Shown here: positions 1 to 64,000 of the stretch, in pieces
Layout of the letters: each line of letters starts with the position of its first letter
How positions within the stretch are numbered: the first letter of the stretch is position 1
Assembly: GCF_900177685.1 (NCBI RefSeq)
Contig: NZ_FXAY01000001.1
Coordinates: 124,001-188,000, forward strand
Length of the DNA stretch: 64,000 bases
Origin: Agreia pratensis
Lineage (GTDB): Bacteria > Actinomycetota > Actinomycetes > Actinomycetales > Microbacteriaceae
Reading direction: 5' to 3'
Made by a program: the position numbers and the translations under genes
Notes under the pieces: generated by a model
The model's database searches: none
The model's input: only the letters and a program-made list of their open reading frames with translations
Told to the model about the DNA's origin: nothing

Positions 1-2930
1 CGTTCCGCCTTCGCTAGTCGGGCCTGCTGCTGCGCGCGATCGAAGGGGATGCCCGTGGGCTCCCCTTCGACAGGCTCAGGCTGCGGTGAATCAGACGGGA
101 TCAGCTGGTCGGGGCCGTACTCGGAGACGAGAACGTCTTCGACGAGTCCCAGCTCGCTGCCGACGCGCTCGAGCACGCTCGACAGATGCAGCTTCTTCTC
201 GTAGATCTGCAGTTCGAGCCCGTGCACATTCTCAGTGATCGCCTGCAGCCGCTCGCGCAGGGCGGCCTCGTCACGACGCAGGGCGAGCAGTTCCTGATTC
301 TGTTCCGCACGCTCCGCCTCGGCACGCGCTTGCTCGAGGCGCGCCTCGGCCACGGAGGCTTCCACCGAACTGAGCACAGCCGGCAGAGCTTCGACGACAT
401 CGGTCGCCGCCTCGACCTGGCGCCGTCTGATCACGGCACGGCGTGCGGCCTCTTCGGCTGCGGCCCGATCGGCCTCCACCTGCTTCTGGAGCGCTGCACG
501 ACGCGCCTCCTCGGCGCGCACCCGCTCGCGGGCCGTCTCCAGCTGCAGCCGCGCCCCGATCTCGCGCTCCCTGGCGCTCTCGAGCTCGGCGTAGAGAACG
601 TCGCGCTGACTGACGTCGAGCATCGGGCGGGGGCGGGACTGCGCCGTCTCGAGCTCTTCCTTCGCCGTCGCCGCGGCTCGTTCCGCCTGAGCGACGGTCT
701 CCTCCGACGCCGCGAGCGCCGTGCTGAGCCGGTCGAACTCACCGGTCGACGCGTCGAGCTGCGCCTTGAGCCTGGCGAGTTTCTCGGTCTGAGCGGCGAG
801 CGCGGAGTCGAACTCGCGCAGAGCTGCGAGGGCATTCGCCGACTGCTCCTTCGCGACCTGCACGATTCCCCGCTGCTCGGCCAGGGCGAACTTCGCCCGC
901 TCGATCAACGAGCGCGTTTCGTCGAGGCTCACCGAAGCAGTATCGCGTTCGGCGCGCAGCTCGATGCGGCTGCGCTTTGCTCCCGATCCCCCGCGCAGCA
1001 CGTACTCGGTGAGCACGTCTCCTGAACGGGTGATCAGGGTGGCTCCTGAGTGCTTCGACACCGTCGGCCAGACCTCGCGGGCCGTGGCGAGGTCGTCGAC
1101 GATCAACGTTCGGGCGAGCAGGCCACGCACGCCAGCAGGTGCCGTGATCACCTCGACCGCGGCGATAACCCCGGGTGCATCGGATGCGATCGGCGAATCC
1201 ATCCCGCCGGCTGCGGCGACAGAATCAGAGGGGTTGGCCACGACGATCTCGACCCGGCCGAGCTCGTCACTGTGCGCGAGATCGATGGCGGTGCGCGCAG
1301 CATCCGGTGTCTCGGCGAGAACCGCGTCGGCCAGGGTGCCGAGCGCCGCCGCGATCGCGGCCTCGAAGCCCGGCTTGGCTGTGACGTTGTCGGCCACCAG
1401 TCCGAGAACACCGGGAACCTTCGCGGCGATCAGGTCGGTAGTGCCGTCTTTCTGGTCAAGAGCGAGAGTCAGGGCGCTCGTTCGAGCGGCGAGCGCATCG
1501 CGCTCGCGCTCATGGCCGTGCAGCGTCTCGCGCAAGACCTCGATCTCTGCTTCGGCCTCGAACAAGCGAGCCTGCGCGAACTCATAGGCCTCGTCGAGAT
1601 CGGTCTCCGACGTGCCTGAGACGGCGGCCTCCGCCTCGAGGAGGGCGAATTCGGCCTGCGCCGACTCCCGTCGTGCGGTCGCAGCCTCGAGAGCGTTGGT
1701 CTGGCGCAGCACCTCACCACGAACAGCCGCGAGCCGCGAGTTCGCCGTGTCGACCTGCCCCTGCAGTTTGGAGATCTCGAGGTCGTGCTTCGAGACGAGG
1801 GCGCTCTGCGCCGCGATCTCCTCGTCGACCGAGTCGAGCGCAGAGCGCGCCGTCACGGAGTCGGCCTGCGCTGCAGTGAGAGCCAGCTCGGCCGCAGCGA
1901 CCTCGCCGCGAAGCCGAACGATCTCATCCGCCGCATCGGCGACCATCTGCGGGGTGACCGTGGGACCTGCGGCCGTACCCTCGGCATCCGAACCCAGCAG
2001 CGCGAGCCGCTGGTTGGCCAGGGTGAACAGCCCGCGCAGGCGCTCCTGCACCGACTCGAGGCCGAAACTGGTTCGCCGTGCGATGTCGACGTCGTCGCCG
2101 ACCTGAGCGCTCTCGATTCGCGCCACCCGAAGCTGGTTCTGCTCGAGACGCTCCTGCAGAACGATGCGCTCCGTGCGACGCTCATTCTCGGTTCGTCCAT
2201 GGTCTGAGAGCGCGGTGCGCAGCGTCACGACCTCGTCTGCGAGAAGCCGAGCGCGGGCATCCCGCACGATCATGGCGATCGACTGCGCTTCTTTGGCGAC
2301 CTCGGCCTGGCGACCCAGAGGCTTGAGTTGACGGCGGATCTCGCCTGCCAGGTCGCTGAGGCGGGTGAGGTTGGCCTGCATCGCCTCGAGTTTGCGCTGC
2401 GTCTTCTCTTTGCGGCGACGGTGCTTGAGAATTCCGGCGGCCTCTTCGATGAATCCTCGGCGCCCCTCCGGCGTGGCATGCAGAACGGCGTCGAGCTGGC
2501 CCTGACCCACGATGACGTGCATCTCTCGCCCCAGACCGGAATCACTGAGCAGCTCTTGAACGTCGAGGAGTCGGCAGCCCTCACCGTTGATCGCGTACTC
2601 GCTTCCCCCGTTGCGGAAGAGGGTGCGACTGATCGTGACCTCGGAATAGTCGATCGGCAGGGCTCCGTCGGAGTTGTCGATGGTGAGAATGACCTCGGCC
2701 CGACCGAGCGGCCCCTTCGTGGCCGTGCCGGCGAAGATGACGTCTTCCATCTTGCCGCCACGCAGTGTCTTCGCGCCCTGCTCGCCCATGACCCAGGCGA
2801 GGGCGTCGACGACATTACTTTTGCCTGAGCCGTTCGGTCCGACGACGCACGTCACCCCTGTCTCGAATGCGAAAGTCGTGGGGTGCGCGAACGATTTGAA
2901 GCCCTTGAGGGTCAGGCTCTTGAGATACAC
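1..2930 (-). CDS. smc: Chromosome segregation ATPase SMC (C-terminal part outside window)
   Basis: SMC is a DNA-organising ATPase that works with ScpA and ScpB in chromosome segregation. The frame stays open from a GTG at 2930 to the left edge, giving about 976 residues of an expected 1150-1200. The N-terminal ATPase head has a Walker A motif GPNGSGKS at about residues 31-38. Long coiled coil rich in E, A, R and Q follows. A globular hinge lies at roughly residues 490-660 (about 1450-960), then the second coiled coil begins. The C-terminal signature and Walker B motifs would lie beyond the window. The GTG is preceded by an AGGG-type ribosome binding site. Near the edge the protein carries a Pro/Glu-rich stretch (PQPEPVEGEPTG) written by a 19-bp dispersed repeat at 62-80. 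SMC normally sits directly after mutM, which here is about 49 kb away. Confidence 0.95.
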   Translation of the reverse strand, partial: MYLKSLTLKGFKSFAHPTTFAFETGVTCVVGPNGSGKSNVVDALAWVMGEQGAKTLRGGKMEDVIFAGTATKGPLGRAEVILTIDNSDGALPIDYSEVTISRTLFRNGGSEYAINGEGCRLLDVQELLSDSGLGREMHVIVGQGQLDAVLHATPEGRRGFIEEAAGILKHRRRKEKTQRKLEAMQANLTRLSDLAGEIRRQLKPLGRQAEVAKEAQSIAMIVRDARARLLADEVVTLRTALSDHGRTENERRTERIVLQERLEQNQLRVARIESAQVGDDVDIARRTSFGLESVQERLRGLFTLANQRLALLGSDAEGTAAGPTVTPQMVADAADEIVRLRGEVAAAELALTAAQADSVTARSALDSVDEEIAAQSALVSKHDLEISKLQGQVDTANSRLAAVRGEVLRQTNALEAATARRESAQAEFALLEAEAAVSGTSETDLDEAYEFAQARLFEAEAEIEVLRETLHGHERERDALAARTSALTLALDQKDGTTDLIAAKVPGVLGLVADNVTAKPGFEAAIAAALGTLADAVLAETPDAARTAIDLAHSDELGRVEIVVANPSDSVAAAGGMDSPIASDAPGVIAAVEVITAPAGVRGLLARTLIVDDLATAREVWPTVSKHSGATLITRSGDVLTEYVLRGGSGAKRSRIELRAERDTASVSLDETRSLIERAKFALAEQRGIVQVAKEQSANALAALREFDSALAAQTEKLARLKAQLDASTGEFDRLSTALAASEETVAQAERAAATAKEELETAQSRPRPMLDVSQRDVLYAELESAREREIGARLQLETARERVRAEEARRAALQKQVEADRAAAEEAARRAVIRRRQVEAATDVVEALPAVLSSVEASVAEARLEQARAEAERAEQNQELLALRRDEAALRERLQAITENVHGLELQIYEKKLHLSSVLERVGSELGLVEDVLVSEYGPDQLIPSDSPQPEPVEGEPTGIPFDRAQQQARLAKAE
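62..80. repeat. 19-bp dispersed repeat inside smc
   Basis: The 19-mer whose reverse complement is CCTGAGCCTGTCGAAGGGG occurs here and again, identical, at 10151-10169 inside modA. It is in frame in both genes but read differently: EPVEG in SMC and an STGSG linker in ModA. The first copy falls in a low-complexity part of the second SMC coiled coil and the second just after the ModA lipobox cysteine. Confidence 0.8.
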
Positions 2931-3009
2931 CCGAGGCCCTCCGCTTCGTTCTGACTGCCCGTGATTGCTCTACGGTACCGAACCGGCGCGGAACCCGGGG
3001 CCAGGCTCG

Positions 3010-3903
3010 TCAACAATGCTCGAACACGTAATCGGCCTCGCCCTTCGCGACGAGGTTGCGGTCGCGCAGAATGGTGGTGGCTGGCCTGCCAGCAGAGGCG
3101 CAGATCTCGTCGAACGGCGCCGAGAGGTCGTCGGTGTACTCGATGTCGATCACCCTGTCGTCGTAGACCTCGGCGTATGCGCCGCACTCCTCGAAACGCA
3201 CGCACTCCTCGGTCACGGCGAAGTCGAAACCCGCCCTCGTACGCCCGAGCGCGCCCAACTCGGCCGAGTTCTTCTGCCCGATCGCCATGGCGTGCCCGTG
3301 AGCGCGGTCGGCGAAGAGCTTCGCGAGCGCCAGGTTGTCGTCGATGCTGAGGCGCCCATCGCTGCGCGAGTACGTGTCGAGGTTGTCGATCTCGACCGCA
3401 TCGAAGCCCTTGTCGGCGCACGTCTCGATCGAGGCGCCGATCATGCGCGAGATGCGCTGCCTCTTCTCGGGGCTTGACGTGTCGAGAATGAACTCGTCGG
3501 GCCAGTTCGGGTCGATGACGGCCTGCCCGTCGTCGTCCCGCAGCACCAGATCGGGATTATCGACGCTCCACCGCTCGTCGTCGCCGGGCTGCGACTGAAA
3601 ACCGTTGACATAACAGATGGAGTACACGCCCTCCGCGGGCGTGGAGGTGCTGTCGCGAGCGACGATCTTCACTGCGTCATCGACGTCGTAGCTGCCGCCG
3701 AGCTGGTAGTCGGCCGCTTCGCCGAAGGGCGGCAGCGTCACACTGTCGGACGTGACGACGAAGTAGGTGCTCCCCGTCGGCGTGGGCGACGCCTGGTCGT
3801 CTTCCCGGGCATCCGCTGTGCAGGCCGCGAGCAGCCCGAGAATGGCGACGGCCGCTGCGCCTGTGGCCAACGCCGCCGAGATCCTTGCCTGCATATCGCT
3901 CAT
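3010..3903 (-). CDS. GH114-like (endo-alpha-1,4-polygalactosaminidase-type) lipoprotein
   Basis: This predicted secreted lipoprotein of 297 residues has an N-terminal signal peptide and the lipobox LLAAC, with the lipidated cysteine at residue 28. The body matches the TIM-barrel family of GH114/TM1410 proteins. Typical features are the YSICYVNGF segment, the 'GFDAVEIDNLD' segment with likely catalytic acidic residues, and the 'HGHAMAIGQKN' strand. Family members cleave galactosamine-containing polysaccharides, although most bacterial homologues are uncharacterised. The frame extends upstream to 4023, but the ATG at 3903 is preferred because the signal peptide begins there and the extension would run into the divergent moeB gene. 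It is transcribed towards smc and has no functional link to its moeB neighbour. Substrate is not known. Confidence 0.75.
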   Translation of the reverse strand: MSDMQARISAALATGAAAVAILGLLAACTADAREDDQASPTPTGSTYFVVTSDSVTLPPFGEAADYQLGGSYDVDDAVKIVARDSTSTPAEGVYSICYVNGFQSQPGDDERWSVDNPDLVLRDDDGQAVIDPNWPDEFILDTSSPEKRQRISRMIGASIETCADKGFDAVEIDNLDTYSRSDGRLSIDDNLALAKLFADRAHGHAMAIGQKNSAELGALGRTRAGFDFAVTEECVRFEECGAYAEVYDDRVIDIEYTDDLSAPFDEICASAGRPATTILRDRNLVAKGEADYVFEHC

Positions 3904-3980
3904 GCTAGGCGGCGTACGCTTGAAGCGTCTGCTCGCTCTCGGTCGCACCGGGGCATCGATCCGATAGGACTCCCGCCGGA

Positions 3981-5249
3981 ATGGCTCATCCCCCGCTCGT
4001 CTCGCCCGGCCCCGCGCTGACACCGGCCGAACTCAGCCGCTACGCACGACAGCTCACGCTCCCGCAGATCGGCATGGACGGCCAGCGCCGGCTCAAGGCG
4101 TCGCGCGTGCTCGTACTCGGCGCGGGCGGACTCGGATCGCCCATCCTCACCTCCCTCGTGGCGGCGGGCGTCGGAACAGTCGGCGTCGTCGACTCCGACA
4201 CGGTCGAGCCCTCCAACCTGCAACGACAGACGCTCTTCGGCACGACTGATGTCGGGCGGCAGAAGGCCGTAGCGGCAGCCGAGGCCCTGGCCGAACTCAA
4301 TCCGCTGATCGACGTCGTGCCTCTGGTGGTGCGGCTCACCTCGGCGAACGTGCTCGCCCTGGTCGCCGACTACGACGTGATCGTCGACGGCACAGACAAC
4401 TTCGAGACCAGGTACCTCGCCCACGACGCAGCCAAGCTGTTGGGCAAGCCCTACGTGTGGGGGTCGGTGCTGCGATTCGACGGCCAGGCCACCGTGTTCT
4501 GGGCTTCCCCGCCCGCTTCCCTCGGCCAGGGCGTCACCGTGCGCGACCTCTTCGCCGAGGAGCCCGCCGCCGCAGAGGGCGAGACCTGTGCTTCCGCGGG
4601 AGTGCTCGGCTCGATCTGCGCCTCGATCGGCTCGGTCATGGCGACCGAGACCATCAAACTGCTGCTCGGCTTCGGCGAACTGCTCCTGGGCCGGCTGCTC
4701 GTGCACGACGGGCTGGATGCGACGTGGCGCGAGATCCGCTTCGGCCCGGCCGCTCGCGGCGCGGCTCCGCGCGAGCGGGCGGCGGCCCCGACGTCCGCTT
4801 CGGAGTTCTCACCGCAGACCACGCCGACACCCCCGGTATCCCCCGCGACCGACCAAACGAAAGGCACCCCCGTGACCCAGCCCGACGCATCCACCGCCCT
4901 GCCCGAACCGACCGCCGAGCGCATGACACCGGCCCAGCTGAAGGCCCTGCTCGACGCCCGCGAGCGAGGCGAGCAGAAGTTCGTGCTGGTCGACGTCCGC
5001 GAGCCGTGGGAGCGCGACATCGTCGCGATCGAGGGATCGGAACTGATCCCGATGAGCCAGCTGCTCACCGACGAAGCGCGCGAGAAGATGCCGCAAGACG
5101 ACCGAGTGATCCTCTACTGCCACCACGACGGCCGCTCGGGCCAGGCCCGCGATTACATGGCCCAGAACGGATGGTCGAACATCTCCGACCTCGGCGGCGG
5201 CGTCGACGCATGGGTCACCGAGATCGAGCCCGACAAGGCGCGGTACTGA
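3981..5249 (+). CDS. moeB: MoeB/MoeZ: sulfur-carrier adenylyltransferase fused to a rhodanese domain
   Basis: This 422-residue cytosolic enzyme adenylates the C-terminal glycine of a small sulfur carrier such as MoaD and then transfers sulfur to it. The N-terminal E1-like domain (about residues 16-250) has the nucleotide-binding loop GAGGLGS at 47-53, VVDSD at 69-73 and the SNLQRQ segment. A Pro/Thr-rich linker at about 260-300 leads to a rhodanese domain with the active-site loop CHHDGRS, whose catalytic cysteine is near residue 380. The first zinc CxxC of E. coli MoeB is absent, as is usual for MoeZ-type proteins. It lies at the start of the molybdopterin region and would activate the MoaD encoded at 6493-6732. 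MoeZ in actinobacteria can also serve thiamine and cysteine carriers. Confidence 0.9.
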   Translation: MAHPPLVSPGPALTPAELSRYARQLTLPQIGMDGQRRLKASRVLVLGAGGLGSPILTSLVAAGVGTVGVVDSDTVEPSNLQRQTLFGTTDVGRQKAVAAAEALAELNPLIDVVPLVVRLTSANVLALVADYDVIVDGTDNFETRYLAHDAAKLLGKPYVWGSVLRFDGQATVFWASPPASLGQGVTVRDLFAEEPAAAEGETCASAGVLGSICASIGSVMATETIKLLLGFGELLLGRLLVHDGLDATWREIRFGPAARGAAPRERAAAPTSASEFSPQTTPTPPVSPATDQTKGTPVTQPDASTALPEPTAERMTPAQLKALLDARERGEQKFVLVDVREPWERDIVAIEGSELIPMSQLLTDEAREKMPQDDRVILYCHHDGRSGQARDYMAQNGWSNISDLGGGVDAWVTEIEPDKARY

Positions 5250-5268
5250 TTCGGCTCGGAGTTGCCAG

Positions 5269-5834
5269 ATGAATGACAAAGAGATTCTGCACACCTACCT
5301 GCGGCGCGGGCGCGACAGCCTGCTGACGAAGGTCGAAGGGCTCAGCGACTACGACGTCCGCTGACTCCCACGGCCACGAATCTCCTCGGTCTCGTCAAAC
5401 ATGTCGCGGGCGTGCAGCTCGAATACTTCGGGGTGGCGTTCGGTCGGCCAGCCGATCGCGCGATCCCCTGGCTGGCCGAGGATGCGGCCGACGATGCCGA
5501 CATGTGGGTGCCCGCCGCCGAGTCGCGTGCCGAGATCATCGAGTTCCACCACTACTCGGCGGCGCACAGCGACGCGACCATCGAGGCGCTCGATCTGGAT
5601 GCCGCCGGCGAGGTGCCGTGGTGGCTACCGGAGTCCCGCCGCGTGACGTTGCACCAGATTCTCGTGCACGTGATTGCAGAGACCGCTCGGCATGCGGGCC
5701 ACGCAGACATCCTCCGCGAGAGTATCGACGGCGAGGTGGGCCTGCGAGTTGCAGACCCGAACATCCCCGCACGCTCGGCAGAGGAGTGGGCCGCGTACCG
5801 CGCGAAAGTCGAGGCCGAAGCGCGCCGCGCGTGA
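5269..5834 (+). pseudogene. DinB/DUF664-family protein, interrupted by a frameshift
   Basis: The ATG at 5269 opens a 31-codon stretch encoding a typical DinB/DUF664 start (MNDKEILHTYLRRGRD, then LSDYDVR), which ends in TGA at 5362-5364. The family sequence resumes at once in another frame at about 5364 (TPTATNLLGLVKHVAG) and continues to the stop at 5834. In intact relatives the R is followed by a few residues and MTPT, so a small deletion of about 7 bp is the simplest explanation. The downstream part retains the histidine-rich metal-site segment (HVIAETARHAGHAD). DinB-like proteins are metal-binding four-helix bundles, some of them thiol S-transferases. The remaining GTG-initiated ORF (5412-5834) might still be translated, but without its first helix. 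A sequencing error is the alternative. Confidence 0.8.
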
Positions 5835-5922
5835 CCTGCCGCAGCAGCGGGTACCGGTGCGGACAAAAGGTGCAGGCATACCTATACCCACTGTCCGCGC
5901 GGGATACTACTGACGCGGGGTA

Positions 5923-6480
5923 CTACTGATCGGTGAGCGGAACCCAGCTGTACACCGCCAGGTCGTGCCGGGTGTCACCCACCTGCAGTGCAGAACGCAG
6001 CGTTCCCTCGTGAACGAAGCCGAGGCGCTCCGCAACGCGTCGACTCCGATCGTTCTGCACTGAGGTCTTGATTTCGATGCGCGGCGCACCCGCGTTCTGA
6101 AGACGGTGCACAAGCGCCGCGGAAGCTCGCCCGACAAGCCCGCGGCCCTCGAATGCCCCGTCTATCCAGAACCCCAGCTCGGTGACGAGCGAATAGGAGT
6201 CTGTTCGCGCTGTGACCGCCCCGACGAGCTGGTCATCTAGCCGGATCGCGGCGGGTACCGCGTATCCGAGGGAGTACTGGGAGACGAGCCAGGTCGTGTA
6301 CGCGGCGAGCGCTTCGCGGGTCTGCTCAGCGTGGGCCCAATGCTCCCATTTCCGGAGCCGACCGAGGTTGCGTTCGGTCAGGGCGAGCATCTCATCGACC
6401 GTGTCGAGGTCTCGCAGAACAAGAGAAGCACCGCCGCCGAGGTCGACGGGAAGAAAGCTCGAATCGATGCGGAACGTCAT
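5923..6480 (-). CDS. GNAT N-acetyltransferase, RimJ/RimL type
   Basis: A 185-residue cytosolic acetyltransferase of the GNAT superfamily. It shows the RimJ/RimL pattern: an N-terminal 'LVLRDL' strand, 'ELGFWIDGAFEGRGLVGRAS' holding the acetyl-CoA pyrophosphate-binding loop, and 'RIEIKTSVQNDRSRRVAERLGF' before the last strands. Such proteins acetylate N-termini of ribosomal proteins, small amines or antibiotics; the substrate here is not predictable. It ends next to the DinB pseudogene (convergent) and starts 12 bp from the end of moaD, so it may be read from the same transcript as moaA-moaD. No clear Shine-Dalgarno precedes the ATG at 6480. Confidence 0.85.
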   Translation of the reverse strand: MTFRIDSSFLPVDLGGGASLVLRDLDTVDEMLALTERNLGRLRKWEHWAHAEQTREALAAYTTWLVSQYSLGYAVPAAIRLDDQLVGAVTARTDSYSLVTELGFWIDGAFEGRGLVGRASAALVHRLQNAGAPRIEIKTSVQNDRSRRVAERLGFVHEGTLRSALQVGDTRHDLAVYSWVPLTDQ

Positions 6481-6492
6481 GAGTCCAGAACG

Positions 6493-6732
6493 CTAGCCGC
6501 CGGCGAAGGGGGGCAGCACGTCTAAGTGGTCACCGTCGCGCAGCACGATGTCGCGGTCGGTCGTGGAGACCTCGTTGAGAATGAACGAGCAGCGCGCGAA
6601 GACCGCTCGGGGATCCTCTCCGAGCTCGTCGAGCAGAGCCCCGATCGTGTGGCCGTCGCCGATCGCGCGCACCTCTTCAGCCACGCCCGTGGCGGCTTTG
6701 GCCGCGGCGAAGTACCTCACCTGCACCTGCAT
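6493..6732 (-). CDS. moaD: MoaD, small subunit of molybdopterin synthase
   Basis: This 79-residue ubiquitin-fold sulfur carrier becomes thiocarboxylated at its C-terminal Gly-Gly and donates sulfur to precursor Z (cPMP) as part of molybdopterin synthase with MoaE. The sequence ends in PPFAGG, the defining motif. The ATG at 6732 is chosen because it follows the moaA stop with one base between them and has GGTGG upstream. An in-frame ATG at 6750 would overlap moaA. Translational coupling to moaA is likely. Its partners in this window are moeB (activation) and moaE (13054-13551). Confidence 0.9.
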   Translation of the reverse strand: MQVQVRYFAAAKAATGVAEEVRAIGDGHTIGALLDELGEDPRAVFARCSFILNEVSTTDRDIVLRDGDHLDVLPPFAGG

Positions 6733-6733
6733 G

Positions 6734-7834
6734 TCAGCCACCGATCGCACTCATGGATCGGGCCGGCTGCTCGAATCCTGATGCGTTGATACCGTGGCCG
6801 GATGGCTTCGCCCACATCGCCGCTCGCCAGAGATCGGCGATCGCCTCGTCGGTCGCCCCTCCGCGGAGCAGCGCGAGCAGGTCGGTCTCTCCCTCGGAGA
6901 AGAGGCAACTGCGAACCCCGCCCTCAGCGGTGATGCGGGTGCGACGGCAGTCGTCGCAGAAATTCTCGGTGACGCTGGCGATGATTCCGACCATGCCGAG
7001 CAGTGCGCCGGTCGGATCGGACTTCTCGCGCACCTGGTACAGCTCGGCGGGGGCACCATCGCGCGGAGCCTCATCGGGCGTGAGCACGTAGCGCACCTCG
7101 AGCTTCTCGCGGATCTGGGCTGCGGTGATCATGCCGTCGCGTGTCCACGAGTGGTCGGCATCCAGAGGCATCTGCTCGATGAAACGCAACTGATGTCCGC
7201 CCGCCAGAGCCCATTCGAGCAACTCGACACCCTGGTCGTCGTTGATGCCCGGCATCAGCACAGCATTGATCTTGGTGCGCTCGAGGCCCACGGAGCGCAG
7301 CTGGTCGATGCCCTCGAGCACACGATTGAGGAACGGCCGACGGGTAATGGTGGCGAAGGTCTCGGCGCAGATCGAGTCGAGCGACACGTTGACGCGGTCG
7401 AGACCCGCCTCCGCGAGCGCCGCCGCGCGGCTCTTCAGCCCGATCGCGTTGGTGGTCAGCGAGATCTCGGGGCGGGGCTCGAGGGCTGCGCAGTCTTCGA
7501 TGATCTCGACGAGGTCTTTGCGCAGCAGCGGCTCGCCTCCGGTGAAGCGGATCTGCCGCACCCCGAGCTCCTGCACGGCGATGCGGGCGAGGCGCGCGAT
7601 CTCCTCGCGGGTCAAGAGCTTGGGCCCTGCCAAGAACGGCAGCCCTTCGGCGGGCATGCAGTAGGTGCAGCGCAGATTGCACTTGTCGGTCAACGAGATG
7701 CGCAGATCTGTGGCGGTGCGACCGAAACGGTCGAGAAGACCTGGCACGGCAGGGCGATCGGATGCCTGGGGCTGGCCAGGCGTCACAGTCGTGCCGCGGA
7801 TCGGGATCGTCGGCATGCCGAGCGTGATGCTCAT
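6734..7834 (-). CDS. moaA: GTP 3',8-cyclase MoaA (radical SAM)
   Basis: MoaA starts molybdenum cofactor synthesis by rearranging GTP to 3',8-cyclo-7,8-dihydro-GTP. The 366-residue protein has the radical SAM motif CNLRCTYC (CxxxCxxC) near residue 52, the RFTGGEPLL strand, and the second FeS site 'FCDDCRRTRITAEGGVRSC' towards the C terminus. It ends in Gly-Gly (SAIGG), a conserved C-terminal feature needed for catalysis. Length is normal for the family. It is the first gene of a moaA-moaD pair read leftwards. moaC, which completes cPMP synthesis, lies in the opposite-strand operon at 12082. Confidence 0.95.
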   Translation of the reverse strand: MSITLGMPTIPIRGTTVTPGQPQASDRPAVPGLLDRFGRTATDLRISLTDKCNLRCTYCMPAEGLPFLAGPKLLTREEIARLARIAVQELGVRQIRFTGGEPLLRKDLVEIIEDCAALEPRPEISLTTNAIGLKSRAAALAEAGLDRVNVSLDSICAETFATITRRPFLNRVLEGIDQLRSVGLERTKINAVLMPGINDDQGVELLEWALAGGHQLRFIEQMPLDADHSWTRDGMITAAQIREKLEVRYVLTPDEAPRDGAPAELYQVREKSDPTGALLGMVGIIASVTENFCDDCRRTRITAEGGVRSCLFSEGETDLLALLRGGATDEAIADLWRAAMWAKPSGHGINASGFEQPARSMSAIGG

Positions 7835-7904
7835 TCACCCAGCCTACGTCGTCCCTCGGCGGCGCAACCCTGCCGAGACTCCCTACGTTTGTCGAAACGA
7901 CGTG

Positions 7905-8630
7905 TCAGCCAGCAGCCAGTCCGAAGGTCAAGAGACGGGTGAATTCTGTCTGGGGGTTCAGAAGAACCTCTCGAGTCGCGCCCTCTTCGACGATGCGCCC
8001 ACCGTCGAGAACGATCACCCGGTCGGCGAGCGCGAGCGCATCGAGAGGGTCATGAGTGACGAGCACCACGGTGCGATCGGAGAGCACCTCAGACAGCAGC
8101 AGCCGCATCGCCGGAGCGACACCCGCGTCCAAAGCCCCGAAGGGCTCGTCGAGCAGCAGCAGTTTCGGCTCGGTCGCCAGCGCCCTGGCTACCGCGACGC
8201 GCTGGGCCTGGCCGCCCGAGAGCCGCCGGGGGCGCCGATCGGCCAGCCCCGTGGCATCCACTCTCTCGAGCCAGCGCTCGGCGATGCGTCGGGCCTCGGC
8301 TCGATCACAGCCCGCGCTGCGGGGGCCGAATGCCACGTTGTCGCGCACGCTGAGGTGCGGAAAGAGGAGAGCCTCTTGCGCGAGCAACGCGACCCCGCGC
8401 GAGTGGGGCGGCAGCCAGATGTCACGAGCGTCGTGGCCGGTCGAGACCAGCGTCGCGTCGCCCAGACGAACGTGTGCCGACTCCGGCCTCACGAGACCGG
8501 CGAGAACGTCGAGAAGCGTCGACTTTCCAGCACCGTTCGGCCCGAGAACGGCAAGCGTCTCACCCTCGGAGAGCGAGAAGCGCACATCGAGCCGGCCGGG
8601 CTCCACGACCGCGTGGACATCGAGGCTCAT
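7905..8630 (-). CDS. modC: Molybdate ABC transporter ATP-binding protein ModC (short form)
   Basis: ATPase subunit of the molybdate importer. The 241-residue protein has Walker [10 protein letters not shown], the Q-loop region, signature LSGGQ and Walker [14 protein letters not shown]. The start at 8630 overlaps the modB stop by ATGA, so the modABC genes are translationally coupled. Classical ModC is about 350 residues and ends in regulatory TOBE (molybdate-binding) domains. Here the protein stops right after the ATPase domain, and a TOBE domain is instead encoded separately as part of the HTH protein at 10233-10637. Confidence 0.93.
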
Positions 8631-9430
8631 CGAATCTCCCTGCGCCCGTAGGTGACGATCATCACGACCACCGCCACGACCACGAGCACCAAGGCCAGGG
8701 CGACGGCCGCGTCGGGATCGGTCTCGCGCTGCAGGTAGATCTCGAGCGGCAACGTTCGGGTGACGCCCTCGAGGCTGCCGGCGAAGGTCAGAGTCGCTCC
8801 GAATTCGCCGAGCGCCCGGGCGAATGCGAGCACTGCACCGGTGACCAGGCCAGGCAGCACCAGCGGCAGGGTCACCCGGCGAAAGACGGTGCTGGGCGAT
8901 GCGCCCAGAGTGGATGCGACGGCCTCGTACCGCGATCCGGCCGCACGCAAGGCCGCCTCGAGGCTCAGCACCAAGAAGGGCAGAGCGACAAAGGTCTGCG
9001 CGAGCACCACGGCGACCGTCGAGAAGGCGATGCTCACTCCCATCGTCTCGAGCGAAGAACCGAGAAGCCCCCGACGCCCGAAGGCCGCGAGCAGCGCGAT
9101 GCCCCCGACGACCGGCGGAAGAACAAGCGGAAGGAGAATGAGTGCCCTCAGGATGCGCTTTCCGGGAAAGCTCGTGCGCGCCAACACGAGCGCTAGCGGA
9201 ACGCCGAGCAGAACGCAGAGCGCGGTGCTGGCGACCGAGGTGCGCAGGCTCAGGGCGAGCGCGGCCAGCGATGAGGGGCTGCTGACGAGCGCGGCGAAGT
9301 TGGGCCAATCGACGCGGGTGGCAAGACTGACGATCGGAACGATGATGAGCAGCGCACCGACAGCGGCGATGACAGCAACCCAAGCAGGGATGCCGCCGAG
9401 AGTCGAGCGCTGTCGCATGCGTTCAGACAC
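8627..9430 (-). CDS. modB: Molybdate ABC transporter permease ModB
   Basis: Inner-membrane permease of 267 residues with about six hydrophobic segments, beginning with a strong helix at residues 17-38. The binding-protein-dependent transport (EAA) loop is visible as '[22 protein letters not shown]'. It starts with GTG at 9430, overlapping the modA stop by one base, and ends overlapping modC by ATGA. The gene order modA-modB-modC and the adjacent molybdopterin genes support molybdate as substrate. Confidence 0.93.
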
Positions 9431-10236
9431 TAGGGCTTGGCGAATCCTGCGGAAGCAAGGATCTTCTGACCGTCTGCACCGGTGATAAGAGTTGCGAATT
9501 CTGCTGCGAGTTCGGGCTGAACCGCCGCCGTGGTGACTCCGACCGGATACTTGTTCACGGCGCCGGCCGCCTCGGGAAAGGTGATGCCCTCGATCGCATC
9601 GCCCGCAGCCTCGACGTCGGTCACGTACACGAGTCCGGCATCCGCTTCGCCTGACGAGACCTTGCCGAGCACGTCGGTCACGGCGGATTCCTCGCTCACG
9701 GGGGTGAGCGTGATGCCGGTGGCCTGCTCGATCTTGGCCGTCGCGGATCCGCAGGGAACCTGCGCGGCGCAGATAACCACCTTGGCGTCGGGTTTGGTCA
9801 GGTCTTGGAACGAGGTGATGGCGGCCGGGTTGCCTCGAGGCACCGCGATCTCGAGGGTGTTGCTCGCGAAGAGTTGCGGGGTGCCGCGGATCAGCTTCGC
9901 GTCGGTCAGCTTCGCCATATTCTTCTCGTCGGCGAACGCGACGACGTCTGCCGGCGCTCCCTCGGTGACCTGGGACACCAGGTCGGCGGAGCCTGCGAAG
10001 GTCAACGAGACGGTCACACCGGGGTGCGACTTTTCGAACTCGCTCGCCAGCTCGGTGAAGGTGCCCTTGAGCGATGCCGCAGCAAACACCGAGAGCGTCT
10101 GGTCGCCGACGGGCGTCTCACTCGGCGTGTTGCCTGACCAGGTCGCACCGCCTGAGCCTGTCGAAGGGGACGCGCACCCAGCGAGCAGGCATACAGCGCC
10201 CACGACGGCGAGAGAGGCTAGAACGACCTTCTTCAC
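9430..10236 (-). CDS. modA: Molybdate-binding lipoprotein ModA
   Basis: Extracytoplasmic substrate-binding protein of 268 residues, lipid-anchored at Cys21 (lipobox LLAGC). Oxyanion-binding segments typical of ModA are present: '[12 protein letters not shown]' near the mature N terminus, '[11 protein letters not shown]', '[11 protein letters not shown]', and '[12 protein letters not shown]' with the hinge tyrosine. The region just after the cysteine (SPSTGSGG) is encoded by a 19-bp dispersed repeat also found in smc. The start overlaps the upstream HTH-TOBE gene by ATGA. Confidence 0.95.
10151..10169. repeat. 19-bp dispersed repeat inside modA
   Basis: Exact second copy of the 19-mer seen at 62-80 in smc, in the opposite orientation. 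It encodes part of the flexible linker directly behind the ModA lipidation site, where an insertion would be tolerated. Confidence 0.8.
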
Positions 10237-10637
10237 GAGTTGCTCCTGGATGCTTCAACGATCACGTTGGTGGACTTGATCACGGCAACGGCCACCGAGC
10301 CGGGCTTCAGGTCGAGGTCGCGAACCGCCTCGGTGCTCATGAGCGACACGACGCGGTGGGGGCCGCACTGCAGCTCGACCTGACTCATCACCAGGTCGCT
10401 CGTGACCTTCGTGACGAGCCCGACGAAACGGTTGCGTGCGGAACTGTTCATGTCAGACGGGTCGACCGGGTTGGCGGAGTGCTCTTTCGCCAGTCGAGCC
10501 AGGTCGACACCGTCGACGACCTTGCGGCCGCCCTCGTCGAGCGACGAGGCGAGCGCGCCGTTCTCGATCCAGCGCCGAACAGTGTCGTCGCTGACGCCGA
10601 GGAACACCGCGGCATCTCGTATCCGTATCTGCGTCAC
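10233..10637 (-). CDS. HTH-TOBE molybdate-sensing protein (MopI/ModE-like)
   Basis: This 134-residue protein combines an N-terminal MerR/excisionase-like helix-turn-helix (about 1-55, 'RIRDAAVFLGVSDDTVRRWIENG') with a C-terminal TOBE/molbindin domain (about 68-130, 'SSARNRFVGLVTKVTSDLVMSQVEL' split over the start of the domain). TOBE domains bind molybdate or tungstate, so the protein is a likely molybdate-responsive regulator. It is the first gene of the modABC operon, overlapping modA by ATGA, and is divergent from moeA across about 150 bp, so it may control both directions. Start GTG at 10637; a TAAAGT hexamer lies 7 bp upstream, compatible with a leaderless mRNA. Confidence 0.85.
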   Translation of the reverse strand: MTQIRIRDAAVFLGVSDDTVRRWIENGALASSLDEGGRKVVDGVDLARLAKEHSANPVDPSDMNSSARNRFVGLVTKVTSDLVMSQVELQCGPHRVVSLMSTEAVRDLDLKPGSVAVAVIKSTNVIVEASRSNS

Positions 10638-10784
10638 AAATACGACTTTAGTTCCTCATACGCGCCCCACTAGCTAACTTGCGTCTCGGTTGATCCATCT
10701 GTCTGGCGCAAATCGACCGAAAACCGGAATTATGAGTCGATTCGCGACCAGCGGATGCAACTGCTGTTGCGAGACAATGGAGCG

Positions 10785-12089
10785 GTGACCTCGCTCTCGC
10801 TCGATCAGCACCGCGCCGCGGTAGAGGCGCTGCTCGCGCCACTCTCCGCGAGGCGCGCCATCGAGACGATCTCGCTTTCCGCCTCCCGTATCGCCGGGGC
10901 GCCCGACGCCTATCGGCAACGCACGCTCGCCCACGACGTCGTGTCCCCCACCGACCTTCCGCCGTTCGACAACTCGCAGATGGATGGCTATGCCGTGCGG
11001 GCGGCCGAGCTGTCGGGTGCGAGCTCGGATGCCACGGTGCGGCTTCGCGTCGATCCCCAGATCAATGCGGGCGACACCATCTCCGCGATCGAGCCTGGCA
11101 CCGCGGCACCGATCATGACCGGCGCTCCCCTGCCTGCCGGCGCAGACGCCATCGTTCCGATCGAGCGTGCGATTCCCGATCATTTCCGTTCGACTTCCGT
11201 CACCGACACCAACGCCGATGGCGACGAGGCACTGACCGTCGAGTTCGCGTCGGCTCCCGATCACGACGAGTTCGTTCGGCGGCGCGGAAGCGACGTCGCG
11301 CAGGGCGAGTTGCTCCTGGCGGCGGGCGCCGCGCTCGGCCCAGCCCAGCTGGGAGTGATCGCGGCCTCGGGGCTCACGAGTATCGACGTCCTCCGCCGCA
11401 TCCGGGTTCTGCTCATCGCCACCGGCCATGAGATCCGCGAACCGGGCACAGCACTGCAACCGGGCCAGATCTACGACTCGAACAGTGCCGTCTTGAGCCA
11501 GGCGCTCATCGACGCGGGCTGCACGGTCGTCGCATGGCCGTGCCGATCCGACGATGCGGCAGACCTGCTGCACATCGTCGAGAAGGGTGCGCCGACGGCC
11601 GACCTCGTGATCACGGTCGGAGGCGTCAGCGCGGGGGCACGCGAAGTGGTGCGCGATGCGCTCGGCCCACTCGGCGTCGAGTTCTCGCACGTGGCCATGC
11701 AGCCGGGTGGGCCCCAGGGACTGGGTCTCGTCGAGGCGGCCGGACATCCGAGCGGAATCCCCGTCGTGACCTTCCCCGGAAACCCCGTGAGTGCGCTCGT
11801 CTCGTTCGAGATGTTCGTGCGCCCCGTGCTTCGCCGCCTTGCCGGATTCGCCCGCGACGAACGCGAGGTGCTGCGCCTGCCTCTGGCCGAGTCCGTCGAT
11901 TCGCCCGTTGGTAAACACCAGGTGCGCCGCGCCTCCATCGGCACAGATGGGCGCGTGCGACTCGTCGGCGGTCCGAGTTCGCATCTGTTGCATTCCTACG
12001 CGGCTTCGACCGCCCTTGTTCACCTTCCGGTCGGGCTCGGCCACGCCGACGCCGGCGACCCGGTCGACGTCTGGAGAATCGATGACTGA
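10785..12089 (+). CDS. moeA: Molybdopterin molybdenumtransferase MoeA
   Basis: MoeA inserts molybdenum into adenylated molybdopterin. The protein has the family segments '[14 protein letters not shown]', '[17 protein letters not shown]', 'LLIATGHEI', '[12 protein letters not shown]', '[10 protein letters not shown]' and the '[19 protein letters not shown]' strand. Length (434 from this start) is normal. The frame also contains an upstream ATG at 10755 adding ten residues; the GTG at 10785 fits the usual family N terminus (SLSLDQHRA) better, although neither start has a strong ribosome binding site. It heads a tightly packed operon moeA-moaC-mog-moaE, with an 8-bp overlap into moaC. Confidence 0.93.
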
Positions 12090-12561
12090 CGAACCCGCCC
12101 TCACCCATGTGCGCGCCGATGGCGCGGTGCTCATGGTCGATGTGACGGACAAGGCAGAGACATCGAGGCGCGCGAGCGCGGTGGCCACGGTCATCACCCG
12201 CCCCGATGTGCTCCGGCTCCTCCTCGCGGGCGAGCTGCCGAAGGGCGAGGCCCTCGCGGTGTCCCGGGTCGCCGGAATCATGGCGGCCAAGCAGACGTCG
12301 TCGCTCATCCCGCTGTGCCATCCGCTGCCCCTGTCTGGCGCGACGATCGACTTCGCGCCAGGCGACGACCGCATCGTGATCACCGCCACGGTGAAGACCC
12401 GAGGCGTCACCGGGGTCGAGATGGAGGCCCTGACCGCCGCATCGGTCGCCGCCCTCACTCTGTACGACATGATCAAAGCTGTCGACAAGCACGTGGTGAT
12501 CACCGACATCCAGGTCACGGCCAAGTCGGGCGGCAAGTCGGGCGACTGGACCCTCGAATGA
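12082..12561 (+). CDS. moaC: Cyclic pyranopterin monophosphate synthase MoaC
   Basis: MoaC converts the MoaA product to cyclic pyranopterin monophosphate. The 159-residue protein has hallmark segments '[10 protein letters not shown]', '[20 protein letters not shown]' with active-site lysine and histidine, '[21 protein letters not shown]' and 'KAVDK'. The ATG at 12082 overlaps the end of moeA, and the stop overlaps the mog start by ATGA. All family landmarks are intact. Confidence 0.96.
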
Positions 12562-13064
12562 CGAGCGCTGCCGGCGAACGCCGAGAGCGTCGGGCCCGTG
12601 TCATCGTCGCATCGACCCGCGCTGCGACCGGCGTCTACGACGATCGCACCGGGCCCGTCATAGCCGAATGGCTGCGTCGGCGTGGCTGGGCAGATCCGGT
12701 CGTACAGGTGGTTCCGGATGGCGACGAGGTCGTCGCCGCGCTCCAGGATGCCGTCGCGTCGGGCGTCGATTTCGTTGTGACGACGGGCGGTACGGGAGTG
12801 AACCCGAGCGACCGCACGCCGGAAGCGACGCTGCCGTTGCTCGATCGGGAGTTGCCGGGAGTGATCGAGGCGATCCGCCGACGCGGCGCCGAGTCGACTC
12901 CGCTCGCCTCGCTCACCCGGGGGCACGCGGGAATCGCACGCGGCATGACCTTCGTGGTGAATCTTCCCGGCTCGACCGGAGGGGTGAAAGACGGTATCGC
13001 CGTGCTCGACGAGCTTCTCGACCATGTGATCGATCAGCTGCACGGAGGCGACCATGAGCGCTGA
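12558..13064 (+). CDS. mog: Molybdopterin adenylyltransferase (MogA/MoaB family)
   Basis: This 168-residue protein adenylates molybdopterin before molybdenum insertion by MoeA. It has the MoCF-binding fold motifs '[16 protein letters not shown]' and '[11 protein letters not shown]'. It overlaps moaC by ATGA and moaE by 11 bp. Assignment to the MogA/MoaB family is secure. The sequence does not decide between these two names, but as the only such protein seen here it is expected to do the adenylation. Confidence 0.92.
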
Positions 13065-13551
13065 CGTTCCCTCGTCGGCGACGCACCCGACGCCTGAGCC
13101 GGGCACCGACTTCGGCGAGTCGGCTCCCGCCGTCATCGCCTTCGCACGAGTCACGGATTCGCCCATCACGGTCGACGAGTGCGTCGCCGCCGTCGAGAAC
13201 GACCATGCCGGAGCGGTCGTGACCTTCGCGGGGGTCGTGCGCGATCACGATGAGGGCAAGGGCGTGGCGTGGCTGAGGTACTCGGCGCATCCGACCGCCG
13301 ACGCGGTACTGCGCGAGGTCGTTGCCGAGACGGCGCTCGCCTTTCCCGGTACGACGATCGCCGCCGCACACCGCGTCGGAGATCTCTCGATCACCGACGT
13401 GGCGCTGGCCTGCGCCGTCGCGTCGGCGCACCGCGGCACCGCCTTCGCCGCGTGCGCCGCGCTGGTCGACGAGATCAAAGCTCGCGTGCCGATCTGGAAG
13501 GAACAGGGGTTCACCGACGGCACGACGGAGTGGGTAGCCGCCCTCGGCTGA
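13054..13551 (+). CDS. moaE: MoaE, large subunit of molybdopterin synthase
   Basis: Catalytic subunit that takes sulfur from MoaD to convert cPMP to molybdopterin. The 165-residue protein has 'AGAVVTFAGVVRDH', 'HRVGDLSITDVALACAVASAHR' and the conserved lysine-containing end segment 'KARVPIWKEQ'. An N-terminal extension of about 25 residues rich in Pro, Ser and Thr precedes the domain. It is the last gene of the moeA operon; its MoaD partner is encoded separately at 6493. Confidence 0.95.
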   Translation: MSADVPSSATHPTPEPGTDFGESAPAVIAFARVTDSPITVDECVAAVENDHAGAVVTFAGVVRDHDEGKGVAWLRYSAHPTADAVLREVVAETALAFPGTTIAAAHRVGDLSITDVALACAVASAHRGTAFAACAALVDEIKARVPIWKEQGFTDGTTEWVAALG

Positions 13552-13604
13552 GGCGTGGGCTCGGCTCTCGCTCGACGGAGTGACGGCCCGAGTGCAGCAC
13601 CCGG

Positions 13605-13955
13605 CTACAGTCCGCTTGAGCGCGAAGTCGCCTTCGATGCTCGAATGACGCAGACCACGAGCCCGACGACGAACGCGGCAATCGCGACCCCATAGGCCGG
13701 CAACGCCACCAACCCGATCAGGTCGAATGCCACGGCGAGCACGAGGGCGATGAGGGCCGGCATCAGAGCAGCCGCGTGGCCGACGCGCCACGACTCCTCA
13801 TCGCGCATGAGCGAAGGAAGTCGGAGTCCCACCATCGGATTGACCGTGAGCGACCCGCGCTTGGCAGCCAGACAGATCACGGCGATCATCAGGAGAAGGC
13901 CAGCGGACAACCAGCCGAGAAGAATGAGTGCGGCAACAGGATCCTGCGTTTGCAT
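13605..13955 (-). CDS. SdpI-family membrane protein
   Basis: A 116-residue protein with three to four hydrophobic segments (about 10-30, 60-80, 85-105). The motif 'NPMVGLRLPSLMRDEESWRVGHAAA' is characteristic of the SdpI/YhfL family, where the signature is N-P-x-x-G-x-R and W-x-x-x-H. Bacillus SdpI gives immunity to a killing factor and transduces a signal, but most actinobacterial members are of unknown role. The gene is convergent with moaE and divergent from the xanthine dehydrogenase operon. Confidence 0.8.
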   Translation of the reverse strand: MQTQDPVAALILLGWLSAGLLLMIAVICLAAKRGSLTVNPMVGLRLPSLMRDEESWRVGHAAALMPALIALVLAVAFDLIGLVALPAYGVAIAAFVVGLVVCVIRASKATSRSSGL

Positions 13956-14057
13956 AGGGTTATTGTGCTCCCGGCGCGGTGATTTACACACTCGACACAT
14001 CGGTGGGGTGTACTGGAACCCAGCACCACCGCAACGATTCGGTACGAGGAGACGTAC

Positions 14058-14876
14058 ATGGACCTCAACACCGTGAACCGCGTGGTTTCTGCCCGAAGCC
14101 GCTCCGACCTTCGTGAGCTCGGCGAGGGCTCGGTGCCCCTGGCGGGCGGAAGTGTGCTCTTCGCCGAGCCAGACCCGCTCATCCACACACTCGTCGACCT
14201 GCAGGCCTTCGGCTGGACGCCGTTCGAGATCACCGACAAGGGTCTCGAGGTGGCCGCGACGGCCACGATTACCGAGGTCTCGCAGCTGCCCGATGACCAC
14301 GGTTGGCGCGCCCACCCGCTCTTCTACCAGTGCTGCACCGCGCTGTTCGGCTCGTTCAAGGTCTGGAACGTGGCCACGGTGGGAGGCAACATCTGCACCG
14401 CGCTCCCTGCCGGCCCCATGACCTCGTTGTTCAGCGCGCTCGACGCCGAGGCCCTCATCTGGAAGGCGGATGGCAGCGACCTGCGGATTCCGGTCAGCGA
14501 ACTCGTCACGGGAGACACGACCACGTCGCTCGACTCCGGAGATGTGCTGCGCTCGATCCAGGTCTCCGCCCGGTCGCTCGGCTCCGCGACGGCCTACAGA
14601 AAAATCGCCCTCTCCGCCATCGGACGAAGCGGAGCAGTCGTCATCGGCAGACTCGATCCCGTCGACGAGAGCTTTGTGCTCACCGTCTCTGCCGCGACCG
14701 TGCGCCCAGAGCAACTGCGCTTCGCCGGACTGCCCACCGCATCCGAGCTGCGCACCGCGATCGAGGGCATAGACAGCTGGTTCACGGATGCGCATGGCGC
14801 CGCAGACTGGCGGCGTGCCGTCAGCGCATTGCTGGCCGAGGAGATCCGGGTCGAACTCACGGAGGCATCTCGATGA
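14058..14876 (+). CDS. FAD-binding subunit of a xanthine dehydrogenase-type enzyme
   Basis: Medium subunit of 272 residues of a molybdenum hydroxylase, passing electrons from the FeS clusters to FAD and then to NAD or another acceptor. FAD-binding features are 'PLAGGSVLFAEPDP' near residues 29-42 and 'TVGGNICTALPAGPM' near 115-129. A CO dehydrogenase flavoprotein C-terminal-like domain follows. The ATG is preceded by a strong GAGGAG site. It overlaps the next subunit gene by ATGA, so the two are co-translated. Neighbouring purine genes point to xanthine or hypoxanthine as substrate, but the subunit itself does not define this. Confidence 0.9.
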   Translation: MDLNTVNRVVSARSRSDLRELGEGSVPLAGGSVLFAEPDPLIHTLVDLQAFGWTPFEITDKGLEVAATATITEVSQLPDDHGWRAHPLFYQCCTALFGSFKVWNVATVGGNICTALPAGPMTSLFSALDAEALIWKADGSDLRIPVSELVTGDTTTSLDSGDVLRSIQVSARSLGSATAYRKIALSAIGRSGAVVIGRLDPVDESFVLTVSAATVRPEQLRFAGLPTASELRTAIEGIDSWFTDAHGAADWRRAVSALLAEEIRVELTEASR

Positions 14877-17632
14877 CGTTCTCGATCAACGGCGACGAGT
14901 TCGACTCAGAGCCTCGCGCCGGCCAGAGCCTACGCACCTTCATTCGCGACCAGCAGCACTTCGAGGTCAAGAAGGGATGCGACACCGGAGACTGCGGAGC
15001 CTGCTCCGTGCTCGTCGACGGCACACCCGTGCACTCGTGCGTGTACCCGGCCTTCCGCGCCGAGGGAAAAAACGTGACGACCGCCGCAGGACTAGGTATG
15101 CCGGGCGACCTCTCGCCGGTGCAGCAGAAATTCGTCGATCACGCCGCGTTCCAGTGCGGTTTCTGCACGGCAGGCATGGTCGTCACCGCATCGACGTTCG
15201 ATGACGACGATCTGGCCGAACTGCCGCGCCTACTGAAGGGCAACCTCTGCCGGTGCACCGGCTACCGCGCGATCCACGAGGCCATAGATCACGTGCACAC
15301 CGACTCGTGCGGAGTAGAGCTCGAACCCGGGGCGGCGTTGCCTGCGCCGCACACGACGCCCGTGATCAAGACCGGGCCGCGCGCATCCATCGGAACCTCG
15401 ATCACGGCACCGGCCGCCGAGCGCGTCGTCAGCGGCCAGGAGCCGTTCACACTCGACGTCGCAGTGCCCGGGCTGCTGCATCTCGTCGTGCTGACCTCGC
15501 CGCACGCGCACGCACGCATCACGGCCATCGATACGCGTCGCGCATCCGCACTGCCCGGTGTGCACGCGGTGCTGACGCACGAGCACTCCCCCGCCACCCT
15601 GTTCTCGACCGCCCGTCACGAGTCCCGGCTCGACGATCCTGACGACACGCTCGTGCTCGATGACGTGGTGCGCTTCCGTGGCCAACGCGTCGCCGCGGTC
15701 GTGGCCGAATCTGTCGGCATCGCCGAGGCCGCCGCGCGGCTCATCGAGGTCGACTATGAGGTACTGCCGGCCGTCTTCGACCCGCACCTGTCGACGCAGG
15801 ACGGCGCCCCGAGCATCCACGGCGACAAGAACGGCACCACCTCGCGCATTGTCGACCCCGCGCACAACCTGGTCGCCGAACTGCACGGAGAGTACGGCGA
15901 CGTTGCCGCGGGTCTGTCAGAGGCAGCGCACACGGTCACCGGAACCTGGCAGACCCAGCGCGTGGCCCACACGCACCTCGAGACCCACGCCACGATCGGC
16001 TGGATCGACGAGGACGGCCGATTGGTGCTGCGCACCAGTTCGCAGGTTCCGTTCCTGGTGCAGACCGAGATCTGCCGCCTCTTCGACCGCGACCCCTCGA
16101 CCGTTCGCGTCTTCACGGCACGGGTCGGCGGCGGCTTCGGCGGCAAACAGGAGATTCTGACCGAAGACATCGTGAGCCTCGCGGTACTCACCACGGGCCG
16201 GCCGGTTCAATACGAGTTCACTCGCGAAGACGAGTTCACGCTGTCGCCCACGAGGCACCCGATGGAGGTACAGGTCACGCTCGGCGCAGACCCGGGCGGT
16301 CTGCTCACCGCGATGAAGGTCGAGCTGCTCTCCGACACCGGCGCCTACGGCAATCACGGCCCGGGCACGATGTACCACTCGTGCTCAGAATCGGTGAGTC
16401 TGTACAACGTGCCGAACAAGCGGGTGGATGCCCGTTGCGTCTACACGAACAACGTTCCGTCGGGCGCCTTCCGCGGCTACGGCCTCGGGCAGGTGATCTT
16501 CGCCATCGAGTCAGCGCTCGACGACTTGGCGCGCCTTATCGGTATCGACACGTTCGAGTTGCGCAGGCTCAACTCCGTCACTCCCTCCGACCCGCTGATC
16601 GTCACGCACGTCGAGGGCGACGATCTGATTCTCGGCGGCTACGGCCTCGACCAGTGCATCGATCTGGCCGAGCAGGCCCTCACCAGGGGCAACTCGACGG
16701 TTGCTCCAACCGGCGCCGAGTGGCGAGTCGGTCAGGGCATGGCCTCGTCGATGATCGCCACGATGCCTCCTCGCGGCCACTTCTCCGAGGTGACCGTCAC
16801 GGCGGATGCCGACGGCGGCTACACGGTCGGCGTCGGCACGGCGGAGTTCGGCAACGGCACCACTACTGTGCACACCCAGCTCGCGGCGAGCGCGTTGTCG
16901 ACGAGCCCCTCGCGCATCCGGGTCAAGCAGAGCGACACCGATGCCGCACGATACGACACCGGCGCGTTCGGGTCTGCCGGCACGGTCGTCGCGGGCAAAG
17001 CCGTCCTCGCCGCCGCGGAGTCGCTCGCTCGCGAGCTGCGCCAGCTCGCCGCCGAACGCACGCAGACAGCACCGGATGTGTGGGCACTCGACGACGGCAC
17101 GCTCGTCTCGACAGAACACCGGCTGTCGATCGCCGAACTCGTCGGCCCGGAGGGACTCACGGCGACGGCGAACGAAGACGGCGCCCGGCGCTCGATCGCG
17201 TTCAACGTGCACGCGTTCCGCGTCGCCGTGAACACGCTCACGGGAGAGGTGCTCATTCTTCAGTCGATTCAGACCGCCGACGCCGGATTCGTCTTGAACC
17301 CGGCGCAGCTGCGCGGCCAGATCGAGGGCGGCGTGGCCCAGGCCATCGGCACAGCGCTCTACGAGGAGATCATCAACGACGGCGAAGGAACCGTGCTCAC
17401 GACCGTGCTGCGCAACTATCACATTCCCCAGATCTCAGACCTGCCGGTGACCGAGGTGTACTTCGCAGACACGCGCGATCCGCTCGGCCCGTTCGGCGCC
17501 AAGTCGATGAGCGAAGCGCCCTACAACCCCGTGGCGCCCGCCTTGGCGAACGCGATTACCGATGCCATCGGCCGCCGCCCCAGGGAACTGCCGATGTCAC
17601 GCGACCGCATCTGGCGGTTGCTGCAGAACTAG
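14873..17632 (+). CDS. Molybdenum hydroxylase subunit, fused [2Fe-2S] and molybdopterin domains (xanthine dehydrogenase-like)
   Basis: A 919-residue catalytic subunit. Residues 1-150 are a ferredoxin-like [2Fe-2S] domain (GCDTGDCGACSVLVDG) plus a helical [2Fe-2S] domain (CGFCTAGM and CRCTGYR). From about residue 165 the molybdopterin-binding domains follow, with 'GGGFGGKQE', 'GAFRGYGLGQVIFAIE' and 'GTAEFGNGTTTV'. The active-site glutamate is in the final 'FGAKSMSEAP' segment. FeS and Mo domains are fused while FAD is on a separate protein. This differs from the classical FeS-FAD-Mo fusion and resembles the Desulfovibrio aldehyde oxidoreductase in arrangement and length. Xanthine to urate is inferred from the uricase, guanine deaminase and XdhC nearby; purine-like heterocycles or aldehydes remain possible. 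Confidence 0.88.
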   Translation: MTFSINGDEFDSEPRAGQSLRTFIRDQQHFEVKKGCDTGDCGACSVLVDGTPVHSCVYPAFRAEGKNVTTAAGLGMPGDLSPVQQKFVDHAAFQCGFCTAGMVVTASTFDDDDLAELPRLLKGNLCRCTGYRAIHEAIDHVHTDSCGVELEPGAALPAPHTTPVIKTGPRASIGTSITAPAAERVVSGQEPFTLDVAVPGLLHLVVLTSPHAHARITAIDTRRASALPGVHAVLTHEHSPATLFSTARHESRLDDPDDTLVLDDVVRFRGQRVAAVVAESVGIAEAAARLIEVDYEVLPAVFDPHLSTQDGAPSIHGDKNGTTSRIVDPAHNLVAELHGEYGDVAAGLSEAAHTVTGTWQTQRVAHTHLETHATIGWIDEDGRLVLRTSSQVPFLVQTEICRLFDRDPSTVRVFTARVGGGFGGKQEILTEDIVSLAVLTTGRPVQYEFTREDEFTLSPTRHPMEVQVTLGADPGGLLTAMKVELLSDTGAYGNHGPGTMYHSCSESVSLYNVPNKRVDARCVYTNNVPSGAFRGYGLGQVIFAIESALDDLARLIGIDTFELRRLNSVTPSDPLIVTHVEGDDLILGGYGLDQCIDLAEQALTRGNSTVAPTGAEWRVGQGMASSMIATMPPRGHFSEVTVTADADGGYTVGVGTAEFGNGTTTVHTQLAASALSTSPSRIRVKQSDTDAARYDTGAFGSAGTVVAGKAVLAAAESLARELRQLAAERTQTAPDVWALDDGTLVSTEHRLSIAELVGPEGLTATANEDGARRSIAFNVHAFRVAVNTLTGEVLILQSIQTADAGFVLNPAQLRGQIEGGVAQAIGTALYEEIINDGEGTVLTTVLRNYHIPQISDLPVTEVYFADTRDPLGPFGAKSMSEAPYNPVAPALANAITDAIGRRPRELPMSRDRIWRLLQN

Positions 17633-17637
17633 GTCGT

Positions 17638-17710
17638 CGTCGAGCGCGGGTGTTCTCGCCGAGCGCGGGAGCACAACCACCGCGTTGCGCGCGAACCCCC
17701 GCGCTCGACG
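17638..17710. terminator. Bidirectional terminator-like hairpin between xdh and xdhC
   Basis: The 13-bp arms CGTCGAGCGCGGG (17638-17650) and CCCGCGCTCGACG (17698-17710) are perfect inverted repeats, with a further GAGCGCGGG copy at 17661-17669 inside the loop. It lies exactly between the stops of two convergent genes. There is no T-run, so strength as an intrinsic terminator is uncertain. Confidence 0.55.
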
Positions 17711-18862
17711 TTACGAGCCTGCGGCCCGAATCGCCGCGGTGCGGTGGATGGGGCCTGTCTGCGAGCGCAGCGACGCCCCACCCGCGCCGGTTCGAGCCGC
17801 GATGACCTCCGCGAGGATCGACACTGCCGTCTCCTGCGGCGTGCTCCCGCCGAGGTCGAGCCCGATCGGCGAGTGCAGCCTGGCGAGCTGTTCCGCGCTG
17901 ACACCCGCACTCTCGAGAGCTCGGATGCGGCGCTCGTGGGTGCTGCGCGACGCCATCGCCCCGACGAAGGCTACCGGCAGCCGCAGCGCCTCTCTGAGCA
18001 GAGGCACGTCGAACTTCTCGTCGTGAGTCAGCACGCAGATCACGGTGCGTGAGTCGGTGTGGGTCTGGCGCAGGTATTCGCTCGGCCAGGCGACGACGAC
18101 CTCGTCGGCCGACGGAAAACGCTGGGGTGTGGCGAACAGGGGGCGCGCGTCGCAGACGGTCACGTGGTAGCCGAGCAGACTGCTCGCGTCGGCGAGCGCG
18201 GCAGAGAAGTCGACGGCCCCGAAGATGATCATGCGTGGGGCCGTGGCGGCAACGACGAACAGCACCCGCAGCGCATCGCCATTGCAGTCGACGTCGAGCG
18301 TGCCAGACACCCCCGATGACACGCGCGCGGTCAGCTCGTGCAGGATGCGCTGCGCGGCGGCTCGGTCGAGCCCGTCGCGTTCGATGTCGCTCGGCGCGGC
18401 CGTCGCAGCGATCACGGTTCCCGCCGCCCGGCCCGCGACGACGATCGCGATGCCCGCCGGGCGTCCGTCGCGTGTTGCCTCGAGCTCGCGCAGCACCCGC
18501 GGGTCGAGCTCGCGCAGCACCCGCGGGTCGAGCTCGCCCCGACAGCCACCTGTGGTGATCTCGTGCACGAAGACCTCGATGCGTCCGCCGCAGCTGAGGC
18601 CGGCCTCGAAGGCGTCGCCGTCGGTGAAGCCGAATTCGGCCAGAGCAGGCACGCCCGTCTCGAGAACACCCTCGGCGGCCTGATAGACCGCGCCCTCGAC
18701 GCATCCGCCCGAGATGCTGCCGAGCACACGCCCCTGATCGTCGACGGCCATCGAGGTGCCAAGCGCCCGCGGGGCCGAGCCATCCACGGTGGTGACGGTC
18801 GCGACCGCGAGACGGCGACCCGCGCCGAGGGCTTCGAGCAGATCTGCTGCGATATCGAGCAT
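17711..18862 (-). CDS. xdhC: XdhC/CoxI-family maturation factor
   Basis: XdhC proteins bind molybdenum cofactor, promote its sulfuration and insert it into xanthine dehydrogenase. The 383-residue protein has an N-terminal XdhC domain ('ATVTTVDGSAPRALGTSMAV', 'GSISGGCVEGAV', 'LSCGGRIEVFVHE') and a C-terminal Rossmann domain ('RMIIFGAVDFSAAL', 'VCDARPLFATPQRFP', 'HDEKFDVPLLREAL', 'AFVGAMASRSTHERR'). The ATG at 18862 is preferred over an in-frame GTG at 18886. A 24-bp unit is repeated twice at 18481-18528, duplicating eight residues (RELDPRVL) between the domains. It is convergent with the enzyme genes and divergent from the amidohydrolase gene. Confidence 0.92.
   Translation of the reverse strand: MLDIAADLLEALGAGRRLAVATVTTVDGSAPRALGTSMAVDDQGRVLGSISGGCVEGAVYQAAEGVLETGVPALAEFGFTDGDAFEAGLSCGGRIEVFVHEITTGGCRGELDPRVLRELDPRVLRELEATRDGRPAGIAIVVAGRAAGTVIAATAAPSDIERDGLDRAAAQRILHELTARVSSGVSGTLDVDCNGDALRVLFVVAATAPRMIIFGAVDFSAALADASSLLGYHVTVCDARPLFATPQRFPSADEVVVAWPSEYLRQTHTDSRTVICVLTHDEKFDVPLLREALRLPVAFVGAMASRSTHERRIRALESAGVSAEQLARLHSPIGLDLGGSTPQETAVSILAEVIAARTGAGGASLRSQTGPIHRTAAIRAAGS
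18481..18528. repeat. 24-bp in-frame tandem duplication within xdhC
   Basis: Two adjacent identical 24-bp units (18481-18504 and 18505-18528) followed by eight further bases of a third. Because the unit is a multiple of three it adds eight residues without shifting the frame. It lies in the inter-domain linker. Confidence 0.9.
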
Positions 18863-18947
18863 GGGGTCACTTTCGGCTTCGAGCACGGCAAAAAAGCCTC
18901 ACCTCGACTGACACAATCCTGACACACGGTGGTGCTAGAACTGGTCA

Positions 18948-20264
18948 ATGCTCTTCATCCGCAATGCCGTCAGCACGATGATCGACGAGACCCACGAGAG
19001 CGCAGAAGATCTCGCTCTGGCCGATGGGTTCGTGGTCTCTGAGGCCGTGGCCGCTACCAGCGAAAGCGACGAGATCGACGTGCTGGATGCATCCGGTTGC
19101 GTCGTGACGCCGGGTCTCGTGAACGCTCATCACCACCTGTTGCAGAGCGCGTTCCGAACGCTGCCTGGCACACGCGGGGTGGCAATGAGCGACTGGCTGC
19201 CGACGATGGCGGCAGCCTACGGCCGCGTCGGAATCGATCCCGAACTCGCGCGCGCCGCCGCGTTCGTCGGCGTCGCCGAAGGTCTGCTCTCGGGCGTCAC
19301 CACCGTCGCAGACCATCACCTCACCTGGCCCGCGGGCTGCGACGATGTGGGCATCGCACGCGCCACCGCATCGGCTGCCGCAGAACTGGGCGGCAGACTC
19401 GTCTTCGTGCGTGGCTCCGCTCGTGACGACCCCGAGGAGGCCGCATTGTCAGCGGAGCGCGTCGTCAGCGCGCTCGTTCCGCACGGCGAGGCGGGCATCT
19501 CGAACGACGGGATGCTGCAGCTCGCCGTCGGGCCAGCCGGGGTGCACAGCGACAGTGAGCAGACGTTCCGGTTGCTCGCCGAGGTGGCAGAACGGCACGG
19601 ACTGCGCCGGCGCACCCAGGCCAACGAGCAGGTCGACGTGGCGATCGCTCTCGAGAAGTACGGTCGACGCCCGATCGATCTGCTCGAGGAGTGGGGGTGG
19701 CTCGCGCCCGATGTCACGATCGCCCATCTCTGTGCCGTCACGCCCGAGGAGATCGCGCGGCTCGCATCCGCCGGTGTCACCGCGACCCACGCGCCCGGCT
19801 GCGATCTGCCCATGGGGTGGGGAATCGCTCCTGTCGCCGCACTCCGTGAAGCCGGTATCTCCGTCGGGCTCGGCACGAGCGGGGGCGGCAGCAACGATGC
19901 CGGGCATCTGCTGGCCGACGCGCGTCTCGCAATGCAGGTCGCCCCTCTCATCGGGCGCCCTCTCGCCGCACGCGAGGTTCTCGGCATGGCTAGCGAGGGC
20001 TCGGCGCTCGGTCTCGGTCGCGAGGAGCTGGGGCATCTTCGCCATGGCGCCGCAGCAGACCTCTGCGTCTGGGACGTCTCCGGGATCGCCGACGCCGGAG
20101 TCGCGGACCCCGTCGCGGGCCTGCTGTGGGCGAGCCCCGGTCGCCGCCCGAAGCACGTCGTGGTGGGCGGACGCGTGGTCGTGCGCGACTACGAACTCGT
20201 CGGCCACGACCAGCGAGACCTGGCCGCAGCGCTCACGAAACTTCTGGCGGCGAGAACCGTCTGA
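18948..20264 (+). CDS. Amidohydrolase of the 8-oxoguanine deaminase/AtzB-like family with altered metal ligands
   Basis: A 438-residue protein matching subtype III amidohydrolases (8-oxoguanine deaminase, hydroxyatrazine and guanine deaminases). It keeps the first metal motif 'NAHHHLLQSAFR', the 'YGRRPIDLLEEWGWL' helix and 'IAHLCAVTPEEI'. Two usual metal or catalytic positions look changed: the histidine of the family 'HLAET' strand is glutamine here (TQANEQ), and the aspartate of 'GxDGSxSND' is serine here (GTSGGGSND). It may therefore use different chemistry, or be catalytically weak. Its place between xdhC and a redox and transport block suggests heterocyclic nitrogen compound turnover. 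The ATG has no obvious ribosome binding site. Confidence 0.75.
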   Translation: MLFIRNAVSTMIDETHESAEDLALADGFVVSEAVAATSESDEIDVLDASGCVVTPGLVNAHHHLLQSAFRTLPGTRGVAMSDWLPTMAAAYGRVGIDPELARAAAFVGVAEGLLSGVTTVADHHLTWPAGCDDVGIARATASAAAELGGRLVFVRGSARDDPEEAALSAERVVSALVPHGEAGISNDGMLQLAVGPAGVHSDSEQTFRLLAEVAERHGLRRRTQANEQVDVAIALEKYGRRPIDLLEEWGWLAPDVTIAHLCAVTPEEIARLASAGVTATHAPGCDLPMGWGIAPVAALREAGISVGLGTSGGGSNDAGHLLADARLAMQVAPLIGRPLAAREVLGMASEGSALGLGREELGHLRHGAAADLCVWDVSGIADAGVADPVAGLLWASPGRRPKHVVVGGRVVVRDYELVGHDQRDLAAALTKLLAARTV

Positions 20265-20268
20265 CCCG

Positions 20269-20354
20269 CGCTGGTCGAGTAGGCCGCGAAGCTGCCGTAT
20301 CGAGGCCACCGCACGATGGTTTCGATACGCTCGTTCCTCGCTACTCAACCAGCG
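20269..20354. repeat. Palindromic intergenic repeat, copy 1
   Basis: Imperfect inverted repeat of about 86 bp. Outer arms are CGCTGGTCGAGTAG and CTACTCAACCAGCG; inner arms are GTATCGA and TCGATAC. Related copies occur at 57886-57983 and 59364-59453. It sits between two convergent genes, where it could also act as a terminator. Confidence 0.85.
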
Positions 20355-20360
20355 CAAGGG

Positions 20361-21329
20361 TCAGAGCTCGAGCACCAGGCGCGGGCAGGCAGCACGAGAC
20401 ACGCAGATCATCATGACCTCGTTGTCGGCCTGCTCGTCGGGCGTCAGCACCGAATCGCGATGATCGACCTCGCCCGAGACGACGGGCGTCTCGCAGGTTC
20501 CGCACGTTCCCTCTCGACACGACGAGAGCACGAGCACACCGGCATCTTCGACGACGTCGAGAATCGACCTGTCTGGGGGCACCGTGAGCGTCTCTCCCGA
20601 CAGCGTGAGTTCGACCTCGAACGAGTCGTCCAGAATGGGCGCTCCCGCGTCTCTGGCCTCGAATCGTTCGAGATGCAGGCTGCCGTGCGGCAGTGAAGTG
20701 GATGCGTCTTCGACGGCGGCAAGAAGGCGGGCCGGGCCGCAACAGTAGACGAGCGTCTCGTCAGAGGCCTCGGCGACGAGCGCCGCGACATCCATTCGGC
20801 TCACCTCGCCCTCGTCGGAATCAGCCGCGAACACGTGCACGCGGCTGCCGAACCGAGCCTCTAGTTCATCGAGGAACGCCATCGTGCGCCGCGACCGACC
20901 CGCGTAGGCGAGAGACCAGGAGGCTCCCGCCTCTTCGGCGGCATGGATCATGGGGATCAGCGGCGTGATCCCTATGCCTCCGGCGATGAAGAGATACGAG
21001 GCGGAGGGAACGAGTTCGAAGTGGTTGAGCGGGCCGCGCAGACGCACCCGGCTTCCGACGGAGAGCTCCGTATGCATCGCACGTGAACCGCCGCGCCCGT
21101 CGTCTTCGAGCAGAACCCCGATGCGATACGAGCGTCTGTAGGCCGGGTCTCCACAGAGCGAATACTGCCGCTCGATTCCCTCGCGCACGACCACGTCGAG
21201 GTGTGCTCCCGGTGTCCACGCGGGAAGTTCTGACCCGTCGACGGCACGGAACTCGATCGTCTTCACGCCGTCGGCGACATCGGTGATTCGACTCACGACG
21301 GCGTCGATCTCAGAGAGGTGGAGTGACAT
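20361..21329 (-). CDS. VanB/PDR-type oxidoreductase (flavin, NAD and [2Fe-2S] domains)
   Basis: A 322-residue electron-transfer protein like phthalate dioxygenase reductase and vanillate demethylase reductase VanB. The domain order is flavin-binding ('RQYSLCGDP' near residue 50), NAD-binding ('IAGGIGITPLIPMIHAA', 'VYCCGPARLL') and a C-terminal plant-type [2Fe-2S] ferredoxin ('SSCREGTCGTCETPV' with a later cysteine in MMICVSRA). Such reductases feed electrons to Rieske oxygenases that demethylate or hydroxylate aromatic and heterocyclic compounds. No oxygenase subunit is visible in this window, so the partner must be elsewhere. The frame extends upstream to 21407, but the ATG at 21329 fits the family start (MSLHLSEID). 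Confidence 0.88.
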   Translation of the reverse strand: MSLHLSEIDAVVSRITDVADGVKTIEFRAVDGSELPAWTPGAHLDVVVREGIERQYSLCGDPAYRRSYRIGVLLEDDGRGGSRAMHTELSVGSRVRLRGPLNHFELVPSASYLFIAGGIGITPLIPMIHAAEEAGASWSLAYAGRSRRTMAFLDELEARFGSRVHVFAADSDEGEVSRMDVAALVAEASDETLVYCCGPARLLAAVEDASTSLPHGSLHLERFEARDAGAPILDDSFEVELTLSGETLTVPPDRSILDVVEDAGVLVLSSCREGTCGTCETPVVSGEVDHRDSVLTPDEQADNEVMMICVSRAACPRLVLEL

Positions 21330-21418
21330 AGGGGTGATGGCTTTCAGTGAGAAAATACTGCTTCGTTCACTGTGACAGTACCCTTGGAGAAGACACACTT
21401 CGATCACTGACGTCGAGC

Positions 21419-21494
21419 ATTCCTCGGATCGTCATGCGAGGAAATGTTCGTGTTACGTGTCCGAAATATCCACTGCTTAGAGTGGACACGTAAC
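21419..21494. promoter_or_regulatory. Two consecutive inverted repeats upstream of the cytosine deaminase-like operon
   Basis: First repeat: ATTCCTCG (21419-21426) and CGAGGAA (21437-21443) around a 10-bp spacer. Second repeat: GTTACGTGTCC (21452-21462) and GGACACGTAAC (21484-21494), a perfect 11-bp match. Both lie in the 206-bp divergent region between the reductase gene and the gene at 21536. They could be operators or an RNA hairpin of the 5' leader. The regulator is unknown. Confidence 0.55.
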
Positions 21495-21535
21495 CGGCCA
21501 CCGTGGGCCCCAAGAAGTTCATCGGAGGGCACACA

Positions 21536-22801
21536 ATGAGCGCATTGCCGAGGACCGTCTCTCTTCTCCGCTCCGCGACTCTGGCCGATGGCTCCGTCGT
21601 CGATGTCGAGATCACGGGCGACACCGTCACCAGCGTGAGTGCCGCAGGCAGCGCAAGCTCCGCCACCGCCTCCGAGACCCTCGATCTCACCGGCTTCGTT
21701 CTGCTCACCGCGCCCGCCGAACCGCACGCTCACCTCGACAAAGCGCTGTCGTGGGATCTGATCGATCCGCCTATGGGCGACCTCGGCCTGGCCATCGAGT
21801 CGTGGAAGGACTACTCGGCCACGATGACGGTCGAGTCCATCGCCGACCGGGCTCGCCGCGCCGCGCTCATGCTTCTGCAGAACGGCACGACAGCCATTCG
21901 CTGCCACGTCGATGTGCTCTCGGGCGACTCCCCGTTGCGCGGCGTGCAGGCACTCGTTCAGGTTCGCGACGAGCTGCGCGAGCTGATGCATATCGAACTC
22001 GCCGCACTCGCCGGGCCGACCATCCCCAGCGCCGATGTCGAGGCGGCCCTCGATCTGGGAGTCGAGCTCGTGGGCGGCGCACCCCATCTCGCCGACGATC
22101 AGAGCGCCGATCTGCAGCGCCTGCTCGCCATAGCGGCGCGTCGCGGCCTGGGCGTCGACATCCACACCGACGAGAGCCTCACGGGCGGCTACACACTCGG
22201 CGAGCTTGCCCGCACCGTGCGCGACTGGCCCGCGTCGATGCCCGTCACCGCAGGGCACTGCGTGCGCCTCGGAACCCTAGACCTCGACGAGCTCGATCAC
22301 ATCATCGACGAGGTTCTCGCCAGCGATATCGGAATCGTGACCCTGCCGATCACCAATCTCTACCTGCAGGGCTGGCAGCATCCGGTTTCGACGCCGCGCG
22401 GCCTCACCGCCGTTCGCAGGCTTCTGGATGCCGGGGTACGGCTGGGTGCGGGCGCCGACAACGTGCGTGACCCGTTCAACCCGGTGGGCCGCAGCGATGC
22501 CCTCGAAACCGCCTCTCTCCTCGTGACCGCCGGGCATCTCACCGTGCCGGAGGCCTACACCGCAGTCAGCGAGGGGGCCCGCTCGGTCATGAACCTCGAA
22601 CCCGCCGGCGTCGCCGTCGGCGCGAAGGCCGAACTGCTCGCCGTGCGCGGCGCCAATCTCGCGGATGTGGTCGCGAACGCACCCTCCGACCGGTACGTGA
22701 TCCACGCGGGGCGCCTCGTCGCCTTCAGCGAAGTCACGCACCACACCGCCCTTCCGACTCGGTCCACCGAGTCGGCCGAACTCCTTCTCGAAAAGAGGTG
22801 A
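21536..22801 (+). CDS. Cytosine deaminase-like amidohydrolase
   Basis: A 421-residue metal-dependent hydrolase of the cytosine deaminase/N-isopropylammelide family. Visible motifs are 'EPHAHLDKALSW' (first metal motif followed by the family-typical DK), 'GVDIHTDESLTGG' (second strand with H and acidic residues), 'VTAGHCVRLG' and 'LGAGADNVRDPFNPVGRSD' (the catalytic Asp strand). The start is the ATG at 21536, with GGAGGG six bases upstream. It overlaps the ABC ATPase gene by one base, so it belongs to the transporter operon. The substrate is probably the ring-nitrogen compound imported by that transporter; cytosine itself is not assured. Confidence 0.82.
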   Translation: MSALPRTVSLLRSATLADGSVVDVEITGDTVTSVSAAGSASSATASETLDLTGFVLLTAPAEPHAHLDKALSWDLIDPPMGDLGLAIESWKDYSATMTVESIADRARRAALMLLQNGTTAIRCHVDVLSGDSPLRGVQALVQVRDELRELMHIELAALAGPTIPSADVEAALDLGVELVGGAPHLADDQSADLQRLLAIAARRGLGVDIHTDESLTGGYTLGELARTVRDWPASMPVTAGHCVRLGTLDLDELDHIIDEVLASDIGIVTLPITNLYLQGWQHPVSTPRGLTAVRRLLDAGVRLGAGADNVRDPFNPVGRSDALETASLLVTAGHLTVPEAYTAVSEGARSVMNLEPAGVAVGAKAELLAVRGANLADVVANAPSDRYVIHAGRLVAFSEVTHHTALPTRSTESAELLLEKR

Positions 22802-23580
22802 TGAGCCCGATGACCCTGACGACAGAACCTCCTGCCGAGACGACGACGACCGAGCTTCTCCATTTCTCCGACGTCGCCATGACGTTTCCCAACGGCACGA
22901 CCGCGCTCTCCGGCGTCGATCTCACGGTGAAGAAGGGTGAGTTCGTCACCGTCGTCGGACCGTCGGGATGCGGAAAGTCCACGCTGCTGCGCATCGCCTC
23001 CGGCCTCACACCCGCGACGGCAGGCGAGACGAATGTCGCCACCAAGCGCATCGGCTACGTCTTTCAAGACGCAACGCTCCTCCCATGGCGAACCGTGCAG
23101 GCCAACGTCGAGCTTCTCGCCGAGCTGAACGGCATCCCCAAAAAGACGCGAGTGGCCGAGGCAGCCAAGGCCATCGAACTCGTGGGACTCGCGGGCTTCG
23201 AGAAGCAGCTGCCCAGAACGCTGTCGGGCGGAATGCGCATGCGCGCATCCCTGGCACGGTCGCTGACGCTCGACCCCGAGCTCTTTCTCTTCGACGAGCC
23301 GTTCGGTGCCCTCGACGAGATCACGCGAGAGCGCCTCAACGACGAGCTGATCAAGCTCTTCACCGAGCAGCAGTTCGCCGGGCTCTTCATCACCCACTCG
23401 GTGTCGGAGGCCGTCTACCTGTCGACCAGGGTCGTCGTGATGTCGGGACGACCGGGCAAGATCGTCGAGACCTTCGACGTTCCCTTCGCGTACCCGCGCG
23501 ACCCCGAGATCCGTTTCACCCCCGAGTTCGCCGAACTCGCCGGCGAGGTCTCGCACGCGCTCAGAAAGGGCCACTCGTGA
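22801..23580 (+). CDS. ABC transporter ATP-binding protein, nitrate/sulfonate/taurine (SsuB/ThiZ) type
   Basis: ATPase of 259 residues with Walker [11 protein letters not shown]-loop 'VFQDATLLPW', signature LSGGM and Walker [14 protein letters not shown]. The 'QDxxLLPW' sequence is typical of NMT1-linked importers. A GTG at 22798 is an alternative start. It overlaps the deaminase gene by one base and the permease gene by GTGA. With the following two genes it forms a complete importer. Confidence 0.92.
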   Translation: MSPMTLTTEPPAETTTTELLHFSDVAMTFPNGTTALSGVDLTVKKGEFVTVVGPSGCGKSTLLRIASGLTPATAGETNVATKRIGYVFQDATLLPWRTVQANVELLAELNGIPKKTRVAEAAKAIELVGLAGFEKQLPRTLSGGMRMRASLARSLTLDPELFLFDEPFGALDEITRERLNDELIKLFTEQQFAGLFITHSVSEAVYLSTRVVVMSGRPGKIVETFDVPFAYPRDPEIRFTPEFAELAGEVSHALRKGHS

Positions 23581-24446
23581 CCACGACCGCTCCACCGACC
23601 GGGCCGGTCGCCACGAACCCCAAGATCCGCACCATGTCCCGTGCATCCGACATGCCGAAGCGACGCGGCGGCCGTTTCCCGTCGTGGGTTCCGCCCGTGA
23701 TCGTCTTCATCGTGATTCTCGCGATCTGGTACTTCGTCAGCTACGTGCTGCTCGACCCGGCACGCTCGTTCCTGGTTCCTGCGCCCCACGTAATCATCGA
23801 AGAGGCATTCCTCGACCCGAAGGTCTTGGGCGACATCATGGGAGCCCTGGGGCGTTCGGCGGGAGTCGCACTCACGGGCCTCGCGATCGCCATCGTCATC
23901 GGCTTCGTCTGGGCTGTCGCCATGAGCCAGGCCCGCTGGATCGAGCGGTCGCTCTTTCCGTACGCCGTCATCCTGCAGTGCATCCCGATTCTGGCGCTCG
24001 TGCCGCTCATCGGGTTCTGGTTCGGGTTCGACTTTCCCGCGCGCGTGATCGTCTGCGTCATGATCGCGCTGTTCCCGATCGTGTCGAACACTCTCTTCGG
24101 CCTTCAGTCGGTCGACAAGGGTCAACGCGAACTGTTCCAGCTGCAGAAGGCCAGCCGCTGGACCGTGCTGCTGAAGCTCGAGTTCCCCGCCGCTCTTCCC
24201 GCGATCTTCGCCGGAATGCGCATCTCAGCCGGCCTCGCGGTCGTCGGCGCCATCGTGGGCGACTTCTTCTTCCGGCGAGGCGAGCCCGGGCTCGGATCCC
24301 TGATCAGCAACTACCAGTCCCGAGTGCAGGGCCCCGAACTGTTCGCCGCCATCATCGTCGCCTCGCTCTTCGGCGTCGTGGTCTTCCTCGTCTTCGGCTG
24401 GCTGGGCAAGCTCGCCGTCGGCCGCTGGTACGACTACAGCAAGTAG
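23577..24446 (+). CDS. ABC transporter permease, SsuC/ThiX-like
   Basis: A 289-residue inner-membrane permease. About 35 polar residues at the N terminus precede the first helix at 37-57. About six transmembrane segments follow, with a coupling-helix EAA-like loop at 'LFQLQKASRWTVLLKLEFPAALP'. It begins with GTG overlapping the ATPase stop (GTGA). One permease gene is present, so the membrane part is probably a homodimer. Confidence 0.9.
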   Translation: MTTTAPPTGPVATNPKIRTMSRASDMPKRRGGRFPSWVPPVIVFIVILAIWYFVSYVLLDPARSFLVPAPHVIIEEAFLDPKVLGDIMGALGRSAGVALTGLAIAIVIGFVWAVAMSQARWIERSLFPYAVILQCIPILALVPLIGFWFGFDFPARVIVCVMIALFPIVSNTLFGLQSVDKGQRELFQLQKASRWTVLLKLEFPAALPAIFAGMRISAGLAVVGAIVGDFFFRRGEPGLGSLISNYQSRVQGPELFAAIIVASLFGVVVFLVFGWLGKLAVGRWYDYSK

Positions 24447-24545
24447 GCCCACAGCAGCCGGCGATGCCCGACTCATCCGTTCCACAGCAGCACCATTCAC
24501 AGCACCGAACCGTTTTGCACCCTGCACATCACACAAGGAGATGAA

Positions 24546-25721
24546 ATGCGCATCACTCGATCGAGGTCACTCATGGCCGCGGGTCTTCTCGCCTCAACGG
24601 CACTCGTCCTCACCGGCTGCTCGGCCGGCGGAACCGACACCGCCACCGACGCAGCCAAAGATCTCAAAATCGGCTCGGTCGACCTCGCAGCTGCCGGCTG
24701 CCCTGCGACCATCACGATCCAGACCGACTGGAACCCGGAGGCGGAGCACGGCCACCTGTACTCCATGTTCGGTGACGATGCCGTTGTCGATGCGGGCAAG
24801 AAGAGCGTCTCGGGCCCCCTCTACTCGAAGGGCGAATACACGGGAGTGAATCTCGAGGTGCGCTCCGGTGGGCCCGCGATCGGCTTCCAGACCGTGACCT
24901 CGCAGATGTACACCGACGACAGCATCACCCTCGGCTATGCGAACACCGACGAGGCGATCCAGCTCTCGGCCGACATGCCCACGACGGCCGTCTTCGCTCC
25001 CCTCGAGATCAACCCGCAGATGATCATGTGGGATCCGAAGACGTACCCCGATGTGAAGACCATCGCTGATCTCGCGAAGGCCGGCGCCATCATCAAGTAC
25101 TTCGGCGGAGCGGCCTACATGGAGTACCTCAAGGGCGCAGGAATCGTTCCCGAGGCTCAGGCAGACGGCGGATACGACGGAACGCCCGCCAACTTCGTGA
25201 CCGCACAGGGCAAGGATGCGCAGCAGGGCTTCGCGAGCGCCGAGCCCTACATCTACGAGAACGAGGTCGACGCCTGGAAGAAGCCGGTCGCGTACCAGCT
25301 GATCCACGACGCCGGCTACCCGATCTATGCGGCGGCCGTCTCGGTGCGCTCAGCTGATCTCGAGAAGCTCTCGCCGTGCCTCACCAAGCTCGTGCCCGTT
25401 CTGCAGCAGGCAGAGGTCGACTACTTCGCCGACCCCGCCGCGACGAACAAACTCATCCTCGACCTCGTCGACCAGTTCGACACCGGATGGGTCTACGACG
25501 AGGGCGTAGCCGACTACTCTGTCGACACGATGAAGAAGCTCGGCCTGGTCAGCAACGGCGACAACGCGTACATCGGCGACTTCGACGAGGCGCGCGTTCA
25601 GAAGGTCCTCGACATCGACACGCCGATCTTCACCAAGCTCGGTACTCCGCCGGCAGAAGGCCTGAAGACCTCCGACCTCTTCACCAACGAGTTCATCGAT
25701 CAGACCATCGGTCTGAAGTAA
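24546..25721 (+). CDS. Substrate-binding lipoprotein, NMT1/THI5-like family
   Basis: A 391-residue extracytoplasmic binding protein lipid-anchored at Cys25 (lipobox LTGC). The mature part begins with 'ITIQTDWNPEAEHGHLYSMFG', the typical NMT1/THI5-like first strand, followed by 'GGPAIGFQTVTSQMYTDDSITLGYANTDEAI'. Relatives bind pyrimidine precursors of thiamine, taurine, riboflavin-like or other heterocyclic ligands. A strong AAGGAG site precedes the ATG. It is the final component of the importer begun at 22801. The ligand is unknown. Confidence 0.88.
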   Translation: MRITRSRSLMAAGLLASTALVLTGCSAGGTDTATDAAKDLKIGSVDLAAAGCPATITIQTDWNPEAEHGHLYSMFGDDAVVDAGKKSVSGPLYSKGEYTGVNLEVRSGGPAIGFQTVTSQMYTDDSITLGYANTDEAIQLSADMPTTAVFAPLEINPQMIMWDPKTYPDVKTIADLAKAGAIIKYFGGAAYMEYLKGAGIVPEAQADGGYDGTPANFVTAQGKDAQQGFASAEPYIYENEVDAWKKPVAYQLIHDAGYPIYAAAVSVRSADLEKLSPCLTKLVPVLQQAEVDYFADPAATNKLILDLVDQFDTGWVYDEGVADYSVDTMKKLGLVSNGDNAYIGDFDEARVQKVLDIDTPIFTKLGTPPAEGLKTSDLFTNEFIDQTIGLK

Positions 25722-25741
25722 CCCGTAGCTGCAGAACCGTC

Positions 25742-25802
25742 GGCCCTTCATCGGTCGCCTGTCGCACACCTCGAGTGAGTGACAGGTGACCGATGATGGG
25801 CC
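25742..25802 (+). promoter_or_regulatory. Long stem-loop between the binding-protein and oxidase genes
   Basis: Left arm GGCCCTTCATCGGTCGCCTG (25742-25761) pairs with the right arm CAGGTGACCGATGATGGGCC (25783-25802), with only a few mismatches and a short G/A-rich loop. The stem would be about 20 bp. No T-run follows, so a transcript-stabilising or processing hairpin, or a partial terminator limiting read-through to downstream genes, is more likely than a classical intrinsic terminator. Confidence 0.6.
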
Positions 25803-25835
25803 ATCATCATTCGGCACCATCTAAGGACCCGCACC

Positions 25836-27155
25836 ATGACCGACCTCACCGAGCCCATCGCATCCCTCGCCACTGAACTCAGCGCGATTCTGGGTGAGCG
25901 GGGCGTGACCACCGAACTCCGCGCCCGCGAGAAGGCCTCGGCCGACGGCTCGTATCTGTCGCCCATCATCACCGAGCAGCTTCCGCTGGGCCTCGCCGAC
26001 ATCGTGGCGTTCCCGACCACGGCCGAGCAGGTGGCCCAGGCGGTCGCCGCGGCCGTTCGTCACGGCGTGGGAATCACTCCTCGCGGCAAGGGAACCGGCA
26101 ACTACGGCCAGGCCATTCCGATCGAGAACGGTCTCGTGCTCGACCTCTCGAAGCTGCGAGGAGTCATCGAGGTCGGCAACGGTTTTCTCACGGCGCTGGC
26201 CGGCACACCGATCGTCACGATCGAACAGGCCGCTCGGGAGTCGGGCCAGCAGATCCTCATGTATCCCTCGACCGCGCAGTCCTCGATCGGCGGCTTCCTG
26301 TCGGGCGGCTCCGGCGGCACCGGATCGATCGCCCACGGCTCCAACCACGAGGGATTCGTTCTCGCTCTCGACGTCGTTCACGCCACCCCGGATGCGCAGC
26401 TCGTGCACGTCGACGGTGACGACGCGCAGCCGTATGTGCACACCTACGGAACGGCGGGCATCATCGCGCAGGCCACCATCGCGCTCGAGCCACTGCAAGA
26501 CTGGCGGGGTCTGTTCGCGAGCTTCGACACCTTCTCCGAGGCGATTTCCGTGATCCGCGAGATCGGACAACTCGAGCCCACCCCGCGCCTGGTCTCTGCC
26601 GATCTGCCGGTACTCGCCAATGCGCTGCCCGCCGACCCGGGCATCCCCAAAGACCGCGCGAGCCTGCGCGCCATCATCGACATCGCGGCCGTCCCCGCCG
26701 CGACGGCCCTCATCGAGGCCGCGGGAGGCCGCGTCGAAGAGGTGCGTGAAGGCCCCCAGACCGCCATGAAGCTCAGCATGATCTCGTACAACCACCCCAT
26801 CGAGTGGCTGCAGAAGAGTGACCCGGGCAAGTACTTCCACATCGAGGTCGCGGGCGACGCGCTCGTCGATCGCATCGACGAGGTGCACGCCGTGTACCCC
26901 GGCGGCATGCTGCACATCGAGGCCCAGAAGAATCGTCCGATCGGCATGCTGGCCGGCATCTACGAAAGCGCCGAGAAGGTCTACGAGGGCTTCGACAAAC
27001 TCGCGGCGATCGGCGTCGGCGTGCACAACCCGCATGTCTGGTTCGTCGACCACGAAGTCGAGCGCACCCTCGCACTCGCCGAGAGCACTGATCCTCGCGG
27101 GCTACTGAATCCCGGCAAACTGCAAGGAAAGAACGTCGTCGAGGCCACGTCGTGA
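25836..27155 (+). CDS. FAD-linked oxidase (GlcD-like)
   Basis: A 439-residue flavoprotein of the VAO/PCMH family. FAD-binding landmarks are 'AFPTTAEQVAQAVAAAVRHG', 'TPRGKGTGNYGQ' and 'SSIGGFLSGGSGGTGSIAHGS'. The C-terminal cap domain includes 'YPGGMLHIEAQKN', and the protein ends with the family 'DPRGLLNPGKL' motif. Relatives oxidise 2-hydroxy acids, amino acids or sugars. AAGGA lies upstream of the ATG. The stop overlaps the creatininase-like gene, so the two are co-expressed. The substrate is unknown; a 2-hydroxy or carbinolamine product of the upstream pathway is a reasonable guess. Confidence 0.85.
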   Translation: MTDLTEPIASLATELSAILGERGVTTELRAREKASADGSYLSPIITEQLPLGLADIVAFPTTAEQVAQAVAAAVRHGVGITPRGKGTGNYGQAIPIENGLVLDLSKLRGVIEVGNGFLTALAGTPIVTIEQAARESGQQILMYPSTAQSSIGGFLSGGSGGTGSIAHGSNHEGFVLALDVVHATPDAQLVHVDGDDAQPYVHTYGTAGIIAQATIALEPLQDWRGLFASFDTFSEAISVIREIGQLEPTPRLVSADLPVLANALPADPGIPKDRASLRAIIDIAAVPAATALIEAAGGRVEEVREGPQTAMKLSMISYNHPIEWLQKSDPGKYFHIEVAGDALVDRIDEVHAVYPGGMLHIEAQKNRPIGMLAGIYESAEKVYEGFDKLAAIGVGVHNPHVWFVDHEVERTLALAESTDPRGLLNPGKLQGKNVVEATS

Positions 27156-27949
27156 GCGCTTCGGGAACACGCAAACTCGTCGAGCTGTCGGGGCCGGCAG
27201 CGACCGCGGCGCTCGACGCCGACTCCGTGGTCGTGATCCCGACGGGCGCGATCGAGCACCACGGGTCGCACCTCCCCCTGATGACCGACTACCTGCTGGC
27301 GGATGCGATCGCGAACGCCGCCGTCGAGCGCGCCGCCTCGCAGGGCGTCGACGCGTGGATTCTGCCGACCCTGGCGTACACCAAGAGCGACGAGCACCAC
27401 TGGGCATCCGGAACCATGTGGCTCACGTGGGAGACGATGATGAACACCATCGTCGACCTGGGCAACTCGATCGCCGCAACCCCGGCGAACAAGGTGGCAT
27501 TCTTCAACGGCCACGGAGGAAACCTCGCGCTGCTGCAGGTCGCCTGCAGGGAACTGCGTCGTCGCTTCGGGCTGCAGACGTTTCTGCTCGGGCCTATCGT
27601 GCCTCCGATGGCAGACGGCACGGGCGACGGGCCAGACGAGCTGGGTCTGGGCATCCACGGAGGCCACAGCGAGACCTCGCTGATCATGCACATCCGGCCC
27701 GACCTGGTCGATCTCTCACTGGCTCAGCGCAGCGTGCCTGAGCACCTGGCCGACTACGAGCACATCGGGTTCAAGAAGCCCGTCTCGTTCGGCTGGCTGT
27801 CGAACGACTTCGGAACCGACGGCGTGCTCGGCGACCCGACCGCGGCCAACGCGGCGTATGGAGCAGAACTGTTCGAGCACTCCGTGGAACAGGCCGCGGC
27901 CGCGTTCGCCGAGATCGCACGCTTCGACCCGGCGGGGCCGTCGGCGTGA
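27152..27949 (+). CDS. Creatininase-family amidohydrolase
   Basis: A 265-residue protein with the metal-binding motifs of creatininases: 'IPTGAIEHHGSHLPLMTD' (Glu, His and Asp ligands), 'FFNGHGGNLALLQ' and 'GIHGGHSETSLIMHI'. The family hydrolyses cyclic or linear amides such as creatinine and 2-amino-5-formylamino-6-ribosylaminopyrimidinone formamide. It starts with GTG within the stop of the FAD oxidase gene. In this setting it could open a lactam or amide ring of a heterocyclic intermediate. Creatinine itself is not supported by any neighbour. Confidence 0.88.
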   Translation: MSASGTRKLVELSGPAATAALDADSVVVIPTGAIEHHGSHLPLMTDYLLADAIANAAVERAASQGVDAWILPTLAYTKSDEHHWASGTMWLTWETMMNTIVDLGNSIAATPANKVAFFNGHGGNLALLQVACRELRRRFGLQTFLLGPIVPPMADGTGDGPDELGLGIHGGHSETSLIMHIRPDLVDLSLAQRSVPEHLADYEHIGFKKPVSFGWLSNDFGTDGVLGDPTAANAAYGAELFEHSVEQAAAAFAEIARFDPAGPSA

Positions 27950-28545
27950 GCGTTCCCCGCTCTGCGGCGCTCATCCCCGACGAGGCGTTCGCGGTCTTGA
28001 CGGGCTGGCTTCCGGCCAACGACGACCACGCGCGGCCGCTCATCTCGCTGGCCACCGTCGACGCCGACGGGCGACCGGATGCGCGCAGCGTGCTGCTCAG
28101 CGAGTTCGATCGAAGCGGGTTCTTCGTGCACACGGATTCGCGCTCGCGCAAGGTCGCCGACATCGAGGCCCATCCCGAGGTGGCATTCTCGATCGCATGG
28201 CCGGCTGATCTGCGGCAGTTGACGGTGCAGGGTGTCGCTCGACGCGCCTCGCCCGACGAGGAGGCCTCCGCCTACGCTCGACGGTCTCGGTATCTGCAGC
28301 TGCTCGCGTGGCTCAATACCCCCGAGTTCGCGCTGTTTCCCACGGGCGAGCAAGAAGACAAGTGGGCCGCCTTCGAGGCCGCTCACCCAGACGGCACCCT
28401 GGCTGCCCCGGATACGTGGCTCGGGTTCGTGATCGAGCCCACGCGGCTCACGTTCTGGGAGGGTAACCCGCGAGCGGCCAGCCGCCGCACGGAGTACCGC
28501 CGAGCTACCGACGCGACCTGGAGCAGGGCGATCCTGCCCGGCTGA
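27946..28545 (+). CDS. Pyridoxamine 5'-phosphate oxidase-like FMN protein
   Basis: A 199-residue split-barrel flavin protein close to PdxH. FMN-contacting segments are 'RSVLLSEFDRSGFFVHTDSRSRK' and the later 'FVIEPTRLTFWEGNP'. True PdxH ends with an R-x-x-W-x-x-x-R-L-x-P-like tail; here it is 'TYRRATDATWSRAILPG'-like, so activity on pyridoxamine phosphate is not certain. It overlaps the creatininase-like gene by GTGA, suggesting a redox role in the same pathway. Vitamin B6 salvage is the alternative. Confidence 0.75.
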   Translation: MSVPRSAALIPDEAFAVLTGWLPANDDHARPLISLATVDADGRPDARSVLLSEFDRSGFFVHTDSRSRKVADIEAHPEVAFSIAWPADLRQLTVQGVARRASPDEEASAYARRSRYLQLLAWLNTPEFALFPTGEQEDKWAAFEAAHPDGTLAAPDTWLGFVIEPTRLTFWEGNPRAASRRTEYRRATDATWSRAILPG

Positions 28546-28566
28546 GTCGGTCTCGCGCGGGCTTTC

Positions 28567-28625
28567 GTGCCCGAATGCCTCCATTCGTGCGCGGGAGGCG
28601 TGCGCAATCGGAGGTATTCAGGCAC
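28567..28625. repeat. 59-bp palindrome, right-hand copy flanking the nuclease-like gene
   Basis: Starts GTGCCCGAATGCCTCC and ends GGAGGTATTCAGGCAC, so the element is itself an imperfect hairpin. Its reverse complement aligns over the full 59 bp with the element at 29683-29741, differing mainly in the loop. It ends two bases before the stop codon of the gene at 28628, so it may also terminate that transcript. Confidence 0.85.
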
Positions 28626-28627
28626 AC

Positions 28628-29581
28628 TCACCGCCGCGTCTCGATCGGCAACCCCGCCGCGAGCAGAAACGGCTTCAGTCGACGCGGGTTCATTCCGATA
28701 TTCCAGTCCCACCGAGAGAAGCCCGGACCGAGCGCACGTATCCGATCCTCTCGAATCTTCTCGTCGAAGACGATCTGCTTGAGCGATCTGCCTCGCGCCA
28801 GCTCATCGTCGAAGTACTTGGCACGTCCATCAGCCTCGCCCACACGATTGAACTCGCGCCAGAAGAAGTCGCTGTATCCGATGAGACCACGGTAGTCGCG
28901 CCACTCCACCTGCAGTTCGGGCGCGGGGAATCCCAGCAAGTGCATGTTCACTCGGCTGCCCGACTCCAAGGGACTCTCCGCCAGATGCGTAGCGAAGTCC
29001 AGCACGCGTCGAGCACGGACATGGCCGCGAAAGGGCAGTCGATTCTCCCAGATCTCGGCAAGCTCGGCCTTTTCGATTCGAGTTTCCCGTTTATGGCACA
29101 GAGCAAAGTCAGCTGCGGTGACGGCAGACATGAACGTCGCGTCGGCAGCGAGATCGAGCACTGTACGGGCCACCGAGGTGACGAGCATCCCGTCGATGAG
29201 CACGACGTCGTCCGCATCCACCCCAATCGCATGGCGGACGATCTCCCCGCGCGAACGAACCGTCGATGCGCGATCGATGATGACGTGCAGCCGAGTGGGC
29301 CACGCGCCGATCAGTGGTATTCCGTGGATGGCGGCCGCGGTCCAATGAGAGAAGACGGGAGCTGACTTCCACCGCTCGGAAGCTGCTCGCGCCCGTTGCG
29401 TTGTGCGCTGAATCTCGTTCAGCGCGTCCCAGTGCTGCCGGGACATGTAGCTTCCGGGCGCGATGCGGGCAAGCTCGTCGCGTCGAACGGCCCGCGTCAG
29501 CGCGTTTGGGTTGTGTCCTGTCCTCCGCACATCGCGAGCGAATACGAGAGAACCGTCCGGTGATGGGGTGTCCATGGGCAT
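28628..29581 (-). CDS. AbiEi-antitoxin-like/DUF559-like endonuclease-fold protein
   Basis: About 317 residues from the ATG at 29581 (ATG 29575 is equally possible; neither has a strong ribosome site). Residues about 10-70 resemble the winged-helix AbiEi N-terminal domain ('ALTRAVRRDELARIAPGSYMSRQHW'). The middle part has 'SHWTAAAIHGIPL' and 'VTSVARTVLDLA', common in these actinobacterial proteins. The C-terminal third has a PD-(D/E)XK/DUF559-like nuclease pattern, with 'IGYSDFFWREFNRVGEADGRAKYFDDE' supplying Asp, Glu and Lys. Such genes are abundant, variable and of unknown function in actinobacteria. This one is enclosed by two inverted palindromes (28567-28625 and 29683-29741), suggesting a mobile or site-associated cassette. 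Confidence 0.7.
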   Translation of the reverse strand: MPMDTPSPDGSLVFARDVRRTGHNPNALTRAVRRDELARIAPGSYMSRQHWDALNEIQRTTQRARAASERWKSAPVFSHWTAAAIHGIPLIGAWPTRLHVIIDRASTVRSRGEIVRHAIGVDADDVVLIDGMLVTSVARTVLDLAADATFMSAVTAADFALCHKRETRIEKAELAEIWENRLPFRGHVRARRVLDFATHLAESPLESGSRVNMHLLGFPAPELQVEWRDYRGLIGYSDFFWREFNRVGEADGRAKYFDDELARGRSLKQIVFDEKIREDRIRALGPGFSRWDWNIGMNPRRLKPFLLAAGLPIETRR

Positions 29582-29682
29582 AGCCAAACCGCTTGCCTGG
29601 CCACTCCCTCCGCACGGGCCCCTATCTGGGGAAGGATAGGCGCGCTTCGACGCTGGGAAGGAAAGGTCGGCGCGCGGTGACT

Positions 29683-29741
29683 GTGCCTGAATACCTCCAT
29701 TTGCGCACGCCACTTCTGCACGAATGGAGGTATTCGGGCAC
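29683..29741. repeat. 59-bp palindrome, left-hand copy flanking the nuclease-like gene
   Basis: Starts GTGCCTGAATACCTCC and ends GGAGGTATTCGGGCAC; the arms pair over 16 bp with one mismatch. It is an inverted copy of the 59-bp element at 28567-28625. It lies 102 bp upstream of the nuclease-like gene start, in the 186-bp gap before the MetF-like gene; nothing else was recognised in that gap. Confidence 0.85.
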
Positions 29742-29767
29742 AAACGCCGCCGCCCGAGCGGCGAGAG

Positions 29768-30811
29768 TCAGAGAGCCAGGCGCTCGGCCGTCTCCGCCAG
29801 CGCGATCGCGAACTCCATCTCGCGGCCGACGCCCGCCCCGCCCGACAGATTCACCCCGGCGACTCCCTCGATCTCGAGCAGCTCCAGGCTCAGCTCCACA
29901 GCGGCCCGGATGCCTTCCTCTCGCGGATCCGCGGCCGACAGAATGCCCTCCAGATAACCCTCGGGCAGCACGAGCGACGGGAACGACTGCAGCAGTCGCG
30001 CGCTCGCATGATCCGTCACCATCGGCACACACGGGATGAACCCGGCCGTGACTCCGAGGTCGTGCGATTCGCGCACGAACCGGCCCACGGCATCCACGCC
30101 ACCGCTGTGATTCACGAAACAGACGTCGGCGCCCGCGCGAGTCTTCTCGAGCAGCCGGGCGGCTCGCAGCTCCACGGGTGGTGTCGTCGGCGACTCCCCC
30201 ACCGACACGAGGTGGCCCGCGGCGCGCGCCAACGCGGCGAGCTGCGTCGAGTCGAGGTCGAAGACGGGTGCCGCATCGGGGCGCCCGCCGAGCAGCGTGT
30301 GGTCGCCGGTCACGCAGTGCACCCCGGCGACCCCGACCTGCGCGAGCCCGGCGAGCTCGCCCTCGATCGCGACGCGGTTGCGGTCGCGGCAGTTGATGCC
30401 GGTCCAGACCTCGAGGCCCGCCGCACGGATGAGCGACGCCCGATAGCTCGGCGAGAACTGCACCCGCGCATGGCCGACGTCGCCGGCCAGCGCAGCATCG
30501 ACGGGGCCGGCGAGCAGCGCCGCGCACTCCGCCAACGACTCCGCATCGAGTGCCTTGGCCGGAAAGTCGGCCACGACGATCGGTCGGGTGTTCATCAGTG
30601 CCATCATCTCGAGGGCACCGGATGAGCGCGGCACCGCGTCGAACTCAGCAGGGGCGCCGCCATGCCAGGTCACGAGAGGGTCGCCGAGAAAGACGCAGCG
30701 AAAGTCGCCGACCTCGCAGCTTTCATCGAAGCCGACCCCGCCGCACGGCCCGTATTCCATATTTTTCGGGCATCCCGCGTGCGCGGCCCGAGGGCTGAGA
30801 AGCGATTCCAC
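29768..30811 (-). CDS. Methylenetetrahydrofolate reductase-like protein with an N-terminal MetV-type cysteine domain
   Basis: A 347-residue protein. Residues about 14-45 form a Cys-rich motif 'CPKNMEYGPCGGVGFDESC' plus 'CVF', matching the methylenetetrahydrofolate reductase C-terminal domain (MetV type). The rest resembles a MetF TIM barrel ('VADFPAKALDAES', 'GINCRDRNRVAIEGELAGLAQVGVAGVHCVTGDH', 'FIPCVPMVTDHASARLL'). In the best-known proteins the MetV part is separate or C-terminal, so this order is unusual. It starts with GTG preceded by GGAAGGA and is divergent from allantoinase. Its place among purine genes suggests handling of a one-carbon unit on folate. The exact reaction is not known. 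Confidence 0.75.
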   Translation of the reverse strand: MESLLSPRAAHAGCPKNMEYGPCGGVGFDESCEVGDFRCVFLGDPLVTWHGGAPAEFDAVPRSSGALEMMALMNTRPIVVADFPAKALDAESLAECAALLAGPVDAALAGDVGHARVQFSPSYRASLIRAAGLEVWTGINCRDRNRVAIEGELAGLAQVGVAGVHCVTGDHTLLGGRPDAAPVFDLDSTQLAALARAAGHLVSVGESPTTPPVELRAARLLEKTRAGADVCFVNHSGGVDAVGRFVRESHDLGVTAGFIPCVPMVTDHASARLLQSFPSLVLPEGYLEGILSAADPREEGIRAAVELSLELLEIEGVAGVNLSGGAGVGREMEFAIALAETAERLAL

Positions 30812-30988
30812 CAGGGTCCTTCCGGCCAGTCGCGCACCGACGGTGTTTCATCTCAGGGGGCGCGAATATTTCATGTTAGCTCCGGCGTGTAACACGGGTG
30901 TTTCCGAACCTGCCTCGGCGGTGGACACCCCATCACTAGGCTTGATTCGTCGATGCGACCACCGAAGAACCAAGGAGACGACGACGCC

Positions 30989-32350
30989 ATGGCAGAAAGC
31001 TACGACCTGGTCGTAAGGGCCGAGAGGGTACTGATCGATGGCGAGTTCCGCCCCGCGTCGGTCGCCACGGCCGGCGGCGTGATTGTCGCGATCGCAGACC
31101 TGGATGCGTCGTTCGACGCCTCAGAAACGGTCACTCTCCCGGGCGATCAGGTTCTCATTCCCGGCATCGTCGACACGCACGTGCATGTGAACGAACCCGG
31201 CCGCACCGACTGGGAGGGGTTCGCCAGCGCGACCCGTGCCGCCGCGGCCGGAGGCGTGACCACCATCATCGACATGCCGCTCAACAGCATTCCGCCGACA
31301 ACCACGGTCGAGGCGCTGGAGCTCAAGCGCCAGGCGGCGGGCCCGCAGGCCTCGGTCGACGTCGGGTTCTGGGGAGGCGCGATCCCGTCGAGCCTCGGGG
31401 CGTTGAAAGCAGTGCACGACGCCGGCGCATTCGGCTTCAAGGCGTTCCTGTCGCCCTCCGGCGTCGACGAGTTCCCCCACCTCGAGACCGAACAGCTCTT
31501 CGCCGCAGCACTCGAGATCGCCGAGTTCGGCGGTCTACTCATCGTGCACGCCGAAGACCCGGCTGTTCTCGACAAGAGCGAAAGCCACGGCGGCACCGGC
31601 TACCTCGACTTCGTGTCGAGCCGCCCCGACCTCGCCGAAGAAGACGCCATCGCGCACGTCATCGAGGCCGTGCGCTCCACCGGAGTGCGAGCCCACATTC
31701 TGCATCTCTCGAGCGCCCGCGCGCTTCCTCAGATCGAGGCGGCGAAGGCGGAGGGTCTTCCGATCACGGTCGAGACCTGCCCGCACTACCTGAGCTTCTC
31801 CGCCGAAGGCATTCCCGATGGAGGCACGCAGTTCAAGTGCTGCCCGCCTATCCGTGACGCAGGCAATCGCGAGCTGCTCTGGCAGGCACTCGAGTCCGGG
31901 CTCATCGACATCGTCGCCTCCGATCACTCCCCCTCGACCAAGGAGCTCAAGTTCGCCCACGGCGGCGACTTCGAACTCGCGTGGGGCGGCATCTCAGGCC
32001 TGCAGCTCAGCTTCAGCGCCGTCTGGACAGGCGCGAAGTCCCGAGGCATTCCTCTCGAGACGGTCGTCGAATGGATGTCTGTCAAGACCGCCCGGTTCGC
32101 CGGCCTCTCGCAGAAGGGCCGCATCGAGGTAGGCGCCGACGCCGACCTCGTGGCGTTCGCGCCGGACGCCACATTCACCGCGAGCGCCGACACGCTGCTG
32201 CACAAGAACAAGGTGTCGGCCTTCGACGGATCGGAGCTCACGGGCCTGGTCGCCGTCACGTGGCTGGCCGGCGTGCCGGTCTACACGAGCGGCGCGATCG
32301 ACGACGCGTCCGCATCCACCCCCACCGGCCGGCTGCTCGCTCGCGCCTGA
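30989..32350 (+). CDS. allB: Allantoinase AllB
   Basis: Hydrolyses allantoin to allantoate in the cytosol. The 453-residue protein has the dihydroorotase/allantoinase metal motifs: 'DTHVHVNEPGRTDWEGFASAT', 'GFKAF' with the carbamylated-lysine position, 'HAEDP', 'HILHLSSARA' and the 'ASDHSPS' aspartate. AAGGAG precedes the ATG at 30989; an in-frame ATG at 30953 is less likely. It opens the run allB-uricase-guaD. The upstream 177-bp divergent region contains AACACGGGTGTT, a small palindrome that could be an operator. Confidence 0.94.
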   Translation: MAESYDLVVRAERVLIDGEFRPASVATAGGVIVAIADLDASFDASETVTLPGDQVLIPGIVDTHVHVNEPGRTDWEGFASATRAAAAGGVTTIIDMPLNSIPPTTTVEALELKRQAAGPQASVDVGFWGGAIPSSLGALKAVHDAGAFGFKAFLSPSGVDEFPHLETEQLFAAALEIAEFGGLLIVHAEDPAVLDKSESHGGTGYLDFVSSRPDLAEEDAIAHVIEAVRSTGVRAHILHLSSARALPQIEAAKAEGLPITVETCPHYLSFSAEGIPDGGTQFKCCPPIRDAGNRELLWQALESGLIDIVASDHSPSTKELKFAHGGDFELAWGGISGLQLSFSAVWTGAKSRGIPLETVVEWMSVKTARFAGLSQKGRIEVGADADLVAFAPDATFTASADTLLHKNKVSAFDGSELTGLVAVTWLAGVPVYTSGAIDDASASTPTGRLLARA

Positions 32351-32389
32351 GCCCGACCTCATTCACCCTTCTCGACCGCAGGAGCACCC

Positions 32390-33310
32390 ATGGCAATCGT
32401 TCTCGGACCCAACCAGTACGGCAAGGCAGAGAACCGCGTCGTGCGCATCACGCGCGACTCCACCCGCCACGAGATTCGCGACCTGAACGTATCGACGGCC
32501 CTGCGCGGAGACTTCTCTGCAGCACACCTCGTGGGCGATCAGTCGCAGGTTCTGCCCACTGACACGCAGAAGCAGACCGCGTACTCCTACGCCAAGGAGA
32601 AGGGTGTCTCCTCGATCGAGGCATACGGGCTCGAGTTGGCTCGCCACTTCGTCGACGACGTCGTTCCTGTTGAGGGCGCCCGCATCGAGATCGAGGAGTA
32701 TGCCTGGGAGCACGCTGTCGTCGACGGCGAGGAGCACGAGCACACCTTCGTGCGCCTGGGGCAGGAGGTGCGCACCGCCTCGATCACCGTCGAGGGAAAG
32801 GGTGCCGAGCAGAAGACCTGGGTGATCGGCGGCCTCAAAGACCTCGTCATCCTCAAGTCGACGGGCAGCGAGTTCCACGGCTTTCTCAAAGACGAGTACA
32901 CCCTGCTCGAGCCCACCACCGATCGTGTGATGGCCACCGCCCTCGTGGCACAGTGGCGCTTCGCCGAGACCGGTGCCACGTGGGCGGAGATCGACTGGAA
33001 CGACGTCTACACGGGCGTGAAGCGCATCCTCATCACGAAGTTCGCGACCATCCAGTCGCTGGCCCTGCAGCAGACGCTCTACGAGATGGGCAAAGCCGTG
33101 CTCGAGGAGTACCCGTTCATCGCCGAGATCAAGTTCTCCGCTCCCAACAAGCACCACTTCCTCTACAACCTCGAGACCTTCGGGGTCGAGAACAACAACG
33201 AGGTCTTCCACGCCGACGACCGCCCCTACGGCCTCATCCAGGCCACCGTCATGCGCGACGATGCACCGGATGCCGGACCCGCGTGGACGCCCGCGGCCAA
33301 CCTCGCGTAG
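32390..33310 (+). CDS. Urate oxidase (uricase)
   Basis: Oxidises urate to 5-hydroxyisourate with O2 and no cofactor. The 306-residue protein has the tandem T-fold and the uricase signature region 'LVILKSTGSEFHGFLKDEYT', plus 'ILITKFATIQSLALQQTLYEMG' and 'NKHHFLYNLE' containing the active-site histidine. Length is normal. AGGAG lies upstream of the ATG. It is followed eight bases later by the guanine deaminase gene, and its product is handled by the UraH and UraD proteins encoded at 35815-36659. Confidence 0.96.
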   Translation: MAIVLGPNQYGKAENRVVRITRDSTRHEIRDLNVSTALRGDFSAAHLVGDQSQVLPTDTQKQTAYSYAKEKGVSSIEAYGLELARHFVDDVVPVEGARIEIEEYAWEHAVVDGEEHEHTFVRLGQEVRTASITVEGKGAEQKTWVIGGLKDLVILKSTGSEFHGFLKDEYTLLEPTTDRVMATALVAQWRFAETGATWAEIDWNDVYTGVKRILITKFATIQSLALQQTLYEMGKAVLEEYPFIAEIKFSAPNKHHFLYNLETFGVENNNEVFHADDRPYGLIQATVMRDDAPDAGPAWTPAANLA

Positions 33311-33317
33311 ACGCCCC

Positions 33318-34724
33318 GTGAGCACCACCTATCTCGGCCACATCTTTCACGTCGCCGGCGCCCCCACGGTTGCGGATGCGCGCGAGCACCTCGTCTCGCT
33401 TCCCGATGGCGCGCTGGTTGTCTCTGACACCGGCACGATCGAATGGATCGGCGCTGCCGCCGACCTTCCGTCGACCTTCGCCGGCGCATCCGTCGTCGAC
33501 AATAGGGGCGGATACATCGTGCCGGGCTTCGTCGACGCGCACGTGCATTTTCCGCAGACATACTCCACCGACTCGTATGGCGGCGGCCAGCTGCTCGAGT
33601 GGCTCGACAACTGCATCTTCCCGGCCGAGTCGCGGCTCGCCGACCCCGAGTTCGCCGAGCGCATCGCGCGCGATTTCACGCGTCGCCGCGTCGCCGCCGG
33701 CACGACGGCCGCCATGGTCTTCGGCTCCGCCTTTCCGCACGCTCAGGATGCGCTCTTCCGCACCACGCGCGATGCCGGGCTGCGCGTGGTGTCGGGCCGC
33801 GGCATCCAGACCGTGGGGCCGGAGTCTGCGAGCGCGTTGATCACCGGCGAGGCCGAAGCGCTCGCGCTCGTGCGCGACGAGATCGAGAGGTGGCACGCCG
33901 TCGATACCGGCGACGCGGCGACGGCGCGCATCCAGGTGGCGATCGTGCCGCGGTTCAGTCTGTCGGTGACGCGCGAGACGCTGCGTGCGCTCGGCGAGCT
34001 GTACGACGAGGTGCGCGGCGCGGGCGTGTATTTCCACAGCCATCTGAGCGAGAACGATAGCGCCGAGGGCGGAGAGATCGCCGCGGTGAAGGCGGTCTAC
34101 GAGACGGAGAGCTATCTCGACACGTATGACGGGCGGTTTCTGGCCGGGTCGCAGATGGGCGGTTCGTCACTGCTCGGGCGACGCAGCATCTTCGCGCACG
34201 CGGTGCACTGCACTGACGACGAGTTGGCCCGGCTCGCGGCGACGGGGTCGTCGATCGCGCACTGCCCGACCTCGCAGCAGTTCCTCGGATCGGGAACGAT
34301 GCCGTGGAAACGCACGACGGCTTCTGATGTGACCGTCGCCCTCGGAAGCGATGTGGGCGCGGGCGACGAGTGGCTCATCTCGCGGGTACTCAACGACGCG
34401 TTCAAGGCGCACATCAGCGAGCCCGACGACGCGAGCGTGTCGCTACACCCGGCCGAGCTGCTGTTCACCGGCACCCTCGCCGGGGCTCGGGCGCTCGACA
34501 TGGAGGAGCGATTCGGCAACCTCGACGTGGGCAAAGATGCCGACTTCCTCCTCATCGATCCCGAGCGCTGGGAGCCGCTGGCGATGCTGTTAGCGGGGCG
34601 CGTGCGCTCCGACGACGAGCAGACCGACACCGACAGGGAGCTGTTCGCGCTGCTCATGGGCCTGCGCGAGCCGGCGATCTCGGGCGTCTACGTGCAGGGC
34701 ACGCGAGCCGTCGCGCCGCAGTAG
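33318..34724 (+). CDS. guaD: Guanine deaminase
   Basis: Converts guanine to xanthine, feeding the molybdenum hydroxylase. The 468-residue amidohydrolase has 'FVDAHVHFPQTYSTDSYGGGQLLEWLDNCIFPAE', here broken over the first metal motif and the guanine deaminase-specific loop. It also has 'FHSHLSENDSAEGGEI', 'IFAHAVHCTDDEL', 'IAHCPTSQQFLGSG' and 'VALGSDVGAGDEWL', with the catalytic Asp. All metal ligands are present, unlike the amidohydrolase at 18948. The start is the GTG at 33318; the frame extends upstream into the uricase gene. Confidence 0.93.
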   Translation: MSTTYLGHIFHVAGAPTVADAREHLVSLPDGALVVSDTGTIEWIGAAADLPSTFAGASVVDNRGGYIVPGFVDAHVHFPQTYSTDSYGGGQLLEWLDNCIFPAESRLADPEFAERIARDFTRRRVAAGTTAAMVFGSAFPHAQDALFRTTRDAGLRVVSGRGIQTVGPESASALITGEAEALALVRDEIERWHAVDTGDAATARIQVAIVPRFSLSVTRETLRALGELYDEVRGAGVYFHSHLSENDSAEGGEIAAVKAVYETESYLDTYDGRFLAGSQMGGSSLLGRRSIFAHAVHCTDDELARLAATGSSIAHCPTSQQFLGSGTMPWKRTTASDVTVALGSDVGAGDEWLISRVLNDAFKAHISEPDDASVSLHPAELLFTGTLAGARALDMEERFGNLDVGKDADFLLIDPERWEPLAMLLAGRVRSDDEQTDTDRELFALLMGLREPAISGVYVQGTRAVAPQ

Positions 34725-34733
34725 CTTTTCGGA

Positions 34734-35168
34734 TCAGTTGGTCAGTTGCGCGACCGCGTCACGCACCGCCGATTCATATTGCGCACGGTTGAACTCGAAC
34801 GGACCGAAGCGTGAGTAGTCTCGGTGCTTGCGATAGGGCTGGCTGAACTCCGACCATGTCACCGTCGTGTCAGTGACGTTCACTCTGGCGCGGAGCGGCC
34901 AGCATCCCACCTCGCCGCAATCACACCCGAGAAGCCACACGTGACCGGGGCTCGGCCACTGCTTGTCCTCAAGTCCCAGGTAGTACTTCGACAGGTCCCC
35001 AAATCCAAAGTACGCCGGCACTATGCCTCCGTAACCGCCGGCTGGACTGTCATCGAGCTCCTCCTCGAACACAGCAATGAGTTCCGTCAGATCCATTCCA
35101 TCGACGAGGGGAACGAGGGAAATCGCACCGCGGTCGATCATCGTCGTCTGAAACGCCAAAGTGTTCAT
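34734..35168 (-). CDS. Conserved hypothetical protein with a CDCGExGCW motif
   Basis: A 144-residue soluble protein of no family that I recognise. The notable feature is 'WLLGCDCGEVGCWPL', three cysteines in a short stretch that could bind a metal, followed by 'VTWSEFSQPYRKHRDYSRFGPFEF'. The N-terminal half is acidic. Its coding sequence has a visibly lower GC content than the surrounding catabolic genes, which may indicate acquisition. It is convergent with guaD (nine bases apart). ATGs at 35171 and 35168 are adjacent alternatives. Confidence 0.65.
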   Translation of the reverse strand: MNTLAFQTTMIDRGAISLVPLVDGMDLTELIAVFEEELDDSPAGGYGGIVPAYFGFGDLSKYYLGLEDKQWPSPGHVWLLGCDCGEVGCWPLRARVNVTDTTVTWSEFSQPYRKHRDYSRFGPFEFNRAQYESAVRDAVAQLTN

Positions 35169-35236
35169 CACGAACTCATAGTGCCATCCCCGTCGCAGAA
35201 AGCGGATCCAGATGGGCGGCTAATCGCGCTAAAATT

Positions 35237-35296
35237 ATGAGGAGCGATTCCAGAGCGACCAACCTCCACCCGTGCGGTGGAGGTTTTCTTGTATGA
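35237..35296 (+). CDS. Possible 19-residue leader peptide before the GNAT gene
   Basis: An ATG at 35237 opens MRSDSRATNLHPCGGGFLV, whose TGA stop overlaps the ATG of the GNAT gene at 35293 (ATGA). Its last codons run through the hairpin at 35261-35285, the geometry of translation-coupled attenuators. Against it, the TAAAAT at 35230-35235 could be a -10 box, which would place the mRNA start after this ATG. Speculative. Confidence 0.25.
   Translation: MRSDSRATNLHPCGGGFLV
35261..35287 (+). promoter_or_regulatory. Hairpin with T-run sequestering the GNAT ribosome binding site
   Basis: AACCTCCACC (35261-35270) and GGTGGAGGTT (35276-35285) form a perfect 10-bp stem around the loop CGTGC, followed by T residues. 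The only Shine-Dalgarno for the ATG at 35293 (GGAGG, 35279-35283) is in the 3' arm. The structure could act as an intrinsic terminator/attenuator or block translation. Confidence 0.65.
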
Positions 35297-35799
35297 CCAC
35301 TTTCTCCTCACCCACCCTTCGAATCTCCATCGCGACCGAGGCCGACAGGCCGGTTCTCGAGCAGCTCTGGACGATGTTCCGGCACGATATGTCGGCCTAT
35401 TCTCGCGCGCTTCCCGACGAGCGCGGCCGGTTTCGCCAGGAACGCCTCGACAATGCTCTCGGTGACAGCGCGTGGCGCGCCTACGTCGTTCGGCTCGATG
35501 ACGCACCTGCCGGCCTCTGCATCATTCGCAATATCGGCTCACCCGAACTCGTCATCAACAGCTTCTTTCTCGTCAACGCTGCTCGCCGCCATGGCTACGG
35601 CCGCACCGTTGTTCGGGCGATCACGAGCGAGCATCGTGGCCGATGGGCCGTGGCGTATCAGGAGGCCAACACTGCCGCCGCCGCATTCTGGAGCGCCATC
35701 GCCGCGGAAGCGGACCCTGGCTGGACGTGCACGCGCGCGTCGCTGCCGGAGCGCCCCGATGGTCCCACCGATGTGTGGATCCGCTTCACCAGGCGATAG
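35293..35799 (+). CDS. GNAT-family N-acetyltransferase
   Basis: A 168-residue acetyltransferase. GNAT features are the N-terminal strand 'LRISIATEADRPVLEQLW' and the acetyl-CoA loop 'VNAARRHGYGRTVVRAITSEH' after 'LVINSFFLV'. The end 'RWAVAYQEANTAAAAFWSAIA' matches the usual N-x-x-A-x-x-F-Y helix. The substrate is unknown. The start is the ATG at 35293; an upstream in-frame GTG at 35272 lies inside the hairpin and is unlikely. The structured leader suggests inducible expression, as seen for some antibiotic-responsive acetyltransferases. Confidence 0.85.
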   Translation: MTTFSSPTLRISIATEADRPVLEQLWTMFRHDMSAYSRALPDERGRFRQERLDNALGDSAWRAYVVRLDDAPAGLCIIRNIGSPELVINSFFLVNAARRHGYGRTVVRAITSEHRGRWAVAYQEANTAAAAFWSAIAAEADPGWTCTRASLPERPDGPTDVWIRFTRR

Positions 35800-35814
35800 C
35801 CGAGCTGCCTGGCT

Positions 35815-36159
35815 CTAGCTGCCGCGGTAGGTCGAATACGCGAACGGGCTCAGTAGAAGCGGCACGTGATAGTGAGCCTCGCCGTCTGCCAGCTCGAACA
35901 CCACCTGCACCTCGGGGTAGAACGCCGACTGCCCGAGCGACGCGAAGTACGACTGCGTATCGAACGTGACCCTGTAACGGCCGGCCGGCACGCTCTCGGG
36001 GCCGAACTGCGAGACGCGACCATCGGCATCCGTCACCGCCTCAGCGAGTGTGACCCAGCGGTCAGCAGAGAGGTGCGTCAGGGTGACGGGAACGCCGGCC
36101 GCCGGCGTTCCCGTGGCCGCGTCGAGAACGTGGCTGGTGATGTGGCTGCGTGCGCTCAC
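35815..36159 (-). CDS. uraH: 5-hydroxyisourate hydrolase (UraH/PucM)
   Basis: Hydrolyses 5-hydroxyisourate, the uricase product, to OHCU. The 114-residue transthyretin-like protein shows 'SHVLDAATGTPAAGVPV' (first His of the active site), an internal arginine segment 'AGRYRVTFDTQSYF', 'YPEVQVVFEL' and the diagnostic C terminus YRGS. It starts with GTG at 36159, overlapping the uraD stop by GTGA, so the two successive enzymes are translationally coupled. Confidence 0.95.
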   Translation of the reverse strand: MSARSHITSHVLDAATGTPAAGVPVTLTHLSADRWVTLAEAVTDADGRVSQFGPESVPAGRYRVTFDTQSYFASLGQSAFYPEVQVVFELADGEAHYHVPLLLSPFAYSTYRGS

Positions 36160-36659
36160 TCGGCAACCTCGATGCCACGCTCGGTGAACGTCTTCTCGAG
36201 GCGAAGAAGGGCGATTTCGCGCAGCTGCTGTTCGACGATGACGAACTCCTCGTCGTCGTCGAGGCGGATGCGCCGGTTCAGCTCGGCAAGGATCTCGGCG
36301 CGACTGCGCCCGGCAGCACGGATGAGGAAGACCCGGTCGAATCTCTTCTCGTAGAGCGCATTGCCCGCGGCGATGGCCGCCGCGGTCTCGGCATCGTCGT
36401 CGCCCAGCGACTCTTGCTCTGAGCGCGAGAACATCTGCGCCGCACCCTCCCCGACGGGTTTGTCGCCGATACGCGGGTGGTCGGCGAGCGCTTGCTCGAC
36501 CTCGTCGCGGGTCAGGGGGTTCGCGGCAATTCGGCCGGCCTCGAGCAGATCGTCGACCGAGGCGAAGGGCGCTTGCTCTGCGACCTCGTCGATCCAGCGC
36601 GGAACCGCGAGGCATGCGTGCAGATCGACACGCAGATGGTCGGCAGAGTGATCGGTCAT
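36156..36659 (-). CDS. uraD: OHCU decarboxylase (UraD)
   Basis: Decarboxylates 2-oxo-4-hydroxy-4-carboxy-5-ureidoimidazoline to S-allantoin. The 167-residue all-helical protein has the family motifs 'ALADHPRIGD' (catalytic His), 'SRSEQESLG' and '[29 protein letters not shown]'. The ATG at 36659 follows AAAGG at good spacing; a GTG at 36677 is an unlikely alternative. It is divergent from the MocA-like gene. Confidence 0.95.
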   Translation of the reverse strand: MTDHSADHLRVDLHACLAVPRWIDEVAEQAPFASVDDLLEAGRIAANPLTRDEVEQALADHPRIGDKPVGEGAAQMFSRSEQESLGDDDAETAAAIAAGNALYEKRFDRVFLIRAAGRSRAEILAELNRRIRLDDDEEFVIVEQQLREIALLRLEKTFTERGIEVAE

Positions 36660-36755
36660 GACCGGCCTTTCAAACACTGTGCACCCCCGCCGTGGTGCGC
36701 GAGCGACACCGCAATTCTATTCGGCGGCACCGACAGCCGGGCCTACGATGAGGCC

Positions 36756-37376
36756 ATGTCTACAGCCGCCGCATCCGTTGTGGGGGTTGTCCTGGCAGCG
36801 GGTGCCGGAACGCGCTTCGGCAGGCCGAAGGCACTCGTCGAATCGTCCGATGGCACGTCGTGGCTGGTCAACGCGGTGCGCAGCCTGCTGGGCGGTGGAT
36901 GCGCGCCGGTGCTCGTCGTGCTCGGAGCAGCCGCCGACGAGGCCGAGGCACTGCTCCGCCGCTCCTTCTCCGACGCCGACACCGTGCGGGTCGTGCGCTC
37001 CGACGACTGGCGCTCGGGCATGGCGGCTTCGCTGCGCAGCGCGCTGGCCGCCGCGACCGGGCTCATGCCCGAGGTCGATGCCGCCGCCATCGTCACGGTC
37101 GACGTGCCGTCGCTCGGCTCGGCCGAGGTGCGGCGCCTGATCGCGCCCGAGCCGGATGCCGTGGGTCGCGACACCCTGCGCCAAGCCATATTCTCGGGTC
37201 GCCCCGGGCATCCGGTGGTCATCGGCCGCGCCCACTGGGATGCTCTGGACGGGGGCGCGACCGGCGACATCGGTGCACGCCCCTACCTCGTGCAGAACGG
37301 GGTGCGGATGATCAACTGCTCAGACCTCGGCGAGGGCAGAGACATCGACTCGCGAGACGACACTCACGAGCGATAG
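36756..37376 (+). CDS. MocA/MobA-like nucleotidyltransferase
   Basis: A 206-residue NTP transferase. It has the nucleotide-binding N terminus 'GVVLAAGAGTRFGRPKAL' and the 'DVPSLGSAEVRRLI' strand with a metal-binding Asp. It also has 'GRPGHPVVIGRAHWDAL', typical of MocA-type molybdopterin cytidylyltransferases. MocA makes MCD, the cofactor form used by many FeS-Mo hydroxylases. A role in maturing the enzyme encoded at 14058-17632 is inferred from this and from the purine context. Length and motifs are normal. Its 3' end overlaps the convergent MazG-like gene by 13 bp. Confidence 0.82.
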   Translation: MSTAAASVVGVVLAAGAGTRFGRPKALVESSDGTSWLVNAVRSLLGGGCAPVLVVLGAAADEAEALLRRSFSDADTVRVVRSDDWRSGMAASLRSALAAATGLMPEVDAAAIVTVDVPSLGSAEVRRLIAPEPDAVGRDTLRQAIFSGRPGHPVVIGRAHWDALDGGATGDIGARPYLVQNGVRMINCSDLGEGRDIDSRDDTHER

Positions 37377-37678
37377 GACGTGGAGAACAGCCTTCCGTCG
37401 AAATTACCGTGACTACGGTTCTTGGCCGCTCGCTGTTGCAGGATCTCCGCTTCGGTGATGCCCTCGTACTGCGCGAGGGCGAAAGCCACCTCAGCGAGAT
37501 CTGCCAGCTCTTCGAGTAAAGCGGCTCGACCGGCCGCATCGCGTGCTTCGCGCGCTTCCTCGAGCAGCTTCGTGCGCAGTGCGGCCGCATACTCGTCTTC
37601 GCCCAGTTCCCTCACCTCGATGTGATGCCCCAGCTCACGCACGATCTCGGGAACGCGGTCACGGATGAGTTTTCCCAT
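37364..37678 (-). CDS. MazG-like nucleoside triphosphate pyrophosphohydrolase-type protein
   Basis: A 104-residue helical protein. It begins 'MGKLIRDRVPEIV', a hallmark of phosphoribosyl-ATP-pyrophosphohydrolase-like/MazG-like small proteins, and has 'KLLEEAREA' and 'LLEELADLAEVAFAL', the acidic EExxE..D metal-binding pattern of the all-alpha NTP pyrophosphatase fold. The substrate is not known; house-cleaning of modified nucleotides is typical. The 3' end overlaps the MocA-like gene on the other strand. Confidence 0.8.
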   Translation of the reverse strand: MGKLIRDRVPEIVRELGHHIEVRELGEDEYAAALRTKLLEEAREARDAAGRAALLEELADLAEVAFALAQYEGITEAEILQQRAAKNRSHGNFDGRLFSTSYRS

Positions 37679-37779
37679 CCCGCCATTCTGCAGCCCGGAG
37701 GTACGGCTTCGCTGTCTGAGAGCCCTACCCAGCACGCCATAATCGAGTGAACCCCTGCTCGACTCCACGGAGGACCGCC

Positions 37780-38736
37780 ATGCCCGCACGCCCCTACCTG
37801 CTCGACTGCGACACCGGGGTCGATGATGCACTCGCGCTGTTCCACCTGCTGAGCGATGACGAGGTGAACCTCGTGGGCGTCTCGACCGTGTCGGGCAATA
37901 CCTCGGCTGCGCAGGCCGCAGACAACACACTGCGGTTGCTGGCTGCAGCCGGGCGCACCGACGTGCCCGTGGCCATCGGCGCTCATCACTTTCGCATGGC
38001 GGAATATGACGGAGGCGTGCCGCATATCCACGGCGACAACGGCATCGGAGGGGTCGAGCTGCCCGCGTCGCACGTCGACCCCCTTGCCGAATCGGGACCC
38101 GAGTTCATCGTGCGCATGGCCCGCCATTACCCGGGAGAGCTGCGGCTGATCGCCATCGGCCCGCTGACCAATCTGGCGCTCGCTCTCGAACTCGAGCCGC
38201 GACTTCCCGAGCTCGTCGGCGATCTCACGATCATGGGTGGGGCCGCGCTGGTTCCTGGAAACGCCTCCCCCGTCGCCGAGGCGAACATCATCAACGACCC
38301 GCACGCCGCTCAGATCGTGTTCGACGCGCCGTGGACCATCACGATGGTCGCACTCGACGCCACCATGGAGCAGCTCATCGAGTCCGACGACCGCGAGCGG
38401 CTGCGGTCGGCGCCCGGCGCGATCGCGCCGATGGTCGCCGAGATGCTGGGCGTCTACTACGACTTCTACGTCTCTGTCTTCGGGCGTCCCTGCTCCGCCT
38501 TGCACGATCCGCTGGCCGTGGCGATCAGCACGGGTGAGGTCGTTCCGACCCTCGCCCCGCTCGTGCGGGTGACGGTGGATGCGACGGACGGGCCCGGGCG
38601 CGGACAGACGATCTGCGACATGCGCGGCGTCTACAACGGCTACCCGCCGCAGAGTGGCGCGCACGTGCGTGTCGTGCTCAAGGTCGACCGCCCGTACGCT
38701 CCCCTGCTGATGGACCGGCTGCTGAGCTTCGCCTGA
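37780..38736 (+). CDS. Inosine-uridine preferring nucleoside hydrolase
   Basis: Releases free bases from ribonucleosides. The 318-residue protein has the diagnostic N-terminal 'LLDCDTGVDDALAL' aspartate cluster, 'GDNGIGG', 'LIAIGPLTNLALAL', 'MGGAAL', 'EANIINDPHAAQIVF' and the C-terminal 'LHDPLAVAI'. The start is the ATG at 37780 with GGAGGA upstream. It would supply guanine, hypoxanthine or xanthine to the purine pathway encoded around it. Base specificity is not clear from sequence. Confidence 0.9.
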   Translation: MPARPYLLDCDTGVDDALALFHLLSDDEVNLVGVSTVSGNTSAAQAADNTLRLLAAAGRTDVPVAIGAHHFRMAEYDGGVPHIHGDNGIGGVELPASHVDPLAESGPEFIVRMARHYPGELRLIAIGPLTNLALALELEPRLPELVGDLTIMGGAALVPGNASPVAEANIINDPHAAQIVFDAPWTITMVALDATMEQLIESDDRERLRSAPGAIAPMVAEMLGVYYDFYVSVFGRPCSALHDPLAVAISTGEVVPTLAPLVRVTVDATDGPGRGQTICDMRGVYNGYPPQSGAHVRVVLKVDRPYAPLLMDRLLSFA

Positions 38737-38776
38737 GAACGGGAATCCAATCCGGCGGAGGACCGTTGAAGCCAGC

Positions 38777-39427
38777 ATGACTATTCCAGGAATCACGACC
38801 ATCGGCCTCATCGGAGCCGGACACATCGGCAGCCAGCTCGCGCGACTCAGCATCGCCAGCGGGTATGACGTGGTCATCAGCAACTCCCGCGGCCCGGAGA
38901 CGCTGAGCGATCTCGTCGAGGAGCTCGGACCGACGGCTCGCGCCGCCACGGCCGAAGAAGCGGCCGCCGCCGGAGACCTCGTCATCGTGACGATCCCGTT
39001 GAAGGCCTACGAGTCGGTTCCCGTGGAGCCGCTCGCCGACAAGATCGTGATCGATACGAACAACTACTACCCGCAGCGCGACGGCAACATCGCCGAACTC
39101 GACTCCAAGTCGACCACCTCGGCTGCACTGTTGCAGAAGCACCTGCCCACCTCGAAGGTCGTCAAGGCGTTCAACCACATCGAGGCGGCGAAGCTCACGT
39201 CAGAGGCTCAGACACGCGGCACGGAGAACCGGCGCGCGCTCGTGATCTCGGGCGACAGCGGCGACGCGAAGACCATCGTCACCAGCCTCATCGACAGCTT
39301 CGGCTTCGATGTCGTCGACGACGGTTCGCTCGCGAACAGCTGGCGCGTCGAGCCCGGGACCCCTGCCTACGGACCGCGTGGAACCGTTGCGGAGATCACC
39401 GACATGCTGGCTGCCGCGACCCGCTGA
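38777..39427 (+). CDS. NADPH-dependent F420 reductase-like / NAD(P)-binding oxidoreductase
   Basis: A 216-residue Rossmann protein with 'TIGLIGAGHIGSQLARL' at the N terminus (GxGxxG), 'VVISNSRGPETL', 'DLVIVTIPLKAYESVP' and 'IDTNNYYPQRDG'. This is the pattern of the F420H2:NADP oxidoreductase-like family and its F420-independent relatives. The role is unknown. The following region has a strong terminator, so it is probably the last gene of its transcript. A GGAGGA lies upstream at slightly long spacing. Confidence 0.82.
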   Translation: MTIPGITTIGLIGAGHIGSQLARLSIASGYDVVISNSRGPETLSDLVEELGPTARAATAEEAAAAGDLVIVTIPLKAYESVPVEPLADKIVIDTNNYYPQRDGNIAELDSKSTTSAALLQKHLPTSKVVKAFNHIEAAKLTSEAQTRGTENRRALVISGDSGDAKTIVTSLIDSFGFDVVDDGSLANSWRVEPGTPAYGPRGTVAEITDMLAAATR

Positions 39428-39454
39428 CGCGAGCAGCCCCTGCACGGCCTCTCG

Positions 39455-39518
39455 AACGGGAGGAGATCTGAGCATCCGCCGCCGTATTCGGCTCGGATGC
39501 GTGAATCTCCTCCCGTTT
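39455..39518 (+). terminator. Strong intrinsic terminator-like hairpin
   Basis: The outer 13-bp arms AACGGGAGGAGAT (39455-39467) and ATCTCCTCCCGTT (39505-39517) are perfectly complementary, and the inner arms GCATCCG (39472-39478) and CGGATGC (39494-39500) extend the stem. A short T-run follows. It lies 28 bp after the reductase stop. Confidence 0.75.
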
Positions 39519-39596
39519 GCCGTTCAACCTGACAAAGAGCCGCGACGATGGGGCATCGGATCGCGTTATCTCGCGCGGCGTCTCACACTGTGACCT

Positions 39597-40070
39597 GTGA
39601 ATCGAAAAATCCGCGTTTTACACGTCGTCGGTATCGCAGTGGCGGCACAGTTGCTCGTCGGCTGTGCCGGCTCGTCTGCGCCGGCGAGCGAACCCTCATC
39701 CACGGCCACACCGACGCCCACGTCGAGTGCTGTCTCCGCCACCGAGAGTTGTGATCAATTCGGAGACGTCTTGACCGTCCTTCAGAACGCCCGCACGTCG
39801 TTCAGAGAAGGACGTACGAGCCAGCAGGAGTACTCGGGTGCGACGCGGCTGGCCGCCCGAATCCTCAGTCGCATACCGAGCGAGCCGGGCACGGCCGTCG
39901 GGAACGCTCTGACAGAGCTGCAGTCCGTGGCTCCCGCCGCCGCGGTAGGCGTCGTGGCGACGAGCTTCGACCCGGACGGGCCCGAGTGGAACGCCGCGAC
40001 CGACAAGTTCACCGCAGCGTGCAAGTCCGAAGGAGCCGAGGTCGGCGTCTCGGCGTGGACCGGAGGCTAG
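39597..40070 (+). CDS. Small secreted lipoprotein of unknown function
   Basis: A 157-residue protein with signal peptide and lipobox LVGC, lipidated at Cys23, followed by a Ser/Thr/Pro-rich linker. The mature domain has two cysteines (ESCDQF and TAACKSE) that could form a disulfide, and a helical core ('LTVLQNARTSFREG'). No family is recognised. It starts with GTG and lacks a clear ribosome binding site. It is convergent with sipW. Confidence 0.7.
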   Translation: MNRKIRVLHVVGIAVAAQLLVGCAGSSAPASEPSSTATPTPTSSAVSATESCDQFGDVLTVLQNARTSFREGRTSQQEYSGATRLAARILSRIPSEPGTAVGNALTELQSVAPAAAVGVVATSFDPDGPEWNAATDKFTAACKSEGAEVGVSAWTGG

Positions 40071-40082
40071 TTTCGTTTCTCG

Positions 40083-40655
40083 CTACTCGGCCTGCGCGGT
40101 GCGGCGACCCGATGACTGTCGCCGACGCGACAGGATGTCCTTGCCGATGAGCGCGAGGGCGTAACCGAGAAGGAGGACGCCTCCCCCGCGCACGATCCAC
40201 TCGCGATCCGTTCCGGTCGCCAGCGTGTTCGCGTAGCCCAGGAAGGGAACCGAATACCAGAGCCTGCCCTGCACTTGAGGGCCGATGACCGGCTCGGCAT
40301 CGGCCGCGCTGTTGTTGTCCCCCTTGAGGACGAAGCTGCGGGTACCGTCGGGGCCGAGGGTGATGCCGGTCACCCGGTGGCTGATGACTCCTGGCACACC
40401 GGAGTGGATCTGGTAGGTGATGACGTCGCCGATCTTGATGTCTTCGGTCGCAACCGGTTTCACGACCAGAAGAGTGCCGGGAGGAAGCCCCGGCTTCATC
40501 GAACTGGTCAGCACGGTCAGGGGCATCGCGCCAGCGAGCTTGGGAACCGCGATGACAACGACGCCGAGGGCGAGAATGACGGCGAGAAGCGACCAGCTGA
40601 GTACAGTTCCGAGAAAGCGCCAGACGCTGTCGTCGGATCGCGCGTGTGCAGCCAT
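40083..40655 (-). CDS. sipW: Signal peptidase I, SipW (ER-type)
   Basis: Membrane-bound signal peptidase of 190 residues. One N-terminal helix (about 15-40) precedes the catalytic Ser motif 'VLTSSMKPGLPPGTLLVV', and a second motif 'GVISHRV' supplies His instead of Lys. The Ser-His dyad marks the SipW/ER branch. 'VLKGDNNSAAD' follows, and a C-terminal helix (about 155-175) ends in a basic tail. It is the last gene of an operon with three secreted proteins, its likely substrates. In Bacillus SipW processes TasA and TapA. The ATG at 40655 is preferred over a TTG two codons upstream. Confidence 0.92.
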   Translation of the reverse strand: MAAHARSDDSVWRFLGTVLSWSLLAVILALGVVVIAVPKLAGAMPLTVLTSSMKPGLPPGTLLVVKPVATEDIKIGDVITYQIHSGVPGVISHRVTGITLGPDGTRSFVLKGDNNSAADAEPVIGPQVQGRLWYSVPFLGYANTLATGTDREWIVRGGGVLLLGYALALIGKDILSRRRQSSGRRTAQAE

Positions 40656-40657
40656 CG

Positions 40658-41974
40658 TCAACCCACATTCCGAAGGGCGAACTGCTGATTGGCTGAGCCG
40701 TCACAGGTCGCGACCCGAAGCTGGGTGCCGCCAGACAGGAGGTTGCCCGTCACGTCGAGACATTTGCCCTTGCCGTTCACCAGCTTGAAGATGCCCGAGC
40801 TCACTGGGCTGACCTGCCACTCCTGAGCGTCGATGTTGTTGTCAGTTCGCAGGATCGAGTTGTTGTCACTCGGGCTGTCCCAGAACAACGTCGTGGCGCT
40901 CTTCGGGGTCACCTTGACGTACGTGCCGTCAGCCGACGTGACGAACTTCCATGCCTGACTTGACTGTGTTCCGCACGTGCTGCTCAGGAGCGCCGACTTA
41001 TCTGCGGTTCCCCCGTCAGCGCCGGTCACGCAGAGCTGACTGCTCGCATTGCGCACGGAGTACCAACTGCTGCCATTCCACCAGGCGGTGGAGTGCGCCA
41101 CCGCGGCCGACGGCGGAGAAACGTCGACGGGATTCGCCGCGTGGATCGACCGTATGACGTACGAGTAGTACCTCAAGGCGTCGAGGCCAGAGTCGGTGAA
41201 CGTCCGTTGAGAGGCGGGCACTGTCGTGACGAGTACGCCGTCGCGATACACCTGGTATCCGGTGACAGCCGCGGTATCCGCCGGCGCGGTCCACGACAGC
41301 GAGATGCGGCTGTCTGTTTCGCTGACTTTCGTCGGGTCGCCGGGCGTCAGGCTGTTCCCAACGGACTGGGTAGCCGTGACTGTGCTCGTGCTGCTCCATT
41401 TGCCGCGCGAAGCCGTGACCGTAGACGTGGCCACCGTCGTCGCTCCCGCGAGCGAGAAACGTTGCGCCTGGGTAACGGAGCTTCGGACGCAATAGACAAC
41501 CGTCGCCTTCGGCGCGAGAGTTCCGAACAGAGGGGTGACCGTCTCCCAGGTCTTGTCCGTGGCGCCTGATGCCGCCCCTGACGCTGTGCACGCGCTTGCA
41601 GATGCAACCGGCCAGACCTGAACCGATGCGGAACTGCTCAGCGCCGTCGCCGTCTGCATCCCGAGGCTGAAGGCGTAGGGCGCAGGAACAGTGCCGGTGT
41701 TCGTCACGGTCACCGGCGCCGTGACGGAGAGCGCATTCGATGAATAGCTCGTAGCGAGAGACGAGAACCCGGACTGGGTGATCGCCAAGGAACCCGACGA
41801 AACAGATGTCGTCACCGAATGCTCCGGAGTATCCCAGGACGCATGGGCAGGTCCGCCGCCCGAGAAGGTGAGAAGCAGGGTCGCCACCGCGGCCATCGCC
41901 AGCCGCGACAGGGCATGGCCGACGCGGATACGCCCGGCTCGGCGCACGTGGACCGGAGAGTGCAGGAAGGCCAC
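40658..41974 (-). CDS. Secreted protein with FN3 and ricin-type beta-trefoil domains
   Basis: About 438 residues. A long N-region and hydrophobic segment ('MAAVATLLLTFSGGGPAHASW') form the signal peptide. Residues about 50-190 resemble the beta-rich TasA-like neighbours ('VTVTNTGTVPAPYAFSL'). A fibronectin type III domain follows ('DSRISLSWTAPADTAAVTGYQVYRDG'). The C-terminal part is a ricin B-lectin domain with QxW-like repeats (QAWKF, QEWQV, NQQFAL). A carbohydrate-binding surface role is inferred. The GTG at 41974, five bases after the preceding stop, is chosen; an ATG at 42049 would overlap that gene by 71 bp. Confidence 0.8.
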   Translation of the reverse strand: MAFLHSPVHVRRAGRIRVGHALSRLAMAAVATLLLTFSGGGPAHASWDTPEHSVTTSVSSGSLAITQSGFSSLATSYSSNALSVTAPVTVTNTGTVPAPYAFSLGMQTATALSSSASVQVWPVASASACTASGAASGATDKTWETVTPLFGTLAPKATVVYCVRSSVTQAQRFSLAGATTVATSTVTASRGKWSSTSTVTATQSVGNSLTPGDPTKVSETDSRISLSWTAPADTAAVTGYQVYRDGVLVTTVPASQRTFTDSGLDALRYYSYVIRSIHAANPVDVSPPSAAVAHSTAWWNGSSWYSVRNASSQLCVTGADGGTADKSALLSSTCGTQSSQAWKFVTSADGTYVKVTPKSATTLFWDSPSDNNSILRTDNNIDAQEWQVSPVSSGIFKLVNGKGKCLDVTGNLLSGGTQLRVATCDGSANQQFALRNVG

Positions 41975-41978
41975 GGCT

Positions 41979-42590
41979 TCAGGCCTGCGTTCCGCTGATG
42001 CGCAGGCTGATGCCCGAGGCTGACTTGCCCTGGCTTTCTGCGGGTGCATTGATGGGCAGAGTCACCGAGACGCACAGTATCTGCGAGGTCGACTTCGGCA
42101 GCGTCGAACCGATGGAGCCCGCGGGAGCCGACGCAGCCGACCCCGACCATACGGGCGATGCGTTGGCCGCAGTGCACGACGATGCCGACGGCACCGTCCG
42201 CACTCCGACGACGAGCGAGTCGGACAAGGCATTGGCAGCGGAGCCCGACGGCATGGTCAGGCCGGCGACGCCTAGCTGCAGAGGAACATTTCCCGTGTTC
42301 GTCACCGTCACAGGGCCGACGAGAGTGAGCCCCGGATACAGCGACGTCGTGTCGAGAGACAGGGGCGAGAGGCTCAGATCGGCCGAGCCTGCTGAGATGA
42401 CGACGCTGCGATCAGAGGTGGAGGCGCTGGCTTGCAAGGTCGCCTGGGTGCCCGCGGTTCCCGCCACGCAGAGGAGAAGAACCAGCGCACTCGCAATCGT
42501 GATGGGAAGACTCGGCCGCAGGCCGCCCGCTCGCGACGCCGTGACGCGACGATGGCGTGCAGCACCCCGACGGGGAGCGTCTCCGCGCAT
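41979..42590 (-). CDS. Secreted TasA/SipW-type protein of unknown function
   Basis: A 203-residue protein with a basic N terminus, a hydrophobic signal segment at about 28-48 ('LPITIASALVLLLCVAGTAG') and a beta-rich mature part rich in Ser, Thr, Ala and Val ('VGPVTVTNTGNVPLQLGVAG', shared with the next gene product). Two cysteines may form a disulfide. AGAAAGG precedes the ATG at 42590. Position in the sipW operon suggests cleavage by SipW and a surface or fibre role. Confidence 0.75.
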   Translation of the reverse strand: MRGDAPRRGAARHRRVTASRAGGLRPSLPITIASALVLLLCVAGTAGTQATLQASASTSDRSVVISAGSADLSLSPLSLDTTSLYPGLTLVGPVTVTNTGNVPLQLGVAGLTMPSGSAANALSDSLVVGVRTVPSASSCTAANASPVWSGSAASAPAGSIGSTLPKSTSQILCVSVTLPINAPAESQGKSASGISLRISGTQA

Positions 42591-42674
42591 GGTTATCGCC
42601 TTTCTCTGGTGGGCTTGGTACGTTTCACGCAAGCTGGTCGGCGCGACGATCGCCGCGCCGACCCGCTTTCGGGA

Positions 42675-43247
42675 CTAGATCTGGTTGAGTGTGACGGCGA
42701 GCGCCTCGAGGTTCACAGATCCGGCCTGGGTGTTGTTTTCGAAGCCCGGCGTCGTGCTCTTGGGGAACGTGATGGTCACCGAGACGGTCACATCCTGCGC
42801 CACTCCAGACTCGCCCGGGGTGATGGTGTAGGGCGCCGATCCGGTGGAAATGCCCGCACCCGTCGCCGTGAGAACGGCATTCGCCGTGAGGTAGTTTGCG
42901 AGCGCCACATCGGCCGGAGCCTTCGACGAGACCGGCTTGATCGAGGCGGGATCGACAGTCAGGTTGGCGCGAAGAGCGTCGCCCTTGGCCGTGATGCTCA
43001 TCACCTTCGTGTAGGTGATCACGTCGCCGGGAACAGCGACGAATCCGGTCAGGTCGGCCTGAGGCGTTCCTCCGTTGATGCTCCATGTCGGTGCGGTCGA
43101 GCCGGAAGCGACCGCGAGATCACCGGCGACGATGGTTCCACCGCTCGCGCTGGCGCTGTCGTTCCAGAGCGCGAATGTGCTGGCCCCGCCCAGAAGGAGC
43201 GTGATTCCAGCGGCGCCTGCGATGGTGCCTTTGAGGATCTTGTTCAT
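42675..43247 (-). CDS. Alternate-type signal peptide protein (SipW-dependent, TasA/camelysin-like)
   Basis: A 190-residue secreted protein. The N terminus 'ILKGTIAGAAGITLLLGGASTFALWNDSAS' region (read 43247 downward) fits the alternate signal peptide class dependent on SipW, with the LGGxxTFALWxDS pattern. The mature part is beta-rich ('GFVAVPGDVITYTKVMSITAKGDAL'-type strands). AAAGGA precedes the ATG at 43247. As first gene of the operon, and the smallest, it may be the main structural component. A promoter candidate lies about 200 bp upstream. Confidence 0.85.
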   Translation of the reverse strand: MNKILKGTIAGAAGITLLLGGASTFALWNDSASASGGTIVAGDLAVASGSTAPTWSINGGTPQADLTGFVAVPGDVITYTKVMSITAKGDALRANLTVDPASIKPVSSKAPADVALANYLTANAVLTATGAGISTGSAPYTITPGESGVAQDVTVSVTITFPKSTTPGFENNTQAGSVNLEALAVTLNQI

Positions 43248-43449
43248 GGGAGTATCCTTTCGCGTCACCCTTGTGGGGTCGACAATATGAGTCCGTGGAA
43301 CACCTTTTTTTCCGCGCCAAGGAGCAGGCGGGATCGACTCGATCGACCCCTCCGATGAAGAGTCAGACGTGCGTCGAAGGTGGCGCTTGAGATGCCGAGT
43401 GTGCCGGCAAATGCAGGAGGACGAAGGCCTGCACGTAAATCACGGATTT

Positions 43450-43479
43450 ATAATAACCGAGGAAAATTTACTTCTTCAA
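43450..43479 (-). promoter_or_regulatory. Candidate promoter of the sipW operon
   Basis: On the minus strand TTGAAG (43474-43479) and TATTAT (43450-43455) are separated by 18 bp in an unusually AT-rich patch. This would give a 5' leader of about 195 bases before the ATG at 43247. The 277-bp gap 43248-43524 contains nothing else that was recognised. Confidence 0.45.
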
Positions 43480-43524
43480 GTGTCACATTAATTCCGGCGT
43501 TTCACCTTCATTGACAGGTGTCGA

Positions 43525-44388
43525 TCAGTAAAAAGATGTCGGGGTTTCGAGCTCGTCGAGAGCGTCGTAAACGCTCGTAATCGTAGCTATTCTCGTGCGG
43601 CCATCACGCACGTTCACGCCGAGCACGCCGCTCGCCAGCAGGTTCATCAGACTCATGGCAGCCGCGTAGCTGTCGAACGCTGAGACGCTGTCGACCGGGC
43701 ACTCCAGCCATTGGACGCACCCCTCGGCATACCGACGTGCAGACGAATCCGAGATGAGAATCACGGGCACGCCCCGCTCCTGGAGCGCCTGCATGATCAG
43801 TGCGAAACCAGAGGGGCGACGCCGAAACCCCACGAGCACCACGACATCGCGCGAGCCCAAGCCAGCCAGGTCCTCTCCGAGCGATTGACCGGGCACGGGA
43901 GCAAGCCGCACTCGGCCCCGAGCCTGCGCCAGCTGCTGCCGCAGGTGCAGCGCAAGCGGATAGCTGTTGCGCAAGCCGACCAGCACGACCTCGCCGGCGC
44001 CCGCGATGAGCCGGGCGGCGGCATCCAGTCGCCCATCGTCGAGCCCGGCGAGCATCTTCTGCAGATTCTCGGTCTCGTGGCTCGCATGCGCCGCGAGCGC
44101 CGACGGCGTTCCGGCCGCGGCCCCGACTCCGCCGAGGGGCGCTCCCTGACTGCGCAGGGCGCGGGCGTGCTCGCGAACTTCGGCCGAGTCAGAGAACCCC
44201 AGTCGGCGAAACAGCCGCGACACGGTGGCCTTCGACACCCCGCTCATCTTCGCGAGCTCGGTGGCGCTGTACACGGCGAGATCACCGAGGTGGTCGAGGA
44301 TGACGTCGGCGGCCCGCTGCTCCTGCGGAGACAGGGCAGCGTATTGGCTGTCGATCCGCTGCCCGATCGTCGGCGGCGCTGTGGCCAC
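43525..44388 (-). CDS. MurR/RpiR-family transcriptional regulator
   Basis: A 287-residue regulator with an N-terminal RpiR helix-turn-helix (about 1-80; 'LSPQEQRAADVILDHLGDLAVYSATELAKMSGVSKATVSRLFRRLGF' overall) and a C-terminal SIS sugar/phospho-ligand domain (about 120-260; 'VVLVGLRNSYPLALHLRQQL', 'DVVVLVGFRRRPSG', 'VILISDSSARRYA'). It starts with GTG two bases after the allC stop, so it is the last gene of the allantoate operon. RpiR proteins control purine and ureide catabolism in several actinobacteria, so this operon is the likely target. Confidence 0.88.
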   Translation of the reverse strand: MATAPPTIGQRIDSQYAALSPQEQRAADVILDHLGDLAVYSATELAKMSGVSKATVSRLFRRLGFSDSAEVREHARALRSQGAPLGGVGAAAGTPSALAAHASHETENLQKMLAGLDDGRLDAAARLIAGAGEVVLVGLRNSYPLALHLRQQLAQARGRVRLAPVPGQSLGEDLAGLGSRDVVVLVGFRRRPSGFALIMQALQERGVPVILISDSSARRYAEGCVQWLECPVDSVSAFDSYAAAMSLMNLLASGVLGVNVRDGRTRIATITSVYDALDELETPTSFY

Positions 44389-44390
44389 CG

Positions 44391-45638
44391 TTATCCCTCG
44401 TATCCGTCGGCGAGGCGCAGAACCGTGGCCTCGAACGCGTCGAGCGCCTTCGCCACGTCTGCCTCGGTGACGTGCTCCTCGGGGTTGTGGCTCACGCCGC
44501 CCTTGCAGCGCACGAAGATCATGCCGATGTCGGCGATCTCGGCGATGGCCATCGCATCGTGCCCTGCGCGCGAGAACAGAGACATGGGCCGACTGTCACC
44601 CGTCGACCGGATGCCGTCGGCGATCGCATCGCGCAGCGGCCTGGCGCAGACGGCCGCCTTGGCCGAATGGGTCTGGATGCTCGTGAGCCGCAGTCGTCGT
44701 CGCTGGCAGATCTCGAGAATGGCCTCTTCGATCTGCAGCCACACCTTGTCACGCTCGGTGTCGTATTCGCCTCGCAGGTCGAGGCTGAACTCGACCTTGC
44801 CGGGAATCACGTTGACTGCATCGGGAAACACTTCGAGGTGCCCGACCGTGGCGATGAGTTGGGCGGATCGAGCGATGCGCTCGATCGTCGTGATGGCCTC
44901 GGCCGCTCCGGCAAGGGCGTCGCGTCGTCGCTCGTACGGGGTTCCCGAGTGGCCCGCCTGACCGGTGATGGTCAAGAGAAAGCGGCGCGCCCCGGCGATC
45001 GACGACACGACACCGAGCGCCTTGTTCTCGTCTTCGAGGTAGGGCCCCTGCTCGATGTGGGTCTCGAGGTACCCCACGAAGTCGCCGCGCGATCGGGCGG
45101 CCTCGCCCACGGCATCCGGATCGAGGCCGAAGTGCACGTACGCGTCACGCAGCGAGATGCCGTCTTGGTCTTCGAGTTGCCACCACTCGTCGAGCCAGGT
45201 GCCCGCGAGCGCGCGGCTGCCGAGCAGCGCACGACCGAAGCGGGTGCCCTCCTCGTCGCCGAACGCGACGACCTCGAGTGCGAACGGAAGCTCGCGGCCC
45301 GACGACCGGATACGGTCGACGACCGCGATAGCCGAGAGCACGCCGAGGATTCCGTCGTACCGCCCCGCCGAGGGAACGGTGTCGAGATGCGATCCGAGCA
45401 GCAGCGCGGGCAGACCGGGAGTCGCGCCCTCGAGCCTGCCGCACTGGTTACCCGCGGCATCCTGCCAGGTGGTCATGCCCGCCTCGGTCATCCAGCGACC
45501 GGCAAGGGCGTTGACGGCCGCGTGCTGGGGCGAGAGGTACACGCGCTCGATGAGCCCGTCGTCCATCGACGAGTAGGTGGCGAGTTCTTCGCAGCGCTCG
45601 AGAATGGCGTTGGCGGTGGTTGAGGCCGGCCGCGTCAT
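44391..45638 (-). CDS. allC: Allantoate amidohydrolase
   Basis: Hydrolyses allantoate to ureidoglycine, CO2 and ammonia. The 415-residue M20-family metallopeptidase-like protein has 'LLLGSHLDTVPSAGRYDGILGV' (first metal His/Asp), 'VVAFGDEEGTRFG' (catalytic Glu-Glu), 'LETHIEQGPYLE' and 'GHSGTPYERRRDAL'. The last metal-site segment is 'FVRCKGGVSHNPEEHV'. This set is typical of allantoate amidohydrolase/ureidoglycolase-type hydantoinase/carbamoylase proteins. The start overlaps the pucG stop by ATGA, so the sequential enzymes are coupled. An N-carbamoyl amino acid hydrolase is the main alternative. Confidence 0.9.
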   Translation of the reverse strand: MTRPASTTANAILERCEELATYSSMDDGLIERVYLSPQHAAVNALAGRWMTEAGMTTWQDAAGNQCGRLEGATPGLPALLLGSHLDTVPSAGRYDGILGVLSAIAVVDRIRSSGRELPFALEVVAFGDEEGTRFGRALLGSRALAGTWLDEWWQLEDQDGISLRDAYVHFGLDPDAVGEAARSRGDFVGYLETHIEQGPYLEDENKALGVVSSIAGARRFLLTITGQAGHSGTPYERRRDALAGAAEAITTIERIARSAQLIATVGHLEVFPDAVNVIPGKVEFSLDLRGEYDTERDKVWLQIEEAILEICQRRRLRLTSIQTHSAKAAVCARPLRDAIADGIRSTGDSRPMSLFSRAGHDAMAIAEIADIGMIFVRCKGGVSHNPEEHVTEADVAKALDAFEATVLRLADGYEG

Positions 45639-46852
45639 GCGCCGACTCCCGACGGCGCACGAATGGCCCGGTCTGCATCGGCGTAGATCTCGTACGCCGC
45701 CCCGACTCCTCCGCCGGGTGTCACGGATGCGCCGGCCCGGCGCAACACGGCTTCGAGAGCGGCGAGCGTGGTGAGTACGGTGTCGCGGCGAGCGTTGTAG
45801 CCCATCGTTCCGATGCGCCAGACCTTGCCGTGCAGCGGGCCGAACGACGTGCCGATCTCGATGCCGAAGTCGTTCAGGAGCTCTCCTCGCACGGCGTCGC
45901 CGTTCACTCCCTCGGGGATCATGACGGCGACGACGTTGTTCATCTTGTGGGCGAGATCGCCGAAGACGGCGAGCCCGAGCCCTTGAACGCCGGCGAGCAT
46001 GGCCGAGCCGTGAAGCCGATGCCGCTCGACGGCGTTCTCGATTCCCTCGTCGATCAGCAGGCGTGCGCACTCGCGCGCCCCATAGAGCATCGTGGTGGCC
46101 TCGGTGTGGTGGTTGAGGCGCTTCGGCCCCCAGTAGTCGAAGATCATCGCGAGGTCGAAGTAGTTCGAGCGAATCGGATGCGCGGTCACCGCGTCGCCCG
46201 CCTCACGGATACCCGCCTCGATGCTCTTGCGCGCCGTGATTCGCTCTACCGCAGCAGGCGAAAAGGTGGAGGGAGCCGAGCCCGACGGGCCGGCCAGGCA
46301 TTTCTGCAGGCCCGCGGTCACGACATCGATGCCCCAGGCATCCGTCTCGATGGTGTTGCCGGCGAGAGACGCGGTCACGTCGGTGTAGAAGAGCACGCCA
46401 TGCTGCGCACAGATGGCACCGAGCTCGTCGAGCGGCTGCGCCACGGTGGTGGAGGTGTCGCCGTGCACCACGGCGAGGAGTGCGGGCTGCACCTCGATGA
46501 TCGCCGCCTCGATCTCCTCGGGCTCGAAGACCTGGCCCCAGGGAACCTCGATGACGTGCACCTCGGCGCCGCAGCGCTCGGCGATCTCGCGTAGCAGGTG
46601 TCCGAAGCGGCCGAAGATGGGAACGAGCACGCGGTCGCCGGGCGCGATGAGCGAGACGAGAGCGGCCTCGATGCCGGCTCGCGAGGTGCCGTCGACGAGC
46701 AGGGTCTGCTCATTCGACGTCTTGAAGACGCCGCGGTAGAGCTCCATCGTCTCGCTCATGTATGCCGTCATCGCCGGGTCGTACTGGCCCACGAGCTGGG
46801 CCGACATGGCGCGTAGAACCCTCGGGTCGGCGTTGATCGGACCTGGCCCCAT
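45635..46852 (-). CDS. pucG: (S)-ureidoglycine-glyoxylate aminotransferase
   Basis: PLP enzyme of the alanine-glyoxylate aminotransferase family that transaminates ureidoglycine with glyoxylate to oxalurate and glycine. 'MGPGPINADPRVL' is the family N-terminal glycine motif, 'DVVTAGLQKCLAGPSG' carries the PLP lysine, and 'WRIGTMGYNA' is near the end. 405 residues from the ATG at 46852. Homologues usually start some 10-20 residues earlier. The reading frame is open upstream with a fitting sequence (PQPINPPQRLL) but without ATG, GTG or TTG before a stop; a rare ATT at about 46928, behind AGGTG, is conceivable. It is coupled to allC and follows the HpxZ-amidase fusion gene. Confidence 0.9.
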   Translation of the reverse strand: MGPGPINADPRVLRAMSAQLVGQYDPAMTAYMSETMELYRGVFKTSNEQTLLVDGTSRAGIEAALVSLIAPGDRVLVPIFGRFGHLLREIAERCGAEVHVIEVPWGQVFEPEEIEAAIIEVQPALLAVVHGDTSTTVAQPLDELGAICAQHGVLFYTDVTASLAGNTIETDAWGIDVVTAGLQKCLAGPSGSAPSTFSPAAVERITARKSIEAGIREAGDAVTAHPIRSNYFDLAMIFDYWGPKRLNHHTEATTMLYGARECARLLIDEGIENAVERHRLHGSAMLAGVQGLGLAVFGDLAHKMNNVVAVMIPEGVNGDAVRGELLNDFGIEIGTSFGPLHGKVWRIGTMGYNARRDTVLTTLAALEAVLRRAGASVTPGGGVGAAYEIYADADRAIRAPSGVGA

Positions 46853-46986
46853 GAGGAGTCGCTGCGGCGGATTGATGGGCTGGGGCAGAGACGAGAGTGA
46901 GATGAGCTGACCGCTTTCGCTGAGAATGAATCACCTGTTTCAGGATTCGATTCTACGGAACGCTCGTTTCACGCGCGTTACAACTC

Positions 46987-48549
46987 TCAGGGGATGAACG
47001 TGGACGCGAGGTCGATGAGCGCGAGGTCGGAGCCGCGCGGGCCCACGAGGCAGAGACCGGCAGGAGCCCCCTCTACTTCGAGCAGCGGCACAGACAACGC
47101 CGGGTATCCGCCGATGCCCGCGAAGCAGGTCAACGCGAGCGTCGCAGCCCGTGCCGCATCGATCTCGCCGGGATCGGCGGTCAGCGATGGCGCGGTCGAG
47201 GCGGTCGACGGCAGCAGCAGGATGCGCCCCGCGAGGGCCTCGTCGAGCTGGGTGCGGGCGGCCGCCAAAACCTCGCGAGCAGATGACTCCGCGTCGTCGG
47301 TGATGGTCGACGCAGTCTCGAACCTCGAGGCGACGTCGCTCGCCAGGACGCCCGGGTGGGAGGTGATCCACTCGCCGTGTTGACGCCACGCCTCGGCACC
47401 CTGAACCGTGCGGAACGCATCGAAGAACCCCGATGTGTCACCGAGGTCGACCACGCCCACCTCGCCGACGAGGCCGGCGGCCTCGAGCCGGCCCACGGCG
47501 TCCACCAACGCGCCCTGCATTGCGGGGTCGGCGGCGAAGAGCAGCTCTGTCGAGATAACGAACTGTGCGTCGACAGGCTGCTGCGACTCCGCATCGAGCG
47601 TGCTCGCTGCGGCGGCGCGCAGCACCGGGGCAGACCTCGTCAGCCATCCGACCGTGTCGAACGAGGGCGCCAACGGCAGCAGTCCGGCGGAGTCGACGGC
47701 GCCGTGGGTGGTGCGCAGACCCCAGAGCCCCTGATACGAGGCGGGCACGCGGATCGACCCGGCCGTGTCGGTGGCGAGCGCGATGCTCGCGTGCCCAGTT
47801 GCTACCGCAGATGCGGGCCCACTCGAGGAGCCACCCGGGATCGCCCCCGGAACCGCTCCGTTCGGCGGGGTGCCGTAGTGCACGTTCTTTCCAGCGATCG
47901 AGTAGGCGAATTCGTCGGTCTGCGCGATGCCTCGAACGGATGCGCCGGCCGCGAGCAGGGCCGCGAGCGCGGGCGCGTTCGCGTCAGCGGGCATCGCCTC
48001 TGACAGGTATTCGGGAATGCCGGCACCGACAGCGAAGCCCCGCACGTCGAACAGGTCTTTCACCGCGACCGTCTCACCGTCGAGCGCTCCCCCGTCTGAG
48101 GTGGTGGGGGCCACGAGCGGGTTGCCGAGCACACGCCAGATGGCGGTGTTCATGGCAGCCGGCGCGCCCGCGACCTGGGCCGACTCGACGACCCAGCCGG
48201 CGGCATCCGCGTGCCGCGCCCACAGCTGCGTGACGAGCCCACGCCCGCCGGAGCGCGGCTCGTTCTCGCTGACGATGAGCGCGTACTCGTGCGAGAGCAC
48301 ACGCACGTGGATCGAGGTGATCGTGCGGACGGGCGCGCCACCTCGGGCGCCGCGGAACGAACTGATGCGATCGTGACCCACGAGCAGGCCGCCCGCGTCG
48401 CCGCGCAGTGTGGCGTTGCCCGGAGCGAAGGCCGCGTCGAGCGCCTCGAGGTCGTTCGTGAGAAGTGCGTTCTCATATGCCCAGAAGGCGTCGATGAGGC
48501 CATCGGGCAGCTCGCCCGTGACAGATGTGGGAGGGATTCGCTCAGCCAT
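46987..48549 (-). CDS. AtzH/HpxZ-like domain fused to an amidase (candidate oxalurate amidohydrolase)
   Basis: A 520-residue fusion. Residues about 10-130 are a SnoaL-fold AtzH/HpxZ-like (DUF3225) domain ('LEALDAAFAPGNATLRGDAGGLLVGHDRISSFR' split over helices and strands). Residues about 150-515 are an amidase-signature hydrolase with catalytic Lys164 (VAVKDLFDV), the cis-Ser in GGSSSG near 241, and nucleophile Ser265 in DTAGSIRVPA. In Klebsiella-type hpx clusters HpxY (amidase) and HpxZ (DUF3225) are separate proteins tied to oxalurate breakdown. Here both are one polypeptide next to PucG, the enzyme that makes oxalurate. It overlaps the formamidase-like gene by 8 bp. Confidence 0.82.
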   Translation of the reverse strand: MAERIPPTSVTGELPDGLIDAFWAYENALLTNDLEALDAAFAPGNATLRGDAGGLLVGHDRISSFRGARGGAPVRTITSIHVRVLSHEYALIVSENEPRSGGRGLVTQLWARHADAAGWVVESAQVAGAPAAMNTAIWRVLGNPLVAPTTSDGGALDGETVAVKDLFDVRGFAVGAGIPEYLSEAMPADANAPALAALLAAGASVRGIAQTDEFAYSIAGKNVHYGTPPNGAVPGAIPGGSSSGPASAVATGHASIALATDTAGSIRVPASYQGLWGLRTTHGAVDSAGLLPLAPSFDTVGWLTRSAPVLRAAAASTLDAESQQPVDAQFVISTELLFAADPAMQGALVDAVGRLEAAGLVGEVGVVDLGDTSGFFDAFRTVQGAEAWRQHGEWITSHPGVLASDVASRFETASTITDDAESSAREVLAAARTQLDEALAGRILLLPSTASTAPSLTADPGEIDAARAATLALTCFAGIGGYPALSVPLLEVEGAPAGLCLVGPRGSDLALIDLASTFIP

Positions 48550-49639
48550 GATGCCCTTCGAAGTCGGAGACGCGAACGCGGGCGTGCACGCCGGAGATCA
48601 GGTCGACGACCTGGGAGATGTTGAAGTCGGTGGCTGCGCTGAGGTAGGCGTAGGCGAGGTCTTCGTCCATGCCGTAGCGAGCGTGCAGCAGCGAGATGGC
48701 CGCGCGCACGCACTTGCGCACCGCCTCGTCGAGGTCTTCGTCCATGCCTGTGGGAACGAGGAACTCCTGCGTCTCGGCGAGAGGCCCGACGAGGGCGCCG
48801 AATGCCGCGAGAGCCTCGCTCTGAGGCACGACCTCGAAGCGCACGGTCACTCGAAGAGATGCCTCCATCGCAGTGAGCGCGACCTCGCCGTCGCCCTGAG
48901 CGAAGTGCGGGTCTCCGACGTAGGCCAGCGCGCCGTCGACCTGCACGGGGAGGTAGAGCGAGCTGCCTTCGGTGAGCAGGTTGATGTCGATGTTTCCGCC
49001 GTGCGATCCGGGCGGTACCGAGTGCGGGCGCGTCGATCCGGCAACGGCCACGCCCATGATTCCGAGGAACGGGCGCAGGGGGAATCGCACCGAGCGCTCT
49101 CCCCCGGCAACAAGCGGAAGGGTTCCGACCTGGCTTCCATCGGCGTCGTCGTCGACCGCGGCGAAGATGCTCACCGAGCCTTCGACGAGCGGAAATTCGC
49201 CGGGAAGCGCTCCCCGGCCATGCCTGTTCGAGATCACGCCGTAGGGCACGCGCGGGGTCGCCTCGAGCACCGTCATCTTGAGCAGATCCCCCGGCTTCGC
49301 GCCCCGGATGCGGATGGGCCCGGTCACGACGTGCGGCCCGTCGACCTTGGGGTCGCGCTGGTAGCCGGATGCCGCGAGCGCGATCGCGTCGTCGAGCACG
49401 TTCTCGCGACCTACCCCGTGGCCTGCGAAGTAGGACACGGGATCGCGGCCCTGATCTTCGAGCACACCCTCGTGACTCAACGTGTCGATCGTGACCTCAT
49501 CGCCGGAGTCGATGGTGAGAACCGCTGTGTCGGTGGCGCATGGCAGTCGGCCCCAGAGCACGTTCTCGACAGTCGACGGCAGGTAGTGGGCGGACTGGAT
49601 GAATCCCTGTCCGGGCTGGAGCGGTGCGGTGAACGGCAT
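48542..49639 (-). CDS. Acetamidase/formamidase-family protein
   Basis: A 365-residue FmdA/AmdA family enzyme. Features are 'VLTIDSGDEVTIDTLSHEG', 'GPIRIRGAKPGDLLKMTVLE', 'GIMGVAVAG' and 'GSHGGNIDINLLTEGSSLYLPVQVDGALAYVGDPHFAQGDGEVALT', the most diagnostic block, across the central region. Members hydrolyse formamide, acetamide or other short amides. It is the first gene of the operon amidase-like - HpxZ/amidase - pucG - allC - rpiR. Oxamate or formamide-like end products of ureide breakdown are plausible substrates, by inference only. The ATG at 49639 has GGAAGG at a slightly long distance. Confidence 0.87.
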   Translation of the reverse strand: MPFTAPLQPGQGFIQSAHYLPSTVENVLWGRLPCATDTAVLTIDSGDEVTIDTLSHEGVLEDQGRDPVSYFAGHGVGRENVLDDAIALAASGYQRDPKVDGPHVVTGPIRIRGAKPGDLLKMTVLEATPRVPYGVISNRHGRGALPGEFPLVEGSVSIFAAVDDDADGSQVGTLPLVAGGERSVRFPLRPFLGIMGVAVAGSTRPHSVPPGSHGGNIDINLLTEGSSLYLPVQVDGALAYVGDPHFAQGDGEVALTAMEASLRVTVRFEVVPQSEALAAFGALVGPLAETQEFLVPTGMDEDLDEAVRKCVRAAISLLHARYGMDEDLAYAYLSAATDFNISQVVDLISGVHARVRVSDFEGHHG

Positions 49640-49750
49640 CCGAATGCGCGCCTTCCGAAGTCTGGAAAGATGGGAGGGTCGCTTCGAGAGTATCGTGCGC
49701 CAGTCGTCAAGCCCCGCCACGCCCAGAGACATCGAAAGATCAGGTGCCCC

Positions 49751-50470
49751 GTGCTCCGAAGACTCCGCAGCAAGCCCGCCAATCTTCACCTGGGCCTGAT
49801 GCTCGCCCTGACGTTCTCGACCGGCATCGCCGACGCCGTGGGCTACCTCGGTCTCGACAGGGTGTTCACGGCGAACATGACCGGCAACGTCGTGATCCTC
49901 GGCATGGCGATCGCCGGCGCCGACGGCCTGCCCATCATCGGCCCCCTCGTCGCGTTGTTCTCGTTCATGCTGGGGGCAGCGATCGGCGGACGAGTACTGC
50001 GGCCGGTCAAGGTCGGCTGGACGACGCACAGCACCGTGCTGTTCAGCATCGTGGGAACGGTCATGGTCGGCCTGACCATCGCCCTCTTCGTTTTCGACGG
50101 ACCTCCCCCACCTCCCTACGAGTACATCTTCACCGGATGCTTCGCCCTGGTCATGGGCGTGCAGGCTGCGACGGCGCGGCACATCGCGGTGAAAGACGTG
50201 ACGACGGTGGTCGTGACCTCGACCATCACGGGTCTCGCCGCCGACTCGCGTCTTGCCGGCGGCTCGGGTCAGCCCTGGTTCCGGCGCGCCGGCGCCATCC
50301 TGCTCATCGGCGGCGGCGCCGCCGTCGGAGCTCTCCTGCTCACCATCCACATCGGCTGGGGCGTGGCTCTGGCCGCCTTCATCACTCTTCTCGTTGCGCT
50401 GACAGGCCACCTCACAGGCCGGCCCCACCACGCTCCCGTGGAACCGTCGGAGGTCGAAGCCTCCGCCTGA
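49751..50470 (+). CDS. YoaK-family (DUF1275) membrane protein
   Basis: A 239-residue inner-membrane protein with about six hydrophobic segments and the DUF1275 landmarks 'LTFSTGIADAVGYLGL' and 'FTANMTGNVVILG', followed by 'GVQAATARHIAVKDVTTVVVTSTITGL'. Function in the family is not established. It starts with GTG at 49751, a few bases after AGG, and is divergent from the formamidase-like gene. Confidence 0.88.
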   Translation: MLRRLRSKPANLHLGLMLALTFSTGIADAVGYLGLDRVFTANMTGNVVILGMAIAGADGLPIIGPLVALFSFMLGAAIGGRVLRPVKVGWTTHSTVLFSIVGTVMVGLTIALFVFDGPPPPPYEYIFTGCFALVMGVQAATARHIAVKDVTTVVVTSTITGLAADSRLAGGSGQPWFRRAGAILLIGGGAAVGALLLTIHIGWGVALAAFITLLVALTGHLTGRPHHAPVEPSEVEASA

Positions 50471-52090
50471 TCAGCGTCGGCGCTGAGTCGACTGCTCGCG
50501 ATCCCATTCGTCGAAGAAGTCCTGGCTCTTGCTGCGCACCCGGTCGTCGAGTCCGATGTTGCGCTCCTTGCCTGTGGCGAGAGCCAGCTCCTCCTCGTGC
50601 TCAGCCAGCAGCCGGAGCGTGGCCAGCCTGCCCGTGGTGATCTGAGCATCCAGAAGCGCCTGGTCGCGCTCGAGCGCGAACTGCTGGCGCACCCGAGCGA
50701 TCTCGGTGCGGTCGTGTTCGCGCGCGGTCTCGTCGTGCACCGATTCTTTCTTTCCGAGGTTGCGCAGCAGCTTGATGATCACCGGAAGCAGCTCGATCGC
50801 GAAGAACAGCAGGAAGACCATCACGTGCGCGAGCCCTGCCGACGGACTCTCGGCGCTCAGCCGGTCGAGAGCGGTAAGACGATTGCTGATGCCGTCGCTC
50901 GACGACACGGCGGCGTCGTTCTGAGCCTGGAAGTCCGCCTTGCGCTGCTCGATCGTCGCCAGCTCTGCCTGCGACTTGGCAAGCGCGGCCTCGGCCGTGG
51001 TCTTCGAATCCTTCAGCTGCGATGTCAAGGCCGGCTGCGCAGTCGCGAGTGCCGCGGCGGTTGCTTTCTGTGCCTGGTCGTAGACGGTCTGAGCCGCGTC
51101 GACGGCTTCTTTCGCCACCGCGGTGACGGCGCCCGCACCGAACTGGCCGGTTCCCCCGGTGCCGTTGGCCTCTGACTGCCACGCGGCGGTCTTGGCGTTG
51201 AGGTCGGCGAGAGCCGCGTCTTCAGCTTTTTTCGCAGCGGCGTATGTGGGATCGGTCATCGGATCGACCGCATCACTCTTGTCGATGATCGCCTGGTTGC
51301 TTGCGATCGCCGCTCGCACGCTGTCTTCGGTCGCGAGGATCGGGTCGCTGGCGAGCTGCTTCGCGAAAGCCGTGCGGGACTCGGCCTCCATCACCAGAAT
51401 CTGCGCGCTGATCTCCGGCGCGAAGATCTGTAGCGTGACCGGCGTCGAGATGACCGTGCCGAGGATCGCGGCGAGCAGCACGCGAGGAACGACGGCGAAA
51501 GTGGTCTTCCAGGCGCCCTTGGTGTTCGAGAGCTGGATGGTGAGGGCCCGGTCGATGGCGAAGATTCCCGCACCCCAGAAGATGCCCACGGGAATGAACC
51601 AGAACCAGTCGGCGTGGAACACCATGCCCAGGGCGAAAGCCATCGACAGAGCTGCGACGGTGGCGGTGAACATCAGGATCAGGGCCATGGCCGAATAGGC
51701 CTGCCTGTCTCCGGGGGCACCGTCGATGGCGTCGGCGCGTGCGCCGCCGAGAACGGCGAGTCCGATGCGACGCAGGCGTCTGTGGCGGGCGTTGGGGCGC
51801 TCGGCCGCTTCGGCTGACTCAGCCGTCGGTGCGCCCGGCGTTCCTGCGGCTGCGGCACCGGATGCCTCCGGCTGGGCGTCGATGTCTCGCTCGAACCAGG
51901 GCTGCTCCTGCTGCTCGACCGACAGTTGCTCGGTCGGCGCCGTGGTCATTGGGGAAGTGTCATTCGACAGGTCGACGCCGAGCAGCGCCTCGATCGGCAC
52001 CGTCTCTGCCTCGGGGCGCTTGCGCGGCTTCGGGGTCTCGCTGAACCACGGCTCCAACTGGGGCCCGGTGGATTCGTCGTTTACGCTCAC
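50471..52090 (-). CDS. DUF4407-domain membrane protein with coiled coil
   Basis: A 539-residue membrane protein. The first 110 residues are acidic and Pro/Ala-rich, with two PWF motifs (LEPWFSETP and EQPWFERD). Three transmembrane helices follow at about 130-155, 162-182 and 196-220, the last two around 'GAGIFAIDRALTIQ' typical of DUF4407. A long Ala-rich coiled coil (about 240-400) leads to a fourth helix ('VMVFLLFFAIELLPVIIKLL'). A charged cytoplasmic C terminus ends the protein. The function of the family is unknown. GTG start with AGGAAGGA upstream. The 174-bp gap to mutM (52091-52264) holds no gene that I recognise. Confidence 0.85.
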   Translation of the reverse strand: MSVNDESTGPQLEPWFSETPKPRKRPEAETVPIEALLGVDLSNDTSPMTTAPTEQLSVEQQEQPWFERDIDAQPEASGAAAAGTPGAPTAESAEAAERPNARHRRLRRIGLAVLGGARADAIDGAPGDRQAYSAMALILMFTATVAALSMAFALGMVFHADWFWFIPVGIFWGAGIFAIDRALTIQLSNTKGAWKTTFAVVPRVLLAAILGTVISTPVTLQIFAPEISAQILVMEAESRTAFAKQLASDPILATEDSVRAAIASNQAIIDKSDAVDPMTDPTYAAAKKAEDAALADLNAKTAAWQSEANGTGGTGQFGAGAVTAVAKEAVDAAQTVYDQAQKATAAALATAQPALTSQLKDSKTTAEAALAKSQAELATIEQRKADFQAQNDAAVSSSDGISNRLTALDRLSAESPSAGLAHVMVFLLFFAIELLPVIIKLLRNLGKKESVHDETAREHDRTEIARVRQQFALERDQALLDAQITTGRLATLRLLAEHEEELALATGKERNIGLDDRVRSKSQDFFDEWDREQSTQRRR

Positions 52091-52264
52091 GCCGAGTCCT
52101 TCCTGTTCGAATGATCAGCGGCAAGTATGCACGCACCGACCCTGAGCATCCGGTGAGCATGCCCTCAATCAGCCCTGCGGAGGAGCCAAAGGTGGTGAAA
52201 ATGCGACGTGCGAATGATCTCTTGAGGCGTTCAGCAATTCCGCAGTTCAGAGCAGGTCAGCACC

Positions 52265-53170
52265 TCATCGAAGACGCTGGCAGTGGGCGCAGAAGTGCGA
52301 ACCGCGGTTCATGAAACTCTCACGCACGATGGGGCGGCCACAGCGCGGGCACGGCTGACCCTGGCGACCGTATGCGTTGAGACTGTGCGAGAAGTATCCG
52401 GAGGCGCCGTTGACGTTCACGTACTGCGCGTCGAAGCTCGTGCCGCCCTCGGCCAGCGCCTTCTCTAGCACGAACCGCATTTCGGCGAGCAGCAGTTTCG
52501 CCTTGGCGCGCGACAGTGACGACGCGGGCTGCGCATAGTGGATGCGCGCCGCCCACAGCGACTCGTCGGCGTAGATGTTGCCGATGCCGCTGATGAGGTT
52601 CTGGTCGAGCATCGCCCTCTTGATGCCGGTGTTCTTGCGCGCGAGCGCGGCGAAGAATGCCGCATCACTAAAGGCAGGGTCGAGCGGATCGCGGGCGATG
52701 TGCGACACCTGGCCCGGGATGGAGGCCAGCTCGCTCCCACGGCCCGCCGCGCGGCCGTCCGACGTGGGAAGGAGCGCATCCACCGCCATCGAGCCGAAGA
52801 TTCGCTGGTCGACGAAGTTCACCCAAAACTCGCCGTGATCGGGATGCTCGATGTGCAGACGAATGCGCAGCAGGCCGTCTTCTTCGACGCCCGGGGTGCG
52901 CAGGAGCACTTGTCCGCTCATTCCGAGGTGAGTCACGAGAGCCCGTCCTCCAACGTCCGTCGCGTCGTCGAGCGGGAACCAGAGGAACTTGCCTCGGCGC
53001 ACGGCCGAGCGCATCCGGTGCCCCTCGAGCAGGTCGACGAACGCGCCCGCCGCGGGGCTATGACGTTTGAGCGAGCGCTGATCGAAGACCTCGACGGCAG
53101 TGATGAGCGCGCCGGAGACGGCCCGCTCGAGGCCCGCCCGCACGACCTCGACTTCGGGGAGTTCGGGCAC
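52265..53170 (-). CDS. mutM: Formamidopyrimidine-DNA glycosylase (Fpg/MutM)
   Basis: Base-excision repair glycosylase/AP lyase for 8-oxoguanine and formamidopyrimidines. The 301-residue protein begins (M)PELPEVE with the catalytic Pro and Glu, has 'LVTHLGMSGQV', the H2TH segment 'DQNLISGIGNIYADESLW' and a C-terminal zinc finger (CPRC and CAHC). It starts with GTG one base after the rnc stop. In actinobacteria smc normally follows directly; here the next core gene, smc, is 49 kb away. Confidence 0.97.
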   Translation of the reverse strand: MPELPEVEVVRAGLERAVSGALITAVEVFDQRSLKRHSPAAGAFVDLLEGHRMRSAVRRGKFLWFPLDDATDVGGRALVTHLGMSGQVLLRTPGVEEDGLLRIRLHIEHPDHGEFWVNFVDQRIFGSMAVDALLPTSDGRAAGRGSELASIPGQVSHIARDPLDPAFSDAAFFAALARKNTGIKRAMLDQNLISGIGNIYADESLWAARIHYAQPASSLSRAKAKLLLAEMRFVLEKALAEGGTSFDAQYVNVNGASGYFSHSLNAYGRQGQPCPRCGRPIVRESFMNRGSHFCAHCQRLR

Positions 53171-53171
53171 T

Positions 53172-53903
53172 CTACGCCGATGCCGCTTCGGTCGGTAGAG
53201 CCTTCAGTGTGGCCACAGCATCTCGAGCGGCGGATGCCTCGGCCTGCTTCTTCGACGGACCCTCGCCCGTGGCCTGCACAACGACGACGCCTGCCGCGTT
53301 CGAGACGCGCACGGTGGCCACGAACACCTTCTGGTGATCCGGCCCCGATTCGCTCAACTCGTATACAGGAGCGGCAAGACCTTTCTGCCCAGCGGCCTCC
53401 TGAAGGGACGTCTTGGGATCCATGGAGATACGGAAGTGACCCGGAGCAGTCGCGAGGGGGGCTACGAGACGCAGCACCAAGGCGGTCGCCGCATCCGGAC
53501 CAGCGCCCAGATAGCTGGCTCCGATGACCGCCTCCATCGTGTCGGCGAGAATCGACGGCTTGTCACGCCCACCCGTGAGCTCTTCACCCCGGCCCAATCG
53601 AACGAAGCGCCCCAGCTCGATGCCACGAGCGATCTCGGCGAGAGCGACCGTCGACACGAGGCTGGCGCGACGCTTGGCCAGTTCGCCCTCTTCGAGGTCG
53701 GGGAAGCGGCGGTAGAGCATGACAGTGACAGCCTGGCCGAGAATCGAGTCGCCGAGGAACTCGAGGCGCTCATTCGTGGGGATGCCGCCGTGCTCGTACG
53801 AGTAGGAGCGGTGAGTCAGGGCGAGCTCGAGCAGATCGTCGGGAAGATCGATCTGCAGAGTCGCCAAAAGGAGCGACCCGTCGGTTTCGTGTTCAGAAAC
53901 CAT
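53172..53903 (-). CDS. rnc: Ribonuclease III
   Basis: Double-strand-specific endoribonuclease for rRNA and mRNA processing. The 243-residue protein has the signature 'NERLEFLGDSIL' with the catalytic acidic residues, a second acidic cluster 'ADTMEAVIGASYLG', and a C-terminal dsRNA-binding domain (about 165-235, ending 'KKQAEASAARDAVATLKAL'). AAGGAG precedes the ATG at 53903. It lies between rpmF and mutM, the standard order. Confidence 0.96.
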   Translation of the reverse strand: MVSEHETDGSLLLATLQIDLPDDLLELALTHRSYSYEHGGIPTNERLEFLGDSILGQAVTVMLYRRFPDLEEGELAKRRASLVSTVALAEIARGIELGRFVRLGRGEELTGGRDKPSILADTMEAVIGASYLGAGPDAATALVLRLVAPLATAPGHFRISMDPKTSLQEAAGQKGLAAPVYELSESGPDHQKVFVATVRVSNAAGVVVVQATGEGPSKKQAEASAARDAVATLKALPTEAASA

Positions 53904-53953
53904 CGAGGCGCTCCTTGGTGACGCATCTGTTGTCGTTGCCGACAGCAGGAGTC

Positions 53954-54157
53954 TTAGATGTCTGCGACCTTGCGGCCCTTGTACTCCATGAACAGGGGGG
54001 TGCCTGCGGAGTCTTCGACGATCTTGGCGCGGTGCGGCAGGCTGTAGACAGTCTTGCCGTTCTCGATCGTCTTGACGAGGGTGGGGGCCGTAGCCTTCCA
54101 CTGAGCGCGACGCATGCGGGTGGAAGCCCGCGACATCTTTCTCTTCGGAACAGCCAT
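53954..54157 (-). CDS. rpmF: Ribosomal protein bL32
   Basis: 67-residue large-subunit protein with the conserved N terminus '[20 protein letters not shown]' and 'CNxC'-free actinobacterial C-terminal half ('[11 protein letters not shown]'), so it is a cysteine-less, zinc-independent L32. It is preceded by an AAAAGAGAA-type site and follows the DUF177 gene by 27 bp, as is usual. Confidence 0.97.
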
Positions 54158-54184
54158 GATCTTCTCTTTTCTCTATCGTTCAGG

Positions 54185-54748
54185 TCACTCGGGTCGCGCG
54201 GCGGCGTCGGTGTCTGCTTGGTCAGTCTGTGTGGAAGCTTCGAAGCCGGCGAGCGCAGCCCAGCGCGGATCGGTGATCTGCTGGGGTTCGTCATGCGGCT
54301 GATCGGCCAGCTTCTCACCCGTCTCCGGGTCTAGTCCTGGGCAATCCGGCCGACAGACCGGTTGGAACGGCAGTGAAAGTACCACCGCATCCCTGATCAT
54401 CGGTTCGAGGTCGACGTGATCGTCGAGAACCGAGTAATCAAAAGCTTCGTCAAGAGAATACGCGAAAACGTCTTGGAATTCGACTTCTACTGGCAGATGG
54501 ATGTCGGTGAGGCAGCGCCCGCAGACCCCGTCGGCCGTTGAAGAGACATGAACCGAGGCCAGAATGCCGTCGTGCAGGCCCTCCAGACGCAGGTCTACGT
54601 CGAGGATCGAGTCGGCCTGAACGGCCACAAGGCCTTCTCCGAGCTTCTCGGGAACAACGATCTCGAGCTCGTGCTCGCGCATCTCGCCGGGACGGTGGAT
54701 GAGATCGTGCACCCCCACCGTGTAGGGCGTCTTCTTGAATTTGTTCAC
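54185..54748 (-). CDS. DUF177 (YceD-like) protein
   Basis: A 187-residue protein of the YceD/DUF177 family, always found next to rpmF and implicated in 23S rRNA or ribosome metabolism. Features are 'HDLIHRPGEMREHELEIVVPEKLGEGL'-type N-terminal strands, 'CGRCLTDIHLPVEVEFQDVFAY', and a second cysteine pair 'CRPDCPGLDPETGEKL', together a likely zinc site. The start is the GTG at 54748 (VNKFKKTPYTVGVHDL). It is divergent from the YtrA-type operon, whose promoter region lies 60-110 bp away. Confidence 0.92.
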   Translation of the reverse strand: MNKFKKTPYTVGVHDLIHRPGEMREHELEIVVPEKLGEGLVAVQADSILDVDLRLEGLHDGILASVHVSSTADGVCGRCLTDIHLPVEVEFQDVFAYSLDEAFDYSVLDDHVDLEPMIRDAVVLSLPFQPVCRPDCPGLDPETGEKLADQPHDEPQQITDPRWAALAGFEASTQTDQADTDAAARPE

Positions 54749-54809
54749 AACATTCGAGTCTACCGCCGATCGCCGCGAGGCGTCCCCCGAGGGTGCGCGA
54801 GAAAAAGTG

Positions 54810-54860
54810 TTGACAGAACCCGCGCCGCCTGGTTGGTTAGTTACATGAGTAATGAACCAA
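54810..54860 (+). promoter_or_regulatory. Promoter and palindromic operator of the GntR/ABC operon
   Basis: TTGACA at 54810-54815 is a good -35 box. About 17 bp downstream begins a palindrome, TTGGTTAGTTAC and GTAATGAACCAA around ATGA (54833-54860), matching at 10 of 12 positions. It overlaps the expected -10 region. The pattern resembles the operators of YtrA-type GntR repressors, so autorepression by the next gene is likely. Confidence 0.6.
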
Positions 54861-54875
54861 CGAAGGGGAAGCGTC

Positions 54876-55232
54876 GTGGATGACTCTCGACCGATCTTCG
54901 TGCAGATCGCCGAGCTGATCGAGAACGAGATCATCGCCGGCGCACTGCCCGAAGAGACGCAGGTTCCGTCGACGAACGAGTTCGCCGCATTCCATCGCAT
55001 CAACCCGGCAACAGCAGGCAAAGGAGTCAACGTGCTCGTCGACGACGGCATCCTCTACAAGAAGCGCGGCATCGGCATGTTCGTGGCATCCGGCGCGCGC
55101 GAACGACTGGTGGCCAAGCGCCGAGACCAGTTCCAGAACGAATTCATCGCACCGCTGATAGTCGAGGCCGAGAAGCTCGGCATCAGAGAAACGCAGTTGA
55201 TCGACATGATCAGAAAGGAAGGCACAGCATGA
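54876..55232 (+). CDS. GntR-family regulator, YtrA type
   Basis: A 118-residue repressor with an N-terminal winged helix ('PIFVQIAELIENEIIAGALPEETQVPSTNEFAAFHRINPATAGKGVNVLVDDGILYKKRGIGMFV' over residues about 6-70) and only a short C-terminal helix region, the YtrA subfamily format. The start is the GTG at 54876 behind AAGGGGAA; an ATG at 54852 lies inside the operator. It overlaps the ABC ATPase gene by ATGA, so regulator and transporter are co-expressed. Confidence 0.92.
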   Translation: MDDSRPIFVQIAELIENEIIAGALPEETQVPSTNEFAAFHRINPATAGKGVNVLVDDGILYKKRGIGMFVASGARERLVAKRRDQFQNEFIAPLIVEAEKLGIRETQLIDMIRKEGTA

Positions 55233-56119
55233 GTGCAGTAGTAGAGGTATCGCACCTCACCCGCCGCTTCGGCGACACAACCGCCGTCGACGATGTGAGC
55301 TTCAGCGTTCAGAAGAACACCATTCACGGGCTGCTCGGTCGCAACGGGGCCGGCAAGACCACGCTCATGCAGCTGCTGACCGGCCAGGACTTCGCGACGC
55401 AGGGCGACATCCGCATCTTCGGAGAGCACCCGGTCGAGAACTCGGGCGTGCTGAAGAACGTCTGCTTCATCAAAGAGAGCCAGCGCTACCCCGACGACTT
55501 CAAGCCGCGGCACGTCTTCACCAGCGCGCCCTGGTTCTTTCCCAACTGGGACGCCGAGTTCGCCGACCGCCTGATCAAAGACTTTCGGCTGCCGCTGAAT
55601 CGACGCATCAAGAAGCTGTCCCGCGGCCAACTGTCAGCCATCGGCGTCATCGTCGGGCTCGCATCCCGAGCCCCGCTGACGTTCTTCGACGAGCCGTATC
55701 TGGGTCTGGATGCCGTGGCGCGGCAGATCTTCTACGACCGGCTTCTCGAGGACTTCGGCGAGCATCCGCGCACCATCATTCTCTCGACGCATCTCATCGA
55801 CGAGGTCAGCAATCTGCTCGAGCACGTTCTCGTGATCGACGAGGGCAAGTTGCTCATCGATGAAGACGCGGAGACCCTGCGCGGATCGGCCACGACCGTG
55901 GTCGGCACGAGGCAGGCCGTCGACGCCTTCGTGGCCGACCGCGAGGTACTGCACCGCGACGGAATCGGCGGTCTCGCCTCGGTGACAGTCGGCCGTCTCA
56001 CCCCACAGGATCGCGCACGCGCCACCGAGACAGGACTCGAACTGTCGCCCGTGTCACTGCAGCAACTCGTCGTGCGCCTAACCGGAAGCAGCCAGACCGT
56101 ATTGGAGCAGAGCGCATGA
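55229..56119 (+). CDS. ABC transporter ATP-binding protein (YtrB-like)
   Basis: ATPase of 296 residues with Walker A GRNGAGKTT, a signature that reads LSRGQ instead of LSGGQ, and Walker B LTFFDEPYLGLDA followed by 'STHLIDEV'. The LSRGQ form is frequent in YtrB-type exporters controlled by YtrA regulators. A C-terminal extension of about 80 residues follows. GGAAGG precedes the ATG. The gene is followed, with overlap, by the permease. Confidence 0.92.
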   Translation: MSAVVEVSHLTRRFGDTTAVDDVSFSVQKNTIHGLLGRNGAGKTTLMQLLTGQDFATQGDIRIFGEHPVENSGVLKNVCFIKESQRYPDDFKPRHVFTSAPWFFPNWDAEFADRLIKDFRLPLNRRIKKLSRGQLSAIGVIVGLASRAPLTFFDEPYLGLDAVARQIFYDRLLEDFGEHPRTIILSTHLIDEVSNLLEHVLVIDEGKLLIDEDAETLRGSATTVVGTRQAVDAFVADREVLHRDGIGGLASVTVGRLTPQDRARATETGLELSPVSLQQLVVRLTGSSQTVLEQSA

Positions 56120-56907
56120 GCACCCTCACTCAACCCACCCTCGACGAAGCGCGGATCGGCCGACCCGGCGGCGCCTCGAACATCCTCGCCGTCGTTCGGC
56201 TGCACCTCGTGAACCGCTACAGCGTCTTCGCCGTGCCGTGGCTGATCATGGCGGGCATCTTCGTCGTGAACGTCGCGATCTGGTGGATCATCTTCGCGTC
56301 GGTCTCGAGCGAGGCCGACAGGGCAGATGCGCGCGACGGCATCTCGTACTCAGGGGCGCTGTTCTACATCTTCGTGTACATGCTGGTGCTGGGGATCCAG
56401 GCCGTGGCCTTCACCTTCCCGTTCGCGCTGGGCTTCAGTGTGACGAGACGCGATTTCTGGCTGGGCAGCGCGCTCACCTTCATCGCACTCTCGGCGGTCT
56501 ACAGCGCGTGCCTCACGATCCTGGCGACCATCGAGGTGGCGACCGGCGGCTGGGGGCTCGGCGGCACGATGTTCGCCAGCTACTACTTCGGCGGAGCGGA
56601 TGCGTCGTGGATCGAGCGCTTCGGGCTCTACTTCGCGACGTATCTGTTCTTCTACTTCGTCGGCGCGGCTATCGCGACCATCTACCAGCGCTGGCGTAAC
56701 AACGGCATGCTCGTGCTCTTCGGAACCCTCGGCCTCGTGCTGATCGCCGGCATCGCGCTGGTGTCGTTCACGAATAGCTGGCCTTCGGTGGGTGCCTGGC
56801 TCGACTCGAACGGTCCGTCGGGCGTGATCGCCTGGAGCCTCGTGCCCACGGTCATCGCCGCCATCACGGGCTACTTCATTCTGCGCAGGGCGACGCCGAA
56901 GAACTGA
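56116..56907 (+). CDS. ABC transporter permease of the YtrA-type operon
   Basis: A 263-residue membrane protein with about six hydrophobic segments: 'FAVPWLIMAGIFVVNVAIWW', 'LFYIFVYMLVLGIQAVAF', the 'ALTFIALSAVYSACLTIL' helix, 'YLFFYFVGAAIATIY', 'LVLFGTLGLVLIAGIALV' and the final helix near 'TVIAAITGYFIL'. No sequence family is decisive; context defines it as the partner of the preceding ATPase. It overlaps that gene by ATGA. Such systems often respond to cell-envelope stress. Confidence 0.82.
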   Translation: MSTLTQPTLDEARIGRPGGASNILAVVRLHLVNRYSVFAVPWLIMAGIFVVNVAIWWIIFASVSSEADRADARDGISYSGALFYIFVYMLVLGIQAVAFTFPFALGFSVTRRDFWLGSALTFIALSAVYSACLTILATIEVATGGWGLGGTMFASYYFGGADASWIERFGLYFATYLFFYFVGAAIATIYQRWRNNGMLVLFGTLGLVLIAGIALVSFTNSWPSVGAWLDSNGPSGVIAWSLVPTVIAAITGYFILRRATPKN

Positions 56908-56916
56908 TATGACCGC

Positions 56917-57852
56917 CTAGGCGGCCGGCGGGTTGCGGTGCTTGTTCGCCTCGACCACGGCGGCCGCTTCGGCGCGCAGCGCATCCACCACGGTGCGCAC
57001 GGCCAAGCGTTCTGCACGGTCGGGGCGCATCAGAATGGCGATGTGCCGCTCGGCGACGACACCCTGCAGGTTCTTGAGCACGATGCGGCCGGGATACGCG
57101 CCGGCCGCCGTGTAACACGGCAGCACGGCGACGCCGAGGCCCGCAGCCACCAACGCCTCTGTCACGCGGGTATCGCCGAAGCGTTGGAAGAAGTTCACCG
57201 GAACGCCCGCGGCCTCGAAGATGTCGTTGAGTGTGCGTTCGAAGGGGTAGCCCCAGGGCACCCCGATCCACTGCTCGCCGATGAGATCGGAAGGCACCAG
57301 GAACTCCTTGTCGGCGAGGCGATGCCCGGGAGGAAGCGCGATGTCGAGCGGCTCTGTCATCAACGGAATGGCGAGCAGATTCTTGTCGTTCCAGAAGGCG
57401 GCCGGCTTCGGCGAGTGCGCCAGCACGATGTCGAAGTCGCTCGTGAGCGCAGGGAAGCCCTCAGACTCCGGGTCTCTATCGGAGCAGTGAACCGTGAGCC
57501 CGCCGGTCTCGGCCACGCGCTTGAGCATTCCCGGCAGCAGCATCTGCCCCGCGGTCGGGAAGGTCGCAAGCGACACCGTGCCCGTGGGGTCGTTGCGGAA
57601 CTCGTCCCACACGGCCTCGGCCTTCTCGAGCGCGATAGCCACGTCGGTCGCACTGCGCGCCAAGGCCCTGCCCGCGTCGGTCAGGGCGATGCCACGGCCC
57701 ACCTTCTCGGTCAGCGGCAGCCCCGCCTCCGACTCGAGCTTGCGCAGCTGCTGCGAGATGCCCGACGCGGTGCGATGGGTGGCTTTCGCCACCTCGGTGA
57801 TGCTCCCCCGCTCTGCGAGTTCGCGCAACAGATTGAGTCGTCCGACGTCCAT
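56917..57852 (-). CDS. LysR-family transcriptional regulator
   Basis: A 311-residue regulator with an N-terminal LysR helix-turn-helix ('LNLLRELAERGSITEVAKATHRTASGISQQLRKLESEAG' across residues 4-45) and a periplasmic-binding-type effector domain ('GTVSLATFPTAGQMLLPGML' and onwards). It lies upstream of the aminotransferase gene and is read in the same direction, with a palindromic repeat between, so control of that region is possible but not shown. Confidence 0.9.
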   Translation of the reverse strand: MDVGRLNLLRELAERGSITEVAKATHRTASGISQQLRKLESEAGLPLTEKVGRGIALTDAGRALARSATDVAIALEKAEAVWDEFRNDPTGTVSLATFPTAGQMLLPGMLKRVAETGGLTVHCSDRDPESEGFPALTSDFDIVLAHSPKPAAFWNDKNLLAIPLMTEPLDIALPPGHRLADKEFLVPSDLIGEQWIGVPWGYPFERTLNDIFEAAGVPVNFFQRFGDTRVTEALVAAGLGVAVLPCYTAAGAYPGRIVLKNLQGVVAERHIAILMRPDRAERLAVRTVVDALRAEAAAVVEANKHRNPPAA

Positions 57853-57885
57853 AGTGCACAGTCTAGGAAAGGTCGACCTCGCACA

Positions 57886-57983
57886 CGCTGATCGAGTAGG
57901 CCGCCTGCTGTCGTATCGAGATCACGGTCGGCAGTGATCTCGATACGCGCTGCTCCTTCGTCGCGAGCGCTACTCGATCAGCG
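57886..57983. repeat. Palindromic intergenic repeat, copy 2
   Basis: About 98 bp. Outer arms are CGCTGATCGAGTAG and CTACTCGATCAGCG; inner arms are GTATCGAGATCA and TGATCTCGATAC. It is closely related to the copy at 59364-59453 and more distantly to 20269-20354. It occupies the gap downstream of the aminotransferase gene. Confidence 0.88.
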
Positions 57984-58005
57984 AAGGACCGGTGCAGAAG
58001 CAGAT

Positions 58006-59334
58006 CTAGAGGCTCGAGAACGCCTGATCGTAGAGATCGAGCGCCCGGGCCACCTCGTCGTCGGTCACCACACAGGGCGGCACCACGTGCAGCCTGTTGT
58101 CGGCGAAGAAGGGCAGCAGGCCGAGCGAGAGCAGGGTCTTCTTCAGCGCCCCGATCACCGAGGGCGACACGGGCTCGCGTGTCTCAGAATCGGCCACGAG
58201 GTCGAGCGCCCAGAAGACGCCGAGGCCGCGCACCTCGCCGATGATCGATGGATGCTTGGCCTGCAGCGCACGCAGGCCCGGCCCGATGACATCAGCTCCC
58301 ACACGCTTCGCGTTGGCAACGATGCCTTCGCTCTCCATCGCATCGAGCGCACCCACGATCGACGCCATGGCGAGCGGATGCCCGGAGTAGGTGAGCCCTC
58401 CCGGAAACACCGTTTCATCGAACGCGGCTGCGATGGCTGGCGAGATGATCACACCGCCGACCGGCACATAGCCCGAGTTGACTCCCTTGGCGAAGGTGAT
58501 GAGGTCGGGAACGGTGATCTCTCCCGAGGAGTCGGGCAGCGACTGAAACGCGAACCAGTCGCCTGTGCGGCCGAAGCCCGCCATGACCTCGTCGAAGATC
58601 AGCACGATGCCGAACTCGTCCGCGAGCGCCCGCACTCCCGCGAGATATCCGGGCGGAGGAACGAGCACACCCGCCGTGCCCGGGATCGTCTCGATGAGGA
58701 TGGCCGCGATCGACGCCGCACCCTCGCTCTGGATGACGCGGCGCAGGTGATGCAGAGCCCGCTCGCTCTCCTGCTGAGGGCTGTCGCTCCAGAACTCCGA
58801 GCGATACGAGAAGGGGCCGAAGAAGTGCACGTGTCCACGCGCATACTCGTTCGGCACGCGGCGCCAATCCCCCGTCGCAACGACGGCGGCACCGGTGTTG
58901 CCGTGATACGAGCGATACATCGACAGCACCTTGTCGCGACCCGTGTAGAGCCGGGCCATGCGGATCGCGTTCTCGTTCGCATCCGCCCCGCCGTTTGTGA
59001 AGAAGACCTTGCTGAAACCCTCCCCCGCACGATCGAGGATGCGCCGGGCCGCCTCGCCTCGGGCGAGGTTTGCGTGGGCGGGCGCGACGGTGGTGAGCAC
59101 GTCGGCCTGCGCCTTGATCGCGTCGCGCACCGCCGAATGCTGGTGGCCGATGTTCACGTTGACGAGCTGGCTCGAGAAGTCGAGATATTCGTTGCCGTCG
59201 TGATCCCAGACGCGCGTGCCGGAGCCGCCGGCGATGACCATGGGGTCGAGGGCGGCCTGCGCCGACCACGAGTGGAAGACGTAGGCCCGGTCGAGGTCGT
59301 ACGCGCGCTTGCCGACGTCAGAGGTGGGAATCAC
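58006..59334 (-). CDS. Class III PLP-dependent aminotransferase
   Basis: A 442-residue enzyme of the omega-amino acid/beta-alanine-pyruvate aminotransferase class. Features are 'VFFTNGGADANENAIRMARLYTGRDK', 'SYHGNTGAAV', 'IPGTAGVLVPPPGYL', 'LIFDEVMAGFGRTG' (PLP-binding Asp) and 'LITFAKGVNSGYVPVGG' with the Schiff-base lysine. The N terminus 'AYVFHSWSAQAALDP' resembles proteins found with dihydropyrimidinase genes. It starts with GTG at 59334. Together with the downstream importer and LLM oxidoreductase this suggests beta-alanine or hydantoin/pyrimidine turnover, by inference. The gene is bracketed by two copies of a palindromic repeat. Confidence 0.88.
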   Translation of the reverse strand: MIPTSDVGKRAYDLDRAYVFHSWSAQAALDPMVIAGGSGTRVWDHDGNEYLDFSSQLVNVNIGHQHSAVRDAIKAQADVLTTVAPAHANLARGEAARRILDRAGEGFSKVFFTNGGADANENAIRMARLYTGRDKVLSMYRSYHGNTGAAVVATGDWRRVPNEYARGHVHFFGPFSYRSEFWSDSPQQESERALHHLRRVIQSEGAASIAAILIETIPGTAGVLVPPPGYLAGVRALADEFGIVLIFDEVMAGFGRTGDWFAFQSLPDSSGEITVPDLITFAKGVNSGYVPVGGVIISPAIAAAFDETVFPGGLTYSGHPLAMASIVGALDAMESEGIVANAKRVGADVIGPGLRALQAKHPSIIGEVRGLGVFWALDLVADSETREPVSPSVIGALKKTLLSLGLLPFFADNRLHVVPPCVVTDDEVARALDLYDQAFSSL

Positions 59335-59363
59335 GGTGGTGCCTGTTCTTTCTGTGGAGGTTG

Positions 59364-59453
59364 CGCTGATCGAGTAGCGAGGAACGAGCGTATCGAGATC
59401 GTATTGATCTCGATACGCCCGGCTCCTTCGTCGCGCGGGCTACTCGATCAGCG
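59364..59453. repeat. Palindromic intergenic repeat, copy 3
   Basis: About 90 bp. Outer arms are CGCTGATCGAGTAG and CTACTCGATCAGCG, identical to those of the copy at 57886-57983; inner arms are TATCGAGATC and GATCTCGATA. It fills most of the 145-bp gap between the aminotransferase start and the end of the binding-protein gene. Confidence 0.88.
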
Positions 59454-59479
59454 AAGCAGTCCGTGGTGTCGGATGGCTG

Positions 59480-60628
59480 TTACTCGCCGCCGGCTTTCAG
59501 GGTGACGTCGATGGGCGTGAAGTCGGCGCCTTCGGTGTCGACTCCCTCGTCTTTCAGTTCGGCCAGGGCCTTCTCGACGTACTCATTCGTGTGAGCGGAT
59601 GCCGGCGGCTCGGCCGAGATCACGGTTGCGCCGGTCTCGTTCTTGGTTCCCATGGCGATGTCGACGGTCTGCTTCCAGGCATCCTCGTCGATCATGCCGA
59701 TGCCGCCGGAGGTCGACGGCCAGATCAGCTTGTTGACCTCGTTGGTCATCCACAGCTGGTGGCTCTCACCGAGAGTAGAGCCCGCGGCGGTCACGATAGC
59801 TGCTGCCTTCTCCGGGTTGTCCTTCGCGTAGATCCAGCCCTTGATCGAGGCCTTGATGAACTTGACGGTCTGGTCGGCGTAGGCGTCGTCATCGGCGAGC
59901 TTGGCCGAGTCGGCCCAGATCGCGTCCTGAAGCATGGCCGTGCCCTCCTTGTTCCAGTCGATCACGTTGAGGTCGTCTGGGGTGAAGAGCTTGCCCGTGG
60001 CCGGGTTGGTCGACTCGAGCACCTGCGCGTACTCGTTGTAGGTCATGGCCTGGGCCGCATCGATGTCGCCCGCGAGGAAGCCGTTCATGTCAAACGCCTG
60101 CTGCACGAGGTCGATCTTCGACGCGTCCACTCCGGCCTTCTGCATGCCGGCGAAGAGCTCCCACTCGTTGCCGTAGCCCCAGCTGCCCACCTTCTTGCCC
60201 TCGAGATCGGCGGCGGTCGTGATGTTCTTGTCTTTCATCGAGATCTGCGTGGTCGCGCTGCGTTCGAAGATCTGTGCCACGTCGGTGATCTCGGCGCCCT
60301 GCTCGATCGACCCCAGCACCTTGGGCACCCACGAGATCGCGTAGTCCGCATCTCCGCCCGACAGCACGTCCTGCGGAACGATGTCGGCGCCGCCTTCGAG
60401 GATCGTCACGTCGAGACCCTCGTCTTTGTAGTACCCCTGGTCGAGCGCCGCGTAGTAGCCCGCGAACTGCGCCTGGGCGAACCACTGCAGCTGGAGTGTC
60501 ACCGGGGTGAGCTCTCCGCTTGCGGAATCCGCGGAGTCGTCTGAGCCGCTCGAACTGCAGCCCGCGAGTGCGAGCGCCGAGACTGCCGCGATGGCGCCGG
60601 TGACAATGAGGCGTTTGCTGTGTTTCAT
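59480..60628 (-). CDS. Substrate-binding lipoprotein, NMT1/THI5-like (ThiY-like)
   Basis: A 382-residue binding protein lipid-anchored at Cys24 (lipobox LAGC). The mature protein shows 'VTLQLQWFAQAQFAGYYAALDQGYYKDEGLDVTIL', the typical NMT1 pattern with the QWxxxAQFAGYY segment, over residues 43-77, and 'KKVGSWGYGNEWE'. Relatives bind formyl-aminopyrimidine, hydroxymethylpyrimidine or other pyrimidine-like compounds. A strong AGGAGG site precedes the ATG. It is encoded last in the importer operon 60687-63201. Confidence 0.9.
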   Translation of the reverse strand: MKHSKRLIVTGAIAAVSALALAGCSSSGSDDSADSASGELTPVTLQLQWFAQAQFAGYYAALDQGYYKDEGLDVTILEGGADIVPQDVLSGGDADYAISWVPKVLGSIEQGAEITDVAQIFERSATTQISMKDKNITTAADLEGKKVGSWGYGNEWELFAGMQKAGVDASKIDLVQQAFDMNGFLAGDIDAAQAMTYNEYAQVLESTNPATGKLFTPDDLNVIDWNKEGTAMLQDAIWADSAKLADDDAYADQTVKFIKASIKGWIYAKDNPEKAAAIVTAAGSTLGESHQLWMTNEVNKLIWPSTSGGIGMIDEDAWKQTVDIAMGTKNETGATVISAEPPASAHTNEYVEKALAELKDEGVDTEGADFTPIDVTLKAGGE

Positions 60629-60686
60629 TGTTCCTCCTGTGATGGTGCGCTGGGTGGTGCAGGGCCGCCGGGAAGAGGCGGACGTT

Positions 60687-61466
60687 CTAGGGGGCCGAGG
60701 CAGAGGCGCGGTGCGGGGAGACGAGTCTCTCGAGGCCGAGCGTCACGACGTAGAACACGAGGCCGAGAAGGATGGCGCCGAGCACATAGGCGTAGGCGAG
60801 CGAGTAGTTGCTCGATGCCGCGGCAGAGGTGATCGACTTGCCGAGTCCGCCGATCGGGCCTCCGAAGTACTCTCCGATGAGAGCAGAGATCACCGCCAGG
60901 CTCGATGCGATGCGCAGCCCGATGAACAGGAACGGAACGGCACCGGGCAGGGTGACCGCACGCGTCGTCTGCCAGGCAGAGGCGCCGTAGGCCCTCATCA
61001 GATCGCGGTGCACGGGTCTGGCCTGACGCAACCCGCGCAGCGTGTTGAGGTAGACCGGAATGAAGACGGCGAGCGCGGCGACGAGTTGCCTCGCGGTCTC
61101 TTTGTCGGCGCCGAACATCGTGTAGAAAACGGGGGCGAGGGCGACGATGGGGATCACCGATGCGGCTGCCACGAGTGGTGCACTCAACTCGTCGGTGATC
61201 GGCAGCACGGTGGCGATGATGGCCGCGATGATGCCCACGATCGCGCCGATCAGAAGACCGATGAGCGCGTTCGCCCCCGTCACGAGGCTCGCCGCCCACA
61301 CGCTCGAGACGCTCGATGAGAACTCCGTTGCGATCGAGACCGGAGAGGGCAGAACGAACGGCTTGATCTCGAGTACCACCACGGCCAGCTGCCAGAGCGC
61401 GACCGCGAGCACACCGAGAAGGATCGGTGCGAGGATCGTGCGCGGCAGCGACGCGGTCTGCTTCAT
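60687..61466 (-). CDS. ABC transporter permease (second importer), subunit 2
   Basis: A 259-residue permease of the SsuC/ThiX class with about six transmembrane helices and an EAA-like loop '[24 protein letters not shown]'. It overlaps the ATPase gene by ATGA. Together with the permease at 62317 it would make a heterodimeric channel, in contrast to the first importer, which has one permease. Confidence 0.9.
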
Positions 61467-62320
61467 CGTTGGTCGACCCCTCGTGCAGCGGGGGCACCGG
61501 CGGGTTCGCCGTGCAGGCTTTCGCGCACGGCCACAACCGCCTCGAAGAAGCTGTCGGCTTCGCGCAACCCTTCGCCACGGCCCTCTGCCCGACCGAGGTC
61601 GACGGCGATGACATCTCGGATACGTCCGGGGCGGGGCGACATCACGACGACCCTGTTCGACAGGAAGACGGCTTCGGGAATCGAATGTGTGACGAAGACC
61701 ACGGCGGCCCCGGTCTCGGCACAGATGCGCACGAGTTCGGTCTGCATCCGCTCACGCGTCATCTCGTCGAGAGCGCCGAACGGCTCGTCCATAAGAAGCA
61801 GGCCGGGGCTTTCGGCGAGGGAACGGGCAATCGCGACGCGCTGCTGCATGCCGCCGGAGAGCTGGTCGGGATATTTGTCGGCGAAGTCGGAGAGCCCGAC
61901 GAGTGCGAGCAGCTCCGACGAGCGCGCCGCGCGATCTGCCTTGCCGACCTTGTGCAGTTCGAGCGGCAACTCGATGTTCGAGCGCACCGTTCGCCAGGGC
62001 AGCAGCCCCGCCTGTTGAAACGCGATGCCATAGGCCTGGTCGATGCGGGCCTGCCTGGCCGTCTTACCGAACACCTCGATCGATCCGCTCGTCGGCGAGT
62101 CGAGGTCGGCGATGAGTCGCAGCAGTGTCGACTTACCGCATCCCGATGGGCCGATGAGTGAGACGAACTCGCCGGGCGCGATCGTGAGGTCGACGGCTTC
62201 GAGAGCCGTCACATCCGCGCCTTTGCGTGAGGCGAACACCTTGCCGACGCCGGTCGCCGAGACGGCCGCGGGGCGGGTGGATGCGATGGGTTGGCCCGGT
62301 GCAGACGGTGCGGTGCTCAT
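61463..62320 (-). CDS. ABC transporter ATP-binding protein (second importer)
   Basis: ATPase of 285 residues. Walker A is GPSGCGKST, the Q-loop is '[10 protein letters not shown]', the signature is LSGGM and Walker B is [13 protein letters not shown]. It is typical of nitrate/taurine/ThiZ-type importers. A 25-residue Pro/Ser/Ala N-terminal extension precedes the domain. It overlaps both neighbouring permease genes by ATGA. Confidence 0.92.
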
Positions 62321-63201
62321 GCGGGGGTCTCTCCTCGACGGTAGCGGGTGAGGGCGAGGCCGATCAGGGCGACGACGCCCGCGGCCAGGAGGCCGACGAC
62401 GACGGCCCCGAAGATAGGGGCCCACGGTTTGGCCGGATCTCCTCCGGCCGCGGCGGCGTACTCCACGATCATGCGCCCGATGCCGCCGCGCAGTCCGATC
62501 GAGACTTCTGCCACGACGGTGCCGATCACGGCGTTGGCGGCCGCGAGGCGCAGCGCGGGAAGCAGGTAGGGCACACTCGCCGGTAGACGGAGTCTGACAA
62601 GGGTCGCCCACCATCCGACCGAGTAGGTGCGCATCAGCTCGACGTGGTTCACGTCGGGAGACTCGAGCCCACGCAGGGCACCGATCGAGACGGGGAAGAA
62701 CGCGAGATACGAGGCGATCAGAGCCACCGACATCCAGTTCTCCCAGCTGAACGATCCGATCTCGATCTGCGATCCCCATCGCTTGACAAGAGGAGCTATG
62801 GCGATGAGCGGAACCGTCTGACTCAGAACGATCCAGGGAAGGAGGGCCGACTCGGCTGTGCGGAACCGCTGCATCACGATGGCGAGCAGCATGCCCACCA
62901 CTACTCCGACGAGCCATCCCACCGCGGCGACGCCGAGGCTGAAGAACGATGCCTGCAGAACGGCCTGCCACATCATCTCGTCGTCGCCGGACGAGCGAAC
63001 GGGCCGAAACAACCGAGCGACCATGTCCCAGACGTGGGGCATCGCGAGATCGCTCGTGCGCGGAAGAACCGTGAGGTCGCCGAGCACCACCCCGGTGGCC
63101 GGGCCAAGCGCTTTGTAGAGTTCCCAGACAGCCGCCAGCACGACGACCCCGAGTGCTCCGAGGAGCACGCGGCGGCCGAGCGGGGAGCCGGTTCGGGTCA
63201 T
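62317..63201 (-). CDS. ABC transporter permease (second importer), subunit 1
   Basis: A 294-residue permease with about six hydrophobic segments and a coupling loop 'VELMRTYSVGWWATLVRLRLPASVP'. A large segment between the first two helices ('RTSDLAMPHVWDMVARLFRPVRSS' region) is predicted to face outside. The start overlaps the stop of the LLM oxidoreductase gene by ATGA, linking transporter and enzyme in one transcript. Confidence 0.9.
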   Translation of the reverse strand: MTRTGSPLGRRVLLGALGVVVLAAVWELYKALGPATGVVLGDLTVLPRTSDLAMPHVWDMVARLFRPVRSSGDDEMMWQAVLQASFFSLGVAAVGWLVGVVVGMLLAIVMQRFRTAESALLPWIVLSQTVPLIAIAPLVKRWGSQIEIGSFSWENWMSVALIASYLAFFPVSIGALRGLESPDVNHVELMRTYSVGWWATLVRLRLPASVPYLLPALRLAAANAVIGTVVAEVSIGLRGGIGRMIVEYAAAAGGDPAKPWAPIFGAVVVGLLAAGVVALIGLALTRYRRGETPA

Positions 63202-64000
63202 GCTTTGGCCGTGATGTGTTCTTTGAGTGCGGGGATGACCGTCTCGCCGTATACGCGGAGGGTCTCCTCTTTGTTGTCGTGCTGAAGGTAGCCCGCGAAC
63301 TGGGTCACGCCAATGTCTTTCAACTTCTTCAACTTTTCGATGTGGTCGTCGGCCGGGCCCAGCAGGCAGAAGCGGTCGACGATCTCATCGGGCACGAAGG
63401 CTGTGTGGCTGTTGCCGGCGCGGCCGTGCTCGTTGTAGTCGTAGCCCTCGCGGTCTTTGATGTAGTCGGTGAGGGCCGCAGGAACCGACGAGTCGGAACC
63501 ATACTTCGACACGATGTCGGCCACGTGGTTGCCCACCATGCCGCCGAACCATCGACACTGGTCGCGCATGTGCTGCCAGTCGTCGCCGATGTACATCGGG
63601 GCAGCGACACAGAACGCGATCTCGTCGGGATCGCGGCCGACGTTCTCAGCCGCCGCGCGAACGGTCTTGATCATCCACTCGGCGATGTCGAGGTCGGCCA
63701 GCTGCAAGATGAAGCCATCGCCGACCTCGCCCGTGAGTTTCAAGGCAAGCGGACCGTATGCGGCGACCCAGACATCCAGTTCGCTGCCGACGCTCCACGG
63801 GAATCGCAGCTCGGCGCCGTTGTACTCGACGGGCCGCGAGTTGGCGAGTTCCCGGATGACGTGAATCGACTCGCGCAACGACTTGAGCGTGGTCGGCGCA
63901 CCGTTGGTGACGCGCACAGCCGAGTCGCCCCGGCCGATGCCCATGATGGTGCGGTTGCCGTACATCTCGTTGAGCGTGGCGTACAGCGAGGCCGTGACCG
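63198..64000 (-). CDS. LLM-class flavin-dependent oxidoreductase (N-terminal part outside window)
   Basis: The last about 267 residues of a luciferase-like monooxygenase/F420-dependent oxidoreductase; the frame is open to the right edge. Visible are 'IMGIGRGDSAVRVTNGAPT' (phosphate-binding loop), 'VWVAAYGPLALKLTGEVGDGFILQLADL' and 'VDRFCLLGPADDHIEKLKKLKDIGVTQFAGYL' strands. The pattern matches the CPS_4043-like subgroup, which I associate with dihydropyrimidinase gene neighbourhoods. Its stop overlaps the permease start, so it belongs to the importer operon. FMN versus F420 use is undecided. Confidence 0.85.
   Translation of the reverse strand, partial: VTASLYATLNEMYGNRTIMGIGRGDSAVRVTNGAPTTLKSLRESIHVIRELANSRPVEYNGAELRFPWSVGSELDVWVAAYGPLALKLTGEVGDGFILQLADLDIAEWMIKTVRAAAENVGRDPDEIAFCVAAPMYIGDDWQHMRDQCRWFGGMVGNHVADIVSKYGSDSSVPAALTDYIKDREGYDYNEHGRAGNSHTAFVPDEIVDRFCLLGPADDHIEKLKKLKDIGVTQFAGYLQHDNKEETLRVYGETVIPALKEHITAKA

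Follow-up and report, generated by a model that had tools for sequence, protein, structure and literature searches.

A single-chain AtzH-amidase protein in the ureide operon of Agreia pratensis as a candidate oxalurate-consuming enzyme

A 520-residue protein in which an AtzH-like domain is joined to an amidase-signature domain is encoded in the ureide operon of Agreia pratensis, inside the window (the whole stretch of 64,000 nucleotides that was analysed). Judged from sequence and gene context, this fusion probably acts somewhere between oxalurate and oxalate, and with a probability of about one half it would be the oxalurate-consuming enzyme of the hydrolytic uric-acid/allantoin pathway of actinobacteria. 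In the scheme that we infer, from the substrate and the sequence of the half-reactions to the part played by FmdA, the amidase domain would release ammonia from the terminal amide of oxalurate, the AtzH domain would take CO2 off the resulting unstable N-carboxy-oxamate to leave oxamate, and an FmdA-type enzyme would convert oxamate to oxalate and ammonia.

The operon and the genes leading to oxalurate

The operon lies on the minus strand. Its first gene, fmdA (48542..49639, ATG at 49639), encodes a 365-residue protein of the FmdA/AmdA (acetamidase/formamidase) family, and its stop overlaps the start of the fusion gene (46987..48549) by 8 bases. The fusion gene is a single open frame on the minus strand, the plus-strand reading being broken by stops, and is followed on the same strand by pucG (45635..46852), allC (44391..45638) and rpiR (43525..44388). 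A gap of 134 bases separates the fusion from pucG, whose true start may lie slightly upstream of 46852, and pucG and allC share a 4-base ATGA overlap. The 8-base overlap and the 134-base gap leave no room for an HpxX-like partner directly beside the fusion. The allC product was recognised as allantoate amidohydrolase (NF006775, 527.1 bits, cut-off 479, with the frame read from 45635) and the rpiR product as an RpiR/MurR-type regulator (HTH_6 and SIS domains). The fmdA product scored 119.2 bits against PF03069 (FmdA_AmdA, cut-off 27), and this score and the operon order bear out the preliminary description, which had placed the fusion directly upstream of pucG and downstream of a formamidase-family gene. 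Only the wider PF03069 family was reached, the score against the formamidase equivalog NF045496 being 78.4 bits for a cut-off of 500, and a true formamidase was rejected on this basis.

PucG is closely related to solved enzymes of the PucG/HpxJ group, the ureidoglycine-glyoxylate aminotransferases that make oxalurate (589 bits to the Klebsiella enzyme 3nnk and 445 bits to Bacillus subtilis PucG, 3isl). The upstream steps are encoded by allB (allantoinase, 30953..32350, plus strand; TIGR03178, 550.3 bits, cut-off 357.85), a urate oxidase gene (32390..33310, plus strand; TIGR03383, 350.3 bits, cut-off 168.4), uraH (hydroxyisourate hydrolase, 35815..36213, minus strand, start codon approximate; TIGR02962, 139.1 bits, cut-off 87.45) and uraD (OHCU decarboxylase, 36156..36677, minus strand; TIGR03180, 152 bits, cut-off 139.4). 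All four lie in the same window, which thus encodes every step from urate to oxalurate.

The fusion (86-88% identity) and the order fmdA, fusion, pucG, allC, rpiR were found in five other Agreia records, which excludes an assembly accident. A contig scan with the single fusion protein returned only these five loci and one Microbacteriaceae MAG fragment; wider relatives were taken from a search of a genome sample, in which the fusion is also conserved in other families.

Domains, residues and relatives of the fusion

The AtzH-like (DUF3225) domain occupies residues 20-127 (48169..48492, minus strand; PF11533, 53.5 bits, Pfam gathering score 27) and the amidase-signature domain residues 151-511 (47017..48099, minus strand; PF01425, 148 bits, cut-off 27). 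The latter carries the GGSSSG motif and the Lys-cisSer-Ser triad as Lys164, Ser241 and Ser265, so that the single chain with an intact triad was correctly described; each of the three letters is conserved in 68 of the 69 rows of an amidase alignment from which the fragmented L098 and L099 were left out. The AtzH catalytic residues and arginine pocket are present as Tyr25 and Arg49 (AtzH Tyr22 and Arg46), Arg66, Arg69, Arg75 and Gln108, with deviations at positions 94, 96 and 106 (Asn, Pro and Val). Across 37 fused domains, AtzH Tyr22, Arg46, Arg63, Arg66, Arg73 and Gln108 are conserved in 37, 36, 37, 36, 37 and 37, respectively. An AlphaFold model of the fusion, built from six sequences, had a mean pLDDT of 39, too low for it to be of use.

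The best NCBIfam match of the amidase half was the PRK08310 amidase NF006169 (374.8 bits, just under the curated cut-off of 391), and the domain is PRK08310-like, this being the nearest group. Scores against the AtzE/HpxY profiles TIGR02715 and PRK09201 were 130.3 and 140.6 bits, under the cut-offs of 425.75 and 461, for which Klebsiella HpxY as a control gave 683 and 773.5. Identity to HpxY is 28%, and the fusion amidase and AtzE/HpxY form separate clades in the amidase tree; orthology to HpxY was rejected on these grounds. The AtzH half likewise fell below the cut-off of 135 of the HpxZ equivalog NF033625 (46.7 bits; 50.1 in the genome search). The earlier link of the two halves to HpxZ and HpxY is to be corrected on both points.

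In the Klebsiella hpxWXYZ and hpxU cluster (L130), a class-V aminotransferase annotated 'alanine--glyoxylate aminotransferase family', HpxX, an AtzE-family amidase and HpxZ occur together, and HpxU is an RpiR-type regulator, the same annotated type as the rpiR product of the Agreia operon. However, the Klebsiella amidase HpxY is of the AtzE type and has a small subunit, HpxX, with HpxZ encoded separately; in Agreia, a PRK08310-like amidase shares its chain with the AtzH domain, no HpxX gene adjoins it, and FmdA takes the place of HpxW. Allophanate hydrolase AtzF resembles the fusion in that its amidase shares a polypeptide with another catalytic domain, but that domain is a different one, located at the opposite end (the C-terminal domain of AtzF has a decarboxylase role), and the amidases are 27% identical. 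Similar amidases adjoin hpxZ on plasmids of Caballeronia, Azospirillum, Roseomonas and Pseudoroseomonas; there, in contrast to the Agreia locus, the two genes are separate, and the annotation of the stretches lists no ureide genes. In the cyanuric-acid pathway of Pseudomonas sp. ADP, the amidase AtzE is reported to carry out a deamination whose product is probably decarboxylated by AtzH (PMC6219798), a precedent in favour of the preferred reading. The catalytic Tyr and Arg of that AtzH are common with the fusion, but AtzG, AtzE and AtzH are separate proteins of another pathway, and the amidase is 29% identical.

The genome containing the window also encodes a second AtzH-amidase fusion, with reverse domain order, beside a nucleobase permease gene; it counts in favour of the preferred reading. 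At a further locus (L088), a metallo-beta-lactamase domain is the fusion partner of AtzH, and a separate amidase of the fusion type lies alongside. With the AtzH-amidase pair in both orders and the L088 fusion, AtzH may be a mobile domain that decarboxylates N-carboxy-amides.

Distribution with pucG in 296 genomes

In a sample of 296 genomes of the class, pucG was found in 20 and the fusion-type amidase in 47, including all 20 with pucG; the earlier placement of the fusion in a ureide operon that makes oxalurate is supported. The association gave a hypergeometric P of 1.7e-18 by genome and 1.2e-9 by genus (of 115 genera, 19 have the amidase, and these include all 10 with pucG), P values that are uncorrected for ancestry, genome relatedness inflating every count. 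Amidase regions were fetched for all of the 47 genomes except G093, G154, G278 and G280.

FmdA was found in 49 of the 296 genomes and in 19 of the 20 with pucG, and its relatives scoring at least 459 bits occurred in 18 genomes, all of them pucG genomes. A linkage to pucG nearly as tight as that of the fusion means that FmdA must have a pathway step; the preliminary description had its position right but treated it as a neighbour. Its product is proposed as a candidate oxamate amidohydrolase or, under the first alternative considered below, as an oxalurate deaminase.

Of the 23 fused loci in the sample, the suggested survey of the fusion beside pucG placed 15 within 10 kb of that gene, counting as fused the half AtzH domain of G037 (L030), which may reflect a start or frame problem. 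No pucG was found within 10 kb for 9 of 36 fused loci, of which seven are in pucG-less genomes, one is in a genome with pucG elsewhere (G044) and one in a genome outside the pucG search (G014); for five of these nine (L029, L032, L073, L077 and L087), the comparison of the flanks was limited to proteins of the window. Inspection of neighbours around the actinobacterial loci, made without an AtzD profile search, revealed no cyanuric-acid cluster, against the possibility raised earlier that the fusion occurs mainly in that context. The AtzH half was lost and the amidase kept in 4 of the 20 pucG genomes, and is thus dispensable, as expected if AtzH accelerates a step able to run spontaneously. 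In one genome (G264) the amidase lies far from its pucG cluster. This locus and the 9 of 36 fused loci apart from pucG count against the preferred reading, as do the 27 of 47 amidase genomes and 30 of 49 FmdA genomes without a pucG match and the lack of orthology between the fusion amidase and HpxY, which is tied by name to oxalurate.

Alternative readings and significance

It is less likely, though the strongest of the alternatives, that FmdA deaminates oxalurate, AtzH decarboxylates N-carboxy-oxamate and the amidase cleaves oxamate to oxalate and ammonia. AtzH followed by amidase is the order along the chain, as AtzH precedes AtzF in the cyanuric-acid pathway, and fmdA stands first in the operon with nearly the same pucG linkage as the fusion. 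Malonamidase, whose substrate malonamate is a short acid-amide, is among the PDB matches of the fusion. Moreover, a PRK08310 amidase of Paraburkholderia largidicola (415.7 bits to NF006169, cut-off 391; it is the one amidase of these Proteobacterial loci that was run against this profile) adjoins an AtzE-family amidase and HpxZ in a stretch with no annotated allophanate hydrolase. In that species the arrangement points to a step following AtzH rather than preceding it, which counts against the preferred reading. However, the amidase of G190 adjoins pucG with no close FmdA (best 86.6 bits) and the fusion of G240 stays in the ureide operon with FmdA elsewhere in the genome, both favouring the amidase for the oxalurate step. 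In Variovorax, the neighbour of a similar amidase is a gamma-glutamyltransferase-family protein with 47% identity over 199 residues to the unannotated frame taken for Klebsiella HpxW; HpxW being the oxamate enzyme, that amidase would be left with the oxalurate step.

Another ureido acid (for example ureidoglycolate, N-carbamoylglycine or allophanate) is an improbable substrate, with side-product scavenging as the operon role. It would suit the pucG-less AtzH and amidase genes, fused or split, near creatininase, isochorismatase or luciferase-like monooxygenase genes, as well as the second, reversed fusion beside the permease. However, the amidase tracks pucG genome by genome, the established oxalurate and oxamate enzymes that were looked for (AllG, the PF01019/HpxW superfamily, and AtzE/HpxY over cut-off) are all absent from the window's genome, which also favours the preferred reading, and the ureide-operon amidases group by pucG label in the amidase tree (8 changes, 21.8 expected on shuffling). 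For this tree, five distant or paralogous rows were dropped (among them L100 and L101, the only amidase matches of G225 and G238), G264 (L081) and G044 (L029) were labelled as pucG from the genome and not the locus, L021 and L123, from genomes outside the pucG search, were labelled as without pucG, and the reversed fusion was labelled 'alone'.

Consumption of oxalurate by an enzyme elsewhere in the genome, with pucG co-occurrence due to operon hitch-hiking, appears very unlikely: AllG is present in 8 of 27 ureide genomes, but has no match in the other 19, the window's genome among them, and in two genera of the window's family (g52 and g53) all 12 genomes are concordant, four with pucG having both amidase and FmdA and eight without it having neither. 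In Escherichia coli, the AllFGH oxamic transcarbamylase consumes oxalurate to yield carbamoyl phosphate (PMC11326118), and the Agreia fusion is proposed to share the substrate. The oxalurate route without a carbamoyltransferase, as first described, fits the lack of AllG in the genome but is not new in itself, as Klebsiella hpx has already been named as one. For a cut at the inner amide, giving oxalate and urea, one hydrolase would be enough, and urease occurs in 9 of 27 ureide genomes, but this route is highly improbable, as it leaves the AtzH domain without a role and urease finds no match in 17 of these genomes besides that of the window, for which the route was rejected on the urease result. 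Oxalyl-CoA decarboxylase over cut-off was found in none of the 27, and so no oxalate sink was found, a point against the preferred reading.

Should the preferred reading hold, the operon may, somewhat more tentatively, represent a second, independently assembled hydrolytic oxalurate pathway, in which AtzH and a PRK08310-like amidase form a single-chain deaminase-decarboxylase, an FmdA-family protein is a new oxamate amidohydrolase, and both HpxXYZ and HpxW have been replaced non-orthologously. The proposed substrates, oxalurate and oxamate, are simple compounds. If true, two enzyme groups whose present names in actinobacterial genomes go no further than 'amidase' and 'acetamidase/formamidase family' would gain a function, a clear case would be provided of a decarboxylase domain joined repeatedly to an amidase and pulling an unstable intermediate, and the last gap of the purine-nitrogen pathway in actinobacteria would be closed.

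The fusion gene and its operon

The AtzH-amidase fusion was found to be encoded in one frame of 520 residues on the minus strand (46987-48549), with Pfam matches assigning residues 20-127 to the AtzH-like domain and residues 151-511 to the amidase-signature domain, and the amidase half carries a complete Lys164, Ser241, Ser265 triad, as the preliminary description had claimed. The placement of the fusion between a formamidase-family gene and pucG was likewise borne out, all three lying in the same operon. Its first gene, of the FmdA/AmdA family (48542-49639, minus), shares an 8-base overlap between its stop and the fusion start, and pucG (45635-46852, minus) lies 3' of the fusion after a gap of 134 bases, followed on the same strand by allC, joined to it by an ATGA overlap, and then by an RpiR-type regulator gene. 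Against 3nnk, the structure of the ureidoglycine-glyoxylate aminotransferase of Klebsiella, PucG scored 589 bits. Klebsiella hpxU and this aminotransferase structure are reportedly the subject of published papers. Allantoinase, urate oxidase, hydroxyisourate hydrolase and OHCU decarboxylase are also encoded, each above its own curated cut-off, and the urate-to-oxalurate gene set is therefore complete inside the window. The fusion is genuine and conserved, and its operon is a genuine ureide operon.

Association with pucG and alternative enzymes

A class sample of 296 genomes, the window's own included, was searched using thresholds of E <= 1e-40 for the amidase, 1e-90 for pucG and 1e-60 for FmdA relatives, yielding 47, 20 and 49 genomes respectively. 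The amidase was present in all 20 pucG genomes and FmdA in 19 (the exception being G190), and where FmdA reached at least 459 bits (18 genomes), pucG was always present; the other 27 genomes with the amidase and the other 30 with FmdA gave no pucG match. At genus level, with 115 genera sampled and 19 of them holding the amidase, each of the 10 pucG genera belonged to those 19 (P 1.2e-9, ancestry ignored). A fairer test than such sample-wide probabilities is the comparison within two genera of the window's own family (g52 and g53), where all three genes occur in 4 genomes and none of the three in 8. Surveyed over 36 fused loci (23 from the class sample and 13 from closer relatives, 6 of the latter from the same genus), the fusion was located mainly near pucG, with pucG within 10 kb in 27 loci (15/23 in the class sample alone) and both pucG and FmdA within that distance in 25. 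The order fmdA, fusion, uraD, uraH, uox, allB, pucG, allC, rpiR was observed in 7/10 pucG-holding loci of family f45. In an FmdA tree of 40 rows, the 29 pucG rows require 3 label changes; one Rhodococcus plasmid row falls between them, and L077 and L080, both long rows, lie at their base.

Further enzymes were searched for in 27 genomes with a pucG cluster, the window's genome among them. AllG of the oxamic transcarbamylase was detected in 8, the gamma-glutamyltransferase superfamily, which contains HpxW, in 17 and urease in 9, none of these three having a match in the window's genome; AtzE and oxalyl-CoA decarboxylase were above cut-off in 0/27. Among the enzymes tested, the fusion and FmdA are therefore left as the sole candidate consumers of the PucG product here, and the proposed oxalurate route without a carbamoyltransferase is consistent with this genome, in which AllG was not found.

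The two domains and their relatives

The parallel drawn with HpxZ/HpxY stood in part: an AtzH-type domain is joined to an amidase, but that amidase is not HpxY. This identity was rejected because the amidase half is 28-29% identical to HpxY and AtzE (themselves 53% identical), lies outside the clade which these form with one Paraburkholderia protein (support 100/99 in the amidase tree), and because the fusion scores 130.3 bits with the AtzE/HpxY profile TIGR02715, below the cut-off of 425.75. The closest family is PRK08310 (374.8 bits, under its cut-off of 391).

Reconstitution and mutant experiments in PMC6219798 point to AtzH as the probable decarboxylase of 1,3-dicarboxyurea, which the amidase AtzE makes, and to Tyr22 and Arg46 as important residues. 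Using AtzH of Pseudomonas sp. ADP as reference (PMC6219798 numbering, that of the pADP-1 gene product + 3), Tyr22, Arg46, Arg63, Arg66, Arg73 and Gln108 correspond to Tyr25, Arg49, Arg66, Arg69, Arg75 and Gln108 in the fusion and are conserved in 37, 36, 37, 36, 37 and 37 of 37 fused domains, G037 being the one exception at both Arg46 and Arg66. With these residues kept and positions 94, 96 and 106, which also line the pocket, variable, the domain looks, judged by sequence, capable of catalysis in a modified pocket. A pucG genome can do without the AtzH half: 4/20 (G102, G259, G190, G264) have the amidase without AtzH and no match genome-wide to the AtzH-like family PF11533. AtzH was probably lost in G102 and G259, because the amidase tree places both among fused relatives; the catalyst of a step that also proceeds spontaneously can be lost.

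A similar amidase (39-44% identical) adjoins hpxZ as a gene of its own, in either order, on plasmids of Caballeronia, Azospirillum, Roseomonas and Pseudoroseomonas. The window's own genome encodes a second fusion with the domains reversed, amidase then AtzH (G000:C2:29086-30579, equivalent to L033 9087-10580), flanked by a GntR regulator and a flavoprotein and, on the other side, by a xanthine/uracil permease and an alpha/beta hydrolase; it possibly belongs to another ureide or nucleobase-like pathway. A functional link of the two activities is supported because they are fused in both orders and found as an unfused pair.

Nine of the 36 fused loci lack pucG within 10 kb. Five of these show at least one gene for a luciferase-like monooxygenase (L075, L079, L086), isochorismatase (L075, L076), metallo-beta-lactamase (L075) or creatininase family protein (L073, L076); for the remaining four, the flanking genes were set against proteins of the window only. 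In six split loci of family f36, AtzH and the amidase are adjacent genes, and creatininase and a divergent FmdA lie no more than 10 kb away. The one scored against Pfam (L088 of genome G095) has AtzH fused to a metallo-beta-lactamase domain (10471-11916), 5' of an amidase of this type that is encoded on its own, and is accompanied by isochorismatase, creatininase, luciferase-like and amine-oxidase genes. From its ureide and pucG-less contexts, the module therefore serves at least two settings, which is the strongest reason against reading substrate from domains alone.

Plasmid stretches of Caballeronia (L122 2004-10553) and Azospirillum (L125 3475-11313) have HpxZ and a similar amidase adjoining DUF1116 (AllG-family), molybdenum hydroxylase and SRPBCC genes, with no ureide genes annotated in either stretch. 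The window itself holds, at 21503-27949, a row of amidohydrolase, ABC-transporter-like (by reading), FAD_binding_4 oxidoreductase and creatininase-family genes; this may be part of a related pathway, because in G263 (L076) FAD_binding_4 and creatininase genes directly adjoin an AtzH-amidase fusion, isochorismatase and FmdA.

Order of reactions and comparison with Klebsiella

By analogy with AtzE/AtzH, the amidase would strip ammonia from the end of oxalurate, AtzH would take CO2 off the N-carboxy product to give oxamate, and FmdA would hydrolyse the latter, so that the order is probably amidase, AtzH, FmdA. In G190 the amidase adjoins pucG and there is no close FmdA, which speaks for the amidase acting on oxalurate; little can be read from G264 on the division of labour, its amidase being distant from pucG. 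Reversed roles, with an FmdA-type enzyme acting on oxalurate and the amidase on oxamate after AtzH, would fit Paraburkholderia, where a PRK08310 amidase is grouped with a RutB-like hydrolase, an AtzE-family amidase and HpxZ as if acting after AtzH, whereas Variovorax pairs a similar amidase with an HpxW-like protein, pointing to the amidase-first order. Because these contexts point opposite ways, the amidase/FmdA split of steps stands between the two schemes. The Paraburkholderia genes (L131 8198-12131) include a BMP-type ABC importer; Variovorax (L132 2374-11461) and Rhizobium (L133 725-9140) have a BMP-type importer, a cysteine hydrolase, a similar amidase and a gamma-glutamyltransferase gene instead.

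In the K. pneumoniae record (L130), no gene is annotated between hpxU and hpxX (4631-6407); the longest plus-strand open stretch found at 4601-6420 was 455 residues, and a gamma-glutamyltransferase relative matched over 199 residues only. HpxW may be interrupted there, or a clipped reading of the stretch may be at fault. Published papers cite HpxW as an oxamate amidohydrolase (PMC5270733), call HpxY an oxalurate amidohydrolase, with another name in a figure legend (PMC12625717), and describe K. pneumoniae as without AllFGH genes and urease-positive (PMC11326118). Titles and abstract openings of the literature searched, mostly outside subscription journals, mention neither an AtzH-amidase fusion nor, in searches without an FmdA term, FmdA in oxalurate breakdown, which is weak evidence of novelty. 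The Klebsiella hpx cluster (L130), whose arrangement PMC6219798 sets out, provides a comparable functional set with enzymes other than those of the window operon. The latter is most plausibly a variant form of the hydrolytic oxalurate branch, assembled from different parts, its substrate and step order being predictions from sequence.
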